Source: Longimicrobiales bacterium | GTDB taxonomy: Bacteria > Gemmatimonadota > Gemmatimonadetes > Longimicrobiales > Gaopeijiaceae | Direction: 5' to 3' | Assembly: GCA_951828585.1 (NCBI GenBank) | Contig: OX639991.1 | Location: 4,074,001-4,138,000 of the forward strand | Length of the DNA: 64,000 nucleotides | The notes under the pieces: model-generated | Database searches by the model: none | What the model was told of the DNA's origin: nothing | What the model saw: only the letters and a program-made list of their open reading frames with translations | Made by a program: the position numbers and the translations under genes | Part shown: one piece after another, positions 1 to 64,000 of the stretch | Layout of the letters: each line of letters starts with the position of its first letter | Position numbering within the stretch: the first letter of the stretch is position 1

Positions 1-1161
1 CTTGCCCAGCAGCGGATCGTAGTGCAGACCGACCTCGGTGCCCCGCGCGATCCCGCCGTCCCAACGGACTCCAGGTCCACCGGGGAGCTCCAGTTCGCCG
101 ACCACGCCGGTCGCCGGCAGAAAACCGTCGAAGGGCGACTCGCTGGTGATCCGGCACTCGATGGCGTGCCCCTCGAGCGGAATGTCCCGCTGCCGCATGG
201 GGAGCGCCTCGCCCGCCGCGACCCGGAACTGCCACTCGACCAGGTCGATCCCCGTGACCATCTCGGTGACCGGGTGCTCGACCTGCAGGCGCGTATTCAT
301 CTCCAGGAAGAAGAACTCTCCGTCCTGGTAGAGGAACTCGACGGTGCCCGCGCCCTCGTAGTCCACCGCGCGGGCGGCGCGCACCGCCGCCTCGCCCATG
401 CGCCGGCGCTCCTCCTCGCCCAGAAGCGCGGAAGGCGACTCCTCGATCAGCTTCTGGTGGCGGCGCTGGATGGAGCACTCGCGCTCGAAGAGGTGCACGA
501 TGTTGCCGTGCGCGTCCCCGCAGAGCTGCACCTCGATGTGACGGGGTCGCTCCAGGAAGCGCTCCACGTAGACCCTGCCGTCCCCGAACGCGGCCTCGGC
601 CTCGCGCATCGCCGCCCTGAACGCACCGGCTGCCTCCTCCGGATCCCTCACCACGCGCATCCCCTTCCCCCCTCCCCCCGCCGCCGCCTTCAGCACGACG
701 GGAAACTCCACCTCCTCCGCCACACGCCGCGCCTCCCGCCCCGAAGCCAGGGGTGTGCTCGTCCCCGGAACGACCGGCACGCCCGCGGCCTCCATGCGCC
801 GGCGGGCCTCCGTCTTGTCGCCCATGGCGCGGATCGTCTCCGCCGCGGGGCCGACGAAGACGAACCCGGCGTCGGTAACGGCAGCGGCGAAATCCGCGCG
901 CTCGGCAAGGAAGCCGTACCCCGGATGGATCGCCCGCACGCCCGCGCGGCGGGCCACCTCCAACAGCCTGCCGATGTTCAGGTAGCTGTCCGCCGATCGG
1001 GCCGGCCCGATCGGATACGCCTCGTCGGCGTGGACGACATGCGGCGCTCCTCGGTCCGGTTCCGAGAAGACCGCGACGGTGCGGATGCCGAGTTCACGGG
1101 CGCCGCGAATGACGCGCAGCGCGATTTCGCCCCGGTTGGCGACAAGTACGGATTCGATCAA
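1..1161 (-). CDS. accC: Biotin carboxylase of an acyl-CoA carboxylase (3' end outside window)
   Basis: Catalyses the ATP- and bicarbonate-dependent carboxylation of biotin, the first half-reaction of acetyl-/propionyl-CoA carboxylase, in the cytoplasm. Seen: N-terminal ESVLVANRGEIALRVIRGA, the ATP-grasp glycine loop KAAAGGGGKGMRVV near residue 158, ECSIQRRHQKLIEE, and FLEMNTRLQVEHPVTEMVTG near residue 287. The window edge cuts the gene after 387 codons, inside the C-terminal biotin carboxylase domain, so a fused biotin-carrier domain cannot be judged. The TTG at 1159-1161 is taken as start because it gives the usual family N-terminus and no ATG or GTG lies in frame just upstream; its Shine-Dalgarno (SD) sequence is poor. 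It lies downstream of a PDZ gene and of pccB on the same strand, so it probably supplies the alpha-type subunit for that carboxyltransferase. Partner assignment is inference; the family is certain. Confidence 0.93.
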   Translation of the reverse strand, partial: MIESVLVANRGEIALRVIRGARELGIRTVAVFSEPDRGAPHVVHADEAYPIGPARSADSYLNIGRLLEVARRAGVRAIHPGYGFLAERADFAAAVTDAGFVFVGPAAETIRAMGDKTEARRRMEAAGVPVVPGTSTPLASGREARRVAEEVEFPVVLKAAAGGGGKGMRVVRDPEEAAGAFRAAMREAEAAFGDGRVYVERFLERPRHIEVQLCGDAHGNIVHLFERECSIQRRHQKLIEESPSALLGEEERRRMGEAAVRAARAVDYEGAGTVEFLYQDGEFFFLEMNTRLQVEHPVTEMVTGIDLVEWQFRVAAGEALPMRQRDIPLEGHAIECRITSESPFDGFLPATGVVGELELPGGPGVRWDGGIARGTEVGLHYDPLLGK

Positions 1162-1256
1162 ACGCCTTGGACTCCCGGGGCACCGGTGAACGATCAGCCG
1201 GGTTGGTCTCCGCTCCCCGTACGAAGCGGACGATGCGCCAACCGGCTGTTTGGTTA

Positions 1257-2249
1257 TCAGTTAATGGTACCCGTCACCGTGGTCCGGGCGCCATCTCTGA
1301 AGATCCGCAGCGAGATCTCTTCCTCGGACCTGTAGGAGTCCAGAATGCGGTGCAGTTCGTCGATGTCGTCGACCACCCGCCCATCGACCGCCACCACCAC
1401 ATCGCCCGGGAGCAGTCCCAACGGAGAGTCGTCTTCGACATCCGCGACCAAGACGCCCTCCGCCGTGCCGAAGTAGGCCCCCAGTCCGGCGTTGAGTGCC
1501 ACGAGGTCGAGTCCGTGAGCGCCACGGGAACCGCCCCATCGCATTTCCCACGGCCCGGCAGCCAGCGTGTCCGCAAAGATACGAAGGCTGGCCGGCGGCA
1601 CCCATCCGGGCGCGTCCCACTCGTAGGGCCGCTCCTGGCTCCGGAACCGCTCGGTCAATTCGCGGATGCGTTCAAGGGTCTCCTGCCGCTGCTCCTCGTG
1701 CGACCACCACTCACCCAGCCCGCGCAACTGCTCCTCGAGCTGGTCGGAGAGCGGCCACAACCCGCGATAGACGGGCAGGACTTCCGGGACCACGGCAAAG
1801 TTGATCTCCTCGCCATCCCGCTCAACCACCAGCGTCACGGTTTCTCCCTCCGGCACCTCGCTCACCAGCGCAAGCAGCCGCTCCTCGGGCAGGTACCGAT
1901 CCGGGTTGAAATCCCGCTCGTCCTCGTCTTCCAGCGGCTGGTAGAGGTCGTGCCCATTGACCGAAAGGATGCGATCCCCCTCCATGATCCCCGCCTCCTG
2001 GGCCGGACTGTCCTCCAGCACGTCCGCGACCAGCACTCCGAGATCTTCATGGCGCATGAGCATGACGCCGAGCATCGGCCGCCCGTACCGGTCGTCCACG
2101 TCCGTTCGGAAAAACGCACGCAAGCCCCGTCGCTCCTCCTCCTTCTCCTGGGCCGCGCCGACCGGAGCCAGCGCGGGCAAGGCGGTGAAGGCCAGCGCCG
2201 CCAGTCCCGCCAGTCCCGCAGTCCGTCCTGCCTGTATCATCCTGGACAT
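1257..2249 (-). CDS. Secreted protein with two PDZ domains
   Basis: Predicted 330-residue exported protein with a signal peptide (hydrophobic stretch LAGLAALAFTALPALA followed by PVGAAQ). PDZ-like domain 1 spans roughly residues 55-155 (GVMLMRHEDLGVLVADVLEDS, then GDRILSVNGHDL). PDZ-like domain 2 is roughly 245-330 (AEGVLVADVEDDSPLG, GDVVVAVDGRVVDD). A charged helical stretch joins them. No HtrA-type protease domain is present, so it is probably a peptide-binding adaptor or scaffold in the envelope. The ATG at 2249 is preferred over the longer frame because AAGGAGG lies 8 nt upstream. It sits between pccB and accC without an obvious functional link. The gene at 60800-61885 has the same two-PDZ layout and may be a distant paralogue. 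Confidence 0.82.
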   Translation of the reverse strand: MSRMIQAGRTAGLAGLAALAFTALPALAPVGAAQEKEEERRGLRAFFRTDVDDRYGRPMLGVMLMRHEDLGVLVADVLEDSPAQEAGIMEGDRILSVNGHDLYQPLEDEDERDFNPDRYLPEERLLALVSEVPEGETVTLVVERDGEEINFAVVPEVLPVYRGLWPLSDQLEEQLRGLGEWWSHEEQRQETLERIRELTERFRSQERPYEWDAPGWVPPASLRIFADTLAAGPWEMRWGGSRGAHGLDLVALNAGLGAYFGTAEGVLVADVEDDSPLGLLPGDVVVAVDGRVVDDIDELHRILDSYRSEEEISLRIFRDGARTTVTGTIN

Positions 2250-2433
2250 CGTCGTGCCTCCTTGATGGATTCCGCGGTCCCGCAGGTGGCGCGCAAGACC
2301 GCACATTACTCCCGATGAGATGCCGGACTGGGGTCGTGAGGTTGCCCCGAAGGGCATTGGAAGGCCCGGGACTCCGGCGCCGGTGCAATTCGCCTCCCCC
2401 GAACCCGCATACGGCCGCAACCTGCCACCTGCC

Positions 2434-3984
2434 TCAGAGTGGGATGTTCCCGTGCTTCTTCGGCGGATTGGCGTCCCGCTTGTCCACCAGCATGTCCAGC
2501 GCGCTTACCAGGCGGGGCCGGGTGTCGCGCGGATCGATCACGTCGTCCACATAGCCGCGCGAGGCCGCGATGTAGGGGTGCGCGAACTTATCGCGGTACT
2601 CCACCCTCCTCGCCTCTGCCTCGGCTTCCGGATCGTCCGACGCGGCGATCTCCCGGCGGAAGAGGACCTCGACGGCCCCCTTGGGTCCCATGACCGCGAT
2701 CTCGGCCGACGGCCAGGCCAGGTTGATGTCGCCCCGGATGTGTTTGGAATTCATGACGTCGTAGGCACCGCCGTAGGCCTTGCGGGTGATGACGGTGACC
2801 TTGGGGACGGTCGCCTCGCAGAAGGCGTAGAGGAGCTTGGCCCCGTGCCGGATGATGCCTCGGTGCTCCTGGCCGACGCCGGGCAGGAAGCCGGGAACGT
2901 CCTCGAAGACGACCAGGGGAATGTTGAAGGCATCGCAGAAGCGCACGAAACGGGCCCCCTTGTCGGAGGCGTCGATGTCCAGAACTCCCGCCAGCACCGC
3001 GGGCTGGTTGGCCACGATCCCCACCGAATGTCCCCCCAGATGTGCAAATCCGGTCACCAGGTTGCGCGCGAACCCGGCGTGCACTTCGTAGAACTCGCCG
3101 TCATCGACAACCTCATGGATGACGTCAAGCATATCATAGGGACGATTGGGTTTGTCTGGAAAGAGTTCAAGTATTTTCTCGCTACGCCGATCGTGCGGAT
3201 CGTCGTCCGCGCCGACGGGCGGGCGCTCCGAGCTGTTTTGCGGAACGAATCGGAAGAGCGCGCGGACGCCGGCCAGGCTCTCCGCCTCGCTGTCGTGCGC
3301 GAAGTGGGCGACGCCCGAGGTCTCCGCGTGCACGTCGGCACCCCCCAACCCCTCCATGTCGACGTCCTCCTGGGTCACCGTCTTCACGACCCCGGGCCCG
3401 GTCACGAACATGAAGCTCGTGCCCCGTACCATGTAGACGAAGTCGGTGATGGCGGGAGAATACACCGCCCCGCCCGCGCACGGACCCATGATCACGCTGA
3501 TCTGCGGGATCACCCCGGAGGCGAGGGTGTTGCGCAGGAAGATGTCGGCGTACCCGCCCAGAGACACGACGCCCTCCTGAATCCGCGCGCCTCCCGAGTC
3601 GTTGAGGCCGATCAGCGGCGCCCCGTTCTTGAGGGCCATCTCCTGGACCTTGACGATCTTCTCCGCGTGGGCCTCGCTGAGCGATCCGCCGAAGACGGTG
3701 AAGTCCTGCGAGAACACGTAGACCAGGCGCCCGCGGATCGTCCCGTAGCCGGTCACGACCCCGTCGCCCAGGAACTTCCTGGAATCGAGCCCGAAATCGG
3801 TCGAGCGGTGGGTGACAAAGCGATCCAGTTCGACGAACGAGCCCTCGTCGAGGAGAAGGTCCAGCCGTTCACGTGCCCCGAGCTTACCCCGCTCGTGCTG
3901 CGCCCGGAGACGCGCCTCTCCTCCTCCCAGCAACGCTTCCCGCTGGAGCGCCGCCAGCCGTTCCAACGCCGCCTTCATGGTCAT
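2434..3984 (-). CDS. pccB: Acyl-CoA carboxylase carboxyltransferase (beta) subunit, propionyl-CoA carboxylase type
   Basis: Transfers the carboxyl group from carboxybiotin to an acyl-CoA (propionyl-CoA or acetyl-CoA), giving methylmalonyl- or malonyl-CoA. The 516 residues match the usual length of PccB/AccD5-type subunits and carry both crotonase-fold halves: [20 protein letters not shown]-like N-terminal core, [36 protein letters not shown], and in the C-terminal half [21 protein letters not shown] and [17 protein letters not shown]. The last ~40 residues ([20 protein letters not shown]) are typical of the family. It follows the lipoprotein gene by 24 nt and precedes the PDZ and accC genes, consistent with one transcript. 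Substrate preference cannot be read with confidence from the sequence alone. Confidence 0.95.
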
Positions 3985-4008
3985 CGGGTGTCCGTCATGC
4001 GGGAGGCC

Positions 4009-5484
4009 TCACCGGAACGCCGGAATCAGGGTGGAATCCGCGGTAAGTGGGTGAAGGGCACCCCCGAGGATCCGGACCGGGTAGAACTGTCGCGTGAGGC
4101 GGCCTTCGGTCGTGAAAGAAAAGGTGCCCGTGACACCTTCGAATGGAGCCAGCCGCTCCAGGGCGTCCATCACCTGCCGCGAGCTGCGCGCGCCTTCGCG
4201 GTACGCATCCAGCGCCATGCGCAGCAGGTCGAAGCCGGCCGCGGGGACCATGCTGTTGAACGATCGCCGGAAGAGCTCTTCGTACGCGCCGACGAACTCC
4301 GGCGGCGGTTGCCGCACCTCACCCGGCGGGGTCGTGCTCACGGCGATTACACTGTCGGTGTGCCTCCGTGCCACGCCATCGATCACGAGCGGATCCGTCC
4401 ACGCGGCCGTGCCCGCGATCTGCACCTCCATCTCGTCGAGACCGAAAAAGGCGATCTGGGGTGCGAGCAGTTCCAAATCGGCGGGGGAAGCCGCGACGAC
4501 CAGCACGGATGGCTCCAGGGACTTGGCCCGGGTGAGATACTCCCCGAAGGTCGTGGTTCCGGACTGATATCGTATTCGACGTCTCACAAAGCCGCCCAGG
4601 GACACGAAGCTTCGCTGGAAGGCGTCCATCTCGACGCTTTCCCGTGAACTTCGCGGGTGCACGATGACGACGTCCGCGTAGCCGAGATCCCATAGGGCCT
4701 GCGCCAGCGATCGCCCCGCCTCCGGGTCGCCGGCAGCCAGGCTGTACACTCCCGGGCGGCCGTACGGGAGCTGCCTGGCCGTGGGGGAAAAGAAGGCCAC
4801 ATCGCGGGGCGCGGCTCTGACCGCCGCGCGCAAGTTGTCCGCATCGAGAGGGCCGATGATGGCCAGCGCGCCGCGGTCCAGGAGGGCGTCCACCCCCCGA
4901 GCACTGCCGGACGCGGTACCCAGGTTGTCCTCGACGATGACTTCCACGTTGACGCCATTCCGGCGGGCCAGCAGGGCGCCCACTTCCAGTCCTTCGATGA
5001 AGAGTCGCGCGTATTCACGGCTGGACGGCGACCCCGTAAGCGGAAGCACGGCTCCGATGACCACGACGGCATCGGCGGGCCCCTCCGACACCGAGTCACC
5101 CTCCTCCACAACCACCGCTGCCCGGGTCGTCTCCACTTGTCCGGAATCGGGCTCTGTCTCGGAAGCTGCTGCCTCGTCGATTGCGGCGATCGCCGCACTG
5201 TCGGCCACCGTATTCGGTGCGCCCGATGCACAGGCGAAAACCAAACCGATCAACGCGGCGCCGAGCAGTCCGGCCGCAGGGGCGACGCGGCCTGGTACCC
5301 CCAGCCGGAACCCGGCAACGATCGCGCCGCGTATGGCCGCAACCGGGGCCCGCAGCCCGTGGACAAAGCCGCCCGAGCACCGAGAGCGGCGAGGCGCCGT
5401 GCTGGCAAGGCGCGACGAGAGGTGAATAGCAGCGCTATTCGCCCGAGGAGCAACGCAGAGCGAAGCGGTCCAGCGCGGATGCAT
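4009..5484 (-). CDS. Periplasmic ligand-binding (ABC substrate-binding type 1) lipoprotein; start lies in a repeat
   Basis: Resembles type 1 periplasmic binding proteins (branched-chain amino acid receptors, LpoA-like proteins). The binding fold runs from AVVVIGAVLPLTGSPSSREYA through LAIIGPLDADNLRAAVRAAP, DVVIVHPRSSRESVEMDAFQ, and GFDLLRMALDAYREGARSS. A hydrophobic segment ends in LIGLVFAC, a lipobox-like site, followed by a Ser/Glu/Asp-rich linker, so it is probably an outer-membrane-anchored lipoprotein. The start is unusual. Between the lipobox and the MITE-like repeat there is no ATG or GTG, and the only TTG is 7 codons from the cysteine. The nearest plausible start is the ATG at 5482-5484 inside the first repeat copy; the frame stays open through all three copies to a GTG at 5910. 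The N-terminus is therefore uncertain. It lies between rpsA and pccB on the same strand. Confidence 0.7.
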   Translation of the reverse strand: MHPRWTASLCVAPRANSAAIHLSSRLASTAPRRSRCSGGFVHGLRAPVAAIRGAIVAGFRLGVPGRVAPAAGLLGAALIGLVFACASGAPNTVADSAAIAAIDEAAASETEPDSGQVETTRAAVVVEEGDSVSEGPADAVVVIGAVLPLTGSPSSREYARLFIEGLEVGALLARRNGVNVEVIVEDNLGTASGSARGVDALLDRGALAIIGPLDADNLRAAVRAAPRDVAFFSPTARQLPYGRPGVYSLAAGDPEAGRSLAQALWDLGYADVVIVHPRSSRESVEMDAFQRSFVSLGGFVRRRIRYQSGTTTFGEYLTRAKSLEPSVLVVAASPADLELLAPQIAFFGLDEMEVQIAGTAAWTDPLVIDGVARRHTDSVIAVSTTPPGEVRQPPPEFVGAYEELFRRSFNSMVPAAGFDLLRMALDAYREGARSSRQVMDALERLAPFEGVTGTFSFTTEGRLTRQFYPVRILGGALHPLTADSTLIPAFR

Positions 5485-5874
5485 CGCCGCTCGAATGCCG
5501 GGGGGGTTCTGTCCGCGGGCTGCCCGCAGTCCGTGGACAAAGCCGCCCGAGCACCGAGAGCGGCGAGGCGCCGTGCTGCCAAGGCGCGACGAGAGGTGAA
5601 TAGCAGCGCTATTCGCCCGAGGAGCAACGCAGAGCGAAGCGGTCCAGCGCGGATGCATCGCCGCTCGAATGCCGGGGGGGTTCTGTCCGCGGGCTGCCCG
5701 CAGTCCGTGGACAAAGCCGCCCGAGCACCGAGAGCGGCGAGGCGCCGTGCTGCCAAGGCGCGACGAGAGGAGAATAGCAGCGCTATTCGCCCGAGGAGCA
5801 ACGCAGAGCGAAGCGGTCCAGCGCGGATGCATCGCCGCTCGAATGCCGGGGGGGTTCTGTCCGCGGGCTGCCCG
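5353..5874 (+). repeat. Three tandem copies of a 174-bp MITE-like repeat
   Basis: Three near-identical 174-bp units follow one another exactly (landmark CGCAG at 5351, 5525 and 5699). Each unit starts GCAGTCCGTGGACAAAGCC (or GCAGCCC in the first copy) and ends in a sequence whose reverse complement is GCAGCCCGCGGACAGAACC, so 15 of 19 terminal bases are inverted repeats. Copies differ at only a few bases. The unit length is a multiple of three and one minus-strand frame has no stop through all copies, so the array forms an N-terminal extension of the lipoprotein reading frame. A diverged copy lies at 59235-59482. No transposase is encoded, so a MITE or REP-type non-autonomous element fits best. 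Confidence 0.88.
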
Positions 5875-5923
5875 GCCGGACCACTTCACCGCTGCGCAGG
5901 GTTTCGCCACAGGCTGTTACTCG

Positions 5924-8062
5924 TCAGTCGGATCCCTTTTCCTCGTCCGCCTCTTCCTGCGGCGCCTCGGGCTCGTCTGCCGCGGCCTCAGGCTCGTCCC
6001 CCGCAGCCTCAGGCTCATCTGCGGCCGCTGCGGGCTCGTCTGCCGCAGCCTCAGGCTCATCTGCCGCAGCCTCAGGCTCGTCTGCCGCAGCCTCAGGCTC
6101 GTCTGCTGCAGCCTCAGGCTCATCTGCCGCAGCCTCAGGCTCGTCTGCCGCAGCCTCAGGCTCGTCTGCCGCAGCCTCAGGCTCATCTGCCGCAGCCTCA
6201 GGCTCGTCTGCCGCAGCCTCAGGCTCATCTGCCGCAGCCTCAGGCTCATCTGCGGCCACGTCACGAGCCTCGTCGGTCACGTCGTCCTGGACCGGCGCCT
6301 CGTCCGCGGGCTCTCCGTCCCCGTCGCCCACGTCCGGCGGCTCGCTCGCCTTACGACGTTCCGGCGCGGTCACGACTTCCAGCACGATGCGCCGGTCCGA
6401 GGCATCGGATGCAATCACTCTCAGCGACACGGTGTCGCGAGGCTGGAAGTAGTCCGTCAGGGAATCGGCGGGGACGGCCGCGTGCGAACTGGGGACGAAA
6501 CCCTCCACCCCTTCTTCCAGCTCCACCACTACACCCTTGTCCTGGAGCCGCACCACGCGCCCGTCGACTTCAGAGCCCCTCGTGAACCGGGTCACAAGCT
6601 CCGGCCAGGGATCGTCGTGCAGCTGCTTGATCCCGAGCGAGATCCGCTTGTTGTCCGAATCCACGTCCAGGACCATGACTTCGACTTCCAGGCCCTTCTG
6701 AACCACTTCCGACGGATTTTCCACACGGCGGGTCCAGCTCATGTCCGAGACGTGGACGAGGCCGTCGATCCCCGACTCGATTTCGACGAAGGCTCCAAAG
6801 GAGGTCAGGTTGCGCACGGTTCCGGTAAGGCGCGTTCCGGTGGGATACTTCAGGGGCAGCGCAAGCCAGGGATCCTCCTTGATCTGCTTCATGCCGAGGG
6901 AGATCTTCTCGTCTTTCGGGTCGACCTTTAGGACCACGGTTTCGATTTCGTCGCTAATGGACACGATCTTCGACGGGTGACGGACGTTGCGCGTCCACGA
7001 CATCTCGGAGATGTGGACCAGTCCCTCGACCCCCTTCTGCAGCTCCACGAAGGCGCCGTAGTTGGTGATCGACACGACCTTGCCACGCACCCTCGCACCG
7101 ACCGGATAGCGGTCCTCGATGTCCGTCCATGGATACGGCAGCAGCTGTTTGAGTCCGAGCGAGATGCGTTCCCGGTCCCAGTCGATGTCCAGCACCTTGA
7201 CGTCGAGCCGGCTCCCGATCGTCACGACCTCGGAAGGGTGGCCGACACGGCCCCAGGACATGTCGGTGATGTGCAGGAGTCCGTCGAGGCCGCCCAGATC
7301 GATGAAGGCGCCGAAGTCGGTGATGTTCTTCACCACGCCCTCGCGGACCTGTCCGTTGAGCAGCTCCTTCACCAGGGTGGTGCGCTTCTTCTGCCGTTCG
7401 CGTTCGAGAATCACCCGGCGCGACACCACGATGTTGCGGCGGCGCTTGTTGAGCTTGATGATCATGAACTCGTAGCTCTCGCCGATCAGGTCCTCGATGT
7501 TAGGGACCCGCCGGAGCGCGATCTGCGATCCCGGGAGGAAGGCGTCGACACCCATGATGTCGACGGTCACACCGCCCTTGATCTTGCGGGTCAACAACCC
7601 CTTCACGGGGCGGTCGTTCTCGTAGGCGTCCTTGATCAACTCCCAGACGCGCAGGAAGTCCGCCTTCTTCTTGGAAAGGACCACCACCCCGTCGTCGTCC
7701 TCGAGGCTCTCCAGAAGGACTTCCACCTCCTGGCCGGCCTCGATGGTTTCCGGATCCTTGAATTCGTCGAGCGAAACGGCGCCCTCGCTCTTGAATCCGA
7801 ATTCGAGGATGACGGTGGCCTCGGTGATTCGCAGCACTCTGGCCTGGACGATCTGTCCCTCGCGAATGTCGCCGCCGGCCGTCCGGTGCTCGTTGAGCAT
7901 GGCCTCGAAGTCGTCCCGGGAGACATCGAGGACTTCTTCGCCGAAGGGATCGTGGATCAGTTCCGGCGAGATGTCGCCGGGAAGGGCCTGGTTCGAAGGC
8001 GGGGGATCTGTCGCCAGAAGCGGGCCGTCGTCGCCCGGCTGGGGTTCTTGATTCTCGTTCAT
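5924..8062 (-). CDS. rpsA: 30S ribosomal protein S1 with six S1 domains and an acidic repeat tail
   Basis: Binds mRNA on the 30S subunit and helps initiation, especially on leaders with weak SD sequences. The 712 residues contain six S1/OB-type domains, at about residues 55-125, 140-205, 225-295, 310-380, 397-467 and 485-550. Domains 3-5 show the strong RNA-binding signature (TDFGAFIDLGGLDGLLHITD, TNYGAFVELQKGVEGLVHIS, TSFGAFVEIESGIDGLVHVS). The C-terminal ~150 residues are an Asp/Glu/Pro/Ala-rich tail containing 14 heptads of AADEPEA type, longer than in well-known S1 proteins. The start at 8062 has only a weak GGTGG upstream, which is common for rpsA. It lies downstream of the aroA-cmk fusion; cmk-rpsA adjacency is conserved in many bacteria, which supports both calls. 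Confidence 0.96.
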   Translation of the reverse strand: MNENQEPQPGDDGPLLATDPPPSNQALPGDISPELIHDPFGEEVLDVSRDDFEAMLNEHRTAGGDIREGQIVQARVLRITEATVILEFGFKSEGAVSLDEFKDPETIEAGQEVEVLLESLEDDDGVVVLSKKKADFLRVWELIKDAYENDRPVKGLLTRKIKGGVTVDIMGVDAFLPGSQIALRRVPNIEDLIGESYEFMIIKLNKRRRNIVVSRRVILERERQKKRTTLVKELLNGQVREGVVKNITDFGAFIDLGGLDGLLHITDMSWGRVGHPSEVVTIGSRLDVKVLDIDWDRERISLGLKQLLPYPWTDIEDRYPVGARVRGKVVSITNYGAFVELQKGVEGLVHISEMSWTRNVRHPSKIVSISDEIETVVLKVDPKDEKISLGMKQIKEDPWLALPLKYPTGTRLTGTVRNLTSFGAFVEIESGIDGLVHVSDMSWTRRVENPSEVVQKGLEVEVMVLDVDSDNKRISLGIKQLHDDPWPELVTRFTRGSEVDGRVVRLQDKGVVVELEEGVEGFVPSSHAAVPADSLTDYFQPRDTVSLRVIASDASDRRIVLEVVTAPERRKASEPPDVGDGDGEPADEAPVQDDVTDEARDVAADEPEAAADEPEAAADEPEAAADEPEAAADEPEAAADEPEAAADEPEAAADEPEAAADEPEAAADEPEAAADEPAAAADEPEAAGDEPEAAADEPEAPQEEADEEKGSD
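5965..6258 (-). repeat. Fourteen 21-bp tandem repeats encoding the S1 acidic tail
   Basis: Fourteen contiguous 21-bp units (plus-strand consensus CCTCAGGCTCRTCTGCCGCAG) encode heptads of the AADEPEA type near the C-terminus of ribosomal protein S1. Units differ mainly at a silent G/A in the GAC/GAT-type position; a few carry replacement changes (AADEPAA, AGDEPEA). Such a pure in-frame array is expected to change length by slippage without shifting the frame. Confidence 0.95.
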
Positions 8063-8276
8063 TGCAACACCACCAGCGCATCGCTGGCGCTCCAGGAAAC
8101 CGTTCCGGCCTGGCGGGTAATGCGCGGGAAGGCCGGGTTGAACGGAATGCTGGCGGCCGGGCCCCGCCCGCGGGTGACCCGGGACCGCTTGAGGTATAGT
8201 CTCTAATACTAGTCAAATCCGGGGCCGAACGGGACACCGGTGTGGAAACCGAGGGGATCAGGCGAATTTCGGGGGA

Positions 8277-10340
8277 CTAACGGTCTGTTCCGGCGGCCTC
8301 GACGAGGCGTACGATCGCGTCTGCCTGGGCCGCCGGATCGAGGGCGGTGGTGTCGAGCAACACCGCGTCACCGGCTTGCAGGAGCGGCGCAATGGACCTC
8401 GACGCATCCCGCCGGTCGCGCCGGGTGAGGCGCGCTGCCTCGGCCTTGATCTCCGCGGCGTCCGGACGGATGCCCCGCTGCAGCAGGCGTCTGCGGGCGC
8501 GCTCCGTGGGATGGGCGTCCAGGAATACCTTCACCTCCGCCCGGGGAAAGACGACCGTGCCCATGTCGCGGCCCTCGGCGACGAGTCCGGGGCCCCGGGC
8601 GGCGCTGCGCTGGAGGTCAAGGAGATGGGCCCGCACCTCCGGGACGGCGGCGACCTGCGACACCAACGCCGTGACGCGATCAGAGCGCAAGGCTTCCTCC
8701 GCAACCTGTCGGCCTCCGGCCCACACTTCCATGCCCTGTTCCCGCCATTTCACGTCGATCGCCAAACCCGAGAGCTCGCCGCGGGTTACGTGCTCCAGCG
8801 CCGAACCGCTCCGTCCGGACTCGATCAATGCCAGCGTGACGGCCCGATAGATCGCGCCCGAGTCGAGGTGGCGGAAACCCAGACGGGCGGCCGCGGCGGC
8901 GGCAGTAGTTGACTTGCCCGAACCGGCGGACCCGTCGATCGCAACGACCAGGCAGCGATCCCCGATCGCATCGCAAGAATTCGCCGTCCCACCCGCCGGC
9001 GACCTGGCGGCACGACTGCGACCGACACCCCTGCTGTCCCACTTCCGCACCCTCTGCAGCGAGCGCCAGAAGCCCGGAAAGCTCACGTCCGCAACCGTTG
9101 GATCGTCCACCCGGATCTCGCAGCCCGGCGTTGCGCCCAACACGCCGAAGGCCATCGCGATGCGGTGATCTTGGAAAGACTCCACCAGTCCCGACAGGGG
9201 GCGATCGGTTCCCTCGATCTCCAGCCCGTCGGGCAGCTCCCCGGCGGCCACGCCAATCCGCCGCAGATTCGCGGCGAGCGCCGCCAGCCGGTCCGACTCC
9301 TTGACCCTGAGTTCCGCGGCCCCCGTGATGCGGGTGACGCCCTCGGCCCGGGCCGCCAGCACGGCCAGGATCGGCACCTCGTCGATCATGCCCGGGATTT
9401 CGTCTCCGCCCACCTGGACCGCCTGAAGCCGAGCCGCTTGCGCGTCCACCCGGAGGTCGCCCACTCGCTCTCCGCCCGCGGTCCCGCGCGGCACCACCTC
9501 GATTCGGCCTCCCATCCGCGCCAGCACGGACAGGAGCCCGGCGCGGGTCGGGTTCAGACCGGTCCCCCGCACCATGCACGGCGCGGGGCAACCGGCCAGC
9601 ATTGACCACGCTACGAAAAACGCCGCCGAGGAAAAGTCGCCCGGCACCTCCATGTCCAGCGGCCTCAGGCGGGGCGCCGGCGAAGGAATCCGAACGCGCC
9701 AACCCCTGGCGACATCTTCCTCCGCCACCCCGACGCCCATCGCTTCCAGCATCCTTTCGCCGTGGTCGCGCGACCGCCTCGGCTCGAGCACCTCGACCGC
9801 CACCCCCGCCCCCACCCCCGCCAGCAGCACCGCGCTCTTCACCTGTGCGCTCGCCACCGCGCTCTCGTGGCCGAGCGGAGCCAGGGTTCCGCCCGTCACG
9901 CGCATGGGGAGGTGGCCGTCCAGTTCCAGGTAGTCGACTGTCGCGCCCATCCGCATCAGCGGGTCGGCAATCCTTCGCATGGGGCGCCCGCGCAGGGACG
10001 CATCTCCCGTGAGCACCGCCGAGAGCGGCTGCGCGGCCAGGGCGCCGGCGAGGAGACGGGCGCCGGTTCCGCTGTTGCACAGATCGAGCGCCCCCTTCGG
10101 CTGCCGCCAGTTGCGCAGTCCGCGTCCCCGAATCCGCACTTCGCCGTCCCCCGATCCGCCGAGGCCCACGATTTCGACCCCGAGCGCACCCAGGGCCCGG
10201 CCCGTCGCCAGTGGATCGGCGCCCCGCAGCACACCCCGGATCCGGCTCTCGCCGTCGGCCAGGCCACCCAGGATCAGCGCCCGCTGGGTGATCGACTTGT
10301 CCCCGGGGACGCGGATCGTCAGGCCTTCGCCGCCGTCCAC
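8277..10340 (-). CDS. aroA-cmk: Fused EPSP synthase-cytidylate kinase
   Basis: Bifunctional protein. The N-terminal ~430 residues are 3-phosphoshikimate 1-carboxyvinyltransferase (sixth step of the shikimate pathway): GLTIRVPGDKSITQRALIL, LCNSGTGARLLAG, GDASLRGRPMRRIADPL, SAQVKSAVLLAG, DEVPILAVLAA, and LRVKESDRLAALAANLR. After a ~30-residue basic linker, the C-terminal ~220 residues are cytidylate kinase (CMP/dCMP to CDP/dCDP), with P-loop AIDGSAGSGKSTTA near residue 467, LDSGAIYRAVTL, GRDMGTVVFPRAEVKVFLDA and RRDRRDASRSIAPL. The start is taken as the GTG at 10338-10340, just before the conserved AroA N-terminus; the longer open frame runs backwards through tyrA and is not typical. It overlaps the tyrA stop by 22 nt, suggesting coupling. 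Confidence 0.92.
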   Translation of the reverse strand: MDGGEGLTIRVPGDKSITQRALILGGLADGESRIRGVLRGADPLATGRALGALGVEIVGLGGSGDGEVRIRGRGLRNWRQPKGALDLCNSGTGARLLAGALAAQPLSAVLTGDASLRGRPMRRIADPLMRMGATVDYLELDGHLPMRVTGGTLAPLGHESAVASAQVKSAVLLAGVGAGVAVEVLEPRRSRDHGERMLEAMGVGVAEEDVARGWRVRIPSPAPRLRPLDMEVPGDFSSAAFFVAWSMLAGCPAPCMVRGTGLNPTRAGLLSVLARMGGRIEVVPRGTAGGERVGDLRVDAQAARLQAVQVGGDEIPGMIDEVPILAVLAARAEGVTRITGAAELRVKESDRLAALAANLRRIGVAAGELPDGLEIEGTDRPLSGLVESFQDHRIAMAFGVLGATPGCEIRVDDPTVADVSFPGFWRSLQRVRKWDSRGVGRSRAARSPAGGTANSCDAIGDRCLVVAIDGSAGSGKSTTAAAAAARLGFRHLDSGAIYRAVTLALIESGRSGSALEHVTRGELSGLAIDVKWREQGMEVWAGGRQVAEEALRSDRVTALVSQVAAVPEVRAHLLDLQRSAARGPGLVAEGRDMGTVVFPRAEVKVFLDAHPTERARRRLLQRGIRPDAAEIKAEAARLTRRDRRDASRSIAPLLQAGDAVLLDTTALDPAAQADAIVRLVEAAGTDR

Positions 10341-11209
10341 CGGTTCCCACGTGTCATGATGCCCTCGATGGATGTAATGTCTCCGGCTTCCAGCGCCCGC
10401 CGGATCGTCGCGATACGAGCTTCCGCGGACCGCAATGCCCGTGCGTCCTCGGTGGCGGCGGCCTTCAGCAGCGGCGACCAGACCTCCGGACTGGAGCCGG
10501 CCAGACGCGTCATGTCCGTGCCGCCCGGGCCAAGCATGTCGCGTCCGAGGCCCGCCTCGTCCAGCGCCGCGGCCAGCGCATTCGCCAACAGCTGCGGCAG
10601 GTGGCTCGCCCACGCCATCAGGCGATCATGGCGGTCCGCGGCGATCGTCCTGGGCCTGGCGCCGAGCAGCTTCCAGAAGGCCGAGGCCCGGTCGGCCGCC
10701 GACTCGGCACCCGCCTCCCCGGTTCCATCCGCGCCGCCCCCCCCATCCCCCGGGCAAAGCCACACATCCACACCCTCGAACAGATCCGCCCGGGCCGCCC
10801 CGTACCCCGACCTCTCCGATCCGCACATGGGATGCGCCCCCACGAAGACCTCGCCCCGCCCCACCGCCGCCAGCACGGGAACCTTCAGGCTCGCCACGTC
10901 GGTGGCAAGCGCGGCCTCGCTCCAAACGGCCGCCGTTTCGCGCACCAGGGCGACCGTCTGGTCGAGGGGAGCCGCGAAGACCACCACACCCCCCTCCAGG
11001 CTGCACTCTCCCAGGTCCCCCACGAGACGGACACCATCGCGCGCCGCGGCCCGCGCACTCTCCGCTCCCGGCTCCACCCCAAAGACCGGCACGCCGGGCG
11101 CCCGGCGCGCCACCGCCTTCGCCACCGACCCGCCCATGACGCCAAGGCCCACGACGACCACCGAGCGGATCCACTCGCCCGGGTTGCCGGTCCCGCCGCT
11201 CTCACTCAC
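10319..11209 (-). CDS. tyrA: Prephenate/arogenate dehydrogenase
   Basis: NAD(P)-dependent oxidative decarboxylation of prephenate (or arogenate) in tyrosine synthesis. The 296 residues start with a Rossmann motif, VVVVGLGVMGGSVAKAVARR. They include LATDVASLKVPVL, the conserved GAHPMCGSERSGYGAARADLF block, and HDRLMAWASHLPQLLANALA, which matches the His-containing substrate region. There is no fused chorismate mutase or ACT domain, so feedback control by that route is not expected. The GTG at 11207-11209 is chosen; it overlaps the rnz stop by 8 nt (GTGAGTGA region), implying translational coupling. The 3' end overlaps aroA. Prephenate versus arogenate specificity is not decided here. Confidence 0.9.
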   Translation of the reverse strand: MSESGGTGNPGEWIRSVVVVGLGVMGGSVAKAVARRAPGVPVFGVEPGAESARAAARDGVRLVGDLGECSLEGGVVVFAAPLDQTVALVRETAAVWSEAALATDVASLKVPVLAAVGRGEVFVGAHPMCGSERSGYGAARADLFEGVDVWLCPGDGGGGADGTGEAGAESAADRASAFWKLLGARPRTIAADRHDRLMAWASHLPQLLANALAAALDEAGLGRDMLGPGGTDMTRLAGSSPEVWSPLLKAAATEDARALRSAEARIATIRRALEAGDITSIEGIMTRGNRWTAAKA

Positions 11210-12113
11210 GGTAGCCGATCTCCACCTCGAGTCCGTCCCGGGCGACCCGCGCCAGGGGGAAAACCGCGCGCGCCTCCTTCTCGAGCCGGGCGGGGGCTTC
11301 GGCGTAGCGCGCGGACACATGGGTCAGGACCAGATCCCGCACCTTCGCCCGCGCCGCCAGCGACGCCGCTTCGGCGGCGGTGGAATGGCGCGTCTCGCGG
11401 GCCCGCTTCGCCTCCTCGTTGCCGAAGGTGGCCTCGTGTATGAGGAGATCGGCGCGCATCGACATCTCGGTGGCCTCGCCGGTGGGCCGGGTATCGCCGC
11501 TGTAGACGACCTTGCGTCCCGGCCGGGGCGGCCCCACCACGTCTTCCGGCGAAATGGTCCTGCCGCCGACTTCGATCGCCTCGCCCCGGTGCAGCCGGCC
11601 GAAGAGGGGACCCTCGGGGATGCCCAGCTTCCTCGCCGTCTCCACGTCGAAGCGACCCGGCCGGACCTCCTCCACCAGCGCGTAGCCGAGCGCGGAGACG
11701 CCGTGGTCGGCACGGAAGGCGTGCACCGCCCAGTCGCCGAAGTCCACTCTTTCGCCCGGTGTGAGCCCCGTCACCTCGACCGGAAAGGCGAGCCGCTCTA
11801 CCCCCAGTCGCACCGCCGCACCCAGGACCCCCTCCGTCCCGGCGGGTCCGTAGATGTTCATTCCCTCTTCCCTGCCCTGCAAGCTCATGGTTCTGAGCAG
11901 GCCCGGCAGGCCCAGGAAATGGTCCGCGTGTGTGTGCGTGATGAAGATGTGAGCGAATGAGAACCCGGTCCCGAAACGCATGATTTGTCGCTGGGTCCCC
12001 TCGCCGCAGTCCCACAGGAACGACTGGCCCTCCCGCTGCACCGCGATCGCGGACACACTCCGGCTCACGGTCGGACGGGCGGCGGCGGTGCCCAGGAATC
12101 GGACTCTGATCAT
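11202..12113 (-). CDS. rnz: Ribonuclease Z (tRNA 3' endonuclease)
   Basis: Zinc-dependent metallo-beta-lactamase-fold endonuclease that trims 3' trailers of tRNA precursors, needed where CCA is not encoded; the one tRNA gene in this window indeed lacks an encoded CCA. The 303 residues match the family length. Seen: N-terminal RVRFLGTAAARPT, WDCGEGTQRQIMR, the metal site THTHADHFLGLPGLL near residue 60, FRADHGVSALGY, VVYSGDTRPT, LIHEATFGNE and LVLTHVSARY, which together supply the histidine and aspartate ligands. It is the first gene of a minus-strand run rnz-tyrA-aroA/cmk-rpsA. Upstream is a 230-bp gap divergent from the PLP enzyme gene, containing a 7-bp-stem hairpin at 12188-12204. Confidence 0.95.
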   Translation of the reverse strand: MIRVRFLGTAAARPTVSRSVSAIAVQREGQSFLWDCGEGTQRQIMRFGTGFSFAHIFITHTHADHFLGLPGLLRTMSLQGREEGMNIYGPAGTEGVLGAAVRLGVERLAFPVEVTGLTPGERVDFGDWAVHAFRADHGVSALGYALVEEVRPGRFDVETARKLGIPEGPLFGRLHRGEAIEVGGRTISPEDVVGPPRPGRKVVYSGDTRPTGEATEMSMRADLLIHEATFGNEEAKRARETRHSTAAEAASLAARAKVRDLVLTHVSARYAEAPARLEKEARAVFPLARVARDGLEVEIGYRE

Positions 12114-12344
12114 TGAGGGGGGGCGGTAGGGGAGACGGGAAACGCGCGTGAGTGCCCGTGGCGGGGATCCCGGTCGCGTACGAACGGCGAGGCGACACGC
12201 CTCGGGCCCCTAAACTGTAGCACGGAGAGTCTTCGGGGGAGTCCCCACCACCCCGCTTGCCCATCCCGGCGGGCGCCCGCTACGATGAGACGCAGGAATC
12301 CTGTCATGGGCGGCGCGCCGCACCGCCCCATACCGGAGCACACG

Positions 12345-13679
12345 ATGCGCACCCACAAGTCCCGACCCACCGGAAGCCCGCGAACCCCCAACCGCCGCGA
12401 CTTTCTCGGCTCGGCCGCGGCCGTCCTCGGCGTGTCGCAACTCCCAGCATTCAACTCCCGCGCCGTGGACATTTCGCGCGAGCTCGCGAGCCATCCGGGA
12501 TCGCCCGTGGACACCGCCGCGGACGAGAACTTCTGGGCAGAGGTGGCACGCGCATTCACGGTCGACCGCACGCTGGTCAACCTCAACAACGGCGGCGTCA
12601 GCCCCTCGCCTTCGTTCGTGCAGGACGCCATGAAGCGCCACCTGGACTACTCCAACGAGGCTCCGACCTACACGATGTGGAAGATCCTGGAGCCCCAGCG
12701 CGAGGGCGTCCGCGCCCGCATGGCCCGCGAATGGGGAGTGGACACCGAGGAGGTGGCCTTCACGCGCAACGCCTCCGAAGGGCTGCAGACCTGCCAGTTC
12801 GGCTACGACCTCCAGAAGGGCGACGAAGTCCTCACGACCACGCAGGACTACGGCCGCATGCTCACCACCTTCCGGCAGCGGGAGCGCCGCGAGGGGATCG
12901 TCATGACGCAGATCAAGGTCCCCGTCCCCGCCGAGGACCCCGCCGAGGTGGTGCGCCGCTTCGAGGAGGCGATCACGCCCCGCACCCGCCTCATCCTCAT
13001 GTGCCACATGATCAACCTGACGGGCCAGATCCTGCCGGTGCGCGAAGTCGTGCAGATGGCGCGCGGGCACGGAATCCCCGTCATCGTGGACGGCGCGCAC
13101 GCGATGGCCCACTTCCCCTTCAAGCTGAGCGACCTGGACTGCGACAACTACTCCACCAGCCTCCACAAGTGGCTCTTCGCCCCCCACGGGACGGGACTCC
13201 TCTACGTGCGCCGCGAGAAGATCCCCGGGATCTGGCCGCTCATGGCCGCGCCCGACCGCATGGACGGCGACATCCGCAAGTACGAGGAAATCGGCACGCA
13301 CCCCGCGGCCAACTACCTGGCCATCGGCGAGGCGCTGACCTTCCACCAGGGAATCGGCGCCGAGCGCAAGGCCGAGCGCCTGATCTACCTGCGCGACTAC
13401 TGGGCCAACCGTCTCCTGGAGAACGACCGTGTCAGCCTCAACACGAGCCAGCAGCCCGGTTTCGCCTGCGGGATCGCGAATGTGCACGTCGAGGGACTCG
13501 ACACGGCGGCGCTCAGCAACTGGCTGTGGAACGAGCACCGGATCATCAACGTGCCGATCGGTCACGAGGAGTGTAACGGGCTGCGGATCTCGCCGAGCGT
13601 TTACTCGACGCTGGAGGAGATTGACCGCTTCAGCGAGGCCATGGAGTGGGCGATGGCGCACGGGCTGCCGGAGGCGTAG
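12345..13679 (+). CDS. Tat-exported class V PLP-dependent aminotransferase-like enzyme
   Basis: Fold-type I PLP enzyme of the class V aminotransferase/cysteine desulfurase/isopenicillin N epimerase group. The N-terminus carries a twin-arginine signal (PNRRDFLGSAAAVLG), so the folded holoenzyme is probably exported to the periplasm. Seen: TRNASEGLQTCQFGY (phosphate-binding loop region), VIVDGAHAMAHFPFKL (Asp contacting the PLP pyridine), and STSLHKWLFAPHGTGLLY, whose lysine would form the Schiff base. The ATG at 12345 is preferred because GGAG lies 7 nt upstream and it starts just before the Tat motif. The product is 444 residues. The substrate is unknown; an epimerase or lyase reaction is as plausible as transamination. 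The next gene starts 6 nt after the stop. Confidence 0.82.
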   Translation: MRTHKSRPTGSPRTPNRRDFLGSAAAVLGVSQLPAFNSRAVDISRELASHPGSPVDTAADENFWAEVARAFTVDRTLVNLNNGGVSPSPSFVQDAMKRHLDYSNEAPTYTMWKILEPQREGVRARMAREWGVDTEEVAFTRNASEGLQTCQFGYDLQKGDEVLTTTQDYGRMLTTFRQRERREGIVMTQIKVPVPAEDPAEVVRRFEEAITPRTRLILMCHMINLTGQILPVREVVQMARGHGIPVIVDGAHAMAHFPFKLSDLDCDNYSTSLHKWLFAPHGTGLLYVRREKIPGIWPLMAAPDRMDGDIRKYEEIGTHPAANYLAIGEALTFHQGIGAERKAERLIYLRDYWANRLLENDRVSLNTSQQPGFACGIANVHVEGLDTAALSNWLWNEHRIINVPIGHEECNGLRISPSVYSTLEEIDRFSEAMEWAMAHGLPEA

Positions 13680-13685
13680 CGGCCG

Positions 13686-15176
13686 GTGGGCGAAACCGGT
13701 TCCGAGGACAACACGAGGCCCACGCTACAGGGGCTCCGGAGGGGTGCCGTGCGGTTTGGGGGCCCGATGTGCGTGTTGGTCGCGCTGGCTGCGACCGCGT
13801 CGGGCCCGCTCCATACCGAACTGAAGGAGTCGGACCCGGCGGCGGACACCGTGCTGGAGGTGTCGCCCACCGCGGTCACGCTGACGTACACGACCGCGGT
13901 GCAATTGGCGCTCAGCAGCGTGACCGTGCGACGCGCGGGCGTGGACGGGGCGGCGTTGGCGGCAGGCAAGCTGGCTCACCCTGGCGAGGATCGGCGCGAC
14001 GTGCTGGTGTTGCCGCTGAGCGAGCAGTTCGGCGGGGGGACGTACACGGTGGCGTGGACCACTGCCGGGCCGGACGGCCACAAGCTCTCCGGGGATTTCG
14101 GATTCCGGGTGGAGCCTCCCGCTTCGGCCGTGGCGGGTGATCCTCCTGGCACCGATGCGGCGGAGACGGACCCGGCGACCCCACCGGTGGCCGTGACGAC
14201 CCCGTCCACGGGTGCCGCTCAGAGCGGTGACGGTTCGCAGAGCGGGGTCGGCGGCGGCGTGAGCAACATCGGGACGGGGATGGGCTTCTTCTTCTACCTG
14301 GGGATCGTCGGGGTACTGGGGGGCGTCGCTTTTCGGTCGCTGGTGCTCGGCCAGTGCGCCCGCGGCGGCGCATCGCGGGAGTGGATCCACTCGGCCACCA
14401 ACGCGGCATGGGCGTTCTTGCTCATGCCGGGCGGATTCCTGATTGCCACGGTCTTCCTCCGCCTTTGGCACCGGACGAACACGTTTTTCCCGGACGATGT
14501 GGCCGGAAACGTGCTCACGGTCGTTCGCGGCACACCTTGGGCCGCGGGATGGTGGCTGCATCTGGTGGGCGCGGTTCTGGTCACCGGGGGACTTCTGTTC
14601 ATCAGCAAGGAACGGGTCCGCCCCATCAGGTGGAAGATCATCACCGTGGGCGCCCTCCTGCTCCCCGTCGTGCCGGTGCTTTCCGGGCATGGGTGGTCGG
14701 ACGGCCCGCGCGCGGTCTCCGCCGTCGCGACCTACCTGCACGTGGCGGCGGCCGGGGGGTGGATGGGAGCGCTGGCATGCCTTCTCTGGGTTAACGCCCG
14801 GCTCCTCGACGAGCCCGGCAACGGGGCCGATGCTTCACCCGATACGCCGGGCCTCGCCGAAATGGTGAGCGCGTTCTCGCGCGTAGCCCAGGTCGCGGTG
14901 GCCGTGCTGCTGGTGACGGGCGCCTTGAAGATCTGGATGCACATCGATGCCGCGCCGCAGCTGTGGACGACACCGTGGGGAAGGTCGCTCCTGGTCAAGG
15001 TCGGTGTCGTGGCCGGGGTACTGGCGCTCGGGTTCTACAACTGGCGCTTCGTGCGCCCGGAGCTGGCGAACGGTACCCGGTCGGGGGGGTTGGGTCGACC
15101 CGCGCTGGTCGAGCTGGTGCTGGGCGCGACGGCCGTGGCTGTCACTTCGTACCTGGTCGCCCAGCCTCTGAGTTGA
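13686..15176 (+). CDS. CopC-CopD fusion: periplasmic copper-binding domain plus membrane copper transport domain
   Basis: Probable copper import or resistance protein. A signal/anchor segment (MCVLVALAATASG) precedes a CopC-like beta-sandwich that starts HTELKESDPAADTVLEVSP, where the first His is the usual Cu(II) ligand, and ends with GPDGHKLSGDFGFRV. A Thr/Pro/Ser-rich linker leads to a CopD-type domain with about eight hydrophobic helices, including FFFYLGIVGVLGGVAF, YLHVAAAGGWMGALACLLWV and LLVKVGVVAGVLALGF. The His-containing YLHVAAAGGWMG helix is characteristic of CopD. The GTG at 13686 lies 6 nt downstream of the preceding stop; an internal ATG at 13767, directly before the signal core, is an alternative start. 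Fusions of this kind (YcnJ-like) are known. Confidence 0.87.
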   Translation: MGETGSEDNTRPTLQGLRRGAVRFGGPMCVLVALAATASGPLHTELKESDPAADTVLEVSPTAVTLTYTTAVQLALSSVTVRRAGVDGAALAAGKLAHPGEDRRDVLVLPLSEQFGGGTYTVAWTTAGPDGHKLSGDFGFRVEPPASAVAGDPPGTDAAETDPATPPVAVTTPSTGAAQSGDGSQSGVGGGVSNIGTGMGFFFYLGIVGVLGGVAFRSLVLGQCARGGASREWIHSATNAAWAFLLMPGGFLIATVFLRLWHRTNTFFPDDVAGNVLTVVRGTPWAAGWWLHLVGAVLVTGGLLFISKERVRPIRWKIITVGALLLPVVPVLSGHGWSDGPRAVSAVATYLHVAAAGGWMGALACLLWVNARLLDEPGNGADASPDTPGLAEMVSAFSRVAQVAVAVLLVTGALKIWMHIDAAPQLWTTPWGRSLLVKVGVVAGVLALGFYNWRFVRPELANGTRSGGLGRPALVELVLGATAVAVTSYLVAQPLS

Positions 15177-15214
15177 GGCGTTCCGGAGGCCGGCCGGTCC
15201 CCCGCGCAGACCCT

Positions 15215-15261
15215 GTATGTAATGTCTACTTTACATAATGTAAACTGTAGTATACATTATG
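15215..15261. promoter_or_regulatory. A+T-rich double palindrome between convergent genes
   Basis: In a G+C-rich background, this stretch contains TTTACAT-A-ATGTAAA (15230-15244), a perfect 7-bp inverted repeat around one base, followed by a GTATAC palindrome and CAT-T-ATG. It lies between the copCD stop and the channel gene and overlaps the latter's stop codon. The core TTACATAATGTAA plus a following AGTATACAT recurs at 59328-59353. ACAT/ATGT half-sites resemble operators of PadR-type repressors, but a location between two gene ends is odd for an operator. Role unknown. Confidence 0.5.
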
Positions 15262-16534
15262 TGAGTTTATCCATCCCTCCCAGCGCTTTCCTGAAATCAC
15301 TCCCCCCCGGCGCCTGGAACGCCCTCAGCCCGAACTCCGGCAGAACCGCGATCAGGTGGTCGAAGATGTCCGCCTGGAACCCCTCGTAGTTGGCCCACGC
15401 CGTGTCGTTCGAGAAGCAGTAGATCTCGATCGGCACCCCTTCGGGACCGGAGGCGAGCTGGCGCGTCAGCAGCGTCATCTCCTTGTGGGTCTTCGGGTGC
15501 GCCTCCAGGTACTTCTGCACGTAGACGCGGAAGGTGCCCAGATTCGTAAGGCGCCGGATTTCCGGAATGACGCCCGGGTTGCCGGCAGCCTTCTCCTCGT
15601 TGTACCGGGTGATCGCGGCGACGCCTTCGCGCATGTAGTCCCGCAGCAACTCGCGGCGGGAGAGTTGCTCGATCTCGTCCTCGCTCAGGAAGCGCACCGA
15701 GTTCATGTCGAGGCGCAGCGAACGCTTGATGCGCCTCCCCCCCGACTCCGACATCCCCCGCCAGTTCTTGAAGGACTCCGTGATGAACTTGCTGGTTGGG
15801 ATCGTCGAGATCGTCTTGTCCCAGTTCTGGACCTTGACCGTGTGGAGCGCGATGTCGATCACCTCGCCGTCGCAGCCCGCTTGCGGCACGCTCACCCAGT
15901 CCCCCATCCGCACCATGTCGTTCGACGCGATCTGGATGCTCGCGACCAGCGACAGGATCGTGTCGCGGAAGACCAGCATGAGCACGGCGGTCAGCGCGCC
16001 GAGCCCCGAGAGGAAGACCACCGGCGACTTCCCGGCCAGCACCGCCACGATCACCACCGCGGCGGCCAGATAGGCCAACAGGGTCGCCACCTGCAGATAC
16101 CCCTTGATCGGCCGTGACTTGGCTTCGGCGTAGCCATCGTTGTAGATGTCGTTCACCGCGTCCAGGCACGCGCGGAAGGCGCGCACGACGGTGAAGGCGA
16201 TGTACGCGGCGGCCACCCGGCGCACGCCCGTCCAGAGCAGCAGCAGCATCTCCGCGGTTGGCGGATCGCCGGCGGGCGCGCTGACACCCAGCGCGGGCCC
16301 GATCCCCAGGTACAGGATCACCGCCGGCACCACCCGCGCCAGCCGCTTGAAGACTCCACGCTCGATCAGGCGGTCGTCCCAGGTGGCACGGGTGCGCGAC
16401 GTCACGCCGCTGATCACGCGGTGCAGGATGCGCGTGGCGACCCAGCCGGCGGCCCACGCCACCACCGCAAGGATGGCCACGGCGGCCGCCAGAGACGGCC
16501 AGTTTTCGGGAAGTTGCGGGATCATGGCTTGCAT
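15257..16534 (-). CDS. Mechanosensitive ion channel, MscS superfamily, YbdG-like
   Basis: Inner-membrane channel gated by membrane tension and protecting against osmotic downshock. The 425 residues contain an N-terminal helix (LAAAVAILAVVAWAAGWVAT), further helices around residues 65-85, 100-115, 145-170, and a pore helix region FLSGLGALTAVLMLVFRDTI typical of MscS TM3. The beta domain follows (NDMVRMGDWVSVPQAGCDGE). The C-terminal part has TIPTSKFITESFKNWRGMSE and FSNDTAWANYEGFQADIFDH, which matches the YbdG/MscM branch rather than small MscS. The first ATG (MQAMIPQLPENW) is used. It is convergent with copCD, and its stop TAA lies inside the A+T-rich palindrome. Confidence 0.92.
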   Translation of the reverse strand: MQAMIPQLPENWPSLAAAVAILAVVAWAAGWVATRILHRVISGVTSRTRATWDDRLIERGVFKRLARVVPAVILYLGIGPALGVSAPAGDPPTAEMLLLLWTGVRRVAAAYIAFTVVRAFRACLDAVNDIYNDGYAEAKSRPIKGYLQVATLLAYLAAAVVIVAVLAGKSPVVFLSGLGALTAVLMLVFRDTILSLVASIQIASNDMVRMGDWVSVPQAGCDGEVIDIALHTVKVQNWDKTISTIPTSKFITESFKNWRGMSESGGRRIKRSLRLDMNSVRFLSEDEIEQLSRRELLRDYMREGVAAITRYNEEKAAGNPGVIPEIRRLTNLGTFRVYVQKYLEAHPKTHKEMTLLTRQLASGPEGVPIEIYCFSNDTAWANYEGFQADIFDHLIAVLPEFGLRAFQAPGGSDFRKALGGMDKLT

Positions 16535-16828
16535 TACCTCGATTCGTCCAGTTCCTCGGCCAGCAGATCGAGCGCCAGCCGCGTGTGATTATCCGTGTCG
16601 GCGGGACGACGCGTGGCCGGGAGTCGCCATCACCCACCGGCGCAACCTTGCGGCCACGCACAAAGCCGGTTCACCTTCGCACCAAGGTGGCCTGACCGGA
16701 ATCGGCGGATGAGGCGGCGAACAGCGCCGGAGGCCGGGAAGTGGGAAACAACCTCCCCAGCCGGGAGAAAACGTCCCGCGGGCCGCTCGTATTCTAAAGC
16801 TTTGCGACCACAAGTCCACGGCCAACCC

Positions 16829-17254
16829 ATGATCCGACTCACCCGCGACCCCACCCCCCAGCCCCCGATCCTCCCGGACCGGATGCGGATCAGCGTCGAG
16901 CCCGTCTATTCGGCGGGCCATTCGCTGCCCCCGCACCGTCACGTATTCGCCTACTTCATCCGCATCGAGAACATCGGCGACGAGACCGCGCAACTCTTCT
17001 GGCGCCACTGGAAGATCCACGACGACGCCGCCGGCGATCAGGAGGTCAGCGGCGAGGGCGTGGTGGGCAAGTGTCCCACGCTGGCCCCCGGCGACGTGCA
17101 TGAGTACAACAGCTTCTGCGTGCTCGAGGGCCCGAACGGATTCATGGAGGGGTACTATCACTTCAGGCGCGCGGACGGGTCGGTCTTTCGCACCGAGATT
17201 CCCCGGTTTCTGCTGCAGGCACCGTCCCGGGGGGGAACGACCCACTTCGCCTGA
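16829..17254 (+). CDS. apaG: ApaG-family protein
   Basis: ApaG proteins are small beta-sandwich (fibronectin III-like) proteins of poorly defined biochemical role, also found as a domain in F-box proteins. The 141 residues include VEPVYSAGHSLPPHRHVFAY, YFIRIENIGDETAQLFWRHW, DDAAGDQEVSGEGVVGKCP, LAPGDVHEYNSFCVLEGP and FMEGYYHFRRADGSVF, matching the full family. The ATG at 16829 is chosen because the longer open frame upstream has no family similarity; the product is slightly longer than the ~125-residue norm owing to a short N-terminal Pro-rich stretch. The 294-bp gap upstream, divergent from the channel gene, holds nothing I can name. Confidence 0.93.
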   Translation: MIRLTRDPTPQPPILPDRMRISVEPVYSAGHSLPPHRHVFAYFIRIENIGDETAQLFWRHWKIHDDAAGDQEVSGEGVVGKCPTLAPGDVHEYNSFCVLEGPNGFMEGYYHFRRADGSVFRTEIPRFLLQAPSRGGTTHFA

Positions 17255-17268
17255 TCGGGTCCCCGGCC

Positions 17269-17799
17269 CTACTCGATCCGCCGGTACACCGCGTGGCTCA
17301 CGCTCTCGGTACCGTCTTCACGGGTGCGCCGGTATTCGTTGTCGATCGTGTTCCCGTCCTCGGAGAGCACGTTGATGATGACCTGGTAGACTTCCCCGTC
17401 CCTGGCGTTCAGGATCCGGTTGGTGTGTTCGTCCACGATTTCGACCGCCGTGGTGGCACCCTCTCCCCCGCCTTCAACCGGGTGGAACGCGCCGTCGAAC
17501 ATCGTGACGTAGCCCCAGGAGGAGGTCTCGCCCTCGGTGTTGGTCGTCGCGACGGTGATCTTCATTCCGCCGTCGTCGTACGGCTCGTAGGTCATGATGT
17601 TCTTGTAAGGGGGCGGCCGGTCGCTCTCGAGCTGCCAGACGCCGAAGCGGGGGTTTTCGGCGGTTTCGGCGATGGCCCCCGCGGCTTCGGCGTCGGCCGC
17701 GGCCTCCGCCGCCTGCCCCCAGTCCCCTGGCCCGCAGGCAAAGGCCCCGGCGGCGGTTACGAGGACCAACGGGATCGACAACGGCTTCCGGGTATTCAT
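17269..17799 (-). CDS. Small lipoprotein of unknown function
   Basis: Predicted 176-residue lipoprotein: MNTRKPLSIPLVLVTAAGAF followed by AC-G, a lipobox-like cleavage site. An Ala/Glu-rich linker then leads to a compact domain (FGVWQLESDRPPPYKNIMTY, TSSWGYVTMFDGAFHPVEG, NEYRRTREDGTESVSHAVYR). The alternating pattern with GVWQL at the start and a YRR-type end suggests a small lipocalin- or beta-barrel-like fold, which is inference only. The ATG at 17799 is supported by AGGAG 9 nt upstream. It is convergent with apaG and divergent from the secreted protein gene at 17916, leaving ~116 bp for both promoters. I do not recognise the family. Confidence 0.72.
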   Translation of the reverse strand: MNTRKPLSIPLVLVTAAGAFACGPGDWGQAAEAAADAEAAGAIAETAENPRFGVWQLESDRPPPYKNIMTYEPYDDGGMKITVATTNTEGETSSWGYVTMFDGAFHPVEGGGEGATTAVEIVDEHTNRILNARDGEVYQVIINVLSEDGNTIDNEYRRTREDGTESVSHAVYRRIE

Positions 17800-17915
17800 C
17801 TTTGCGCGCTCCTGGGCAGGGGGTTCACGGACCGCAAAGGTACGGCGGCGTGGTATCTTTCCGAAACCCGTGCGGCTGCGGGTGCGTACTACCAGCAACG
17901 TCGACCCGAATCCCA

Positions 17916-19370
17916 ATGCCAGCCAACCGCATGCCCCTGCCCTCCATGCGCGTCTGTGTCGCCGCGCTCCTGTTGTTCTGCGCCCCTCCGCTCCAGGCCC
18001 AGCACGAAGACCGCATCTGGGGGCGCGTCTTCACCGAGGGCGGCGAGGTGCATGAAGGGTTCATTCACGTGGTCCGATGGCGAGCCGCTGCAAGCTGGGC
18101 CGATGTGCTCACCGCCTTGAAGGAGATCCCGGAGGAGCACTACCAGGACTGGCTCAATGCGACGCGCGATGGGGAACCCCACGTCGGCACTGTGGAGCTC
18201 AAGGGCTACAGGATCACCTGGGAACAGAAACACCCGGCATTCGAACGGCCCCAACTTTCAGGGATTCGTCTCGGTCACATAGCCGTGCTGACGATCGGTG
18301 AAGAGGAGAAGGTGCATTTGGTGACCCGCTCACATCGCGACACACGATTCGAACCGGGCGATACCGTAGTCGCTGAGGATGCAGTCGACGTGGGCGCCGT
18401 GGGCATGTGGGGGTGGGTTGATCACATGATGACTCTTACCTGGAGCTGGAACAACACGTCGCTTCGAATCGAGAATCAAGGTCGCCGGATCGAGGTGGAT
18501 GGCGAGGACGTGGCTCGCATCGAGTTCGGCGCGCCCCTTTCCGGTTCCGCACACGGTTCCCCCCGGTTGTACGGCACCGTGGAGGACCGCAGCGGCCGCT
18601 CGTTCACGGGATTCGTGACGTGGAACCGGCGCCAGGTCCTGGAGTCGCAGTCGCTGACAGGCACTTGGCAGGATGTTCCCGAGCTGGCAAACCCATGGGA
18701 ATCAGACGAATACAAACGTTCTTTCCGCTTCTCCGAGATCCGGTCGCTGGAGCGCACGCCGTGCTTCGCGAAGGTGACCCTGAAATCGGACACGGTCATG
18801 GAGTTGTGCTACAAGCCATTTGAGTCGGATCCGCGGCCGGTCCAGATCTCCGATCCCGAGCTTGGGTTGGTCGAGGTCGACTGGGACGCAGTGCGGACCC
18901 TGCGTTTCGAGCCCTCGCCCGGCCTCCCGGGCTACGACGCATTCGACGGAGGTCGCCTTCTGTCCGGGACGGTCGTCACCCGCGACGGCGAAGAGATCAC
19001 TGGCCGGATCCGATGGGATGCCGACGAGGAGTGGTCCTGGGAGCTGCTGCAGGGAGCCTCGGACGGTGTCGATTTCTCGATCGAATTCGGGTACATCACG
19101 CGCATCGAGCGGCAGGAGTCCGAGGGGGCGCGCGTGACGTTGCGGGACGGGCGGTCCTTCCACCTGACGGGCGGATATGACGTCGGCAGGGACAACCGGG
19201 GCATCTTCATTTTCCCCGCGCCGACGGAAGGAGCGGCAGACGGGGCGGTGGAGGACCCGGCGGAGGGGCCGGGGGTCGGCAAGCCCGAACCGGAGGGGCG
19301 CTACGTCGCCTGGGAGGACTTCCATGAAGTGCGCTTCCATCCGGTCGGGAAAAGGGGGGCCGGGTCGTGA
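17916..19370 (+). CDS. Secreted repeat protein of unknown function
   Basis: Predicted exported protein of about 484 residues with a signal peptide (MRVCVAALLLFCAPPLQAQ). The body repeats a motif of the form 'G-x-V-x-x-[DE]-G-x-x-x-x-G-x-[IV]-x-W': GRVFTEGGEVHEGFIHVVRW, LYGTVEDRSGRSFTGFVTW and LSGTVVTRDGEEITGRIRWD, each followed by a region ending in a charged FSEIRSLER-like strand. This suggests three to four related beta domains. The start could be the ATG at 17916, 17931 or 17946; none has a clear SD. Its stop overlaps the GTG of the downstream Omp85-like gene by 4 nt (GTGA), so the two are probably translationally coupled and may act together at the outer membrane. No named family recognised. 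Confidence 0.75.
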   Translation: MPANRMPLPSMRVCVAALLLFCAPPLQAQHEDRIWGRVFTEGGEVHEGFIHVVRWRAAASWADVLTALKEIPEEHYQDWLNATRDGEPHVGTVELKGYRITWEQKHPAFERPQLSGIRLGHIAVLTIGEEEKVHLVTRSHRDTRFEPGDTVVAEDAVDVGAVGMWGWVDHMMTLTWSWNNTSLRIENQGRRIEVDGEDVARIEFGAPLSGSAHGSPRLYGTVEDRSGRSFTGFVTWNRRQVLESQSLTGTWQDVPELANPWESDEYKRSFRFSEIRSLERTPCFAKVTLKSDTVMELCYKPFESDPRPVQISDPELGLVEVDWDAVRTLRFEPSPGLPGYDAFDGGRLLSGTVVTRDGEEITGRIRWDADEEWSWELLQGASDGVDFSIEFGYITRIERQESEGARVTLRDGRSFHLTGGYDVGRDNRGIFIFPAPTEGAADGAVEDPAEGPGVGKPEPEGRYVAWEDFHEVRFHPVGKRGAGS

Positions 19371-21652
19371 GGATGCTTCTCCTCGCGGTCGCGGTTTCGG
19401 CCGCCTTCTCAGCTTCCCGACCCGCCCGCGCCCAACAGGACTTCGCCCCCGACACCTTCGAGGACTCCGTGGCGCAACAGTTGTACACCGCGGCCCGCGC
19501 GAGCTGGAAGACCCTCGACGAGTCGATTCTGCGCTACTCGGCCGTAATCCGCCAACGGACCGCAGCGGCGATCCGGGCCCTCTTCAGGGACCGCGTCGTC
19601 TACCACAACGAGACGGCGGTGCGCGCCTTCTGGGAGCGGGACCACCAGCCGGTCGTGCAGGTCCTCGGCACCCGGTCCGAGTATCCCGGGAGAGAGATCG
19701 CAATGCGCGAAGGCGACATGGACTGGCTCGACGACCTCCCCTTCGACGAGCCCTTCGACCCCGGCAGCGACCGGCTCTTCTTCGGGATAGCCGACATAGA
19801 CGACGAGCCCTTCGAGCCCGCCGATGACGAATTCTGGGTCGCCCATCCCCTGGGCGAGGGCGCCGATTCCCTCTACCGCTTCAGGAGCGGCGACACCCTG
19901 ACGCTATCCTTCCATGACGGCCGCCGTCTTCAGGCGATCCAGCTGGATGTCCTTGCCCGCGAAGCCGACGCCAGCCGCATCAGCGGCGCACTCTGGATCG
20001 AACCCGAGACCGGTGCGCTGGTACGGGCCGTGTATCGGCTGAGCCGCGAGTTCGACGCCACGCGCGACATTCCGGACCTCCGCCGAGAAGAAGAGCGCGG
20101 GACCCTCAGATTCATCCCCGGGCTCTTCAAGCCCTGGACCTTCGACCTCACCGTGATCGCGGTGGACTACTCGCTGTGGGACTTCAAGGCCTGGCTTCCC
20201 CACAGCATGCGCATCGAGGGCAAGGCAGCCGCGGGGATTCTCAAGTTCCCCGTCTCCATGGATGTGTCCTACCAGATCGAGTCGGTGACCCTGGCAGATA
20301 GCGAAGACCCGGACGCGGCCGTCAGTGCGGATCAGACCTTCGAGCCGCCCCTCAAGCACGTGCACTTCAAGACCCGCGAGGAGGCGCTGGCGTTTGTCGC
20401 CGAGTTGCTCTCGGAGGATGAAGGGATTGAATACGAGACCCTCATTGAGGGGCGCTCGCGGCCGATGATCGCCCCGAAGGAGCGCCATCTCGTCGCCGAG
20501 AGCCCCCAGCTTCCTCCCCCGATCTGGAAGGACGCGGTCGGATTCCCGTCCGACGCGGAACTGGAGCGGTTCATCAATAAGCTGGCCGACCTGCCGGCGC
20601 CGACCGTCGCCCAGGCAGCGTTCGGCTTCCATTGGGGATGGGCGCGTCCGGATCTCATCCGCTACAACCGCGTGGAGGGACCCGCCTTCGGGGGCCGCCT
20701 CGAATGGGCGCTGGGACAGAGATTCTCCCTGGGCACTTCGGGCTTCTTTGGATTGGCCGACCTGAGGCCCAAGGTCCGCCTCGACCTGCAACGCTCGACC
20801 ATGCTGCGCAGGCTGTCGCTTGGAGCCTTTCACGAACTCCGGGCGACCGATGCCGACGGCAGATACCTCGACTTCGGCAACTCGGCGAACGCCTTCCTCT
20901 TCGGACGCGACAACGGCGAGTACTACCGGGCCACCGGCGCCGATCTGACCTGGCGTCCGCCGGAGGGTGAGCGCGAGTCGTTCACATTCCGCGCCTACGC
21001 GGAGCGGCAGCGTGCGGTCGGGAACGAGATCGACTTCGCCCTCTTCCGCGCATTCGATGGTGACGGGACCTTCCGTCCCAACATCGAGGCGGACCGTGTC
21101 GAGGAGGCGGGGGCGGAACTGCGGCTGTCGCCGTGGTGGGGCAACGACCCCGGCGGCGTACAACTCGGCGTCGATCTGCACGGTCGCTGGGCGATGTGGC
21201 GGGTGCCGGGAGAGGATCCGCGGACCGACTACCAGCAGGCCAGTGGCACGCTCCGCGCCATCATCCCCGTCGCCGGTGACGGGTGGCGGCGGTGGAACCT
21301 CGGCTTCGAGGCGGCGGCCGGAACCACCTGGGGCGACGCACCCCTGCAGCGCTCCTGGTTCCTGGGCGGGGGAAGTTCGCTGCGGGGGTATTCGGCCTCC
21401 GTCCTGTCGGGCCCGTCCTTCGCGCGGGGCCGGGTCGAGGTGTCGCGCCTCTTCGAAGCCGGATCCTCGATCCTCTTCGGCGACGTGGGCTGGGCCGGGG
21501 ATCGAAGCGACATCGACAGAGACGACATTCTCTACGGGGTGGGTCTCGGCGGAAGCCTCCTGGACGGCCTCATCCGACTGGATTTCTCGCACGGGCTCAA
21601 GGGGCCGCACAAGGGATTCCGGGTCGACCTGTACCTGGACGCGATTCTGTAG
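19367..21652 (+). CDS. Omp85-superfamily-like outer membrane protein (paralogue 1)
   Basis: The 761-residue exported protein has a signal peptide (LLLAVAVSAAFSASRPARAQ), an N-terminal ~400-residue soluble region and a C-terminal beta-barrel-like region of alternating aromatic/charged strands. Near the end is WFLGGGSSLRGYSASVLSG, which resembles the RGF/RGY loop-6 motif of Omp85/BamA/surface-antigen barrels, and it closes on a terminal strand DLYLDAIL. The N-terminal part contains ISGALWIEPETGALVRAVYR and WDFKAWLPHSMRIEGKAAAG, which could be a LolA/RseB-like lipid-binding fold (inference). It aligns along its length with the protein at 25819-28155 (shared YHNETAVRAFW, PLG-GAD-LYRFRS-DT, RYNRVEGPA-GGR-EWA). 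Coupled to the upstream secreted-protein gene by GTGA. Substrate unknown. Confidence 0.8.
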   Translation: MRMLLLAVAVSAAFSASRPARAQQDFAPDTFEDSVAQQLYTAARASWKTLDESILRYSAVIRQRTAAAIRALFRDRVVYHNETAVRAFWERDHQPVVQVLGTRSEYPGREIAMREGDMDWLDDLPFDEPFDPGSDRLFFGIADIDDEPFEPADDEFWVAHPLGEGADSLYRFRSGDTLTLSFHDGRRLQAIQLDVLAREADASRISGALWIEPETGALVRAVYRLSREFDATRDIPDLRREEERGTLRFIPGLFKPWTFDLTVIAVDYSLWDFKAWLPHSMRIEGKAAAGILKFPVSMDVSYQIESVTLADSEDPDAAVSADQTFEPPLKHVHFKTREEALAFVAELLSEDEGIEYETLIEGRSRPMIAPKERHLVAESPQLPPPIWKDAVGFPSDAELERFINKLADLPAPTVAQAAFGFHWGWARPDLIRYNRVEGPAFGGRLEWALGQRFSLGTSGFFGLADLRPKVRLDLQRSTMLRRLSLGAFHELRATDADGRYLDFGNSANAFLFGRDNGEYYRATGADLTWRPPEGERESFTFRAYAERQRAVGNEIDFALFRAFDGDGTFRPNIEADRVEEAGAELRLSPWWGNDPGGVQLGVDLHGRWAMWRVPGEDPRTDYQQASGTLRAIIPVAGDGWRRWNLGFEAAAGTTWGDAPLQRSWFLGGGSSLRGYSASVLSGPSFARGRVEVSRLFEAGSSILFGDVGWAGDRSDIDRDDILYGVGLGGSLLDGLIRLDFSHGLKGPHKGFRVDLYLDAIL

Positions 21653-21736
21653 CCCCCACCCTCTTCGCTTGCGCGTCCCGCGTCCGCGGCTGACAGTGGT
21701 GTCGACAGCCCTCCTCACCTTGCACGGGACCGCATC

Positions 21737-22897
21737 ATGGCCAAGCCCCTCCCCACCACCCTTCTCTCGCTGGCAATCCTGGCCGGCGGCACCCCCCTCC
21801 CCGCCCAGACCCCCGCGCGCACCGACATCGCCGAGCCCTTCAAGGTCGGCACCTTCGAGATCGGGGGCGCGGCCCGGGTCGGCATGGTGCTCCGGGACGC
21901 CCTTGTCGTGGACATCGGCGCGGCCAACCGGGCCCTCGAGCGCGACCCCGCCTACCCCCGCATCCCCATGCCCGCGGACATGGTGGACCTGATCGCCCGC
22001 TACGAATACGGCGTGAAACCGCGCCTGTACGAGATCGTCAACCACCTCGCCGCGCACGACCTGATCGACGGCGCCACGCGTCCCGGTTTCGTCCATGCCG
22101 TGGACGAAGTCCGCACCCTGCCCCCCATCATGTATCCGGGCAAGATCATGAACGCGGCGGTCAACTTCTACAGCCACGTCAACGAGACCGGCACCCCCGA
22201 GGAGCGCGCCGAGGCCCGCCGCCAGCGCAGGGAGAACAGGGGCGTCCCCTACCTCTTCCTGAAGCCCAGCCGCGGCGCCGTCATCGGCAACAGCGACCAG
22301 GTGGTCATTCCGTTCGGCCGCGACCGCACCGACTGGGAGGTCGAACTCGGCACGGTGATCGGGCGTACCGCCAAGTACGTTGCGGCCACCGACGCGGCAG
22401 ACTACATCTTCGGCTACACGGTCACGATCGACATTTCGGACCGGGGCGGACGACCGCCGGGCGGCAATCCCCTGACCTCCGACTGGTTCGTCGGCAAGGG
22501 CCACGACACCTTCGCGCCGATGGGGCCGTGGATCGTGCCGAAGGAGTTCTACGGCGACCCGATGGAGAACCTGCACCAGACCCTCAGCGTGGGCGGCGAA
22601 CAGATGCAGGAGGCGCGCGCCGGCGACATGATCCACACCCTCTACGAGTTGATCGAGTACGGCTCGTCGATCATCACGCTCTTCCCGGGCGACGTGATCA
22701 ACAACGGGACATCGGGGGGCGTGGGGATGGGGACGGCGGTGCGGGGGGAGCAGCGTTTTTTGCGGCCGGGCGACGTGATCGAGGCGACGATCGAGGGGAT
22801 TGGGACGCTCACGATTCCGGTGGTGGGCGAGGAGGAGCCGGCGGGGGGGACGGGGGCGCGGCTGCCGCCGGTGCGGTCGTACCGGGGGCGGAGGTAA
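21737..22897 (+). CDS. Secreted fumarylacetoacetate hydrolase (FAH)-family protein
   Basis: FAH-fold metal-dependent hydrolase/decarboxylase family. The 386 residues start with a signal peptide (LLSLAILAGGTPLPAQTPA), which is unusual because FAH enzymes are normally cytoplasmic. Core motifs: GKIMNAAVNFYSHVNETG, PYLFLKPSRGAVIGNSDQV, the acidic metal site DWEVELGTVIG, GYTVTIDISDRGGRPPGG, and the C-terminal LFPGDVINNGTSGGVGMGT and FLRPGDVIEATIEGIGTL. Metal ligands (E, E, D) appear intact, so it is probably active. Real substrate unknown; acylpyruvates or similar 2,4-dioxo compounds are the family theme. The last ~25 residues are a Gly/Arg-rich low-complexity tail. Confidence 0.88.
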   Translation: MAKPLPTTLLSLAILAGGTPLPAQTPARTDIAEPFKVGTFEIGGAARVGMVLRDALVVDIGAANRALERDPAYPRIPMPADMVDLIARYEYGVKPRLYEIVNHLAAHDLIDGATRPGFVHAVDEVRTLPPIMYPGKIMNAAVNFYSHVNETGTPEERAEARRQRRENRGVPYLFLKPSRGAVIGNSDQVVIPFGRDRTDWEVELGTVIGRTAKYVAATDAADYIFGYTVTIDISDRGGRPPGGNPLTSDWFVGKGHDTFAPMGPWIVPKEFYGDPMENLHQTLSVGGEQMQEARAGDMIHTLYELIEYGSSIITLFPGDVINNGTSGGVGMGTAVRGEQRFLRPGDVIEATIEGIGTLTIPVVGEEEPAGGTGARLPPVRSYRGRR

Positions 22898-22911
22898 CGG
22901 TCGCGACGAAG

Positions 22912-22997
22912 TGCCGGGGGCGGGACTCGAACCCGCATGGGAGTATGCTCCCGGGGGATTTTAAGTCCCCTGTGTATACCGATTTCACCACCCCGGC
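22912..22997 (-). tRNA. tRNA-Leu (anticodon TAA)
   Basis: The minus strand folds as a class II tRNA: acceptor stem GCCGGGG pairs with CCCCGGC, followed by discriminator A. The anticodon stem GGGGA/TCCCC encloses the loop CTTAAAA, giving anticodon TAA (reads UUA, and UUG by wobble). A variable arm (CCGGGAGCATACTCCC region) and T arm GCGGG-TTCGAGT-CCCGC follow. The 86-nt length and long variable arm fit tRNA-Leu. CCA is not encoded. UUA should be a rare codon in this G+C-rich genome. Confidence 0.95.
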
Positions 22998-23038
22998 GGG
23001 GGATGAAACGTAGCAGGGGTGGCTTCATCCATCGAGCG

Positions 23039-23878
23039 CTACAGCTTCAGCGGCCACCTCTCGATCCTGCGCAGGCCGAGCCACGCAATGCCCGTCCACA
23101 GCGCGAAGTGGTACAGGACCATTCCCGTGGCGCCCCAGTCCCAGGTCACCCCGGATTCGAATCCCCCGACGGCTTCCTCGATCGCACCCACCGGGAAGAG
23201 CAGGAACGGCAGCACGCCCCGCGCCAGCGCCGCGATCGCCGAGGTCGACTGTTCGGCAAGCGAAAGGACCTCCGCCGAGACGCCCGAGGCCAGGTAGAAT
23301 ACCACGCCGAAGAACGCCGCGCGGCGGATCCCGTGTGCGGAAATGGCAAAGCTGACCGCGCAGGCGAGCATGCCATCCAGGCAGACGCTCACCACGCCTC
23401 CGATCCCGGTGACGGCAGCCTCTACCGGCAAGGCCGCAACAGAGAGGACCAGCCCGAAAACGAGCATCGCGGCCAGGGTGACGGTCTGTACGCCCAGGTA
23501 GCGCCGCATGTAGAAGGAGGTGAGCGGCATCGGGTGCTGCGCCCAGAGCATGATCGCGGTGTTTCCGCGCTCGTTCGCCACCATCCCGCCCGGCATGAGG
23601 AAGGCGAAGAGCAGGGAGCCAAAGACGAAGAAGAGGGCCAACGTGCCGAAAAGGAAGAGCAGTCCCCCGCTGCGCACGATCGTGCCCACCTGTTCTTCCG
23701 ACGGCGGCGTGGCCCCGCTTCCGACCTCTTCGCCCATGGCCGCCATGCGGTCCGCCACACCCGCCACGTCGTACACATTCGTCAGTACCGCCAGTGCCAC
23801 GCCGAAGACGAACACCACCAACGCAAACTTCCACTTGCGCCGCACGGCATTGCCCATACTGGCCTTGAGAATACTCAT
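23039..23878 (-). CDS. ABC-2 type transporter membrane permease
   Basis: The 279-residue integral membrane protein has about six hydrophobic helices: FALVVFVFGVALAVL, LLFLFGTLALFFVFGSLLFA, VTLAAMLVFGLVLSVAALP, VVSVCLDGMLACAVSFAIS, FFGVVFYLASG and MVLYHFALWTGIAWLGL. It has no ATPase motif. It overlaps the upstream ATPase gene by 4 nt (ATGA), so the two form an exporter or membrane-housekeeping ABC system. The dense hydrophobic pattern without signal peptide fits ABC-2 permeases. Cargo unknown; adjacency to arginase is not informative. It ends 41 nt from the tRNA-Leu gene. Confidence 0.85.
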   Translation of the reverse strand: MSILKASMGNAVRRKWKFALVVFVFGVALAVLTNVYDVAGVADRMAAMGEEVGSGATPPSEEQVGTIVRSGGLLFLFGTLALFFVFGSLLFAFLMPGGMVANERGNTAIMLWAQHPMPLTSFYMRRYLGVQTVTLAAMLVFGLVLSVAALPVEAAVTGIGGVVSVCLDGMLACAVSFAISAHGIRRAAFFGVVFYLASGVSAEVLSLAEQSTSAIAALARGVLPFLLFPVGAIEEAVGGFESGVTWDWGATGMVLYHFALWTGIAWLGLRRIERWPLKL

Positions 23879-24600
23879 GACACCGCCCCTTCCAGCCCGA
23901 GGAACTCCGCTTCGAGGAATTCACGCGTGAATCCGCCCTCCGGCTGCTCCACGATGCGGCCGCGCGCCTGGTCGATCAGCAGGACGCGGTCGCTCATAAT
24001 GGCCAGTTCGCCCAGGTCGTGGCTGGCGACCAGGATCGTCATGTCGCCGCGAATCTCCTCGACCTGTCTGCGGAGACGGATGCGCTGCCCCGGATCCAGC
24101 CCCGATTCGGGTTCGTCCAGGAAGAGCAGGCCCGTCGGCCGCATGAGCGCCATCGCCAGCGCAAGCCGGCGCCGCATGCCCTTGGAGAGTTTGTCGACGA
24201 GAACGCCGGTGTCGTAGTCGACCCCGGCCAACCGGCAGGCGCGCGGGATGTCGGCCCCGTAGCCGGCCGCGGCGGCGGCCAGCGTGAGCAATGCGTCGCA
24301 GGTCCATCCGGCAGGCAGCGCGGTGTCCTCCGCCAGGTATCCCACGCCGTGTGTACGCCTGTACTCCGCCGGGCCGACACCGGAAACCGAGGCCTCGCCT
24401 CCGACCGGCGCCAGCACACCGAGCAGGGTGCGGAAGAGGGTGGTCTTGCCGGAGCCGTTGGGCCCGACTACAGCGAGCACCTCGCCGGGCACGACATCGA
24501 GCGCAAGTCCGCCCAGTACCGGCTGCCCCTTGCGATAGCCGACGTCCAGGTCGAGGAGCTTGAGTTCCGCGGGTCCGCCATCCAGCGTCGTGGCTTGCAT
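23875..24600 (-). CDS. ABC transporter ATP-binding protein
   Basis: The 241-residue nucleotide-binding subunit partners the permease encoded just downstream. Walker A is VVGPNGSGKTTLFRTLLG (about residues 46-54), the signature is LSKGMRRRLALAMAL (LSKGM instead of the canonical LSGGQ, common in ABC-2 exporters such as gliding or antibiotic-resistance types), Walker B is GLLFLDEPESGLDPGQ, and the switch His lies in VASHDLGELA. Length and motif spacing are normal. It starts 40 nt downstream of the arginase stop on the same strand and overlaps the permease start. Confidence 0.95.
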   Translation of the reverse strand: MQATTLDGGPAELKLLDLDVGYRKGQPVLGGLALDVVPGEVLAVVGPNGSGKTTLFRTLLGVLAPVGGEASVSGVGPAEYRRTHGVGYLAEDTALPAGWTCDALLTLAAAAAGYGADIPRACRLAGVDYDTGVLVDKLSKGMRRRLALAMALMRPTGLLFLDEPESGLDPGQRIRLRRQVEEIRGDMTILVASHDLGELAIMSDRVLLIDQARGRIVEQPEGGFTREFLEAEFLGLEGAVS

Positions 24601-24645
24601 GGATTCCTTTCGGTTCGATTCCGCGAGGGGTGCGGTGCGTCGGTG

Positions 24646-25560
24646 TCAGAGGATCGTCTTCCCAAGCGCGGAGCCTACCAGGCCCACCGCCAGGACAGCC
24701 GTGTGGTTGCGGTCGTCCAGGACGGGGTTGAGTTCCACCACTTCAAGGCTGAGCAGCCGGCCCGAGCGCGCCGCCTTCTCACATACGAGGTGACCTTCAC
24801 GATACGTCAGACCGCCCTGTACAGGCGTCCCCACCCCCGGCGCGACGCGCGGATCGAGCGCGTCGAGATCGAGGGACAGGTGGAACCCGGCGGTTCCGGC
24901 GTTGGCGCGCTCCAGGGCCTCGTCCATGCAGCTGGCGACTCCCCTTTCGTCGATCTCCGACATCGTGAACACCCGTACGCCCAGACCGGCGATGAGCTTC
25001 CTTTCACCCCCGTCCAGTTCGCGGGCGCCCAGGACGCTCGCGTTCTCCGGTTTGACGCTGGGGAACCGCCGGGTGAGGCGCGGGTGGCCGTTGCCGAGGA
25101 GGACCGCCAGCGACATGCCGTGGATGTTGCCGCTTGGTGTGGTCTCGGGGCGGTTCATGTCCGCGTGCGCGTCCACCCAGATCACGCCGACGGACTGGTC
25201 TCGCCGCCGGTAGTGTTCCGCCACCGCCGACACCGAACCGATCGAAAGCGAGTGGTCTCCGCCCAGGACGAGTGGGAAGCAGCCGCCCTCGAGGCCCGCC
25301 CTGACCACCTCCCGGGTTCGCCCCACCACGCTCTCGATCTCGTCAAGGAAGCGCAGGGCACTCTCGCCGGCCTCGGTCGTCTCCAGTCCCCCAGCGGTAA
25401 TGGTGCCGTATTCGGTCACCCGGTGCCCAATGGATTCGAGTTCGCGCGTGATGCCAGCGATCCGCAGGGCCGAAGGTCCCATGTCGACGCCCCGGCGGCC
25501 CGCGCCCAGGTCGATCGATACGGACACCAGAGCGATGTCGCGTGGTGTAGGCTGCTTCAT
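24646..25560 (-). CDS. rocF: Arginase
   Basis: Mn(II)-dependent hydrolysis of L-arginine to ornithine and urea. The 304 residues match arginases. The metal-binding motifs are complete: LVLGGDHSLSIGSVSAVAEH, VIWVDAHADMNRPETTPSGN (with the arginase-specific SGNIHGMSLAVLLG), and HLSLDLDALDPRVAPGVGTP; EVVELNPVLDDRN closes the active site. Agmatinases and formiminoglutamases share the metal motifs but not the PSGNIHG loop. The ATG at 25560 starts just before the family core; the longer frame runs into the duplicated regulatory module. It is divergent from the Omp85-like gene at 25819 and followed by the ABC genes. Confidence 0.94.
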   Translation of the reverse strand: MKQPTPRDIALVSVSIDLGAGRRGVDMGPSALRIAGITRELESIGHRVTEYGTITAGGLETTEAGESALRFLDEIESVVGRTREVVRAGLEGGCFPLVLGGDHSLSIGSVSAVAEHYRRRDQSVGVIWVDAHADMNRPETTPSGNIHGMSLAVLLGNGHPRLTRRFPSVKPENASVLGARELDGGERKLIAGLGVRVFTMSEIDERGVASCMDEALERANAGTAGFHLSLDLDALDPRVAPGVGTPVQGGLTYREGHLVCEKAARSGRLLSLEVVELNPVLDDRNHTAVLAVGLVGSALGKTIL

Positions 25561-25657
25561 GATCCTGGCTCGCCGGCGGCGGCCTCGGCCGGTTTGTCCC
25601 CTGACCGACTCCACCCATCCAGTCCCTCCCCATGGGCAACCCGGGGCCTTCGCGAGC

Positions 25658-25782
25658 ATCCCCGCGGGTGGTTCCAGACAACTGTAGACACTACAATGCT
25701 CCTCATTCGTAGCAGGCCGGGTGCGGTTGGCTGACGGCATGACCGTGGGAACGGCACCGCACAAGATAGTCCCTTCCAAGAT
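25658..25782. promoter_or_regulatory. Copy A of a duplicated ~125-bp upstream module
   Basis: This stretch matches 28205-28328 closely along its length, with shared blocks GGTGGTTCCAGACAAC, GACACTAC, TAGGCCGGGTGC-type (AGGCCGGGTGC) and GATAGTCCCTTCCAA. It lies between arginase (minus) and the Omp85-like gene (plus), 37 nt before the latter's ATG. It contains TGTAG-ACA-CTACA, a perfect 5-bp inverted repeat. TTCCAG and AATGCT 17 nt apart are the positions that in copy B read TTCCAG and TATAGT. A shared promoter/leader is the simplest reading; not proven. Confidence 0.6.
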
Positions 25783-25818
25783 ACGGAGGAGCAACCCCGT
25801 GGAGGGTACTCCAGCCTG

Positions 25819-28155
25819 ATGCCGAGTGTTCGTCGCCGCAGCGGCGGTCCGTTGCCCATGGCTCTACTGTTGTCCGGAGCCGTCGCGTTCCTGGTGCCGG
25901 CGATCGCCACCTCTCAGCCTCCGCCAGCGCAGACCCGCTTCGCCGACGACGCGTTTCTGGATCCGGTCGCCCGCGAACTCTTCACCATCGCGTTCGACGG
26001 ATGGAGCGAACTCGGCGAGAACATCGAACGCTACACCGCGCGGATCGACCAGCGCATGGCGGTGGGCCTGCGTACGCGGGGGAGGGACCGGGCAATCTAC
26101 CACAACGAGACGGCGGTGCGCGCTTTCTGGGGACGGGACCGGCTGCCGATCGTGCAGCTTCTCGGTGCGCGCTCCCGATACCCCGGGCGCGGCATCGTCA
26201 TGCGCGCAGCGAACCTGGGCTGGCTCGAGGAACTTCCCTTCGACGGGCCGTTCGCGCCTGGCAGGGACCAGCTCTTCGTCGGCTCGGGCGAAGGCGCCGG
26301 GTACTTCATTCCCGCGGACGACGACTACCTGACGCACCCACTCGGCCAGGGAGCGGACACGCTCTACCGTTTTCGGAGCCGTGACACCACCACGATCTCC
26401 TTCCCCGACGGGAGCCGTTTGGCCGCTGTCCGGCTCGATGTGATTCCCCGGGCGTCGGCCCCCTACCGGATCAGCGGGACGCTCTGGATCGATCCGGCGA
26501 GCGGCGCCCTCGTGCGGGGCGTCTACCGCGTGAGCAGGCGCCTCGACATGGCCCGGGAATTCCCGGAGGACATCGGCAAGACGATCCAGTACCGCCTGGT
26601 TCCCGGCTTTCTGAAACCGCTCACCGTCGACGTTCAAGTGGTTGCGGTGGACTACTCCCTTCTGGATTTCGACATGTGGCTGCCACGTACGGTCCGCTTC
26701 GAGGGCCAGGTGGCCGCGGGTGTCCTCAAGATCCCGATATCGATCGACTATGCGTACCGGATCGAGTCGGTGACGCGGAGGGACGAGACCGCGGCGGCGG
26801 GCGGGGAGGAAAGGCCTGGAGGTGAGACCCTGGAGGAGGTCCGGTTCGAAACCAAGGCTGACGAGGTGGCCTTCATCGCGCGGCTCCTGTCCGAGGAGGG
26901 TGAAGTCAGCTACCGGCCCATCTCCGACGAGGAATTCGATCCCGAGCAGCAGGCCATTCCATTGCGCTGGATCGCGCCGGTCGACCCCGGCGTGCTGGAG
27001 GACAGCCCCCACCTGCCTCCGCCGATCTGGGAGAATGCGCCCGGATTCCTGTCGGACAGCGACGTGGACGAGTACATGCGGCTCCTGGCGGATATACCCG
27101 CGGCCCCGGTGCGGGGGGTCGACCTGGATTTCAACCTGGGCTGGGCGCGACCGAATCTGCTTCGTTACAACCGGGTCGAGGGACCCGCCGTGGGCGGGCG
27201 GTTCGAGTGGGCCATGCATGGGTCGTACAGTCTCGGTACCGCGGTGTTTTTCGGATTCGCGGACCGGAGGGCGAAGGTACGGCTGGATGTGGAGCGGTCC
27301 ACCGTGCTCCGCCGCCTCAAGCTCGGCGCCTACCATGAGCTTCGCGCGACCGATTTCGAAAGCGGATATCTCGGCATCGGCAATTCGCTCGGCGCGTTCC
27401 TCTTCGGGCGCGACAACGGGGAGTACTTCTTCGCGACCGGGACTGACCTCACCTGGCGACCGGCGGCGATCGCACGGCAGTCCTTCTCCCTTCGGGCCTA
27501 CGCCGAGCGCCACGGGCCCGCCGAGTCCAACGCCGGGTTCGCGCTGCTGCGGATCGGCGACGAGGCATGGGGTTTCCGGCCCAACCTGGCGGCTGAAGAG
27601 GTGGAGGAGGTTGGGTGCGAGCTGCGTCTATCGCCGCGGTGGGGGAGGGACTCCGAACGGGCCGTGGGCGGGATCGATTTCTTCGGACGAACCGCCGCGT
27701 GGTGGCAAGCGGGAGATGAAGCCCGCGAGAGCTACGGTCAGGCGAGCGCAACCCTGATGGCAACCCTCTCGCTGCGGGGGAGCGGCTGGCGGCGCTCGCG
27801 TATTGCGGTCGAAGCCGCTGGCGGACACACGTGGGGGCGAGCTCCGATCCAGCGTTCCTGGTTCCTGGGAGGCCCCGGGAGTCTGCGCGGCTACCCCGCC
27901 TCGGAACTGGCGGGTCTCTCGTTCCTGACGGGCCGGATCGAACTTGCGGCAACCTTCGAAGGACTCGGCGGAAGCCTGTTCGGCGACGCGGGGTGGGCAG
28001 GCCCTGCCGACGACTTCAACTCCGGGGACATTCTGTTCGGGATCGGCGCGGGCGTAAGCATATTGGACGGCGTCGTTCGCATCGATCTGTCACGGGGCCT
28101 CGAAGAGCCAGGGAGGGGGATTCGAATCGAAGCCCATGTGGATGCGATCCTGTAG
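25819..28155 (+). CDS. Omp85-superfamily-like outer membrane protein (paralogue 2)
   Basis: The 778-residue exported protein is paralogous to the product of 19367-21652 over its full length. A signal peptide (PMALLLSGAVAFLVPAIATSQ) is followed by the ~400-residue soluble region, with YHNETAVRAFWGRDRLPIVQ, RISGTLWIDPASGALVRGVY and LLDFDMWLPRTVRFEGQVAA. The C-terminal barrel-like half carries RSWFLGGPGSLRGYPASELA (RGY loop motif) and ends HVDAIL. The start is the ATG at 25819; a second ATG at 25858, nearer the hydrophobic core, is possible. Its upstream region is the duplicated module that also precedes the amidohydrolase gene at 28342. Likely role: outer-membrane assembly, secretion or lipid handling; not determinable from sequence. 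Confidence 0.8.
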   Translation: MPSVRRRSGGPLPMALLLSGAVAFLVPAIATSQPPPAQTRFADDAFLDPVARELFTIAFDGWSELGENIERYTARIDQRMAVGLRTRGRDRAIYHNETAVRAFWGRDRLPIVQLLGARSRYPGRGIVMRAANLGWLEELPFDGPFAPGRDQLFVGSGEGAGYFIPADDDYLTHPLGQGADTLYRFRSRDTTTISFPDGSRLAAVRLDVIPRASAPYRISGTLWIDPASGALVRGVYRVSRRLDMAREFPEDIGKTIQYRLVPGFLKPLTVDVQVVAVDYSLLDFDMWLPRTVRFEGQVAAGVLKIPISIDYAYRIESVTRRDETAAAGGEERPGGETLEEVRFETKADEVAFIARLLSEEGEVSYRPISDEEFDPEQQAIPLRWIAPVDPGVLEDSPHLPPPIWENAPGFLSDSDVDEYMRLLADIPAAPVRGVDLDFNLGWARPNLLRYNRVEGPAVGGRFEWAMHGSYSLGTAVFFGFADRRAKVRLDVERSTVLRRLKLGAYHELRATDFESGYLGIGNSLGAFLFGRDNGEYFFATGTDLTWRPAAIARQSFSLRAYAERHGPAESNAGFALLRIGDEAWGFRPNLAAEEVEEVGCELRLSPRWGRDSERAVGGIDFFGRTAAWWQAGDEARESYGQASATLMATLSLRGSGWRRSRIAVEAAGGHTWGRAPIQRSWFLGGPGSLRGYPASELAGLSFLTGRIELAATFEGLGGSLFGDAGWAGPADDFNSGDILFGIGAGVSILDGVVRIDLSRGLEEPGRGIRIEAHVDAIL

Positions 28156-28204
28156 GGGCCACGCCCGACGACCAGGGGGGGGCTCCCTTCAACCACGGCC
28201 TCGA

Positions 28205-28328
28205 ATCCCCCGCAGGTGGTTCCAGACAACCGTTGACACTACTATAGTCCTCGTTCGCTGTAGGCCGGGTGCCGTCGCTGCCGCCAGGATCGTCCGACAG
28301 CACCGCGGAAGATAGTCCCTTCCAACAT
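28205..28328 (+). promoter_or_regulatory. Copy B of the duplicated ~125-bp upstream module, before the amidohydrolase gene
   Basis: Near-copy of 25658-25782, ending 13 nt before the ATG at 28342. It contains TTGACA (28233-28238) and TATAGT (28243-28248); a TTCCAG hexamer 17 nt upstream of TATAGT would give a conventional -35/-10 spacing. Conservation extends downstream through GATAGTCCCTTCCAA, into what would be the 5' untranslated leader. Two unrelated coding sequences share it, so it looks like a moved regulatory cassette rather than gene duplication. Confidence 0.6.
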
Positions 28329-28341
28329 ATGGATTCTGCGC

Positions 28342-31300
28342 ATGCGCTACTTCAAGAGCGGCCCCTGGACGGCCGCGCTGCTGCTCCTCGCTCCCCTCGC
28401 CCTCCAGGCCCAGGAGGAGGAGAAGCTGGACCCCGACCGGGGCCTTCCCCTTGAACCTGCCCGCTGGGCGCGCTTCACGACCAACGAGGGGACATGGATC
28501 TCCCTCGACGTGAGCCCGGACGGCCAGACGATCGTCTTCGACCTGGTCGGCGACCTCTACTCGATGCCCGTCACCGGGGGCGAGGCGACACGGCTGACCA
28601 GCGGCATGGGCTACGACATGCAGCCCCGGTTCAGCCCGGACGGAGAGCAGATCGTCTTCGTCTCGGACCGGAGCGGCGACAACAACGTCTGGCTGATGCC
28701 CGCCGCCGGAGGGGAACCGCGGCAGCTGAGCAAGGGAGTCGGGAGTTACTTCCTGTCGCCCGACTGGATGCCCGACGGCAAGTACGTGATCGTGTCCAGG
28801 GCCGCTGGCGTCGGCCCATTCGGGGGCCTTGAGAAGCTCTGGCTCTACCATATCGACGGCGGCACCGGACTGGAGATGGTGGGGGGGAGTGCGGGCCTGC
28901 GCATGCTGGGCGCGGCGGTCGACGGTGAAGGCCGCTACATCTGGTACGCGCAGCGCAACGGGACCTGGCAGTACAACGCCATCTTCCCGCAGTACCAGGT
29001 CTGGATGTACGACCGAAAGACGGGCACCCGGACGCCGATGACCAATCGTTACGGCTCGGCGTTCCGGCCCGTGCTCTCGCCGGACGGACAACTCCTGGCC
29101 TACGGAAGCCGTGACGACGCCGACACCGGAATCCGGCTCCGCGAGCTCGACTCGGGGAAGGAGCGGTGGCTCGCCTACCCGATCCAGCGCGACGACATGG
29201 AGTCGACGGCGTCGATGGACGTGCTGCCCGGCTACTCCTTCACCCCCGACTCGGAAGCGCTGGTGATCTCCTACGGCGGGGGGATATGGCGGGTGCCGGT
29301 GGACGGAAGCGATCCCACCGAGATCCCCTTCACCGTGAACGCGGAGGTCGCGATCGGGCCCGAGGTGGAGTTCGAGTACCCGATCGAGGACACGCCGACC
29401 TTCACGGTCAAGCAGATCCGCGACGCGCGTCCCTCCCCCGACGGAAGCACGATCGCCTTCACCGCGCTGGACCGGCTGTACGTCGCGGACCTCCCCGACG
29501 GCACCCCGCGCCGCCTGACCAGCGACGAGGTCGGCGAGTTCCAGCCGATCTGGTCGCCCGACGGACAGCAGGTCGCCTACGTGACCTGGGACCAGGACGC
29601 CGGCGAAGGCCACATCCGGCGCGTCTCCGCCAGCGGTGGCTCTTCCACCAACCTGACGACCATCCCGGCGTACTATCAGCAGCTCGCCTGGTCGCCCGAC
29701 GGCGAGCGCATCGTCGCGGTCCGCTCGACGGCACGGACGGTCCGGGAGTCGCTCGGCACGTCCGCCTCCACCCAGGCGGCGGAGTTCATCTGGATCCCCT
29801 CCACGGGCGGCGAGGAAACCGTGATCGGCCCCACGCTCGGCCGGCGCGCACCGCACTTCACCCAGGATCCGGATCGCATCTACTACTACGGCACCGTGCG
29901 GGCGGACCCGATCCCCGGGTCCCCACCCTCCCCGGCGGGCTTCGGCACCGCGCTCTCGTCGGCGCGCTGGGACGACACCGACAAGCGCGGGCACCTGAGC
30001 GTGACGGCCCGCGCCAACATTTCGGCGGGCAGTTTCCGCAGCGGTTCCAGGCGCTCCGAGACCAGCGACCTGGTGTTGCCACAGGAGGATTTCGACGAGA
30101 GGGAACCCAGCGAGATAGACATCCGTTTCGGGGCCGGCCTGATCCAGATGGCCCCCCGGGGAGACATGGCGCTCGCGGCGGTGGGCGATGACCTGTACGC
30201 GGTTCTGGTTCCCGACGTGGGGCCGGCCGTGCCCACCATCGAGGTCGGCAAGCCGGACTCGGCCGCGGTCCCCGCCTTCAAGCTCAACGATCTGGGCGTG
30301 GAATTCCCCAGCTGGGGCGCGGATGGGCGCACCGTTCACTGGTGGCTCGGCAACGCGCTCTTCACCTACGACCTGGACGCGGCCGCGGGGGATCCCGACT
30401 ACGCCCCGTCCGAGCAGCAGATCATGGTGACCGCCGAGCGCGACATCCCTGAGGGGACGGTCGTGTTGCGCGGCGCGCGCGCGATCACCATGAACGGCGA
30501 CGAGATCGTCGAGAACGCCGACGTCGTGGTCACGAACAACCGGATCGCGTCGGTTTCGGCGGGACCGGGGGAGGTGCCCGAAGGGGCGACCGTGATCGAT
30601 GTCGCGGGCAAGACGATCGTCCCGGGCTTCGTGGACACCCACGCGCACATGTGGAACCTGTGGACCTTCCACTGGGCGCGTTCCTGGATCTACGACGCCA
30701 ACCTGGCCTACGGTGTGACCACGACCCGCGACCCCCAGACCGCCACCACCGATGTGCTCTCCTACGAGGATCTGGTGCGCGCCGGGCGAATGACCGGGCC
30801 GCGCGTCTACTCTACCGGCCCGGGGGTCTTCTCCCAGGACTTCATCCGCAGCTACGAGCACGCGCTGGACGTGCTCACCAAGTACAGCCGCTACTACGAC
30901 ACCAAGACCTTCAAGATGTACATGACGGGCAACCGCCGACAGCGCCAGTGGCTGATCATGGCCGCTCGCGAACTCGGGCTCATGCCCACCACCGAGGGCG
31001 GGCTGGAATACCGCCTCAACCTGACCCACGCGATCGACGGCTACCCCGGGATCGAACACTCACTCCCGATCGTGCCGGCCTACAGCGACGTGGTGGAGCT
31101 CTTCGCGGAATCGGGGACCGTGAATTCGCCCACGCTGCTGGTCACCTACGGCGGCCCCTGGGTGGAGAACTACTTCTACACGCGCTGGGACATCTTCGGC
31201 GACGAGAAGCTGACCCACTTCACGCCCCGGCGCGAGCTCGACATCAAGGCGCGGCGCCTCCAGACCGACGGGCCCGGACAGGGCGCCTGGTTCATGGAGG

Positions 31301-31734
31301 ACGAGTATGCGCACCCGAAGCACTCCGCTTGGCTGGCACAGCTCGTCGAGGGCGGCGGCCGCACGGGCGTGGGCAGCCACGGTCAGCTGCAGGGTCTGGG
31401 CTTCCACTGGGAGCTGTGGGCCATGCAGAGCGGCGGGATGAGCGAACACGACGCGCTTCGGGCCGCGACGCTGATGGGCGCCGAGGCGATCGGGCTGGGC
31501 GGCGACCTGGGTTCGATCGAGCCCGGGAAGCTGGCCGACCTGGTGATCCTCGACGCGAATCCGCTCGACAACATCCGCAACACGAACACGGTGTACCAGG
31601 TGATGATGAACGGACGGCTCTACGACGGAGACACACTCGACGAGCTCTGGCCCCGGCAGCGACCTGCGCCGTACGAAGCATGGAGATACGTCGCGCCGAA
31701 TGTCAGCGCCGGGATGAAGGGAGGTGCCCGATGA
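28342..31734 (+). CDS. Giant secreted PD40-propeller amidohydrolase (paralogue 1)
   Basis: The 1130-residue exported protein has a signal peptide (AALLLLAPLALQAQ). TolB/PD40-type WD-like repeats fill about residues 45-690 (WISLDVSPDGQTIVFDLVGD, QPRFSPDGEQIVFVSDRSGD, FQPIWSPDGQQVAYVTWDQD). An amidohydrolase (urease/dihydroorotase superfamily) domain follows from about residue 705: metal motif GFVDTHAHMWNLW near 764, YGVTTTRDPQTATTD, GYPGIEHSLPIVPAYSD, GVGSHGQLQGLGFHWELW and IEPGKLADLVILDANPLD. Such enzymes are usually assigned to peptide/imide hydrolysis; the substrate is unknown. The stop overlaps the next gene by 4 nt (ATGA). An almost duplicate promoter module lies immediately upstream. Confidence 0.9.
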   Translation: MRYFKSGPWTAALLLLAPLALQAQEEEKLDPDRGLPLEPARWARFTTNEGTWISLDVSPDGQTIVFDLVGDLYSMPVTGGEATRLTSGMGYDMQPRFSPDGEQIVFVSDRSGDNNVWLMPAAGGEPRQLSKGVGSYFLSPDWMPDGKYVIVSRAAGVGPFGGLEKLWLYHIDGGTGLEMVGGSAGLRMLGAAVDGEGRYIWYAQRNGTWQYNAIFPQYQVWMYDRKTGTRTPMTNRYGSAFRPVLSPDGQLLAYGSRDDADTGIRLRELDSGKERWLAYPIQRDDMESTASMDVLPGYSFTPDSEALVISYGGGIWRVPVDGSDPTEIPFTVNAEVAIGPEVEFEYPIEDTPTFTVKQIRDARPSPDGSTIAFTALDRLYVADLPDGTPRRLTSDEVGEFQPIWSPDGQQVAYVTWDQDAGEGHIRRVSASGGSSTNLTTIPAYYQQLAWSPDGERIVAVRSTARTVRESLGTSASTQAAEFIWIPSTGGEETVIGPTLGRRAPHFTQDPDRIYYYGTVRADPIPGSPPSPAGFGTALSSARWDDTDKRGHLSVTARANISAGSFRSGSRRSETSDLVLPQEDFDEREPSEIDIRFGAGLIQMAPRGDMALAAVGDDLYAVLVPDVGPAVPTIEVGKPDSAAVPAFKLNDLGVEFPSWGADGRTVHWWLGNALFTYDLDAAAGDPDYAPSEQQIMVTAERDIPEGTVVLRGARAITMNGDEIVENADVVVTNNRIASVSAGPGEVPEGATVIDVAGKTIVPGFVDTHAHMWNLWTFHWARSWIYDANLAYGVTTTRDPQTATTDVLSYEDLVRAGRMTGPRVYSTGPGVFSQDFIRSYEHALDVLTKYSRYYDTKTFKMYMTGNRRQRQWLIMAARELGLMPTTEGGLEYRLNLTHAIDGYPGIEHSLPIVPAYSDVVELFAESGTVNSPTLLVTYGGPWVENYFYTRWDIFGDEKLTHFTPRRELDIKARRLQTDGPGQGAWFMEDEYAHPKHSAWLAQLVEGGGRTGVGSHGQLQGLGFHWELWAMQSGGMSEHDALRAATLMGAEAIGLGGDLGSIEPGKLADLVILDANPLDNIRNTNTVYQVMMNGRLYDGDTLDELWPRQRPAPYEAWRYVAPNVSAGMKGGAR

Positions 31735-34700
31735 GCCCCCGCACGAAGTTCCTCGGATCGGCGGCCCTGGCGTTTCTCGCGCTCGCGGTGCTGAACGCGC
31801 CCGTGGAGGCCCAGCGGCCGAGCGGACGACCGAATCCCCTTCCACTGCGCAGCGCGCGGACGGCCGAATTCACGGCCACGGAAGGGACCTGGATCTCGCT
31901 GGACGTGAGCCCCGACGGGCAAATGATCGTTTTCGACCTCCTGGGCGACCTCTACACCATGCCCATCACGGGGGGCGAGGCATCGCCGCTTCTGACCGGG
32001 ATGGCCTACGAGGTGCAGCCCCGCTTCTCGCCGGACGGCGAGTCGGTGGTGTTCGTCTCCGACCGCAGTGGAGGGGACAACATCTGGACGATGCGGCTCG
32101 ACCGCACCGACACCACCCAGGTCTCGCGCGGCAACAACAACCTCTACCTGTCACCCGAGTGGGAGCCCGGCGGCGAGTTCGTGGTTGCGAGCCGCTCGGG
32201 CGGACTGGGAGGTGCGGCACAACTGGTCATGCTCAACGCCGAGCGGGGCACCCCGGTGGCGCTGAGCGGCGTCGCCGGCGGCAAGTCCGTCGGCGCGGCG
32301 TTCAGCCCCGACGGACGCTATCTCTGGTACGCCAGGTCGTTCTCGGACTGGACCTACAATGCCACCTTCCCGCTGTACCAGGTGTACCGGTACGACCGCG
32401 AGCGGGCTTCCAGTTCGCTCATGACCAGCCGGTACGGCTCGGCCATGCGGCCCGCGATCTCGCCCGACGGGCAGTGGCTCGTCTACGCCACGCGCTGGGG
32501 CACCGAGACCGGCCTGCGCAAACGCAACCTCGCGACGGGCAGCGAGGAGTGGCTGGCTTACCCCGTGCAGCGTGACGAACAGGAGTCACGGGCGCCGCTG
32601 GACGTGATGCCGGGCTACTCCTTCACGCCCGACGGTTCGGCGATCGTGATTTCGTACGGAGGCAAGATCTGGAACGTGCCGATGGACGGAAGCGACCCGA
32701 CCGAGGTCCCCTTCGAGGTCCCGGTCAAGCTCGCGATCGGTCCCGAGGTGAAGTTCGCCTACCAGGTGGACACGACCGCGATGGTCACCGCGAGTCAGGT
32801 CCGCACCCCGGTGGCGTCCCCGACGGGTGACCGGATGGTCTTCACCGCATTCGACCGCCTCTGGGTTCAGGCCATGCCCGATGGGGAACCGACGCGGCTC
32901 ACCGAAGCGGACGCGGGCGAATTCCACCCTCAGTGGTCGCCCGATGGACAGTGGATCGCGTACGTGACCTGGGACGACGCCGAGGGTGGCCACATCATGA
33001 AGGTGGCGGCCTCCGGCGGCGCACCCGTCCAGCTCTCCGCCACCCCGGGGGCCTACTCGAACGTGGCCTGGGCGCCCGGCGGCGACCGCGTGGTCGCTAC
33101 GCGGAGTGCCGCGGGTGACCTGCTGGCAGGTTCCGGCCTCTTCGCCGGGCCGCTTGGCGGAGCATTCGTATGGGTGCCGTCGGCAGGCATCGAACCCGCC
33201 GAGCCCGAGGTGATCTCACCCACCGGTTTTCGCGACGTGATGCACTTCGCGGCCGACGAGCCCGACCGGATCTACGCCTACAGCCCGATCGAGGGGCTGG
33301 TGTCGTTCCGCTGGGACGGGACCGACGTGAAGAGCCATCTCCTGGTAAGGGGGATGGTGGGTGCGCCCGGGATCGGCGACCCGCACCCGGATCAGTGGGA
33401 ATACCTGCCCAGGCGGGTGTTCCCGTGGCGAAAGGCACCCGATCCGACCGATCCCGAGCAGGATCCTCCCGCCGAACCGGGTTTCCCGCAGCCCGCCGGG
33501 CTGGTGATCCTGTCACCCCAGGGCGACCGGGCCCTCGCCCAGATCGCAAGGGACATCTACGTGGTGGACCTGCCGGAGGCGGGGTCGCAGCCGGCCTCCA
33601 TCGTGACCACGCCGGGGACATCGCGCAAGCTGACCGCTGTCGGCGGGGAGTTCCCGTCGTGGGCGCCGGACGGCACTTCCGTGCACTGGTCGCTGGGGAA
33701 CGTGCTGTTCTCCTATGACCTGGACTTCGTGGAGGCTGAGGAGGCCGAGGCGAAGGAGATACGTCACGCCCGGAGGCTGATTCGCGCCCGGGCCATCGCC
33801 GTGTCCGACACGCTGAAGAAGAAGCGCGCCGAGGCGGACAGTATCAAGAATGCCGACGAGGAGGTCTCCGACTCGCTCGAAGCGGAGATCGCGCGGCTCG
33901 CCGGCGACTCGGTGCAGGTGGTGGCCGATTCGCTCTTGGCGCGCGCCGATTCGATCCGCGCGGCCGCCGAGGAGTACGCGGACAAGGCCGGCAGGATCCG
34001 CGAGGGCGACAAGGAGATTCTGGAAGATTCAACCGAGTCCTACGAGGCGAAGGAGCGGAAGATCGAGGCCAAGCTGCCGCGGGATGTCCCGCGCGGCACG
34101 GTCGCGCTCACGGGGGGGCGCATCATCACGATGGCGGAAGTCCCGGGCGATACCACCGGGGAACCCCACGTGATCGAGAACGGGGTGGTGGTCGTCACCG
34201 ACAACAGGATCGTGGAGGTCGGGATGGCCGATTCGGTCGAGATCCCGGACAGCGCGGTGGTGATCGATGTGGCCGGCAAGACGCTCGTGCCCGGGTTCAT
34301 CGACACGCACTACCACGCACAATGGCTCGTCCCCGAGGTCCATCCCGAGGAGGTCTGGCAGTACCTGTCCACCCTGTCCTACGGCGTCACGACCACGCGA
34401 GACCCGCAGACCGCGGTCACCGACATCCTGAGCTACACCGACCGCGTGCTCACGGGCGGCATGACCGGGCCCCGCATCTACTCGACCGGCCCGGGTGTCT
34501 TCAGCAGCGAGAATATACGGGACGCCGATCACGCGAAGACCATCCTGAGGCGCTACGCCCAGTACTTCGACACGAAGACGCTCAAGATGTACATGAGCGG
34601 AAACCGCCAGCAGCGGCAGTGGATCATCCAGGCGGCCCGCGAACTGAAGCTGATGCCCACCACCGAAGGCGGCCTCGACTTCAAGATCGACATCACGCAC

Positions 34701-35411
34701 GCCATTGACGGGTATTCCGGGATCGAGCACAACCTGCCGATCACACCGATCTACTCCGACGTGGTGGAACTATTCGAGGAATCGGGAACCACAAACTCCC
34801 CTACACTCCTGGTGTCGTACGGGGGACCGTTTGGCGAGAACTACTACTACGTCACCGAGAACCCGCACGACGACGAGAAGCTCAACGTGTTCGCGCCCGC
34901 GGACTACATGGACGCGAGGACGCGACGGCGCGGTCCCGGAGCCGGGGGCAGCCCGGGCGCGGCCGGCTGGTTCCTGGAAGAGGAACACGTCTTCCCCCGC
35001 CACGCTGAATTCGTGAAGAAGATGCTCGAGGCCGACGGCCGCATGGGCGTGGGCAGCCACGGGCAGCTGCAGGGCGTCGGGTACCACTGGGAGATGTGGG
35101 CCATGGGGGCCGGCGGCGCGACCCCCCACGACATCCTCAGGGCGGCTACGATCCTGGGCGCCGAGGCGATCGGTTTCGGAGCCCATCTGGGGAGCATCGA
35201 GAAGGACAAGTTCGCCGACATCGTGGTGTTGAACTCGAACCCGCTCGACGAGCTGCGTAATACCGTGGACATTCGCTACGTGATGAAGGACGGCCGGCTG
35301 TACGACGGCATGACGCTGAACGAAGTGTATCCGGAGGAACGGACGCTGGAGCGGCAACGGCCCACGGAGCAGGATGCCGGCAGCGCCGCGGCGGGGATAC
35401 GGAAGCGGTAG
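31731..35411 (+). CDS. Giant secreted PD40-propeller amidohydrolase with a charged helical insertion (paralogue 2)
   Basis: The 1226-residue paralogue is translationally coupled to the previous gene (ATGA). Signal peptide: LGSAALAFLALAVLNAPVEAQ. The PD40 propeller covers about residues 40-660 (WISLDVSPDGQMIVFDLLGD, QPRFSPDGESVVFVSDRSGG). The amidohydrolase domain contains FIDTHYHAQWLVPEVHPEEV near residue 858, YGVTTTRDPQTAVTDILSY, GYSGIEHNLPITPIYSDVVE, GVGSHGQLQGVGYHWEMW and LGSIEKDKFADIVVLNSNPL. Between the two lies a ~110-residue Glu/Lys/Arg/Ala-rich, probably coiled-coil insertion (about residues 665-780) that paralogue 1 lacks. A 15-bp-stem hairpin follows the stop. Confidence 0.9.
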   Translation: MSPRTKFLGSAALAFLALAVLNAPVEAQRPSGRPNPLPLRSARTAEFTATEGTWISLDVSPDGQMIVFDLLGDLYTMPITGGEASPLLTGMAYEVQPRFSPDGESVVFVSDRSGGDNIWTMRLDRTDTTQVSRGNNNLYLSPEWEPGGEFVVASRSGGLGGAAQLVMLNAERGTPVALSGVAGGKSVGAAFSPDGRYLWYARSFSDWTYNATFPLYQVYRYDRERASSSLMTSRYGSAMRPAISPDGQWLVYATRWGTETGLRKRNLATGSEEWLAYPVQRDEQESRAPLDVMPGYSFTPDGSAIVISYGGKIWNVPMDGSDPTEVPFEVPVKLAIGPEVKFAYQVDTTAMVTASQVRTPVASPTGDRMVFTAFDRLWVQAMPDGEPTRLTEADAGEFHPQWSPDGQWIAYVTWDDAEGGHIMKVAASGGAPVQLSATPGAYSNVAWAPGGDRVVATRSAAGDLLAGSGLFAGPLGGAFVWVPSAGIEPAEPEVISPTGFRDVMHFAADEPDRIYAYSPIEGLVSFRWDGTDVKSHLLVRGMVGAPGIGDPHPDQWEYLPRRVFPWRKAPDPTDPEQDPPAEPGFPQPAGLVILSPQGDRALAQIARDIYVVDLPEAGSQPASIVTTPGTSRKLTAVGGEFPSWAPDGTSVHWSLGNVLFSYDLDFVEAEEAEAKEIRHARRLIRARAIAVSDTLKKKRAEADSIKNADEEVSDSLEAEIARLAGDSVQVVADSLLARADSIRAAAEEYADKAGRIREGDKEILEDSTESYEAKERKIEAKLPRDVPRGTVALTGGRIITMAEVPGDTTGEPHVIENGVVVVTDNRIVEVGMADSVEIPDSAVVIDVAGKTLVPGFIDTHYHAQWLVPEVHPEEVWQYLSTLSYGVTTTRDPQTAVTDILSYTDRVLTGGMTGPRIYSTGPGVFSSENIRDADHAKTILRRYAQYFDTKTLKMYMSGNRQQRQWIIQAARELKLMPTTEGGLDFKIDITHAIDGYSGIEHNLPITPIYSDVVELFEESGTTNSPTLLVSYGGPFGENYYYVTENPHDDEKLNVFAPADYMDARTRRRGPGAGGSPGAAGWFLEEEHVFPRHAEFVKKMLEADGRMGVGSHGQLQGVGYHWEMWAMGAGGATPHDILRAATILGAEAIGFGAHLGSIEKDKFADIVVLNSNPLDELRNTVDIRYVMKDGRLYDGMTLNEVYPEERTLERQRPTEQDAGSAAAGIRKR

Positions 35412-35431
35412 GAGGACTCACTCAGCACGAA

Positions 35432-35469
35432 AGCGGCCCGCGCGGGACATGTTTCCCGCGCGGGCCGCT
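35432..35469. terminator. Strong hairpin between convergent genes, probable bidirectional terminator
   Basis: AGCGGCCCGCGCGGG (35432-35446) and its perfect complement CCCGCGCGGGCCGCT (35455-35469) form a 15-bp G+C stem with an 8-nt loop, ACATGTTT. It is followed by CGCTTTC rather than a long T tract. It lies 20 nt after the stop of the amidohydrolase gene and 29 nt from the stop of the convergent plug-protein gene, so it probably serves both transcripts. Confidence 0.75.
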
Positions 35470-35498
35470 CGCTTTCGGGCGCCGTGGAAGTTCCCGCC

Positions 35499-36542
35499 TC
35501 AGCGACGCGTCCAGATCAGGATGACCCCACAGGCCGCCCCCGTCGAACTGTACTGCGCCGGCATGCCCGCGGTGGACGGGTAGATCTCGACGCCCGCAAC
35601 CACGCCGGGCGTGAGAAGGTGGTCGATGCCGGCCGGTTCGTCTCCGCCCCGGTGAACCAGGATGTCGTCGAGATAGACGCGCGGGTAACAGAAGTTCCCG
35701 TCCAGGTCCCCAATCCGGCCGCTGCGGAGAACAATCGACTTGTCGATGCCCTGCGCGTGCACGAGCACCCCGGGGAGGCCCTGGAACATGTCCGTCATCT
35801 CGGCGGGTCCGCGGAACTCGATGTCCTCGCGATCGATGAACTCTCCGAACCCCTCGGACTGGCGCTCATAGAACCCGGTCTTCTGCAACGCGACTTCACG
35901 TCTCTCCACCACGACCTCCAGGGGTGCAAGCTGCACCGGATCCACCGAGAGGGAAGCCTGAACGTTGGTCACGCGGCCCCGAATCACCTCGATCGAGTCC
36001 GACCTCGTCGCGTAGCCGAATTGCGAGAAGCCGATCACGTGCCAGCCGGCCGCCAGCTCCTCCAGCATGAAGCGGCCCCGCCCGTCCGTCAGCGTACCCC
36101 CCTGACCCCCGTCCAGCTGCACCCGCGCCCCGGCCAGAGGAGCTCCGGTATACCCGTCGGACAGCACACCCATGATCCCGGTGATGACCTCGCTCCCCGA
36201 GAGGATGACCGGAGCCATCGACGTTTGGAAGCCTCCGGCACGGAACACGTTGAAGTCGCCTACCGCCGGATTGTACTCGGGGTGGGTAAGCTGGAGCCGA
36301 TACCCGCCGATCGCGATTCGGTTCACCGTGAACTCCCCGGCGGCGTTGGTCTCGAAACGAAGGCCCGTCCCCTCCAACACCACCGCTACCCCCGCGATGG
36401 GTCCCCCGGTCACCGCATCGATCACCTTGCCGGTGATGGCGACGAATTCACGTTCGGGCGCCTGTGCCGTCACTGCGCCGGCCCCCGTATGAAGCGCTAT
36501 GGCGAGACACGCCAACAAACTCGGGAATCGCAAGATTCGCAT
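35499..36542 (-). CDS. Plug-only TonB-like protein with two CRL domains (paralogue B)
   Basis: The 347-residue exported protein has a signal peptide (SLLACLAIALHTGAGAVTAQA). Two carboxypeptidase-regulatory-like beta-sandwiches lie at about residues 34-115 (ITGKVIDAVTGGPIAGVAVV) and 120-205 (ITGIMGVLSDGYTGAPLAGA). A TonB-receptor plug domain then runs to the C-terminus (FIDREDIEFRGPAEMTDMFQ, GLPGVLVHAQ, PRVYLDDILVHRG, GVEIYPSTAGMPAQYS), ending ACGVILIWTRR. In ordinary receptors this strand leads into a ~500-residue barrel; here the protein stops. The ATG at 36542 has GAGGAGG 7 nt upstream. It follows the third amidohydrolase by 4 nt. Function unknown; a secreted ligand-binding or regulatory plug is one possibility. 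Confidence 0.85.
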   Translation of the reverse strand: MRILRFPSLLACLAIALHTGAGAVTAQAPEREFVAITGKVIDAVTGGPIAGVAVVLEGTGLRFETNAAGEFTVNRIAIGGYRLQLTHPEYNPAVGDFNVFRAGGFQTSMAPVILSGSEVITGIMGVLSDGYTGAPLAGARVQLDGGQGGTLTDGRGRFMLEELAAGWHVIGFSQFGYATRSDSIEVIRGRVTNVQASLSVDPVQLAPLEVVVERREVALQKTGFYERQSEGFGEFIDREDIEFRGPAEMTDMFQGLPGVLVHAQGIDKSIVLRSGRIGDLDGNFCYPRVYLDDILVHRGGDEPAGIDHLLTPGVVAGVEIYPSTAGMPAQYSSTGAACGVILIWTRR

Positions 36543-36546
36543 CACT

Positions 36547-39500
36547 TTACCTCCTCTGTGATTGCCCTGTATCGGGAGGCTCCACCCTCCACCACCACTG
36601 CGTGGGGAGCGGCCTCCGGCGGGGCCAGACCTCGGTGAGCGTAGCCGCATCGTACAGGCGGCCGTTCTTCATTACATATTCGATGTCTATCGTGTTCTCC
36701 AGGTTGTCCAGCGGGTTGGACCCCAGAACCTGCAGGTCCGCCAGCTTCCCCGCTTCGAGCGATCCCAGATCGCCCGCCAGCCCGATCGCATCGGCGCTCA
36801 TCAACGTCGCCATGCGCAGCGCGTCGTGGTTGTCCATGCCCCCGGACGCCATCATCCAGAGCTCCCAGTGCGTGCCCAGGCCCTGGACCTCGCCGTGGGA
36901 ACCCAGTCCGGCCTGTCCCCCCGCATCCATCCACTTGACCAATTGCTCGGCTTGCTGGAAGTGCGGGTACTGGTCGTCGCGGTACCAGGTCGTGGTCTTC
37001 CACTTGTCAAGTTCGTCGTGCGGGGTGAAGAAGCGCAATCTCTCGACCTCGTCCAGGTTGGTGCGCGTCAGGTAGTACTGGCGCCCCGAAGGCCCCCCGT
37101 AGGCGACGATGAGGGTGGGTGTGTAGACCATCCCGCTGAAGGCGCCCAACTGGACGACATCGCGGTAGAAGGGGCTGATCGGCAGGGAGTGTTCGAGGCC
37201 GGCGTAGCCGTCCTGGGCCAGCGTCAGGTTCATGGTGAAGTTGGAGCCGCCTTCGGTGGTGGGAGTGAGGCCCAGTTCGCGGGCCGCCATGATGACCCAC
37301 TGCCGCACGTTGCGGTCACCCGCCATGTACTGCTTGATCGTGAGCGTGTTGAAGTGGTCGGAGTAGCGCCGAAGCACATCGCGGGCGTCGTCGAGGCTGG
37401 AGATGGCATCGCGACTGAACACGCCGGGACCGGTCGAGTAGATGCGCGGCCCGATCATCTCGCCCGTCTCCATCAGGTCGCTGTAGGTGACGACATCCTC
37501 CGACGACGTCTGGGGGTCGCGCTGCGTGGTCACGCCGTAGGCCAGCTGCGCCAGGAACTGTGAGACCTGGCCGCGGTGTACTCCCCAGGCAACCCAGGTG
37601 TGGGCGTGAATGTCGACCAGCCCGGGCAGAATGGTCCTGCCGGACATGTCGCGCACCTCCGCGCCCCCGGGGATATCCACGCTCCCGCTGGGGCCCACGG
37701 CGACGATACGGTTGTCCCGCACGACGATGTCGCCGCGGGGGATCACCTCGTCGCCGCGCATGGTGATCAAACGCGCCCCGCTCAGAACGACCGTGCCTCG
37801 CGGCTTGTCCTTGGGGACCGTGATCTCCACATCGTAGCGGGCCGCCTCGTAGACCGGGCCGTCCTCGTCGGCGTCCTCTTCCTCCTCCTCGGCCACGATG
37901 ACATCGGCGGAGTCCCCGGCTGGCGCGTCGGCAGTGTCCGGACTCTCCGCTTCGGCTCGCCGCTCGGCTCGCGCGTTGGCCACGGAATCGGCCACCAGGG
38001 AGTCGCTCAACGCCACATCGTGCAGGAAGAAGCTGCGCCCGATGGAGTAGAAGCCGGCCGAACCGTCCTGGTTCCAGCCCACGAAATCGCCGCCGATCCT
38101 CGTAAGCCGGCGGGTGGGCATGGAGGAAGAGGAGGCGACCGACACGGTGGGCGCCTGGCCTCCCGCCGGCGGCACCGTGATCATGTACACGTTGCGGTTG
38201 GCCCGCACCATGGCGCGCTTGCCGTCCGGGGAAAGCACGACCTCGTCGGGTGCGCCGCCTGCCCCGGGGCCCCCACCCGACGGGGCGGCCACCTTGACGA
38301 CGGTGTGGATGTCGGTGCCGTCGTAGCGCATGGACAGAAGTCCTTCGGAACCCGTCCACACATAGATGCGGTCAGGGTCCGGTCCCGGGTGCGGCGCGTT
38401 GCGCCCTTGCTGGGTCGCGCCCCGCCCGACCCACGCGATCCGCGTCGGCTCTCCGCCCTCGGCCGGCAGCCACACGTACTCGAGTTCGGCGGCGGGACCG
38501 TGGAAGCCGAAGTCCTCGAGCGTGCGCATGCGGTGCATCTTCGAGCCACGCACGGCCAGGATGCGCGTCCCGTCACCGTTGTATGCCACCCGGTCGAAGA
38601 ATGCGGAGGCGGTGGTCAGCTTCTCCGGTTCCCCACCTCCGTCGGTGCGCACCCGCCAGATGTCGCCGCCGGTGGAGTCGTTCCAGGTCACATAGGCGAT
38701 ATGGCGTCCGTCCGGGGACCATACCGGGCCGTGCTCGACGTCGGCGGAGGAGGTAAGGCGGCGGGCGTCGCGAATGTGCGGGTAGCCCTCCGTCTGCGTC
38801 CCGGCGGGCTCGGACAGGGGGCCGATCCAGAGCCGGTCCAGGGCCGTGAAGACCAGTTGGCGGCCATCGGGAGAAGGGCGGGCGCCCCGGATCTGGGAGA
38901 CGGTCAGCGTGGAGTCGTTGATCGGATAGTCGAACTTCACGAGCGGACCGAGCTCCTGCTGGACGCGCGCCGTGAAGGGGATCTCGGCCGCCTCCCCCGA
39001 AGGCACTTCCACCCGCATGATCCTGCCGCCATAACTCGTAATCAATGCGCGCGAATCCGGCGTCCAGGCCGAGCCCGGATAGTTGTCCCGGTCACGCGCT
39101 CCCCCACCCTGCGAGTCGTCGCGCTGAACGTCCATGACGAGCCAGGTCTCTTCGCCGCTTGCCAGATCGCGCAGCCGGAGCGCCGGTCGCGCGTCGTAGC
39201 GGGTGGCGTACACCAGCCAGCGTCCGTCGGGGCTCGGCATCGGCCGGAAGGCACCTTCGTGTTCGTGCGTACGGACGAAGGTGCCCCCGGTCACGCGGTC
39301 GAGCAGGGCGATCTGGTAGTCCCCGATCTGGCGGGCCGAGCTGCGGGGCGAGTGGTCCGGGCCGAAGTCGCTCGGGTCGGTTTCCACACCGGACGCGGAC
39401 GCGGCCGGGAATCCCCCTCCCAGATTGCCGCGCACATTCACCCACAGGTAGCGGGGATCGGAGCCGAACGCGGCACCGATGTGGGATGGAGGAATCGGGC

Positions 39501-40044
39501 CGCCTTCCGCACGATGTCCGGTCAGCTGGATGCCCGAACCGCCGTCCTCGTGGTAGAGCCAAAGCTGCGATCCCTTGTTGGCGATGACGTACTCGCCGTC
39601 CCGCGTCCACAGGGGGGACATGTAGCTGTCGCGCCGGGTGTCGGTCAGTTGGCGGGGCTCGGTCCCGTCGGCGTTGGCCACCCAGAGGTTCTCGGAACCG
39701 TCGCGGTCGCTGACGAAGACGAGTTCGCCGCCGTCGGGAGAGTAGCGCGCCTGCATGTCGTAGCCCTGGCCGCTGGTAATGCGGGTCGCGGTGCCGCCGC
39801 CGACGGGCAGGGTGTAGAGGTCGCCGAGCAGTTCGAAAACGATGGTCTCCCCGTCCGGAGACAGGTCGAGCGATATCCAGGAACCCTCGGCGGTCGTGAA
39901 GTCGAGCGTCCGCGCCGGGATGAGGGGGAGGGAGTTGGCGCGCCGGGCCGCCCGGGCGGAGCTGTCGTTCTGCTCGGCCGTCTGCGCGGAGAGGGGCGAT
40001 GCCGCGAGGGTCGCCACCAGCGATACGAAGGCGGCCCTGTTCAC
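36547..40044 (-). CDS. Giant secreted PD40-propeller amidohydrolase (paralogue 3)
   Basis: The 1165-residue paralogue of the two plus-strand amidohydrolases. Signal peptide: AAFVSLVATLAASPLSAQ. PD40 blades span about residues 45-690 (WISLDLSPDGETIVFELLGD, QARYSPDGGELVFVSDRDGS, GPVWSPDGRHIAYVTWNDS). An acidic insertion (EEEEEDADEDGP, near residue 725) precedes the amidohydrolase domain: GLVDIHAHTWVAWGVHRGQ near 810, YGVTTQRDPQTSSEDVV, GYAGLEHSLPISPFYRDVVQ, GLGSHGEVQGLGTHWELWM and LEAGKLADLQVLGSNPLDN. The start is a GTG, 17 nt after the upstream plug-protein gene. It is flanked on both sides, in the same operon, by plug-only TonB-like proteins. Confidence 0.9.
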   Translation of the reverse strand: MNRAAFVSLVATLAASPLSAQTAEQNDSSARAARRANSLPLIPARTLDFTTAEGSWISLDLSPDGETIVFELLGDLYTLPVGGGTATRITSGQGYDMQARYSPDGGELVFVSDRDGSENLWVANADGTEPRQLTDTRRDSYMSPLWTRDGEYVIANKGSQLWLYHEDGGSGIQLTGHRAEGGPIPPSHIGAAFGSDPRYLWVNVRGNLGGGFPAASASGVETDPSDFGPDHSPRSSARQIGDYQIALLDRVTGGTFVRTHEHEGAFRPMPSPDGRWLVYATRYDARPALRLRDLASGEETWLVMDVQRDDSQGGGARDRDNYPGSAWTPDSRALITSYGGRIMRVEVPSGEAAEIPFTARVQQELGPLVKFDYPINDSTLTVSQIRGARPSPDGRQLVFTALDRLWIGPLSEPAGTQTEGYPHIRDARRLTSSADVEHGPVWSPDGRHIAYVTWNDSTGGDIWRVRTDGGGEPEKLTTASAFFDRVAYNGDGTRILAVRGSKMHRMRTLEDFGFHGPAAELEYVWLPAEGGEPTRIAWVGRGATQQGRNAPHPGPDPDRIYVWTGSEGLLSMRYDGTDIHTVVKVAAPSGGGPGAGGAPDEVVLSPDGKRAMVRANRNVYMITVPPAGGQAPTVSVASSSSMPTRRLTRIGGDFVGWNQDGSAGFYSIGRSFFLHDVALSDSLVADSVANARAERRAEAESPDTADAPAGDSADVIVAEEEEEDADEDGPVYEAARYDVEITVPKDKPRGTVVLSGARLITMRGDEVIPRGDIVVRDNRIVAVGPSGSVDIPGGAEVRDMSGRTILPGLVDIHAHTWVAWGVHRGQVSQFLAQLAYGVTTQRDPQTSSEDVVTYSDLMETGEMIGPRIYSTGPGVFSRDAISSLDDARDVLRRYSDHFNTLTIKQYMAGDRNVRQWVIMAARELGLTPTTEGGSNFTMNLTLAQDGYAGLEHSLPISPFYRDVVQLGAFSGMVYTPTLIVAYGGPSGRQYYLTRTNLDEVERLRFFTPHDELDKWKTTTWYRDDQYPHFQQAEQLVKWMDAGGQAGLGSHGEVQGLGTHWELWMMASGGMDNHDALRMATLMSADAIGLAGDLGSLEAGKLADLQVLGSNPLDNLENTIDIEYVMKNGRLYDAATLTEVWPRRRPLPTQWWWRVEPPDTGQSQRR

Positions 40045-40061
40045 TACCCGTCGGTACCCGC

Positions 40062-41246
40062 TCAGCGTCTCGTCCAGATCAGGATGGTCCCGCAGAAGGT
40101 ACCGTGCCCCTGGTATTCGGGCGGAAGACCACTCACCGACGCATACACTTCGACCCCCGCCACCACGCCCGGATCCACGAATGTGTCCAGCCGGGCCGGC
40201 TCGTCGCCCCCGCGGTGAGCGATAATGCCGTCGATGTAGACGCGAGGAAAGCAGCGCTCATAGATATCCGTAGGCGCCCCGGGTCCCGGGTCGTCGCTCG
40301 CCAACGTCCTTGGTTGCAGGGTCATGTGGCGGCCGCTCCGGAGCACCACCCACTTCTCAAGCTGGTTTAGCGGGTCACTGTACAGGTCAACACCCGCCAT
40401 CCCGCTGAAGAGATCGGTCATTTCACTCGGTCCCCGCATTTCGATCTCCTCGCGGTCTATGAACTTTCCGAAGCCCGTCTTCTGGCGGTGGTAGAATCCC
40501 CTCCTCTGCAATATGATCTCGCGCCTCTCGACGGAGACCTCGATGGGGTCGAGCTGCACGGGATCGACGGACAGCGAGACATCCACGGTGGTGACGCGCC
40601 CGGGCACTACCCGGATCGTGTCCGCCCGCGGTGTGTAGCCGATCATGGAGAACTCGACCACATGCTGGCCGCCGATGAGCCGGTCCAGCACGAACTCGCC
40701 TCGCAGGTCCGACAGGACCCCCTGCCGCCCACCGCCCATCGTGACGTGCACGCCCGAGAGCAGAGAACCGGTGTTGCGGTCCGTGACCAACCCGATGATG
40801 CCCGTCATGAGTTCGTCCGACCCCTGGGCCACCGGTTTCATCGACGTGACGAAGCTGCCAGGGCGCATGACCGTGAATTCGCCAACCGCCGGATTGTAGT
40901 CCTGATGGGCGAGTTCGAGCCGGTATTCACCCAGTCGGATCCCGGACAGCTGGAATTGTCCCTCGGCGTCCGTTTCGACACGAAGTTCTCCGGCGGGACC
41001 CGCGCCCGAGCCACGCACGAAAACCTGCACGCCGACGATGGGATCTCCGGTGACCACGTCCACCACGCGACCGGTGATCGTGACTTGATCCGCGCCCCTT
41101 TCCTGGGACCTCGCGTCCCCCGGAGCAGCCACGAGGACGGCCGACAGCGCCAGGACAACAACCGGGATGAAAGGCCGGCGTACCGACGCCCGGAAGCGCC
41201 CCGTCCGAATCGGAGGTCGTCGTAGCAACTGAGTCGAATCGATCAT
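40062..41246 (-). CDS. Plug-only TonB-like protein with CRL domains (paralogue A)
   Basis: The 394-residue exported protein has the same architecture as the product of 35499-36542. An N-terminal basic stretch and hydrophobic core (FIPVVVLALSAVLVAAPGDA) precede CRL domain 1 (ITGRVVDVVTGDPIVGVQVF), CRL domain 2 (MTGIIGLVTDRNTGSLLSGV), and a plug domain (KFIDREEIEMRGPSEMTDLF, PRVYIDGIIAHRGGDEPARL, GVEVYASVSGLPPEYQ) that ends GTFCGTILIWTRR at the stop codon. A longer plug loop (VLRSGRHMTLQPRTLASDDP) distinguishes it. The ATG at 41246 has GGAGG 8 nt upstream. It is the first gene of the operon plug A-amidohydrolase 3-plug B. Confidence 0.85.
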   Translation of the reverse strand: MIDSTQLLRRPPIRTGRFRASVRRPFIPVVVLALSAVLVAAPGDARSQERGADQVTITGRVVDVVTGDPIVGVQVFVRGSGAGPAGELRVETDAEGQFQLSGIRLGEYRLELAHQDYNPAVGEFTVMRPGSFVTSMKPVAQGSDELMTGIIGLVTDRNTGSLLSGVHVTMGGGRQGVLSDLRGEFVLDRLIGGQHVVEFSMIGYTPRADTIRVVPGRVTTVDVSLSVDPVQLDPIEVSVERREIILQRRGFYHRQKTGFGKFIDREEIEMRGPSEMTDLFSGMAGVDLYSDPLNQLEKWVVLRSGRHMTLQPRTLASDDPGPGAPTDIYERCFPRVYIDGIIAHRGGDEPARLDTFVDPGVVAGVEVYASVSGLPPEYQGHGTFCGTILIWTRR

Positions 41247-41757
41247 ATCTCTTGCCTCCAGGCCAAGATGAATGCGGGTCGCCGATCCCCGGAGCCCGCC
41301 CCGATAGACTCCCGGATGCCGGGGCCTCAGAAGGAGATTACGCCGTTCATTCAAGGACGTTACCGAAAAACGTAGTCAGCGGAGCTACCCGTCGCCAGTC
41401 CCGAGGGCGGACACGAGGCGCGCATGATCGCTCTTGCCGCGACACGGCGTCTACACACAACGTTTATTACCCCCTTGATTCGCACCGAGTTCCCAGCTAT
41501 GAATGGGAAATGGGTCGTCGCCACACGGCGATACCGAAATGACGACACGGCGATTTGTGGCGTATTGCGGCCGGGAACAGCTAAAAAGCCATCCGCAGTT
41601 GGTGCGGGTCCTTCCAGGCCGCCGGACTAGAGCCTTCCCCTACCTTGGTCACGCCACCCTTCGCCCCGTGGGAGCCGGCCTGTGCCGGAGATCCCGCAGC
41701 GCCGGGGTTCCGGCCGAGGAGGCGTGGCAGCAAGTGAGATCGACCAGGGCGGGTCGC
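41247..41757. promoter_or_regulatory. Divergent intergenic region with one candidate sigma70-type promoter for metH
   Basis: This 511-bp gap separates the plug-protein operon (minus) from metH (plus). A candidate promoter reads TTGATT (41475-41480), a 17-nt spacer and TATGAA (41498-41503) in a locally A+T-richer stretch, about 255 nt before metH. I looked for cobalamin and SAM riboswitch signatures and saw none. The remainder is ordinary G+C-rich sequence; open frames through it lack family similarity. Confidence 0.35.
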
Positions 41758-44700
41758 ATGAAGCGCACGGCCCAGGACACGCGGATCGCCGATGCGACCC
41801 GGAAGGCCACCGGGAGACCTCCGCCCAGGACCGGCAACCGGGATCGCCCGGACCGGCAACTCACGCGGCTGCCCGGCGAGCGCATTCTGGTCCTGGACGG
41901 CGCGATGGGGACCATGATCCAGGGGTACGGCCTGTGCGAGGCCGACTTCCGTGGCGACCACTTCACCTCCCACCCCACCCCGCTCCTCGGCAACAACGAT
42001 CTCCTTTCGCTTACCCGCCCCGACGTCATCGGCGAAATCCACCGCGCCCATCTGGACGCGGGGGCCGACATCATCGAGACCAACACCTTCAGCTCCACCC
42101 GGCCGCCGATGTCGGACTACGGGGTCGAAGACGCCGTAGCCGAAATCAACCGCGCGGCCGCGCGGATCGCCCGGGAAGCGGCGGACGAGTACACGGCCCG
42201 CACCCCCCAGCGGCCCCGCTTCGTGGCCGGGATCCTGGGGCCGATGAACCGCACGGCGTCGATCTCGTCCGACGTGAACGACCCAGGCGCCAGAGAGGTC
42301 ACCTTCGAGGAGCTCCGCGCCGCATACGGAGAGCAGGCCCGCGCCCTGATCGAGGGAGGCGCCGACCTACTCATGGTCGAGACCATCTTCGACACCCTGA
42401 ACGCGAAGGCGGCCATCTTCGCCATACTGGAATTACAGGACGAAACCGGGCTTGAATTCCCGATCATGATCTCGGGAACGATCACCGATCAGAGCGGGCG
42501 CACACTGACCGGGCAGACCCCCGAGGCCTTCTACAATTCGCTTCGGCACGCCGCGCCGCTCGCCTTCGGGCTCAACTGCGCACTGGGGCCGGATGCGCTG
42601 CGCCCCTACCTGCAGGAACTCGCCACCGTGTGTGAGAGCTGGGTGAGCTGTCATCCCAACGCGGGGCTGCCCAACGAATTCGGACAGTACGACCTGTCGC
42701 CCGAAGACATGGCGCGGACCATGGGCGAATTCGCGCGCGCGGGGTTCCTCAACTTCGCCGGCGGCTGCTGCGGCACGACCCCGGAACATATCGCCGCGAT
42801 CGCGGAGGCGGTGGAGGGCATCGCGCCGCGGCCCCGCCCCGAGCACCCCGTGCGGACCCGCCTGGCGGGGCTGGAACCCGTGACCATCGGCCCGGATTCG
42901 CTCTTCGTGAACGTGGGCGAGCGCACGAACGTGACCGGGTCCGCGCGCTTCGCCCGCCTGATCCTCGACGGGGACTACGAGAACGGGCTGGAGGTGGCGC
43001 GCCAGCAGGTCCGGGGCGGCGCCCAAATCGTCGACGTGAACATGGACGAGGGGTTGCTCGACTCCGAAGCGGCGATGGTCAGGTTCCTGAACCTGATGGC
43101 GGCCGAGCCCGAGATCGCGCGTGTCCCCTTCATGATCGACTCGTCGAAGTGGGAGGTGATCGAGGCCGGGCTGAGGTGCGTGCAGGGCAAGGCGGTGGTG
43201 AACTCGGTCAGCCTGAAGGACGGGGAGGACGCCTTCCGCGAGAAGGTGCGGCTGGCCCGCCGCTACGGGGCAGCGGTGGTGGTGATGGCCTTCGACGAGA
43301 GCGGCCAGGCGGACACCGCGGACCACAAGTTGGAGATCTGCGCCCGCGCGTACGACATCATGGTGCGGCAGGAGGACTTCCCGCCCGAGGACATCGTCTT
43401 CGACCCCAACATCTTCGCGGTGGCGACGGGGATCGCGGAGCACAACGAGTACGCGATCGCCTTCTTCGAGGCCACGCGGCGGATCAGGGAGTCCATTCCA
43501 CACGCGCTCGTGAGCGGTGGGGTGAGCAACGTCTCCTTCTCCTTTCGCGGGAGCCACGGGGTGCGCGAGGCCATGCACTCGGCCTTCCTGTACCACGCAG
43601 GGCTGGCGGGCATGGATATGGGAATCGTAAACGCTGGCTCTATTGCCGTTTACGATGAGATATCGGATGAATTGCTTGAAGCGGTGGAGGATGTGCTGTT
43701 CAACCGGCGCCAGGACGCGACGGACCGTCTGACGGCGCTGGCCGGAAGTTACAGGGAAGGCTCTGCGGGAGACGCCGAGGACCTGTCGTGGCGCGAGGCG
43801 CCGGTGGAGGGCCGGCTGAGCCACGCGCTTGTGCACGGGATCACCGACTACATCGAAGAGGACACCGAGGAGGCGCGGCGGGAAGCGCAGTGGGCGCTGG
43901 ACGTGATCGAAGGGCCCCTGATGGCGGGAATGAACACCGTCGGGGACCTCTTCGGCTCGGGGAAGATGTTCCTGCCGCAGGTGGTCAAGAGTGCGCGCGT
44001 CATGAAGCGTGCGGTGGGGTACCTGGTGCCGTACCTGGAGCGCGAGAAACCGGCCGGCGGGAAGGGCCGGTCGGCCGGGCGCATCGTGCTGGCCACCGTG
44101 AAGGGCGACGTACACGACATCGGCAAGAACATTGTCGGGGTGGTGCTCCAGTGCAACAACTACGAGGTCTTCGACCTGGGGGTGATGGTTCCCGCCGAGG
44201 CAATCCTCGAAAAGGCGCGCGAGGTGGACGCCGATATCGTCGGACTTTCCGGGCTGATTACGCCCAGCCTCGACCAGATGGTGCACGTGGCCTCCGAGAT
44301 GGAACGTGTCGGCATGGAGATCCCGCTGCTGATCGGGGGCGCCACCACCTCGCGGGTCCACACCGCGGTGAAGATCGAGGAGCGGTACTCGGGCGCCACC
44401 ATTCATGTGCTCGACGCCTCCCGCTGCGCGGAGGTGGCGGGGAAGCTGCTCGATCCGGTGAGCCGGGTGGCGTACTCTGCCGGCGTCCGTGAAGAATACG
44501 CGGCCGTGCGCCGCAGGAGGGGAGCGCCGCGACGCCGGGCTTCCCTGCACTCGCTCGAGGACGCGCGCGCGAACCGGCTGTCGCTGGACTGGAGCGGTCA
44601 TGTGCCCGTCCGCCCGGCCTGGACCGGCGACGGGATCTTCCCCGCCGCCCCCGACCGACTCGTCGCAGGCGGACACGGCCCCTCCGCCGCGCCCTCGCCA

Positions 44701-45675
44701 CAAACCGCCTCCTCCTACGACCTGGGCGAACTGGCCGAACGAATCGACTGGACCCCCTTCTTCCAGGCCTGGGAGCTGCGCGGCATCTACCCCGACATCC
44801 TGTCCGATCCCGAGGTCGGTCCCGAGGCATCGAGTCTGCACCGGGACGCGCTCGCCCTCCTGCAGCGTCTCCGGAAGGGTGGACGCCTGGCCGCGCGAGC
44901 CGTCGTCGGGCTATACCCGGCCAATTCCGTGGGCGACGACATCGTGCTCTACACCGACGAGTCCCGGTCGACCCCGCTCGCGGTCTTCCCATGTCTGCGC
45001 CAGCAGTTCGCCAAGGGAGCCGGGCGTCCGAATCTGTGCCTGGCGGACTTCGTGGCCCCGGCCGCCTCGGACGTGGCCGACTACGCCGGCGCTTTCGTGG
45101 TCACCGCCGGAGAGGGTGTGGCCGAGCTCGCCGCCGAGTTCGAGGCCGCCGGCGACGACTACCAGAGCATCCTGGCAAAGGCGTTGGCGGACCGGCTGGC
45201 CGAGGCCTTCGCCGAGCGCATGCACGAACGCGTGCGCCGGGAATTCTGGGGTTACGCCCCGAAGGAGTCGCTGAGCAACAGACAGCTGATCGCCGAGGAG
45301 TACGGCGGGATCCGGCCCGCGCCGGGGTATCCGGCGTGCCCCGATCATGCGGGCAAGCGGATTCTCTTCGAGTTGCTGGGCGCGGAACGGATCGGGGTGA
45401 CGCTGACCGAGAGCTGCGCCATGTTCCCGGCGGCCTCCGTTTCGGGGCTGTATATCGGGCATCCGGACAGCTTCTACTTTGGTGTGGGAAGGGTCGGCCG
45501 CGATCAGATGGAGGACTATGCCCGGCGCGCGGGGATGTCGGTGGCGGAGACCGCGCGTTGGCTGGCCCCGAATCTGGCGGAGGGGGTGACGGGGGATGGG
45601 AAGGGCGCCAGTGTCGGGAATGTGGGTGCGGGGGCGGGCGTTGGGCGCGGGCGAAGGGCGGGCGGCGGTGGCTGA
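41758..45675 (+). CDS. metH: Cobalamin-dependent methionine synthase
   Basis: Transfers the methyl group of 5-methyltetrahydrofolate through cobalamin to homocysteine. The 1305 residues show the four modules in order. The homocysteine-binding barrel has [13 protein letters not shown] and the zinc site [13 protein letters not shown]. The folate (pterin) barrel has [16 protein letters not shown] and [12 protein letters not shown]. The cobalamin domain has the ligand motif [16 protein letters not shown] plus [13 protein letters not shown] and [13 protein letters not shown]. The C-terminal SAM-dependent activation domain has [15 protein letters not shown] and [20 protein letters not shown]. So reactivation by SAM should work. 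The ATG at 41758 follows AGGGCGGG; the upstream frame is not conserved. The C-terminus has a low-complexity Gly-rich tail that overlaps the next gene by 8 nt. Confidence 0.97.
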
Positions 45676-47512
45676 CCTGCGCGCGATGCTCGCCGAGGGG
45701 CGGGTCCTGGTGGCGGACGGCGCCATGGGCACCATGCTGTACGAGCGGGGCGTGTTCGTGAACGTCTGCTACGACGAACTGAACGCCACGCACCCGAGGC
45801 TGGTCGAGGAGGTGCACGCCCGATACCTACGGGCCGGGGCGGAGGTACTGGAGACCAACACCTTCGGCGCGAATCCGGTGAAGCTGTCGTCGTACCGGCT
45901 GGAGGAACGCACCGAGGAGCTGAACCGTCTCGCCGCCGAGATCGCGGTGCGGGCGGCGGGGGGGCGGGCGGCGGCGGTGGGCGCGATCGGGCCGCTGGGG
46001 ATCCGCGTCGAGCCGCTGGGACCGACATCGCTGGAAGAGGCGCGGGAGTACTTCGGCCGCCAGGTGGACGGGTTGATCGAGGGCGGCGTGGACGGGTTCA
46101 TCCTGGAGACCTTTTCCGACCTGGCCGAACTGGAGCAGGCGTTCCGGGCCGTGAGGAGCCGGTGCGACCTACCCCTGATCGCGCAGGTGACGGTCGAGGG
46201 GGACGATGGCAAGATCGCGTCGGGCGCCTCCGCGGAACAGGCCGCACGCGCAGCCGACGAATGGGGCGCGGACGTGGTGGGGCTCAATTGCTCGGTCGGC
46301 CCGGCGGTGGTGCTGGAGGCGCTGGAGCGCATGGCCGGGGTCACCTCCCTTCCCCTGTCGGCCCAACCCAACGCCGGATTCCCGACCGCCGTGCGCGAGC
46401 GCAAGATGTACCTCACCCGGCCCGACTACATGGCGCAGTACGCGCGCCGCCTCATCGAAGCGGGCGCGCGGATCGTGGGCGGCTGCTGCGGAACCACCCC
46501 GGAGCATATCCGCCACATCAGCGAACAGGTCGCCGCGAGCCGGCCCCGCACGGCGTCGGTGCGGGTCACCCGCGAAGCCGAGACCGGCGCGGGCGGGCAG
46601 CCGGCTCCTCCCCTCGCGACGCGTTGCGGGCTGGGCCGCCGCCTGGCGGAAGGCGAATTCGTCACCTCGGTCCAGGTCCTGCCCCCGCGGGGGTGGGACA
46701 CCGCGGCGCTCCTGAGGGATTGCCACGCCCTGGCCGCGGCCGGCGCGGACGTGATTGCCGTACACGAGGACCGCGGTGCCGCCCGGCTCGGCGTGTTCGC
46801 CGCCGCCGCGATGATCGCGCACTCATGTCCGGGGGTGGAGCCGCTCGTCCACTACACTTGCAGGGACCGCAAGCTGTCCAGAATGATGAGCGATCTCCTG
46901 GGTGCGGCAGCCACCGGTTTGCACAACCTGCTTCTCCTGACCGGCGACCCTCCCGGTCCCGCCCCCTACCCCGACTACCGGTCCGTGGTCGATGTCGACT
47001 CGATCGGTCTCACGAATGTGGTAACGGGACTGAACGCCGGGGTAGACCCCTCCGGCAACGATATCGGCAATCCGGCGGGTTTCGTGGCGGGGGTTGCCCT
47101 CAACCAGTCGGCCCGTGATCGGACCCGGGAACTGGGGCGGTTCCACTGGAAGGTGGACGCCGGCGCCGATTTCGCCGTGACCCAACCGGTCTTCGACATG
47201 GGCCAGCTACGGGGGTTCCTCGCCGCGGCAGGACAGAAAATCCCCGTGCTTGCGGGGATCGTGCCCCTGGGGAGCGCCCGGCAGGCAGAGTTCCTGCAAA
47301 ACGAGGTCCCCGGCGTGCATGTGCCGGACGGGGTGGTCGAGAGGATGCGCCGGGCAGAGGGGCGGGGGGCGGGGCGTGCAGTAGCCGAGGGGATGGAGAT
47401 CGCGCTCGAAATCGCCGAGGAGCTGCGGGGCGAGGTCGCCGGGGTTCAGATCTCGGCCGTTCGCGAAGGAATGGAAGGCGTGCTCGGGGTGGTGGAGGGG
47501 CTGGGGGGCTGA
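45668..47512 (+). CDS. Homocysteine S-methyltransferase-methylenetetrahydrofolate reductase fusion
   Basis: Bifunctional protein of about 614 residues, like Bacillus YitJ. Residues ~1-300 are a homocysteine-binding barrel ([45 protein letters not shown], zinc site [15 protein letters not shown]). Residues ~330-610 are a MetF-type FAD-dependent reductase ([87 protein letters not shown]). It would make 5-methyl-THF, the substrate of MetH, and start overlap with metH (GTG at 45668) couples their synthesis. An ATG at 45686 is an alternative start. Whether the N-terminal barrel uses folate-independent methyl donors such as S-methylmethionine is open. Confidence 0.93.
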
Positions 47513-47539
47513 ATCCCTGCTTGCGCACCGGTTCGAAAC

Positions 47540-47633
47540 GGGGAGGGCACTATGAGTATATCCAAGAATAGCTTCGTAGTATATCAAAACATGTCTGTGT
47601 GATATATCTCAAATATCCTCCTTTCAGCATAAA
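47540..47633. other. A+T-rich spacer between convergent genes
   Basis: Between the fusion gene stop and the MetF-like gene stop lies a sharply A+T-rich patch with AGTATATC at two places about 23 nt apart, a GATATATC palindrome and CAAATATCC. No clear rho-independent hairpin is visible. It may act as a factor-dependent termination or DNA-bending region; no gene fits. Confidence 0.35.
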
Positions 47634-48551
47634 TCAAGCGTCCTCGAAATCCCCAACCACCCTCCCCAACCGCGCCGCCACCTCACGACTGCGCAGGTTG
47701 CTCACATACACCTTCTCCGCCCCGGCCGCCCTGAGACGACCGATCGACCGCGCGCAGATCTCGTCTGCGCTTAGCCCGGCCGCGAACTCCGCCGTTATCT
47801 CGCGGCCCGGCACCGGAAAGTAGCGGTTGAGGTAGTCCAGCGTCGCCGGATTCGCGCTCCGGTACAGGAACACTCCGTACACGACCGGGATCTTCACGCC
47901 CATCCTTTCCAGCTCGATCTGGAAGCGTTCCACCTGGCCGAGCGAATGGTGCGAGACGATCTGCGTGAGGACGAAGTCGGCGCTGAAGTCGTCCGCTGCG
48001 ACGAATCGGGCCTGCTCGACCGGGTCCCGGTGCGGATTCGCCCACCCCCCAAGCGGTAACCTGGGTTGCTCAAGCCGCAGGATCGCACGCAGATCCTTGC
48101 CGTGCGGGACGCAGCGATCGAGCCCCACCGATTGGTCACCCCCCACCACCGCCACCCCCGCCACCCCCAGCCCCACCGCTCGCCGCGCAAAGAGCCGGCA
48201 ATACTCCAGCGGATGCTTGCACGTGAGAAACGGCACCACCGTCTCCAGGTCCGCAGCGCTTCCCAGATTCGCCGCCAAGTGCGCCAGACTCTCCTCCTCC
48301 GGGTCTCCGGCCGCGTCGTCGGTGAGCAGGACGAAGGTGCCGCTGCGGGCGAGGCGCCGCACGGAATGGTACATGTCGATCCAGACATCCATCCCACGCG
48401 CCGCGTCCAGCCCCAGCCGGGGCGGCCGCAATTCGACCCCGACCATTAGCCCGGGGCGGCGCAGTCGCGCCACGATGTCGACGGCGCCTTCGCCATCCTC
48501 CGACCGGTAGCCATCCGTCCCGCTCTCCCGGCCAGCCTCACGAGGAGTCAT
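47634..48551 (-). CDS. MetF-like (methylenetetrahydrofolate reductase family) protein
   Basis: The 305-residue TIM-barrel protein of the MTHFR family. Seen: MVGVELRPPRLGL (catalytic-type Glu), VPFLTCKHPLEYCRLFARRA, GVAVVGGDQSVG, SADFVLTQIVSHHSLGQVER and KIPVVYGVFLYRSANPATLDY. These correspond to FEFFPP, HLTC, RGD and ITQ blocks of MetF but in diverged form (ELRPPR, GGDQ, and HH where MetF has FD), so the substrate or cofactor may differ from classical MetF. It is the third gene of the run S9 peptidase-pepP-this, with a 4-nt ATGA overlap with pepP. It is convergent with the MetH/MTHFR fusion gene, which already has a more canonical reductase domain. GGAGG precedes the ATG. Confidence 0.8.
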   Translation of the reverse strand: MTPREAGRESGTDGYRSEDGEGAVDIVARLRRPGLMVGVELRPPRLGLDAARGMDVWIDMYHSVRRLARSGTFVLLTDDAAGDPEEESLAHLAANLGSAADLETVVPFLTCKHPLEYCRLFARRAVGLGVAGVAVVGGDQSVGLDRCVPHGKDLRAILRLEQPRLPLGGWANPHRDPVEQARFVAADDFSADFVLTQIVSHHSLGQVERFQIELERMGVKIPVVYGVFLYRSANPATLDYLNRYFPVPGREITAEFAAGLSADEICARSIGRLRAAGAEKVYVSNLRSREVAARLGRVVGDFEDA

Positions 48552-49867
48552 CTCCCCTCCGACTCCCCGAGCTCGTTCAGATCAAGGGGCAGGGCGCCCG
48601 TGAGCACCTCCGCACCCTCCGGCGTCACCAGCACGTCATCCTCGAGCCGGATTCCGGTTCCCTCCAGCCCCGGCGGCCCGGGATTGCTCTCCGGCGGAAA
48701 ATAGAGGCCCGGCTCCACGGTGAAGACCATGCCGGGCTCCAGCCTGACCGGGCCGTCGCGGTCTCGGTACGGCCCCGCGTCGTGCGTGTCGAGCCCCAGC
48801 CAGTGCGAGGTGCGGTGGGGGAAGAAACGACGGTAGGACCGTTTGTCCAGCACCTCCTCCACCGAACCCTCGAGGATGCCCACAGCCACGAGCCCCTCCG
48901 CCATCCTGCGCACGGCCGCCCGGTGAACCCCATCCAGCGTGCCCCCCGGAAAGCAGGCGGCCACCGCCGCGCGGTGCGCGCCCCGCACCACCTCGTAGAC
49001 CTCGCGGCGTGCACCCTCCAGTTGCCCAGACGCCGGGACGGTACGCGTAATGTCGGCCGCGTAGAAGTCGAATTCGGCCCCCGCATCGACGAGGACGAGG
49101 TCGTCCGCGCCGATCCGGGCGCTGTTGGCCGAGTAGTGCAGCGTGCACCCGTTCACACCGGCGGCCACGATCGTCGCGAAGGCCGGGCCGTTCGCCCCCC
49201 GGCTGCGAAAGCCGGCTTCCAGCGCCGCCTCCACCTCCCACTCCCCCATCCCCCCTCGCACGCTCCCCAACACCGCCTCGAACGCCGCCACCGAAATACC
49301 TGCGGCTTCCCGCATCCGCGCGATCTCGGCCGGATCCTTCCGGAGCCGCATCGGGTCAAGGACGGTGCCCGGGTCCGCCAACATCCAGGGACCCACTCCG
49401 TTTCGGGTCCGGAGCCGCCGGCCGTTCCGCAGGGTCTCCCGCACCACCCGGTCGCACACCTCGCACGCACCGAGCCGGTAGTGAATCCCTTCTCCCCCCG
49501 CCAACAGACCAGTTGCCTTGTCCGCAAAGTCCCCCAAGGGGAGAGCCCGGTCGGCGCCGAACAGAGTCCGCGCCTCTTCCGGCTCGCACCGCGGACCCGC
49601 CCAGAGCTCCTTCTCGGGGTCTCTTTCCGGCACGAACAGCACGAAACGGTCCTCGTCCGCGAAGCCCCGGAGGAGCGCGATGCACTCCGGCGCGTCCCAT
49701 CCCGTCAGGTACAGGAGCTCGGAATCGGGGCGGTAGCGGTACTCGGAGTCGCTGTTCTTGAAGCGGACCGGAGCCGCCGGCAGAAGCATGGAGGCGTCTC
49801 CCAACCGGGCGAGCACTCGGTCGCGCCGGTCACCGTGCGGGATCGGCGGAAACGAGTCGCCCCTCAC
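48548..49867 (-). CDS. pepP: Xaa-Pro aminopeptidase (M24B)
   Basis: Removes N-terminal residues preceding proline. The 439 residues include an aminopeptidase P N-terminal domain (FKNSDSEYRYRPDSELLYLT, FVPERDPEKELWAGPR) and the pita-bread catalytic domain. All five di-metal ligands are visible: VDAGAEFDFYAADITRT (two Asp), FFPHRTSHWLGLDTHDAG (His), MVFTVEPGLYF (Glu) and GTGIRLEDDVLVT (Glu). The GTG at 49865-49867 overlaps the stop of the S9 peptidase gene (GTGA), and its own stop overlaps the MetF-like gene start. Co-expression with a prolyl oligopeptidase-type enzyme suggests a shared role in proline-peptide breakdown. Confidence 0.95.
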   Translation of the reverse strand: MRGDSFPPIPHGDRRDRVLARLGDASMLLPAAPVRFKNSDSEYRYRPDSELLYLTGWDAPECIALLRGFADEDRFVLFVPERDPEKELWAGPRCEPEEARTLFGADRALPLGDFADKATGLLAGGEGIHYRLGACEVCDRVVRETLRNGRRLRTRNGVGPWMLADPGTVLDPMRLRKDPAEIARMREAAGISVAAFEAVLGSVRGGMGEWEVEAALEAGFRSRGANGPAFATIVAAGVNGCTLHYSANSARIGADDLVLVDAGAEFDFYAADITRTVPASGQLEGARREVYEVVRGAHRAAVAACFPGGTLDGVHRAAVRRMAEGLVAVGILEGSVEEVLDKRSYRRFFPHRTSHWLGLDTHDAGPYRDRDGPVRLEPGMVFTVEPGLYFPPESNPGPPGLEGTGIRLEDDVLVTPEGAEVLTGALPLDLNELGESEGR

Positions 49868-52038
49868 CCGCGGCCGGTGCCCGTCGCGGCACGGCTCCGG
49901 GGCGGATTGTCGATCAGGAAATGCACGAACCAGCTGCGAATGCGTTCCAGGCGGTCCACGAGCAGCCACGGCTCCCCGGTCCGCGACAGTCCGTGTGACG
50001 AGCGCGGATAGCGCACCATCTCCACTGGCACGTCCCGCTTCTTCAGCGACATGAACCACTGCTCGCCGTCTCCGATCGGGGTGCGGTAGTCGTTCTCGCT
50101 GTGAATGATCAGGGTGGGCGCGGTGACGTTTTCGACGTACGAGATCGGCGACAGGCGGCGGTACAGGTCGCGCTGCTCCCAGGGAGGACCGTAGAACTCG
50201 TATTCGGTCAGGCGCTGCGCGTCCGAGGTGCCCCACCAGCTCTCCCAGTTGGTGATCGAGCGCGAGGTGACCGCCGCGCTGAAGATTTCCGTCGTGGCGG
50301 TGAGCCAGTTCGTCATGAAGCCGCCGTAGCTGCCCCCCGAGACTCCCAGCCGGTTTGCGTCGATCTCGGGGTACGCCGCCAGCGCCGCCTCGACGCCGTC
50401 CAGATAGTCCTCCTTGTCCACGATTCCCCACTGCCCGCGGGTCGCGTACTGGAAGTCGTGCCCGTACCCGGAGGAGCCGCGCGGGTTGGTGTACAGCACG
50501 AAGAAGCCCGCGGCCGACAGAACGTGGAAGGTGGGGAAGAAGGTGTTCCCGTAGGCGGAGTGCGGTCCCCCGTGGATCTTGAGCACCATCGGGTAGGAGC
50601 CGCCCGCACGGAAGCCGACGGGCTTGACGACCCAGCCCTCGACTTCGGTCCCATCCTCCGCCGTCCAGGTCAGGTGCTCCGCCGGCATCAGGTTCACTCC
50701 GGACAGCCAGCCGTCGTTGAAGCGGGTGACCTTCTGCTCGCTCGATCCGTCCACAGGTCCGACGTACAGCTCGGCGGGAGTGACGGCGTCGGTGCCGGTG
50801 AAGGCCATCACCCCTCCGGAGGCCGAGAAGGAGAAGGAGGACAGTCGGCGGGCGCCGCTGGTGACCTGTCGCACAAGACCGCCCGGGGCGCCGTGGAAGA
50901 GGTGGCTGTCGCCGCCGACCCCGGCCGAGAAATGCACGGCCGTTCCGTCCGCGGTCCAGGTGGGTGCGCCGGGACGCAGTTCCCACCCCTCGGTGAGGTT
51001 CACGGGAAGACCGCGGAAGTGGCCATCGGAACCGATCTCCGCCACGAGAAGGTCGGTCTGGCTGCCCCGCGCGGGGGTGGAGAGAAAGGCCACGTAGCGG
51101 CCATCCGGCGACACGGCGGGTGCGCTCTCGGTGCCCGGGTTGGTGGTCAGACGCCGCAAGGTGCCGCCCAGCGCGTCGACTGCCCAGATGTCGCCGGAGT
51201 TCTCGCTGTCGAGTTCGTCATCCTCCCGTTCATCGCCGGCAAAGAAGATGACCGATCCGTCCCATGACCAGACCGGGGCGCCCGCGTTGAAGGACAGCTG
51301 CGTGAGCTGCCGCGGCGTGCCACCGGCCGCGTCCGCGACCATGAGCTGTCGCTTGTCTCGGGACAGGTAGTGCGGCTGCAGGGCGAGCCGCCCGTCCCGC
51401 TTGTACCGGGTGGAGGTCACGACCCGTCCATCGAAGCGGGACGGGTCCAGCGTGCGGGTCACCGCGTCGGGCGCGATCCACCCCTTGCGTCTCTCGACCT
51501 CTCCCTCCCCATCGCCATCGGCCGCATCCCCGTCCGGCGTGCCGACGTAGGCGATCCGGGTACCATCGGGAGACCAGACCGGGAGACCCTCGACGCCGTC
51601 AATGTGGAATGCCTCGCCTCCCGCACCACGCACGCGCAGGAACCAGACCGGATTGGGGTCGTCGCCCCGCGTCGACGCAAAGGCCAGAAGCGATCCATCG
51701 GGGGACCAGCGGGGGTCGCTCGACTCCTCGTTGGAGCTAGTCACGGGAAAGGGGTCACCCGTGGGCCGGCCACCTTCCAGGGGCTGCAGCCATACCTCCC
51801 GGTGGCGGCGGTTTTCGTCTTCGACCACCGTCGTCACCGTGAAAGCCACAAAATCCCCGTCGGGCGCGACGGCCACTTCCCCCACGCCCACCAGACGGTA
51901 GTACAGGTCCGGCTCATACCCTGGGCTCTGCGCCGCGATCCCGGCCGGAGTGACCGGGAGGATCGCCACCACCAGGGCGGCGGTGAGAAGGAACTGCCGC
52001 GGAGCGCCGCTGTTCGGCCCACCACCTCCACTTGCCAT
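49864..52038 (-). CDS. Secreted S9 family prolyl oligopeptidase/dipeptidyl peptidase
   Basis: The 724-residue serine peptidase of the alpha/beta-hydrolase fold. A signal peptide (LLTAALVVAILPVTPAGIAAQ) precedes an N-terminal beta-propeller with PD40-like blades (DPRWSPDGSLLAFASTRGDD, LPVWSPDGTRIAYVGTPDGD, VSPDGRYVAFLSTPARG). The catalytic domain begins near residue 480 (MVLKIHGGPHSAYGNTFFPT), with nucleophile GVSGGSYGGFMTNW, Asp in IIHSENDYRTPIGDGEQ and His in YPRSSHGLSRTG. The ATG at 52038 has GGGAG 6 nt upstream. First gene of the operon with pepP and the MetF-like gene. Likely releases di- or oligopeptides in the periplasm; cleavage preference not determined. Confidence 0.93.
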   Translation of the reverse strand: MASGGGGPNSGAPRQFLLTAALVVAILPVTPAGIAAQSPGYEPDLYYRLVGVGEVAVAPDGDFVAFTVTTVVEDENRRHREVWLQPLEGGRPTGDPFPVTSSNEESSDPRWSPDGSLLAFASTRGDDPNPVWFLRVRGAGGEAFHIDGVEGLPVWSPDGTRIAYVGTPDGDAADGDGEGEVERRKGWIAPDAVTRTLDPSRFDGRVVTSTRYKRDGRLALQPHYLSRDKRQLMVADAAGGTPRQLTQLSFNAGAPVWSWDGSVIFFAGDEREDDELDSENSGDIWAVDALGGTLRRLTTNPGTESAPAVSPDGRYVAFLSTPARGSQTDLLVAEIGSDGHFRGLPVNLTEGWELRPGAPTWTADGTAVHFSAGVGGDSHLFHGAPGGLVRQVTSGARRLSSFSFSASGGVMAFTGTDAVTPAELYVGPVDGSSEQKVTRFNDGWLSGVNLMPAEHLTWTAEDGTEVEGWVVKPVGFRAGGSYPMVLKIHGGPHSAYGNTFFPTFHVLSAAGFFVLYTNPRGSSGYGHDFQYATRGQWGIVDKEDYLDGVEAALAAYPEIDANRLGVSGGSYGGFMTNWLTATTEIFSAAVTSRSITNWESWWGTSDAQRLTEYEFYGPPWEQRDLYRRLSPISYVENVTAPTLIIHSENDYRTPIGDGEQWFMSLKKRDVPVEMVRYPRSSHGLSRTGEPWLLVDRLERIRSWFVHFLIDNPPRSRAATGTGRG

Positions 52039-52389
52039 TTCCGGCTCCCTTCGGCGTTGTTGGAGCATCGGCGGGGCGCACCACTGCAGTCTGCACCGCC
52101 GCCACCATTCCGCGATTCCCCACCCTGGCGGGTAACCAGGAGGGTCGCAAGACGCGAACGCCAACGTAGGCAGCGCACCCATTCGGCTCAAGTCGGAGTC
52201 GCATGGCCCGACACGCGCGTGCCCCGGGAGCATCGAGCAATCGCCGGGCCACGGCCGGTCGGGTCGGTTGCCAGCCCCGTTGTCGCAGCCCCGGTACCGC
52301 AGCCCCGGTACCGGACAGTGCCGATTGTCCCGCGACGTATTACTTTGATCCGGATACTAGGGATTTCACCTCATCACCTGGAGGTCCCC
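52039..52389. promoter_or_regulatory. Divergent intergenic region with a short tandem repeat
   Basis: This 351-bp gap separates the S9 peptidase operon (minus) from the CRL-domain gene (plus). At about 52283-52313 GCAGCCCCGGTACC occurs twice in tandem, preceded by a partial third CAGCCCCG. A locally A+T-richer patch (TATTACTTTGATCC, then GATACTAGGG) at 52337-52362, with GGAGG 6 nt before the plus-strand GTG, is the likely promoter/leader. No convincing -35/-10 pair is evident, and no gene is seen. Confidence 0.35.
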
Positions 52390-54153
52390 GTGAGACGCCC
52401 CCCGGTTCACCTCATGCACTCCATCCTGCCCCTGCTGCTGGCAGCGAGCATCCCCGCCCACGCAGACGCCCAATCGGTACGGGGCCGGCTCCTGGACCCC
52501 GACGGAGAAACCGGCCTGGGCAGCGCTATGATCGTCCTCGAGGACCGCAACGGCAACGAGATCGAACGTGCCCTGTCGCGCGGCAGCGGTCTCTTTCAGT
52601 TGAACGCCCCCGCACCGGGCAGCTATCGTCTGAGAGCCGAGCGGATCGGTTACGCGACCACCCTCTCCGACTACTTCAACCTGGAGGCCGGCGAGACGCT
52701 CACGCAGAACCTCGTCGCCGCGGTGGAAGTCATCACCCTTGAAGGCCTGGTGGCCGGTGGCGAACGCAAATGCACCGTGCGGCCGGAAGAAGGGCTGGCG
52801 GTCACGCGTGTATGGGACGAGGCGCGGAAGGCGCTGAGCGCGGCGGCATGGACCCAGGAACGCGGCTACTACCAGTACGAGATGATGAATATCATGCGAC
52901 GCCTGGAGCCCGAACACAGGAGGGTCATCGACGAACAGCGGAGCTACAACCGTGCCTACATGCAGGCCCCCTACGTGTCGCGGCCGGCGGACTCCCTCGT
53001 CAACGGGGGATTTGCCCGCATCACCCCGAGAGAATCGCTGTATTGGGCACCCGATGCCGAGGTCCTGCTGTCCGACGCCTTTCTGGACACCCACTGCTTC
53101 AACCTGAAGACCGACGCCCAGGATGCCCCGGGACTGATCGGGCTGGCCTTTGAGCCCGTACCGGGCCGGCGCCTGCCTGATATCGGCGGAACGTTGTGGC
53201 TCGACCTGAACACGTCCCGGCTCGAGCGTCTGGACTTCACGTACAGAAACCTCAACCTCCCGCGAACGATCCTGACCAGCGGCATCGGGGGTTCGCTGGA
53301 GTTCGAAGCTCTGCCCAACGGCACCTGGATCGTGAACAGGTGGAGAATCCGCATGCCCAAGGCCGGCATGGGAACCAACCTCATATCGGGGGGAGGCACG
53401 GCGGTTCTCGAGGAGATTATCGTCCAGGGAGGCGACGTCATAAGAGTACACGGCAACGAGGGTACGGTTCTCGAATCAGACCTCGGCGGCGGGATCGCCG
53501 GCGTGGTCCGCGACACCTTGCGGGCCGGGCTGCCCAATGCCCGGGTCTTCGTGGTGGGAACCGGGATCGAGTCGTTCACGGACGCCGAGGGGAAGTTCCA
53601 GCTGGCGAGGCTTGATCCGGGCGTCTACTCGGTCACCTTCAGTCATCCCTATCTGGAGCCGTACGCCTACACTCCCGAACCCTTCGAGGTGGAGGTGCTC
53701 GCCGACACGGATACCCCGGCTCAGGTCAGCTTCACGGCGCCCAGGGTGGACAGGATCATCCGCGGACTGTGCAGGGACGTTGAGCAACCCGAAGCAGCGG
53801 TGTCGGTGGGGCGGGAAGTTTCGACCAACGGCATCCTGGTGGGCCGGGTGACCGATTCCGGCGGCAATCCGGTGCCGAACGTGATGGTCCGCATTCTGTC
53901 GAGCCAGTTCGACGTGGGAGGACCCGTCCTGAGAACGGACCGGGGCGGCGTCATCGTGTCGACCAACGATTCGGGTTACTACCGCGCGTGTTGGATGCCG
54001 GTCGACTCTCCGCTCGATGTGGCGGTCCTGGATCCGGATGAGACGGATCCCTCGGATGTCGATGCGGCCAGGCTTCTGACCGAGGAGCAGGAAGTCATCC
54101 TGCGTCCCGCGTCTCCGCTGGGAAGGCTTGATTTGCGGATCAATCCGATGTGA
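52390..54153 (+). CDS. Secreted protein with CRL domains at both ends
   Basis: The 587-residue exported protein has a signal peptide (HSILPLLLAASIPAHADAQ). An N-terminal CRL domain (VRGRLLDPDGETGLGSAMIV) covers about residues 30-110. A middle region of about 260 residues contains WDEARKALSAAAWTQERGYY and a LolA-like beta pattern (DIGGTLWLDLNTSRLERLDF, IVNRWRIRMPKAGMGTN). Two more CRL-like domains follow (IAGVVRDTLRAGLPNARVFV, LVGRVTDSGGNPVPNVMVRI). The GTG at 52390 is chosen because GGAGG lies 5-6 nt upstream; an internal ATG nine codons later is possible. Proteins of this build are common among envelope proteins of FCB-group-like bacteria. Function unknown. Confidence 0.8.
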   Translation: MRRPPVHLMHSILPLLLAASIPAHADAQSVRGRLLDPDGETGLGSAMIVLEDRNGNEIERALSRGSGLFQLNAPAPGSYRLRAERIGYATTLSDYFNLEAGETLTQNLVAAVEVITLEGLVAGGERKCTVRPEEGLAVTRVWDEARKALSAAAWTQERGYYQYEMMNIMRRLEPEHRRVIDEQRSYNRAYMQAPYVSRPADSLVNGGFARITPRESLYWAPDAEVLLSDAFLDTHCFNLKTDAQDAPGLIGLAFEPVPGRRLPDIGGTLWLDLNTSRLERLDFTYRNLNLPRTILTSGIGGSLEFEALPNGTWIVNRWRIRMPKAGMGTNLISGGGTAVLEEIIVQGGDVIRVHGNEGTVLESDLGGGIAGVVRDTLRAGLPNARVFVVGTGIESFTDAEGKFQLARLDPGVYSVTFSHPYLEPYAYTPEPFEVEVLADTDTPAQVSFTAPRVDRIIRGLCRDVEQPEAAVSVGREVSTNGILVGRVTDSGGNPVPNVMVRILSSQFDVGGPVLRTDRGGVIVSTNDSGYYRACWMPVDSPLDVAVLDPDETDPSDVDAARLLTEEQEVILRPASPLGRLDLRINPM

Positions 54154-54320
54154 TCCGTCGGCGGCCGACTGCTTCGCGTCGCAATCCGCCCTTGGTGTGG
54201 CCGCCGCGCGAGTAGAACGTCGGCTTGCCCCGTCGTTCGGCATTGTCGGCTGCGTCACGTCCGGCTTACCATCAGCGAACTCTTCCACCAAGCCCCCCTG
54301 CTACCCCTATCGAGAATTCC

Positions 54321-56420
54321 GTGACCGTACGCACGCTTGCGCTGGCGGGACTGGCCTTCGCGGCCGCGCCGCTTCCAGCGTCCCCCGCGCACGCCCAGAC
54401 CGAAGAGGGCGACACCATCACCCTGCCGCCCGTCGTGGTGTCCGTGCTTCGGTCGCCGGTGCGGCTGGACCGCCTCCCCTTCGCGGCCTCGGTGATGGCC
54501 GGCCCCGACCTCGCGGAGGGCACCGCCGGTCTCTTCATCGAGGAGGCCCTGCACGCCCTGCCGGGGGTGAGGGTGCAGAACCGTTACAACGCCTCGGTCG
54601 GCGAGAGGATTTCGATCCGCGGTTTTGGCGCCCGCTCCCAGTTCGGCGTCCGGGGCATCAAGATCCTCGTCGACGGGATTCCGGCCACCCTTCCCGACGG
54701 CCAAACCACCCTGGATCACCTGGACGTGGGTTCGCTGGGACGGGTGGAGGCGCTGCGGGGGCCCGCTGCCGCGCTGTACGGGAACGGCGCGGGCGGGGTG
54801 ATCCTGTTTCGTAGTGCAATGCCGTTCGGAGGCGCCTACCGGCAGCAGGCGACGGTCGTGGCGGGCTCCGACGGGTTGCTCAGACTGCAGGCGACGGGCT
54901 CGGGGACGGCCGGCGGGATCGGTGTCCGCGCCAGCGTGGCGCGTAGCGTATTCGACGGATTCCGGGACAACGTCTCCGACTCGGGAGAAGATCCGTACAG
55001 CCGGGCGGAACGGACCACCGTCAACGCCGCTCTGACCTCGGCGGCCGGCGGCGGCACCCTGGCGCTCCAGCTGAGCGGACTCGACCTCGACGCGCTCAAC
55101 CCGGGTTCGCTTCCGGCCGACCTGTTCGAGGAGGGCAGCAACCAGGCGTGGGGCTTCAATGTGGCGCGGAAGACCCGCAAGGACGTCAGGCAGGGCCAGG
55201 CGGGGGTGAGCTGGAGCGGGCCGCTGGGCGGGCTCGACGGCGTGTTCTCGGTATACGGGGTGAGGCGGGAGCTGGACAACCCGATCCCGACCCGGGTGAT
55301 CGACCTGAAGCGAAGCGGGGGGGGCGTGCGCGCGGCGCTGGGCAGGGAGTGGGGAGGGGGCGATCGGGCGGGCCGGGTGGACTTCGGGGTGGAGGGCGAG
55401 TTTCAGGGCGACGACCGCCGGAACTACGCCAATCAGGGGGGCGAAGCTGGGGACCTGCAGGTGGACCAGCAGGAAAACGTGCGGGCCATGGCGGTCTTCG
55501 GGCAGTTCCGTCTGCCCCTGGGCACGCGCCTGGAGACGATGGGGGCCCTTCGTGTCGACCGCTTCAACTTCAGCGCGGATGACCGGCTGGTGGGAACCGA
55601 CAACCCCGACGACTCCGGAGACCGCGCCATGGGCGGCATCAGCCCGTCCTTCGGGCTGCACCTGGACCTGGGCGATCACGGTGTCTTCGCCTCGGTCGCC
55701 CGCTCCTTCGAAACGCCCACCACGACCGAACTCGCCAACCAGCCCGACCGCGCCGGAGGCTTCAATCCCGGACTGGAACCCCAGCGGGGATGGACCCTCG
55801 AAGGCGGCCTCCGCGGCACGCTGGGAAACCGCGCCGCCTACGATATCACGGTCTTCAACACGACCCTGACGAACCAGCTGGTCCCCTTCGAGGTCCCGGA
55901 CGCGCCAGGACGGACGTTCTACCGCAACGCCGGGGGGTCCCGGGTTCGGGGGTTCGAATTCTTCACCCGCACCGAGCTGTCGTCACTGCTGACGGCTCGG
56001 CTCGCGTACGGGTACGTTGACGCCCGCTTCAACGAGTTCACCGTCGGCGACGACACCTTCGACGGCAACCGCGTCCCCGGCCTCGCCCCGCACCGGCTGG
56101 AGGGCGCGTTGCGGATGGGTCGCGGGGTGTGGTACGGCGAGGTACGCGTCGAAACCAGAGGCGAGGTCCCCGCCAATGACGCCAACGACGCCAACGCCGA
56201 CGCCTTCACCCTCGTCGAGTTGCGTTTCGGGGCCACGGGCGTCCGCGCGGGAAATCTTCGCCTCTCACCGTTCGCCGCCGTGACCAACGTGACCGATGCG
56301 CGCTACGCCTCCTCGGTCGTGGTCAACGCCTTCGGCGGGCGCTACTTCGAGCCCGGGCCCGGCCGTGGTGGCTATGTGGGGCTGTCGCTGACCTGGGAAT
56401 CTGCATCGGAGCCGCGCTGA
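54321..56420 (+). CDS. TonB-dependent outer membrane receptor
   Basis: The 699-residue receptor has a signal peptide (LALAGLAFAAAPLPASPAHA). The plug domain spans about residues 35-160 (VVVSVLRSPVRLDRLPFAAS, ISIRGFGARSQFGVRGIKIL, VDGIPATLPDGQTTLD, VEALRGPAAALYGNGAGGVI). A ~540-residue beta barrel follows and ends in the aromatic-rich terminal strand GYVGLSLTWESASEPR. Unlike the two plug-only proteins upstream, this one is complete. Sequence style (FecA/PupA-like) suggests a small iron chelate or vitamin, but the ligand cannot be assigned. The start is taken as GTG at 54321 with a weak GAGAA; a longer frame adds unconserved residues. Its 3' end overlaps the convergent phosphodiester glycosidase-like gene by 49 nt. 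Confidence 0.93.
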   Translation: MTVRTLALAGLAFAAAPLPASPAHAQTEEGDTITLPPVVVSVLRSPVRLDRLPFAASVMAGPDLAEGTAGLFIEEALHALPGVRVQNRYNASVGERISIRGFGARSQFGVRGIKILVDGIPATLPDGQTTLDHLDVGSLGRVEALRGPAAALYGNGAGGVILFRSAMPFGGAYRQQATVVAGSDGLLRLQATGSGTAGGIGVRASVARSVFDGFRDNVSDSGEDPYSRAERTTVNAALTSAAGGGTLALQLSGLDLDALNPGSLPADLFEEGSNQAWGFNVARKTRKDVRQGQAGVSWSGPLGGLDGVFSVYGVRRELDNPIPTRVIDLKRSGGGVRAALGREWGGGDRAGRVDFGVEGEFQGDDRRNYANQGGEAGDLQVDQQENVRAMAVFGQFRLPLGTRLETMGALRVDRFNFSADDRLVGTDNPDDSGDRAMGGISPSFGLHLDLGDHGVFASVARSFETPTTTELANQPDRAGGFNPGLEPQRGWTLEGGLRGTLGNRAAYDITVFNTTLTNQLVPFEVPDAPGRTFYRNAGGSRVRGFEFFTRTELSSLLTARLAYGYVDARFNEFTVGDDTFDGNRVPGLAPHRLEGALRMGRGVWYGEVRVETRGEVPANDANDANADAFTLVELRFGATGVRAGNLRLSPFAAVTNVTDARYASSVVVNAFGGRYFEPGPGRGGYVGLSLTWESASEPR

Positions 56421-57337
56421 CCGTTTTCGCAGGCGGCCCCGTCTTGCACGAGCCACAGACTGTTGCCGACCGGGCGCTCCCCAGTGGCGTCCGAGGGACT
56501 GCTGACCATCCATCCCCCCACGGTCATTGCCGACGACCCGCCACCGTCGAGGTTGAGCGCCTCCGCCACGCCGAGGGCCAGGAAGAGTTCCGTCAGCTCC
56601 GGCAGCGACATCCCGGCCGAATGGGGCATCTGGCGTCCGTCGACCACGACCAGCCAGAGAATACCGCTGCCGGGGTCGAAGCCCACCGCCGTGCGCGGAT
56701 GACGCGCGGCCGCGAAGTCCGGCCGGTCCCCCACCTCGAGGTCCCCCACCCGGATTCCACCGTCCAGCAACTCGGGGAAGCCTCCCACGACCTGAAGCCC
56801 CTCCGTCGCGGCACGGTTGTCGGCGGACGAGGCATCGGGTCCGATCCGGGGAACACGGCCTCCGTCCCACGCAATGGCAGGCCGGCGCGAACTGCGTTCC
56901 GTCTCGGACGTGACCTCCGGCCCCACCGGAGCACCGCCCGGGGAGAAGAAGTCTCCGTTGACACCGGCCAGAGCCACCACCTCGCCGTTCGGTGACATCG
57001 CCGTCACGGTCTTGCGCATGCGGGTCGTTCCATCCTCCGCCAGCGCGGGGACCACGACGAGTTCGAGTTCGCAACGGTTGAGGTCGGCCGCCAACAGGTG
57101 GAGCGCCCACGGACCGCGTGGGGACCAGGCAAAGTGGTAGGAGACACCGTCCGAAACCGCGCTGCCCCGCACGGAATCGGGCGCCAGCCATTCGAGCACC
57201 GCCGCGGGCAGCGGCGGGTCGGCATCGACATGCCGGTCCGGCGCCACACAGGCGAAAACGGCGAGGACCGCGATCCCCACAACATGGAGACACGCGGGGC
57301 GCGCCAGGCGAACAGGATTGTGCGCCACGGGTATCAT
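56372..57337 (-). CDS. Phosphodiester glycosidase (NAGPA-like) family lipoprotein
   Basis: The 321-residue protein carries a lipoprotein-type signal (GIAVLAVFAC). Its domain matches the phosphodiester glycosidase family (N-acetylglucosamine-1-phosphodiester alpha-N-acetylglucosaminidase-like): ALAGVNGDFFSPGGAPVGPE, RHPRTAVGFDPGSGILWLVV, VVDGRQMPHSAGMSLPELTE, and GVAEALNLDGGGSSAMTVGG, which are the family hallmarks. These proteins often act on cell-envelope glycopolymers. The ATG at 57337 is preferred over the longer frame; no strong SD. It is divergent from the small gene at 57438 and its 3' end overlaps the TonB receptor gene. Confidence 0.88.
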   Translation of the reverse strand: MIPVAHNPVRLARPACLHVVGIAVLAVFACVAPDRHVDADPPLPAAVLEWLAPDSVRGSAVSDGVSYHFAWSPRGPWALHLLAADLNRCELELVVVPALAEDGTTRMRKTVTAMSPNGEVVALAGVNGDFFSPGGAPVGPEVTSETERSSRRPAIAWDGGRVPRIGPDASSADNRAATEGLQVVGGFPELLDGGIRVGDLEVGDRPDFAAARHPRTAVGFDPGSGILWLVVVDGRQMPHSAGMSLPELTELFLALGVAEALNLDGGGSSAMTVGGWMVSSPSDATGERPVGNSLWLVQDGAACENGQRGSDADSQVSDSPT

Positions 57338-57437
57338 CGGGTGAATTCCGGCCTGGTCTTCTGGATTCGGATGATCGGGCCGGCTTCTCCATTCCCGGTC
57401 TGGAAACCACCCCGTCGAACCAGTATACTCCCGCATC

Positions 57438-57953
57438 ATGACCCTGTCGCCCCCCGCCCCCGCCCGCGCGCTCCGGCCTCTCCTCGCGGCGGCGATCCTC
57501 GCCACTACCATGACCGTCGCCACAACCGGCGGCGCCTCGGCCCAGTACCGCTTCGGAATCTCCCTCGGCGGCGCGAGCACGGTGGCCCTGGTGGTCGAGC
57601 ACCGATGGGCGCATCAGGGCCTCGAAGTGCAGGCGGGAACCTGGCAGTTCCGCGACCTGAGCCTTTCGGTCACCGCCAGGCAGTACGTCGGCTCCTACCA
57701 GGTCGAGCCGTTCGTGGGTGTGGGGCTGTGGGGGATCGTGGCCCGCGCGGAGGAGGGCACCGGCTACGGCCTGATCGCTCGCATCCCGACCGGCCTCAAC
57801 TGGGACATCGGGTCGCGGCACGCGGTGTCGATGAACATCTACCTCAATCGGGCTCTCGCCCTGAAACGCCCGGATCCGGAGGATCGGCGGCCGCCACGCA
57901 GAACGCTGATCCCGCTGCCGGAGTTCAGCTACAGGTTCCAGTCCGGAGGCTGA
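57438..57953 (+). CDS. Small secreted beta-rich protein of unknown function
   Basis: The 171-residue exported protein has a signal peptide (LRPLLAAAILATTMTVATTG, cleavage near GASAQ). The mature part alternates hydrophobic and polar residues (FGISLGGASTVALVVEHRWA, YQVEPFVGVGLWGIVARAEE, HAVSMNIYLNRALAL) and ends with an aromatic residue in FSYRF, which suggests a small eight-strand outer-membrane barrel (inference). The ATG at 57438 lies 100 nt from the divergent glycosidase gene. Its stop is 1 nt from the convergent thrC stop. No family recognised. Confidence 0.7.
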   Translation: MTLSPPAPARALRPLLAAAILATTMTVATTGGASAQYRFGISLGGASTVALVVEHRWAHQGLEVQAGTWQFRDLSLSVTARQYVGSYQVEPFVGVGLWGIVARAEEGTGYGLIARIPTGLNWDIGSRHAVSMNIYLNRALALKRPDPEDRRPPRRTLIPLPEFSYRFQSGG

Positions 57954-57954
57954 G

Positions 57955-59145
57955 TCACCCCACCGGCTCCATCCCCACATACTTGAGCCCGCTGCCGGTG
58001 TTGAAGAGGACCACCTCGTCTCCGGCATCGATGAGTCCCATCTCGCGCAGCCGGGGCACCGCCGCGGCCGTGGCCCCTCCCTCCGGCGCCGCGAAGATCC
58101 CCGTCGCCGCCCCCATCCTCCCCACCCACTCCTCCATTTCGCCGTCGGGCACCGCCACCGCCCCGCCCCCCGACTCCCGGATCGCGCGCAGAATCAGAAA
58201 GTCCCCCACGGCCCCCGGCACCCTGAGCCCGGCCGCATACGTTGCGGCGCCCTCCCACATCCCCGCCTCCCCCACTCCGCGTTCCCACGCCCGCACCATG
58301 GGGGCGCAGCCCGCGGCCTGGACCGAGAACATCCGCGGACGCTCGCCCCCGATCCAGCCCAGCGCCTCCATCTCCGCAAAGGCTTTCCACATCCCGATCA
58401 GCCCCGTGCCGCCCCCCGTGGGGTACACGATCGCATCCGGAAGGCGTCCGCCCAACTGCTCGAACAGCTCATATCCCATCGTCTTCTTCCCCTCCAGCCG
58501 GTACGGCTCCTTGAGGGTGGACAGGTCCCACCATCCGGCCTCGTCGCAGCGTTGCCGAACGATTCTGCCGCAATCGCTGATCAGACCCTCCAGGAGCTGC
58601 ACATCGGCTCCCAGCGCGCCGATCTCGGCCAGGATGGGCACCGGCGTGTCCGTCGGTACGACGACGTGGACCGGCATCCCGGCGGCGGCGCCGTAGGCCG
58701 CGGTGGATCCGGCCGCGTTGCCCGCGGAAGGAATTGCCAGCTCGCGCGCGCCGAGCTCCAGGGCGCGGGAAACGGCCATGCACAGCCCGCGGTCCTTGAA
58801 TGAGCCGGTCGGGTTCTGTCCCTCGTCCTTGATCCACAGCCTCCCCACCCCAAGCGAGCGGGCCATGCGGGGCGACTCCAGCAGCGGCGTGAACCCCTCG
58901 CCCAGCGTGACCCTGCAGGCCAGGTCACGCACCGGCAGCACCTCTTCGTAGCGCCAGAGCGTGGGTGGGCGGCAGGCGACGGCCCAGGGGGTGAAGCGGT
59001 CCCGGATGGCGTCGAGGTCGTAGCGGGCGAGCAGCGGCTTGCCGGCCGGTGAGAGACCGATCAGCTGCTCGGACTCAAAGGTCTCGCCGGTGGCGCCGCA
59101 TTCCAGGAAGGCGGCGCCGGGGAGGTCGGGGGCTGGGTGGCTCAT
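57955..59145 (-). CDS. thrC: Threonine synthase
   Basis: PLP-dependent conversion of O-phosphohomoserine to threonine. The 396 residues show an N-terminal segment with FLECGATGETFESEQL, then PPTLWRYEEVLPVRD, VTLGEGFTPLLESPRMARSL, the Schiff-base lysine in NPTGSFKDRGLCMAVSRA, SAGNAAGSTAAYGAAAGMPV (AGN substrate loop), VYPTGGGTGLIGMWKAFAEM (Gly-rich phosphate loop) and EGGATAAAVPRL. This is the short, class 1-like form; no ACT domain is present. It could be confused with threonine dehydratase, but the N-terminal CGATGE segment favours threonine synthase. Convergent with the small secreted gene, 1 nt apart. Confidence 0.92.
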   Translation of the reverse strand: MSHPAPDLPGAAFLECGATGETFESEQLIGLSPAGKPLLARYDLDAIRDRFTPWAVACRPPTLWRYEEVLPVRDLACRVTLGEGFTPLLESPRMARSLGVGRLWIKDEGQNPTGSFKDRGLCMAVSRALELGARELAIPSAGNAAGSTAAYGAAAGMPVHVVVPTDTPVPILAEIGALGADVQLLEGLISDCGRIVRQRCDEAGWWDLSTLKEPYRLEGKKTMGYELFEQLGGRLPDAIVYPTGGGTGLIGMWKAFAEMEALGWIGGERPRMFSVQAAGCAPMVRAWERGVGEAGMWEGAATYAAGLRVPGAVGDFLILRAIRESGGGAVAVPDGEMEEWVGRMGAATGIFAAPEGGATAAAVPRLREMGLIDAGDEVVLFNTGSGLKYVGMEPVG

Positions 59146-59234
59146 CGAGGGGTCTCGGGGTTGGGGGGGGGTGTGAGGATGGTGGCGCTGAAAGCTGGCC
59201 TCCTCGCTGCCGGGGTGGAAGACTGCGGGGACCA

Positions 59235-59482
59235 GCAGCCCGTGGAAAAAACCCTCCCGGCATTCGAGCGGCGATGCATCCGTGCTGGATCGCTTCGCTT
59301 CAGGCTGTTCATGATGTCAAGGAAACGTTACATAATGTAATGTATAGTATACATACTGCCGCTCAAAGGCTTCGCTCTGCGTTGCTCCTCGGGCAAACAT
59401 CTCTGCTATTCCCCTCTCGTCGCGCCTTGCCAGCCCGGCGGCTCACCGCTCCCGGTGCTCGCAGGGCTTATCCACGGACTGC
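59235..59482 (-). repeat. Diverged copy of the 174-bp MITE-like repeat carrying a 77-bp insertion
   Basis: Opposite in orientation to the 5-kb array. It starts GCAGCCCGTGG and ends CCACGGACTGC, the same terminal inverted repeats, and shares the internal landmarks CATTCGAGCGGCGATGCATC and GCGTTGCTCCTCGGGC. Compared with the intact units it has an extra 77 bp (59300-59376): the seven bases CTTCGCT occur once in intact copies but flank the insertion here at 59293-59299 and 59370-59376, like a target-site duplication. The insert contains an A+T-rich double palindrome (TTACAT-A-ATGTAA, TGTATA-G-TATACA). The whole element lies in the 370-bp gap between thrC and the sigma factor gene; nothing else is recognised there. 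Confidence 0.8.
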
Positions 59483-59515
59483 CCGGGCAACCCTAAATTG
59501 TACTGACCGCGTCTC

Positions 59516-60166
59516 ATGGGCGACGGCAGGGAAGCAGGGCTTGTTCCAGCGGGAACAGTCCATCCGGTTCAAACGTGCCCACGGGCACCTCAACCTGGAT
59601 CCAGAGACATCGAAGCCCAACTGATTCGCCGCGCGTGCGAGGGAGACGGCCGGGCCGTCCGGGCCCTCTACGACCGCTATTCCCCCCGGGTGTACGCCGT
59701 GGTGCGGCGGATCGCGGGCGACGATGATCTGGCGGAGGACTACGCCCAGGAAGCGTGGATTCGAGCCATTCGGGCTCTTCCCACCTTCCGCGGCGAGGCT
59801 CGCTTCTCCACCTGGCTGCACCGGATCGCCGTAAATTCGGCGCTCCAGGCGGTCAGAAAGGAGAAGAACAGACGGAAACGCGAGGTGCCACTGCCCGACG
59901 TCATACCGGTGCCGCCCCGCATGGGGGACACGCTCATGCAGCGCAAACTGGAGGAGGCGCTCGCACAACTCCCCGACGGAATGAGAAAGGTTTTGATTCT
60001 GCACGACGTCGAAGGCTACACCCACGAAGAAATCGGCACCGCCCTGGGGGTGACCTCGGGAACGTCCAAGTCCCAGTTGTTCAAGGCGCGGGCGAAGATG
60101 CGGCGCATGCTCAAAGGATACGAAAACGAAACACATCCCAAGGAAATCGAAGCATGGAGCGTTTGA
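59516..60166 (+). CDS. ECF-type RNA polymerase sigma factor
   Basis: Alternative sigma factor of the extracytoplasmic function group. Region 2 shows IRRACEGDGRAVRALYDRYS, VYAVVRRIAGDDDLAEDYAQ and EAWIRAIRALPTFRGEARF; region 4 shows LEEALAQLPDGMRKVLILHD and VEGYTHEEIGTALGVTSGTS, a helix-turn-helix. There is no region 3, as expected. The ATG at 59516 gives a ~35-residue N-terminal extension without family similarity, and no SD is visible, so the true start may be later. It overlaps the anti-sigma gene by 13 nt. The DNA just upstream is a MITE copy, so the promoter may lie in or near that element. Confidence 0.93.
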   Translation: MGDGREAGLVPAGTVHPVQTCPRAPQPGSRDIEAQLIRRACEGDGRAVRALYDRYSPRVYAVVRRIAGDDDLAEDYAQEAWIRAIRALPTFRGEARFSTWLHRIAVNSALQAVRKEKNRRKREVPLPDVIPVPPRMGDTLMQRKLEEALAQLPDGMRKVLILHDVEGYTHEEIGTALGVTSGTSKSQLFKARAKMRRMLKGYENETHPKEIEAWSV

Positions 60167-60795
60167 ATCTGGAACAGTTGGCTCGGCTGGTCGATGAGCC
60201 GCCGACGCCGGAAGAAAGGGCGGTCCTGGAGGGAAACCCCGGTCTGCGGCGGGAGCTGGATGCGCTACGGTCCCAGACCGAGGCGCTGGGCGATCTCCCC
60301 GCGGTGCTTCCCCCTCCCGGTGGCTGGCACGAACTCGAGAAGATGCTCATGGCGGCGGGCCTTGTCTTCGGCCGCCGCGACAACGTCCACCTGTGGCGGA
60401 AGTGGCTGCAGGTGGCGGCCGCCCTGGTGATCTTCGTCGGCGGCACCGCTTTCGGCTGGATGACGGGCTCCGCCCCGGACGGCATCGGCAGTGAGGGTTC
60501 CGGGTCAGGGTCGGCGTCCTATGCGTCGATCGAGGAGGGCATCGCGGCCGTGGACGAAGCAGCCAGACAGTATAGGACCGTCTACGGAGAATTCCAGCAA
60601 TTCGTGAGCGCCCAGGGGCTGCAGCGTCGTTCCCGGGATCCCGCCGCGGAACTGGCCGCGCTCGAGACGGTCATGGCCGCCAGCCGCGCGGCCATGGAGC
60701 AGTCTCCCGGCGACCAGTTCTGGCCCGAGCTCTTCGTACGCTCGCTCGCGGAGCACGACCAGACCATCCGGCAGTTCATGGCGGATTGGCGCTGA
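60154..60795 (+). CDS. Membrane-anchored anti-sigma factor-like protein
   Basis: The 213-residue protein has an N-terminal cytoplasmic segment (ERLNLEQLARLVDEPPTPEE) that looks like a sigma-binding helical region. A single transmembrane helix lies at about residues 87-105 (WLQVAAALVIFVGGTAFGWM), followed by a periplasmic helical domain (YASIEEGIAAVDEAARQYRT). No zinc-binding HxxxCxxC motif is present, so it is not a ZAS-type anti-sigma factor. The ATG at 60154 has AAGGA 8 nt upstream and lies inside the end of the sigma gene. Position and topology argue for control of that sigma factor; direct similarity is weak. Confidence 0.72.
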   Translation: MERLNLEQLARLVDEPPTPEERAVLEGNPGLRRELDALRSQTEALGDLPAVLPPPGGWHELEKMLMAAGLVFGRRDNVHLWRKWLQVAAALVIFVGGTAFGWMTGSAPDGIGSEGSGSGSASYASIEEGIAAVDEAARQYRTVYGEFQQFVSAQGLQRRSRDPAAELAALETVMAASRAAMEQSPGDQFWPELFVRSLAEHDQTIRQFMADWR

Positions 60796-60799
60796 TACC

Positions 60800-61885
60800 G
60801 TGAACTCGCGTCTTCGTCCCGTTCCGCGATCACCCGGCCTGCTCGGGGTCCTGGCGGCGGTGGTCGCGAGTGTTTCGGCGGTGTCGGCTGCGAGCGCGGC
60901 ACAGGATACCCTGGACCTGCCGGAGCAGGGATGGATCGGGATCAGCCTCGCCATGGTTGAGGTCCCTCCAGCCGAGGCTCTCCAGAGTTCTGTCCGGTTC
61001 CTCGTCGGCGGCGTCTACCCGAACAGCCCCGCCGACCTCGCGGATATCGTTCCAGGCGACTGGTTTGTCTCCATCGACGGGAATCCGCTTTCCACCTACG
61101 AAACATGGCTGCGTTTCACCTCCGACCTGCAGCCGGGGCAGCCTGTCCTTCTCGTCGTCGGACGAAACGGGGATCGAAACGAGGTGACCGTGGTCGCGGA
61201 TCCGGCTCCGGCATTCATCGCTCCCAACCCCCTTGACCGGCTGGAGCGTACCATGGCGCGGTTCGACTCCATCGTGGACGCGTTTCTGGGCTACTCGCCC
61301 GCCGCCGTACCGTGGCCGTGGCACACCCCGGGGATCATCTTTCACGAAGGGTTCGAAGTTGATTCGGCCACGTTGACCGTCAGAGTCGGACCGCAGACCA
61401 CCACGGGAAGCGTGGTCGTGCGGCCCCACGAAGACGGGAGCGAGGTGACCGTGAGGCTGCAGCAGACCGTCGTCGAGGGTGCCGAGGCGGAATTGCTCCC
61501 CTCGGTCGGCGGTGGAGGGACGGGGTTGACGATGGGGCTGGACAGACTGGTCGAGGGCCGGCTTTCGGTCCTGACCCCCCGGCTTTTTGACGGCCCCGCG
61601 TTTCTGGTTCTGGGAGGCGTCCTGGTGCGGGATCTGACCACGGAACTGGGGCGCGACTACTTCGGAGTCGAGAAGGGCGTCCTGGTCACCGACGTAGTCC
61701 GGATGAGCCCGGGGCTGCAGGCGGGGTTCCGACCCGGCGACGTCATCGTGTCGGTGGAAGACAAGGCCTTCGAGGACGTAAGGGGGTTTCGTCTGCTTCT
61801 GGACGAACTCGATACCCCTATTGAACTTACGGTTGTTAGGCGCAAGGAGTCGATGAAGATCGTCTACCCGCGGCCGCGAGGGTAG
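60800..61885 (+). CDS. Secreted protein with two PDZ domains
   Basis: The 361-residue exported protein has a signal peptide (LLGVLAAVVASVSAVSAASA). PDZ-like domain 1 spans about residues 45-135 (GWIGISLAMVEVPPAEALQS, GDWFVSIDGNPLSTYETWLR). PDZ-like domain 2 spans about residues 275-355 (KGVLVTDVVRMSPGLQAGF, PGDVIVSVEDKAFEDVRGFR). A beta-rich central part of ~140 residues (VRVGPQTTTGSVVVRPHEDG) separates them. The GTG at 60800 lies 4 nt after the anti-sigma stop, so it is the third gene of that operon. A two-PDZ protein here could sense envelope stress ligands in the way PDZ domains do in DegS/RseP circuits; that is inference. The gene at 1257-2249 shares the layout. Confidence 0.8.
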   Translation: MNSRLRPVPRSPGLLGVLAAVVASVSAVSAASAAQDTLDLPEQGWIGISLAMVEVPPAEALQSSVRFLVGGVYPNSPADLADIVPGDWFVSIDGNPLSTYETWLRFTSDLQPGQPVLLVVGRNGDRNEVTVVADPAPAFIAPNPLDRLERTMARFDSIVDAFLGYSPAAVPWPWHTPGIIFHEGFEVDSATLTVRVGPQTTTGSVVVRPHEDGSEVTVRLQQTVVEGAEAELLPSVGGGGTGLTMGLDRLVEGRLSVLTPRLFDGPAFLVLGGVLVRDLTTELGRDYFGVEKGVLVTDVVRMSPGLQAGFRPGDVIVSVEDKAFEDVRGFRLLLDELDTPIELTVVRRKESMKIVYPRPRG

Positions 61886-61907
61886 TCGGCGGCGGCGTCC
61901 CTATCCG

Positions 61908-63122
61908 CTACTCGTACCGCAGGGCGTCGATCGGATCCAGGGTGGAGGCGCGCCGGGCCGGCCAGATCCCGAAGAAGAGTCCGATCACGATCGAGAAGCC
62001 CATGGCCACAATGACCGCTTCCACCGCAACCGCCGTGTCTCGCTCATAGAGCCGGGTCACAAGTTCGGCGCTGCCGAAGCCGAACCCCACTCCGAGAATC
62101 CCCCCCAGGAAACAGAGCACCAGCGCTTCAATCAGGAACTGGACGAGGATCGCCTTGCGGGTGGCGCCCAGCGCCTTGCGGACCCCGATCTCGCGGGTCC
62201 GTTCGGTGACGCTGACCAGCATGATGTTCATGATGCCGATGCCGCCCACCAGCAGACTCACGCCGGCGATGCCCACCAACAGCATGGTAAAGGTCTCGGC
62301 GGTCTCGCCCAGGGTCTCAAGAAAGTCGGAGGCCTGCTGGATCCTGAAGTCGGCGTCCTCGGTGGCCCGAATGCGGTGTTCGCGCCGGATGATCCGGTCG
62401 ATTTCGCCCCAGGCCGGTTCCAGCTCCTCCGGCGAAGGCGCGGCAACGTACACGGCGCGAAGCCAGTCGCGGTTGCCCATCACTCGGTACAGGGCCGTCG
62501 AGAGCGGAATGTAGACCTGCTCGTCCGGATTCTCCCACCCCATGCTGCCCTTTTCTTCGAGCACGCCGATCACCTCGAAGCGGATACCGCGAATCTGGAT
62601 TTCGCGACCGACGAGAAGCGCGGCCGGGGTGCTCAGTGCTTCCGGAATCGAATAGCCCAGCACGGCGACCCGCCGACGGCCCTGGAGTTCTCCTTCGTTG
62701 AAGACGCGGCCGTGCTCAAGGTGCCGCTCGTGCATGTCGAAGAAGGAGGGCCAGGTCCCGACCACCTGATTGGAGGAATTCCACCTCAGGTACGAAATCT
62801 GCAGACGGGTCTCGGCCTCCGGGGCGATGTCGTACATGGCCCCCATCTGGTCGCGAAGAGCCAGCGCATCGCTCTCTTCCAGGCGTGTACTTCCACCACG
62901 CACACCGCCCCACATGTTCTGCCCGGGACGTATGGTGAGAACGTTGGTCCCCATACGCTCGATCTGCGCCTGCACCGCCCGCTGTGCGCCCTCGCCCAGG
63001 GCGACCATCGTGATAACGGCACCCGTGCCGATCACGATGCCCAGCGTGGTGAGGCCGGAGCGCAGCAAGTTGGCCCGAATCGACGCCAGCGCGACGTTGA
63101 TGGTTTCTCTGAAGATGAACAT
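61908..63122 (-). CDS. MacB-like ABC transporter permease (no ATPase domain)
   Basis: The 404-residue membrane protein matches the permease half of MacB. An N-terminal helix (LTTLGIVIGTGAVITMVALG) precedes a large periplasmic domain (VGTWPSFFDMHERHLEHGRV, FNEGELQGRRRVAVLGYSIP). Three C-terminal helices follow: MLLVGIAGVSLLVGGIGIMN, LIEALVLCFLGGILGVGFGF, VIVAMGFSIVIGLFFGIWPA; the ending ARRASTLDPIDALRYE is a hallmark of the family. The ATP-binding subunit must be encoded elsewhere. Divergence from the preceding PDZ gene is by strand only (ends 22 nt apart, convergent). It lies directly downstream of a membrane fusion protein gene, so the two form a MacA/MacB-type export system. Confidence 0.93.
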   Translation of the reverse strand: MFIFRETINVALASIRANLLRSGLTTLGIVIGTGAVITMVALGEGAQRAVQAQIERMGTNVLTIRPGQNMWGGVRGGSTRLEESDALALRDQMGAMYDIAPEAETRLQISYLRWNSSNQVVGTWPSFFDMHERHLEHGRVFNEGELQGRRRVAVLGYSIPEALSTPAALLVGREIQIRGIRFEVIGVLEEKGSMGWENPDEQVYIPLSTALYRVMGNRDWLRAVYVAAPSPEELEPAWGEIDRIIRREHRIRATEDADFRIQQASDFLETLGETAETFTMLLVGIAGVSLLVGGIGIMNIMLVSVTERTREIGVRKALGATRKAILVQFLIEALVLCFLGGILGVGFGFGSAELVTRLYERDTAVAVEAVIVAMGFSIVIGLFFGIWPARRASTLDPIDALRYE

Positions 63123-63179
63123 GGAGGAAACCCCTTCTGGCTATGTTGTCAGGTGCGAACGAAGCGGACGTTCATGGGA

Positions 63180-64000
63180 TCAGAAGGGCCGCATGCGTTG
63201 CCGCATCCGCTCCATCTGGGCCTGCTGCCGGGCCTGCAACTGGGCGGCTCCGATGAGGGCCAGCTGTTCGCCCGTCTGCAGTCCCGCGAGGACTTCGACG
63301 TAGTCCCAGTCGCTCAAACCGATAACCACCGGACGCGGCTCGATGTTGCCGGCATCGTCGATCACGAAGACGACGGCAGGCCGGTAGGGCAGGTCGTTGC
63401 CTCCGCCCATGGCAGCCATCATCCCGCCACCGAAGCCACCGCCAAAACCACCTGCACCGCGACCGGCCCCGGCACCCTGCCCTCCCATGCCGGCAGGCCG
63501 GTCTCCGCCCGCGGCAGCGCCCGCCTGTGCTCCGCCGCCGTCCGCTCCGGCATTCATTCGCCCCGCACCACCGCCGGCGCCACCGGAGCGACCCCCCGAC
63601 TGCCCCTGCATCTGACTCCACAGCGCGCGAACGGAATCCTGGGAGATCTCACCGGACATCATCTTTTCCCGTATCTCGTCCATCGACGGCATGCCATTCG
63701 ATTGCGCGGACTCCGTCTCCGCGGCATCGGCCCCTGCTTCTCCGGATTCCGCCTCTCCGTCGTCCGTCGCCGAACCCTGCGCTCCACCACCCGCCCCACC
63801 CCCAGCACCACCGCGACCGCCCGGGAATCCACCCGCGGCCATCCTCCCGCCTCCCGAGTTGGCGCTTTCCAGCTCGGCAAAGCGGGCGGCGGCCTGCCCC
63901 ATCAGGGGCCCGAACGCCCGGAAGTCGACCGACACCGCTTCCGGATCCATGCCCAGCACCTCGGCCGCGGCCGCTACCTCCTGGGGCTGCACGATCGCGT
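63180..64000 (-). CDS. C-terminal part of a MacA-like membrane fusion protein (5' end outside window)
   Basis: Only the last ~273 codons are in the window; the frame is open to base 64000. The C-terminal DLPYRPAVVFVIDDAGNIEP and RPVVIGLSDWDYVEVLAGLQ-TGEQLALIG block is typical of the beta-barrel/membrane-proximal end of HlyD/MacA-type periplasmic adaptors. Just before it is a ~150-residue Gly/Ala/Met-rich low-complexity insertion (GGGAGRMNAGADGGGAQAGA, GGFGGGFGGGMMAAMGGG) that ordinary MacA proteins lack. A short helical segment with EIREKMMSGEISQDSVRALW lies within it. The gene precedes the MacB-like permease by 57 nt. The N-terminal hairpin and lipoyl domain cannot be checked here. Confidence 0.8.
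   Translation of the reverse strand, partial: AIVQPQEVAAAAEVLGMDPEAVSVDFRAFGPLMGQAAARFAELESANSGGGRMAAGGFPGGRGGAGGGAGGGAQGSATDDGEAESGEAGADAAETESAQSNGMPSMDEIREKMMSGEISQDSVRALWSQMQGQSGGRSGGAGGGAGRMNAGADGGGAQAGAAAGGDRPAGMGGQGAGAGRGAGGFGGGFGGGMMAAMGGGNDLPYRPAVVFVIDDAGNIEPRPVVIGLSDWDYVEVLAGLQTGEQLALIGAAQLQARQQAQMERMRQRMRPF

Follow-up and report, generated by a model that had tools for sequence, protein, structure and literature searches.

The window, a stretch of 64,000 nucleotides that was analysed as a whole, carries a threefold repeat at 5.3 kb, located between two minus-strand genes, rpsA and one that encodes a Peripla_BP_6 lipoprotein. What is this repeat, how did it reach this position, and does it belong to the coding region of the lipoprotein gene? 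Comparison of the sequence with its own genome and with related genomes makes it very probable that the repeat is a MITE trimer, dispersed in trans by an IS1182-like transposase and inserted in frame in the lipoprotein gene. The features concerned are as follows.

4009..5910, minus strand: lipoprotein open reading frame (Peripla_BP_6), in which the array most likely stands in frame close to the 5' end (ORF; Pfam PF13458, E 3e-32; array-free orthologues)
5349..5352, unstranded: CCCG, left 4-bp target duplication (CCCG at both outer sides and between copies; counted once, it yields the same length as the empty site in relatives)
5353..5522, plus strand: MITE copy 1, 170 bp (BLAST and profile match, TIR at each end)
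5523..5526, unstranded: CCCG spacer 1
5527..5696, plus strand: MITE copy 2, 170 bp (BLAST and profile match, TIR)
5697..5700, unstranded: CCCG spacer 2
5701..5870, plus strand: MITE copy 3, 170 bp (BLAST and profile match, TIR)
5871..5874, unstranded: CCCG, right 4-bp target duplication
5924..8062, minus strand: ribosomal protein S1 gene (rpsA), upstream neighbour, stop near 5924 (ORF; relatives' proteins)
59236..59481, minus strand: solitary diverged copy, 246-bp form with AT-rich insert (sequence match; empty site in four relatives)

Tandem Repeats Finder reported a period of 174 at 5348-5874, with 3.0 copies, 99% matches and zero indels. Profile and TIR analysis resolved the array into three 170-bp elements with CCCG between and outside them, CCCG-(5353-5522)-CCCG-(5527-5696)-CCCG-(5701-5870)-CCCG, the period being one element plus one shared 4-bp CCCG. 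An earlier note on this DNA had described three exact copies of a 174-bp element. Three head-to-tail units are indeed present; they are not exact (pairwise identity 98.2–99.4%), and 174 bp is the period rather than the length of the element. Terminal inverted repeats of about 19 bp had been noted; those of the units measure about 18 bp and are imperfect (CAGYCCGTGGACAAAGCC versus CAGCCCGCGGACAGAACC). The plus strand of the array gave −102.2 kcal/mol versus −77.5 kcal/mol in shuffles (z −6.2), beating 200 of 200 shuffles. A search of the window for RNA families (Rfam) returned only a tRNA; a conserved RNA was ruled out as the identity of the array, which had no match above the gathering score. 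A phage or plasmid element was likewise set aside, the array having no match at blastn sensitivity.

The diverged copy that the earlier note had placed near 59 kb is real and is a 246-bp variant with an AT-rich insert of about 75 bp. The element has main size classes of about 170 and 245 bp, the AT-rich segment of about 75 bp in the longer form being placed after position ~119. Intermediate deletions and minimal palindromes of 41–52 bp also occur in the family in this genome; the latter are REP-like and hold little beyond the two ends of the element (L157, L166, L171, L172, L177, L180, L181, L184 and L186). The genome is GC-rich, and the AT-rich insert of the 59-kb copy, of L056, L060 and L074 and of other 245-bp copies has kept a TATACATGACATAATGTAAT-like core, a possible candidate for a promoter or a protein-binding site.

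Dispersal of the element and its probable autonomous partner

Following a suggestion of the earlier note, we searched the complete genome and its relatives with the unit and aligned the flanks. In the window's own genome, a closed single contig of 4.47 Mb, 85 BLAST matches to the unit were found at about 40 loci. A TIR pattern matched 297 sites versus 39 with the reversed control, so that about 258 ends are in excess, the equivalent of roughly 130 elements. The element was present in 22 of the 22 other species of the genus examined, and beyond it in some other genera of its family and order. Its ends read CAGYCCGTGGA...TCCACGGRCTG, with C[CT]AG-like tetranucleotides next to them. In 10 of 52 copies the two 4-bp flanks were identical, versus 3.3 copies expected when flanks were re-paired (P about 0.0004, consensus C[CT]AG). 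Both window loci have empty sites. The insertion at 5.3 kb is absent from close relatives, in which the gene is uninterrupted and the spacing is that obtained by counting CCCG once, and the 59.2-kb copy is absent from four relatives (G003, G007, G013 and G019). Among the dispersed 170-bp copies compared, the highest identity was 98.8%, between L064 arrays that lie a few kb from each other, and the others reached at most 97%. Short, devoid of a transposase, bounded by TIRs of about 18 bp and a 4-bp target duplication, dispersed in many copies and missing from empty sites, the element is by its sequence characters a mobile, genus-wide MITE family. The proposal of the earlier note that it was MITE-like, mobile and without transposase is borne out by these features and by an IS in sister species, described below.

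The DDE transposases of the genus were screened, and their ends were then compared with those of the MITE. An IS of about 1.50–1.53 kb, found in G001 (three copies), G005, G007, G015, G016 and G019, has ends that match the MITE across 15–19 bp (e.g. CAGTCCGTGGATAAAGTCC and CAGCCCGTGGATAAAGTC), and CTAG was present on both sides in 7 of the 8 near-complete copies examined. Some copies are frameshifted or fragmentary. The MITE and this IS have their ends in common and differ in their interiors. The transposase resembles the IS1182 family in its DUF772 and DDE_Tnp_1 domains and in its best NCBIfam hit, IS1182 (NF033551, E 2e-51 and 9e-58), but its scores (176 and 196 bits) lie below the cut-off of 270. 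Some IS1182 members have been reported to target palindromes, and IS1272, of the same family, to replace its target stem-loop, leaving no duplication (PMC5678879); the present IS, in contrast to IS1272, makes clean CTAG duplications.

The IS1182-like DDE element of the sister species is the probable mobiliser of the MITE: its ends and target suggest that such a transposase dispersed the MITE in trans. Sister species still carry this transposase, and the window's genome has lost the intact gene. The cognate transposase is present in this genome only as a remnant of about 100 codons (1,373,839-1,374,120). An autonomous long form within the same genome was considered and rejected; pairs of TIRs 0.9–3.6 kb apart, examined around solitary TIR sites, have ordinary genes between them, and no transposase was recognised there by eye. 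The genome is also rich in other IS with DDE_Tnp_1 (41 matches, several multi-copy, as at G000:C1 496525, 642182, 911970 and 1066818), and these are not the partner of the MITE.

Tandem arrays across the genome

The earlier note had held tandem, in-frame MITE arrays to be unusual. Tandem arrays as such are not exceptional in the present genome, in which arrays of 2–5 units occupy at least seven loci, the focal trimer included. The others include one 3 x 245-bp array and one mixed 169 + 247 pair, and the internal units of a five-copy array are 99.4–100% identical. Several arrays have the spacer CC and a 1-bp deletion that is common to their internal units and absent from the last unit; their unit sequences otherwise differ. 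CC and CCCG spacers recur at loci with differing outer flanks, and CCCG spacers occur also at loci whose outer flanks are CTAG. Head-to-tail junctions were likewise present in draft assemblies of other species, where the array flanks were mostly ended by contig ends.

Because many arrays have a common junction (spacer CC or CCCG), these comparisons suggest that multimers are mobile as units and expand afterwards by unequal exchange. The CC spacer, together with the 1-bp deletion of the internal units, fits a fixed-junction dimer that moved whole and expanded locally. At the focal array the spacers are identical to the outer duplications, which fits a local duplication of '4 bp + element'. The trimer may have formed when unequal exchange or replication slippage doubled the 4-bp duplication with the element, or a dimer may have transposed whole and expanded later. 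As CCCG spacers are also found at CTAG-flanked loci, either route may account for the trimer, a purely local origin being one possibility.

Probable position of the array in the lipoprotein gene

One frame has no stop across the three copies, as the earlier note had observed; it lies on the minus strand and runs on into the downstream gene. The lipoprotein open reading frame has candidate starts at GTG 5910 and GTG 5889, and its lipobox lies well downstream of the array. In the orthologues of G007, G013 and G019 the frame starts at GTGs homologous to these two and reaches the lipobox. G013 has no usable standard start downstream of the insertion point, and the n-region gaps among the four orthologues are 3 and 6 bp, multiples of three. 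Since the orthologues keep the upstream GTGs, G013 lacks a downstream start and the gaps are multiples of three, the array most likely lies in frame inside the lipoprotein coding region and adds 174 codons to it. Within the lipoprotein signal sequence the insertion would fall after the start codon and before the hydrophobic core, and the gene would now probably encode an N-terminal region 174 residues longer, provided that the array is translated as predicted.

The openness of the frame was compared with shuffled sequences. Copies of 170 bp had 3.05 open frames each versus 2.48 in shuffles, and copies of 245 bp had 1.55 versus 0.56, the latter copies having common ancestry and so not forming an independent test. 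Selection for an open frame was rejected, as a GC-rich unit of 58 codons is open about as often as chance would predict (3.05 versus 2.48). What is notable is the probable location of the frame within the lipoprotein coding region, a point that the earlier note had missed, rather than the openness itself.

A decayed left part of the element (52–63 bp, 73–78% identity) was found in the lipoprotein n-region, in the same orientation, in G007, G013 and G019 (L128, L129 and L130). In G015 (L132) the rpsA stop itself is the site of a 245-bp copy (about 1048-1281). The orthologous lipoprotein gene lies downstream of this copy, as does another remnant that resembles an element end; an in-frame MITE at the same gene was rejected for this species, the 245-bp copy being far upstream of a plausible start. 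On the other side of the focal array, the S1 protein has counterparts at 74–94% identity in MAGs of Gemmatimonadota, several of them bins with sponge-type names; the source probably belongs to Candidatus Palauibacter, an NCBI genus of this phylum that has a species named rhopaloidicola, or to a close genus. A 21-bp tandem repeat of about 14 copies adjoins the array (5957-6253) and encodes AADEPEA-like stretches of 7 residues in the acidic C-terminal tail of S1.

Alternative explanations and related systems

Three other accounts of the array were weighed. The strong palindromic character of the element, and the 41–52-bp palindromic forms with the same ends in the genome, would be expected of REP/BIME-type palindromes dispersed by a RAYT (an HUH tyrosine transposase) instead of a DDE transposase. 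We regard this as highly improbable. The inverted repeats stand at both ends with duplicated 4-bp flanks, a DDE IS with the identical type of ends and duplications exists, and the one-sided GTAG mark is absent, the ends being CAG...CTG with C[CT]AG on both sides. An assembly artefact, in which the assembler collapsed or expanded a repeat, has only a very slight chance of accounting for the triplication. The array does rest on one assembly, but its three units differ at several sites, the five-copy and 3 x 245-bp arrays stand elsewhere in a single-contig genome, and the junctions recur in the drafts of other species.

Domestication would mean that the array has been kept since its in-frame repeated peptide is useful in the N-terminal region of the lipoprotein. 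The frame has no stop over 522 bp and joins that of the gene, and the decayed piece of about 60 bp in three related species lies in the n-region of the same gene in the same orientation. Nevertheless, openness is near chance at the given composition, the identical array structure is found elsewhere in the genome, relatives are without the array, and the sequence of the unit drifts as it does in the rest of the family; we consider domestication improbable. A wider proposal, in which multimeric MITEs throughout the genus are mobile units (dimers with a fixed CC or CCCG junction, transposed whole and expanded later) whose antisense frame repeatedly supplies signal-peptide n-regions of the lipoprotein, is unlikely in our estimate. 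If it were true, a small transposon family would be a donor of secretion leaders.

The preferred reading, a mobile MITE trimer inserted in frame, has parallels in other bacteria. In-frame MITE fusions, one of them contributing to a signal peptide, have been reviewed (PMC2229807, PMC10969869), and a 168-bp Yersinia repeat with a 56-residue frame forms part of a signal peptide (PMC2229807). RPE, ERIC and YPAL are, like the present element, palindromic mobile repeats of 100–200 bp whose open frame can become part of a gene by in-frame fusion. Their ends are unrelated, whereas the tandem trimer, the 4-bp C[CT]AG-type duplications and a traceable IS partner distinguish the present family, whose in-frame insertion, in comparison with RPE, was found by orthologue comparison at one gene only. 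BrickBuilt of Porphyromonas gingivalis, a MITE containing a 23-bp minisatellite (PMC4596501), also links a MITE with tandem repetition, but there the minisatellite lies within a single MITE and here whole elements stand head to tail. REP/BIME sequences are short palindromes spread genome-wide, sometimes as multimers, and the GTAG mark of REP is one-sided (PMC3733652). The present elements are likewise short genome-wide palindromes that sometimes form multimers; they differ in their two-sided target duplications, in a DDE partner instead of RAYT and in having no GTAG head. A literature search, partial in its coverage, returned no description of this MITE family or of any IS1182-linked MITE.

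The MITE family is new, and the general phenomena (MITEs, and in-frame fusions of RPE, ERIC and YPAL) have precedents; the advance is moderate because these phenomena were already known. What sets the family apart is its frequent tandem arrays together with the focal in-frame insertion. These results add, for a phylum that is largely uncultured, a genus-wide MITE family and its probable autonomous partner, and species with and without the transposase form a natural contrast. The recurrent arrays let one ask whether MITE multimers travel as units, and the focal insertion would illustrate clearly how a mobile repeat can lengthen the start of a gene for a secreted protein.

Follow-up and report, generated by a model that had tools for sequence, protein, structure and literature searches.

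How does one upstream sequence come to stand before two unrelated neighbouring genes? In the stretch of 64,000 nucleotides that we analysed from a Longimicrobiales bacterium (hereafter the window), two copies of a module precede the genes omp2 and amh1 (Table 1). An earlier note on this DNA had placed near-copies at 25658-25782 and 28205-28328, and a BLAST search of the whole genome recovers them at essentially these positions, with 80% identity over 126-128 bp (E 1.2e-25). Identity across the central 107 aligned columns is 77%, and GGTGGTTCCAGACAAC and GATAGTCCCTTCCAA are identical in the two copies. The next best match in the genome has an E value of 0.16, which places the pair far beyond chance. 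Homology between the copies stops at about 25789, inside GGAGGAG, and no homology was found in the flanks outside the module, where local alignments of the left and right sides score no better than shuffles. A larger segmental duplication reaching beyond the module was rejected, since the outer flanks are non-homologous and are unique among the loci compared.

The genes behind the copies are indeed unrelated, as the note had supposed. The gene order in the window is omp1, an FAA-hydrolase-family gene, a tRNA gene, an ABC permease and ATPase pair (minus strand), arginase, copy 1, omp2, copy 2, amh1 and amh2. Family searches identify the arginase, the FAA hydrolase and the ABC ATPase, and find PD40 plus amidohydrolase in both amh1 and amh2. 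The omp2 product matches Pfam Omp85 weakly (E 0.009, below the cut-off); its AlphaFold2 model (pLDDT 76) matches BamA/TamA barrels with a Foldseek E value of about 1e-9, and the predicted C-terminal barrel would place the protein in the Omp85 superfamily. The two amidohydrolase genes probably form an operon. Three PD40-amidohydrolase paralogues are clustered in 28342-39901, the third on the minus strand at about 36.6-39.9 kb, as judged from inverted repeats. Where the leader of copy 1 meets omp2, a mini-ORF of 6 codons (GTG GAG GGT ACT CCA GCC TGA) overlaps the omp2 ATG, and the translation of the two may be coupled.

Table 1. Positions of the module copies, their conserved cores and the surrounding genes in the window.
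Feature	Position	Strand	Description
omp1	19367..21652	+	Resident Omp85-like paralogue; follows the species grouping
Arginase gene	24646..25560	-	Divergent; directly opposite amh1 across the single-copy module in close relatives
Module copy 1	25660..25789	+	Putative promoter region and leader, now 5' of omp2
Core, copy 1	25668..25711	+	GTGGTT 25668-25673; GACACTACAAT 25687-25697 (TACAAT 25692-25697); CGTA 25708-25711
Junction of copy 1 leader and omp2	25785..25821	+	GGAGGAG 25785-25791; mini-ORF 25799-25819; omp2 ATG 25819-25821
omp2	25819..28155	+	Omp85-type barrel protein, 778 aa; phylogenetically foreign
Module copy 2	28208..28333	+	Putative amh1 promoter region and leader; corresponds in position to the single copy of G019, G007 and G013
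Core, copy 2	28216..28259	+	GTGGTT 28216-28221; GACACTACTAT 28235-28245 (TACTAT 28240-28245); degenerate CGCT 28256-28259 replaces CGTA
amh1	28342..31734	+	Secreted PD40-amidohydrolase; ancestral owner of the promoter
amh2	31731..35411	+	Paralogue of amh1; start overlaps the amh1 stop

Relatives of the organism preserve a simpler arrangement. We mapped the proteins of the window onto 20 regions; the public records of congeners are metagenome-assembled genomes labelled Gemmatimonadota or Longimicrobiales. In three near relatives (G019, G007 and G013) the module occurs once and ends at the amh1 start codon, and in every congener with a readable site the arginase gene lies opposite amh1 and amh2 with no omp gene between. 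The omp genes of the congeners lie upstream of the FAA hydrolase instead; among genomes of the genus with a readable site, only that of the window (G000) has one between arginase and amh1. Judged by its position, the congener module is the putative promoter region of amh1, set between the divergent arginase gene and amh1-amh2. In the same three relatives (L105:10403-10526 and the equivalents in L106 and L110) the reading frame of arginase extends into the core of the amh1 promoter and has a GTG in frame there; the start of the divergent arginase gene may thus overlap with that promoter.

The best explanation, in our judgement, is promoter capture, and we consider it likely that omp2 obtained its promoter through local duplication of the one resident at amh1. 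The module would be the old promoter and leader of amh1-amh2, held between the divergent arginase gene and amh1 throughout the genus. omp2, coming from another congener lineage or as a relict paralogue kept only in G000, would have entered the arginase-amh1 spacer. The local putative promoter and leader are now double, with copy 1 joined about 30 nt before the omp2 start codon and copy 2 still before amh1. Such a duplication would provide omp2 with the same initiation signals as amh1-amh2, and omp2 and amh1 may be co-regulated. The event itself would have been a tandem duplication (with loss) or a single-crossover insertion. A resident, single-copy ancestor of the captured promoter is present at this site in the three near relatives, and its core occurs genus-wide. 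The age of the promoter and its single occurrence in the genome of each relative point to local promoter duplication rather than to a mobile regulatory cassette.

The conserved part of the module resembles a promoter, as the earlier note had proposed, and a footprint obtained independently from relatives agrees with this. Upstream regions of amh1 from about 22 species, aligned on the core, share a footprint of about 48 bp, (T/G)TGGNC-N11-NTGACACTANNAT-N10-CGTA. The information content is 1.54 bits per base in the central 13 bp, 0.72-0.92 in the preceding 18 bp, 0.83 in the CGTA block and 0.2-0.3 in the flanks, and a 10/13 match to the core arises in 0.8% of shuffled upstream regions. Allowing at most one mismatch, TGACACTANNAT-N10-CGTA matches once per genome in 11 other congeners; the reversed controls lie near zero. 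Ten of these 11 matches lie just 5' of amh1 by coordinates; the eleventh (G020), at a contig end on the same contig as the G020 omp gene, is consistent with that placement. In one relative (G042) the footprint is kept with no arginase gene within 1.5 kb upstream, which indicates that the footprint goes with amh1. The single off-site match in the genome of the window (C1:2747257) falls inside a 168-aa open frame, and when two mismatches are allowed in this genome the reversed-pattern control gives similar numbers. The core is predicted to be an active promoter, and its presence at equivalent positions in both copies makes shared control of omp2 and amh1 plausible.

It is less simple to say what kind of promoter this would be. 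A simple consensus scan finds no sigma-70 promoter above threshold, the upstream regions of tRNA genes yield no clear promoter motif, and a literature search found no work on promoter motifs or transcription starts in Gemmatimonadota. (T/G)TGG and TANNAT fit a sigma-70-type layout with weak hexamers, GACAC and CGTA fit an ECF-type layout, and neither layout accounts for all blocks of the footprint. With modest confidence we favour a sigma-70-type promoter with extra determinants. The core resembles such promoters in having (T/G)TGGNC, a distance of 18 nt and a TANNAT invariant at T, A, A and T, but differs from them in an extra invariant AC before the -10, in the conserved GACAC and CGTA, and in its weak -35 consensus. 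A -10 of the CGTA type is known from ECF-sigma promoters such as those of Bacillus sigma-W. The core might instead be an ECF-sigma promoter (TGACAC-N16-CGTA) or the operator of a regulator dedicated to this one operon, a possibility that is compatible with promoter capture and that we entertain only tentatively. The conserved GACAC and CGTA, which are spaced as in ECF-type promoters (16 nt) and left unaccounted for by the -35/-10 reading, speak in its favour, as does the single motif match per congener genome; the invariant TANNAT positions and the sigma-70-like placement of the (T/G)TGG block speak against it. An ECF promoter would also leave the TANNAT and TTGG blocks unaccounted for, and CGTA is degenerate in several members, its exact form being absent from copy 2, G003 and G019. 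We are doubtful of the wider proposal that a dedicated factor, either an ECF sigma or a single regulator, binds the core and serves one operon per genome in this genus, such that the duplication recruited a foreign outer-membrane barrel into that regulon.

The trees suggest that omp2 came from elsewhere. In the omp protein tree omp2 groups (100/100) with the tandem-array omp genes of G012, G021, G008, G022 and G005, and omp1 groups with those of G019, G007, G013, G003 and G015. Trees of rpoB place the genome of the window with G007 and G013, next to G003 and G015 (100/100), and away from G012, G008 and G005; omp2 is thus phylogenetically foreign by comparison of the two trees. The upstream regions of omp homologues elsewhere contain no module. 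Given the tree conflict and the module-free homologues, omp2 was most likely acquired from another congener clade, and we infer transfer. The alternative, that omp2 is a relict paralogue which every near relative has lost, is less parsimonious. Import of the promoter together with omp2 from the donor lineage was rejected, as the relatives of omp2 lack the module and the G012-type spacer is different. A plasmid origin was likewise rejected (no match in PLSDB), and a first scan of a genome collection with omp2 gave no match. In the amh1 coding tree, G000, G019 and G013 fall with the G012 clade (99.7/99), against rpoB, and arginase does not behave in this way; this conflict makes it probable that genes had been exchanged at the amh1 locus before. 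Window comparison of amh1 gave no clear mosaic breakpoint.

The capture would be an old one. At the four-fold sites of amh1, G000 is 23-28% different from G019, G013 and G007, which suggests that the duplication is about as old as the split of G000 from these three. Since the copies are themselves already 20-23% diverged, no fresh junction or target-site signature is visible. Among the sites that distinguish the copies and at which the three relatives are uniform, copy 1 has the derived state at 15 and copy 2 at 6, and copy 1 appears to have changed faster. Both copies resemble the local (G019-type) promoter and not the G012 type. The module tree pairs copy 1 with copy 2 at 59% bootstrap without rejecting other topologies, and the insertion may therefore have preceded the separation of G000 and G019, with loss in G019. 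On this rather improbable account, the ancestor shared by G000 and G019 would already have carried the module joined to omp2, and G019, G007 and G013 would have lost omp2 by recombination between the copies, a deletion that direct repeats flanking a gene favour. Identity over the compared block is 77% both between the copies and between copy 2 and G019, but 67% between copy 1 and G019, which speaks for this account. Nevertheless, the best tree pairs the two copies, 11 sites of the block are common to both against all three relatives, and loss requires one more event.

The earlier note also saw in the module a transferable cassette or small repeated element with a structured leader, and neither idea holds up well. 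It is very unlikely that a structured leader RNA (a riboswitch, thermometer or attenuator) was copied with the promoter and that the leader up to GATAGTCCCTTCCAA is functional. The two copies, G019, G007 and G013 have similar leaders, and a hairpin can be drawn in each, but there is no match in Rfam and single-sequence folds have ordinary z-scores (-1.1 and +0.65). Covariance analysis of a five-sequence consensus gives an unfavourable covariation term of +2.56 with many broken pairs. Moreover, conservation of the leader ends at the nearest relatives, while that of the promoter core reaches farther; the leader is most readily understood as a passenger of the putative promoter. A small element that copies itself before unrelated genes, as a mobile promoter would, is most improbable: near-copies do precede two non-homologous genes, but these two are adjacent and undispersed beyond the one locus, no third copy was found in the 4.47-Mb genome, the flanks of the copies lack common ends, and copy 1 matches only the amh1 promoters of the three near relatives among 121 family genomes, with no second case of an omp gene at the site. 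Where nearly the same upstream region stands before unrelated genes, it has been described as a putatively mobile promoter or as promoter propagation (Matus-Garcia 2012, as cited in PMC9208149 and PMC8049555). As far as those citing accounts describe them, such promoters resemble the present pair in standing before non-homologous genes of one genome; the module differs in having just two adjacent copies and a clear single-copy ancestral owner, amh1.

The window contains other repeats. One repeat, about 174 bp long and with CCCGTGGACAAA-type ends, occurs as three tandem copies at 5345-5874 and as one inverted copy 54 kb away at 59228-59469, and the arginase-amh1 spacer of one congener (G004) holds a sequence similar to it, with inverted ends. 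This repeat may be a small mobile element of the non-autonomous kind. Palindromic, AT-rich repeats of the TTACATAATGTAA type (family D19) lie at 15217-15278 and 59314-59354, and we take these to resemble BlaI/MecI-type operators. A 21-bp tandem repeat of about 20 copies (family D1) occupies 5901-6341.

Precedent for promoter capture exists in E. coli, where tandem duplication with promoter capture has been found experimentally to activate horizontally transferred genes (PMC11111574 and work cited there). The likeness is that a foreign or silent gene comes to lie behind a copy of a neighbouring resident promoter, the original of which still drives its own gene. The omp2 case differs in being old and natural, reconstructed by comparison, with a junction that can no longer be read.

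In summary, the duplication of a resident operon promoter around omp2, a gene that seems to have been acquired, is real, well bounded and ordinary in kind. The locus offers a clean natural case, recognised by genome comparison alone, of how a gene new to a site can come by a promoter already resident there. The lesson for such repeats is that a pair of them in upstream regions can reflect the local duplication of a promoter rather than a mobile cassette. As a by-product, the comparison provides a deeply conserved promoter footprint for Gemmatimonadota.

Follow-up and report, generated by a model that had tools for sequence, protein, structure and literature searches.

Plugs are known as the gates that sit inside the barrels of TonB receptors. 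The receptors that bear most closely on this study are of the Oar type, one of which, from Myxococcus xanthus, is needed for secretion of the protease PopC. The proteins we describe here are like the Oar-type TonB-dependent receptors in having a Sec leader, a CRL extension, a strand at the position of the TonB box and a plug, all in the same order. They differ in having no barrel, in belonging to a family that often has two or more CRL domains and in carrying a pair of Cys residues.

The window, by which we mean the whole 64,000-nucleotide stretch of DNA that was analysed, carries on its minus strand an operon of three genes in the order plug B, PD40-amidohydrolase, plug A. Plug B (40062..41246, minus strand) is an open reading frame of 394 aa, predicted to encode an exported CRL-CRL-plug protein without a barrel. 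After a gap of 17 nt comes the gene for an exported PD40 (TolB-like propeller) amidohydrolase of 1165 aa (36547..40044, minus strand), which has a GTG start, the leader MNRAAFVSLVATLAASPLSAQ and Pfam matches to PD40, Amidohydro_1 and Amidohydro_3. A further 4 nt on lies plug A (35499..36542, minus strand), a second predicted exported CRL-CRL-plug protein without a barrel, 347 aa long, whose ATG at 36542 follows a ribosome-binding site (AGAGGAGG) that overlaps the amidohydrolase stop codon. Sec-type leaders were read by eye on all three proteins. Facing plug A, convergently and outside the plug operon, is a paralogue of the PD40-amidohydrolase (31731..35411, plus strand; ~39–43% identical), and between the convergent operons lies a perfect 16-nt inverted repeat (35432..35469) that is likely a bidirectional terminator. 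On that side two PD40-amidohydrolase genes stand in tandem (28342–35411, plus strand), sharing a few nt and running towards the plug operon; the source genome, assembled as one contig of 4.47 Mb, has about nine such paralogues. RNA families were sought in the operon region and none was found. Further along the window is an ordinary TonB-dependent receptor, complete with both plug and barrel (54225–56420, plus strand). Receptor matches with identical scores occur at both contig ends of G000 C1 (about 4.9–7.5 kb and 4466.3–4468.8 kb), probably because a circular assembly was left with its overlap unresolved.

The identity of the plug domain had to be drawn from several sources. In both plug A and plug B, two CRL domains (CarboxypepD_reg) score above the Pfam cut-off; the Pfam Plug scores of the two proteins, 18.0 and 16.5 bits, fall below the cut-off of 23.9. 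A profile of twelve paralogues matched TonB receptors in the PDB, in the case of BtuB over residues 25–133, approximately up to the plug/barrel boundary, with the match stopping three positions short of the profile's end. When the family profile was aligned with the 16 ordinary plugs of the source genome, hhalign gave a probability of 97.4%, and relatives that carry a TonB_C domain reach 41–49 bits for Pfam Plug. Because the PDB match, the hhalign probability and the relatives over the Pfam cut-off agree, we assign the domain as a plug and conclude that the protein stops about where a barrel would begin. Plug A and plug B are 52% identical and both end in CGxILIWTRR-stop (CGVILIWTRR in plug A, CGTILIWTRR in plug B), at the last plug strand. 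Neither has a TonB_dep_Rec beta-barrel or, by Pfam, a TonB_C domain. Their partial N-terminal matches to TIGR04056 score 34–40 bits, below the cut-off of 368 for a full-length SusC/RagA protein. An AlphaFold model of plug A from eight sequences had a mean pLDDT of 50.6, too poor to judge either fold or disulfide. Judged by sequence, the plug A/B family corresponds to the N-terminal half of an Oar/SusC-type receptor (CRL domain or domains, TonB-box-position strand, plug) with no barrel, and we are almost certain of this barrel-less CRL-plug architecture.

The family is known from Gemmatimonadota, where 121 genomes were surveyed and 91 were found to have it; its named relatives are Gemmatimonadota MAGs, and searches of viral contigs and plasmids returned no relatives. 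For genes beyond the window, starts were assigned from open reading frames with codon scoring. Read from fetched DNA, the 109 full-length Gemmatimonadota members all lack a barrel. Past the last plug strand, 99 of them run on for no more than 24 residues, one for 40 and nine for 122–135. The same C terminus is seen in 109 family members, which rules out chance or a recent stop, and the comparison supports the barrel-less end as an ancestral design kept by selection, as opposed to a truncation. Barrels downstream in relatives with long frames were also considered and ruled out: such frames owe their length to extra N-terminal sequence or to reading from upstream, and the tails tested at the C terminus are TonB_C. 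The initial annotation had seen in both window proteins a signal peptide, two CRL domains and a plug stopping at ILIWTRR, set close on either side of a PD40-amidohydrolase, and had taken their common end for a selected architecture. All of this was borne out, by the spacers of 17 and 4 nt, by the leaders, Pfam matches and profiles and by relatives and orthologues that, wherever read, are barrel-free, and the genome survey for barrel-less CRL-plug proteins that it had called for proved positive.

The source genome encodes 16 family members at E 1e-10, clustered at 2.17 Mb and at 3.59–3.61 Mb and otherwise single, and about 20 full TonB receptors as judged from barrel and plug counts. One paralogue in this genome (L032 7704–8812) is split over two frames and is a probable pseudogene. 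Another frame of 989 aa (L211 10127–13093) has four CRL domains before a Cys-type plug. Open reading frames at L159 (G000 2922500–2928000) contain several plug-like modules and no barrel; they are distinct from the Cys-marked plug family.

That mark consists of two Cys residues, one before the xVYxDG strand and the other before the last strand (CGxxxxW). Each is present in 108 of the 109 members, the sole exception (L214) lacking both, and at these places they occur in 0 of the 16 ordinary plugs of the source genome. As the two are conserved together and lost together, they probably form a disulfide that locks the free-standing plug. An isolated neisserial TonB-receptor plug reportedly retains its fold (Oke et al. 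2004, cited in PMC12419801). The segment joining CRL to plug reads xAVxLDPIEVTV in the barrel-less proteins and, by alignment only, lies over the TonB-box region of the source genome's receptors, xAIxLDEIVVTG. Its consensus has a Pro where those receptors mostly have none, and the strand may simply be structural. The nine long tails of 122–135 residues all come from one Gemmatimonadota family (f5); in five of five tested (L206, L207, L210, L226 and L227), TonB_C scores above the Pfam cut-off, in chains that also contain CRL and Plug. The other four (L209, L212, L213 and L214) are counted among these CRL-plug-TonB_C fusions by eye resemblance only. The source genome, for its part, encodes TonB_C proteins. 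A barrel-free CRL-plug fragment of Myxococcus Oar interacts with the C-terminal domain of TonB in a two-hybrid assay (PMC6434023).

The enzyme encoded between the two plugs appears, from its nearest solved relatives (Xaa-Pro dipeptidase and prolidase-like amidohydrolases), to be of a dipeptidase-like kind. The metal-binding HxH is present, DIHAH aligning with DMHVH of 2qs8, and the aspartate of the GTD motif is absent, with a His (GSH) at the aligned position. Fifteen genomes of the genus, including the source genome, have an orthologous amidohydrolase (81–91%), and at 12 of the 15 loci a plug gene adjoins it with tight spacing. Plugs flank the enzyme on both sides in three (G000, G007 and G019). 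In nine others, the plug is upstream and a protein of ~160–210 aa is downstream, identified by sequence in part of the nine and by size and place in the rest. This downstream protein, of about 177 aa (loci L107–L117, for example L109 2474–3004), is without a Pfam match. Five of the nine were tested for the gene that precedes the plug: it encodes a PD40-repeat S9 peptidase in four (G001, G004, G006 and G010), and in G018 its product is a CRL protein. The plug diverges faster than its neighbour, with a mean identity of 71% vs 91% for the amidohydrolase over 36 genome pairs.

Each partner is also found without the other. G005, G012 and G022 have the amidohydrolase without an adjacent plug, and none was found genome-wide at E 1e-20. 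G013 has suffered a deletion of the amidohydrolase, whose 3' end remains between two intact plug genes (scar L102/L099 7740–7966), and at the matching place G003 and G020 carry plugs with no such amidohydrolase adjoining. No co-directional plug was found within 1.5 kb at 16 other amidohydrolase loci in the genus, at 30 outside it or at the amidohydrolase paralogues of the source genome, nor was one found alongside the orthologues in other genera (78%, 77% and 64%); the genomes include drafts, in which contig breaks may hide genes, and loci with partial matches show only part of their flanks. Because there is no co-directional plug at the other loci tested and each partner is found alone, the association is real but local to one genus, and neither plug nor amidohydrolase needs the other to persist. 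Recurrent adjacency to PD40-amidohydrolases, which the initial annotation had proposed as a check, therefore held at 12 of 15 loci in the genus and failed at the other loci within and beyond it. The larger claim, of an envelope system built around the amidohydrolase, is not supported: most plug paralogues in the source genome sit away from the enzyme, and the other amidohydrolase loci tested have no co-directional plug.

What, then, do the plugs sit beside? Among 48 same-strand neighbours, no common partner gene was found, the commonest Pfam family accounting for 3 of the 48; secreted enzymes, propellers and SusD are among them. A member with one CRL domain follows SusD both in the source genome (L035 640–6115) and in another genus (L140 4214–6390). 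At L035 the gene before SusD is, by Pfam, a SusC that has both a plug and a barrel of its own; in the L140 genus, only SusD was tested.

The reading we prefer, to which as a whole we give a probability of roughly 0.4, is that these proteins are adaptors for TonB. The family looks like the periplasmic half of an Oar-type receptor that has come loose from its barrel. A disulfide between the paired Cys would allow the plug to fold by itself, whether in the periplasm or at the cell surface. The soluble protein would contact the TonB system by way of its TonB-box-like strand or, where TonB_C is fused, through its own TonB_C domain, and would link TonB to partners in the envelope. Within the source genus, the PD40-amidohydrolase and, in several sister species, the S9 peptidase would fill this role, both being secreted hydrolases of a peptidase-like kind. 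Several points tell against such an adaptor: the strand at the TonB-box position has the unusual Pro and may be no more than structural, the TonB_C extension was seen in one Gemmatimonadota family only, and the neighbours are diverse, with no common partner gene. Nearly as likely is a soluble carrier independent of TonB, in which the locked plug and the CRL domains would hold a peptide, sugar or metal as ligand, in the periplasm or on the surface, and the hydrolase or transporter adjoining each paralogue would be the one it serves. The many divergent paralogues per genome, their varied neighbours, the Sec leaders and a plug that evolves faster than the amidohydrolase would all suit a carrier, which leaves unexplained why the TonB-box-position strand has been kept and why some relatives have a TonB_C domain.

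Other readings fare worse. It is doubtful that plug and amidohydrolase, with the S9 peptidase, form a locus-specific peptide-processing complex on the envelope, as the tight adjacency within the genus and the S9 peptidase gene ahead of both in four of the sister genomes tested might suggest; orthologues of the enzyme in other genera have no plug, G003, G013 and G020 have plugs with no adjoining amidohydrolase, and the enzyme stands without a plug in G005, G012 and G022. A split receptor, in which the plug protein docks in a separate, plug-less TonB barrel, is very unlikely. The protein does end at the plug/barrel boundary, and the barrels at 176323, 4161045 and 1361881 have no Pfam Plug match (divergent plugs are possible there). 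Yet no plug-less barrel adjoins the family members examined, so that the neighbouring genes give no backing to the docking on a partner barrel suggested in the initial annotation; the SusC close to one paralogue already contains a plug, about 16 plugs would require many partners, and the Cys pair peculiar to the family suggests that the protein is stable alone. As for degenerate TonB receptors that have recently lost their barrels, the idea has next to no chance and is already refuted for the window genes: against the one visibly split paralogue (L032) stand a C terminus common to families across the phylum, reading frames that are intact, a newly acquired and conserved pair of Cys and an expanded gene family. 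Returning to the TonB adaptor, there is a bolder form of it that we think unlikely yet worth stating. The Gemmatimonadota plug may have become a free-standing, disulfide-locked module on which TonB acts in solution, driving or sensing a target that is not an outer-membrane channel, and some lineages may have merged client and transducer in a single CRL-plug-TonB_C chain.

Barrel-less plugs nearly as numerous as full receptors in one genome, with Cys of their own and TonB_C fusions, suggest that a plug can itself serve as client or adaptor. Proteins of this kind escape surveys that demand plug and barrel together. The survey in PMC6434023 counted only proteins with both, and so left this family out by definition. 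Our literature search, which covered few subscription papers, found no report of barrel-less, isolated or standalone plug proteins or of Gemmatimonadota plugs. Being short and exported, the proteins should suit expression and tests of TonB binding.

The amidohydrolase shares propeller repeats, an amidohydrolase domain and the HxH motif with PD40/TolB-propeller and Xaa-Pro dipeptidase-like amidohydrolases, and differs in its His (GSH) in place of the GTD aspartate. The plug family resembles SusC/RagA and the SusC–SusD operons in its partial N-terminal TIGR04056 match and in the SusD that one paralogue and its other-genus counterpart follow; it differs in having no barrel, in not being SusC itself and in that most members lie away from SusCD. 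With the TonB energy transducers (PF03544) it shares TonB_C, matched by the five tested C-terminal extensions of one family; the window proteins have no TonB_C, and the fused relatives carry a leader, CRL and plug ahead of it. The CarboxypepD_reg extension before the plug, characteristic of the Oar subclass, is present in the window proteins; the barrel that defines a TonB-dependent receptor is missing.
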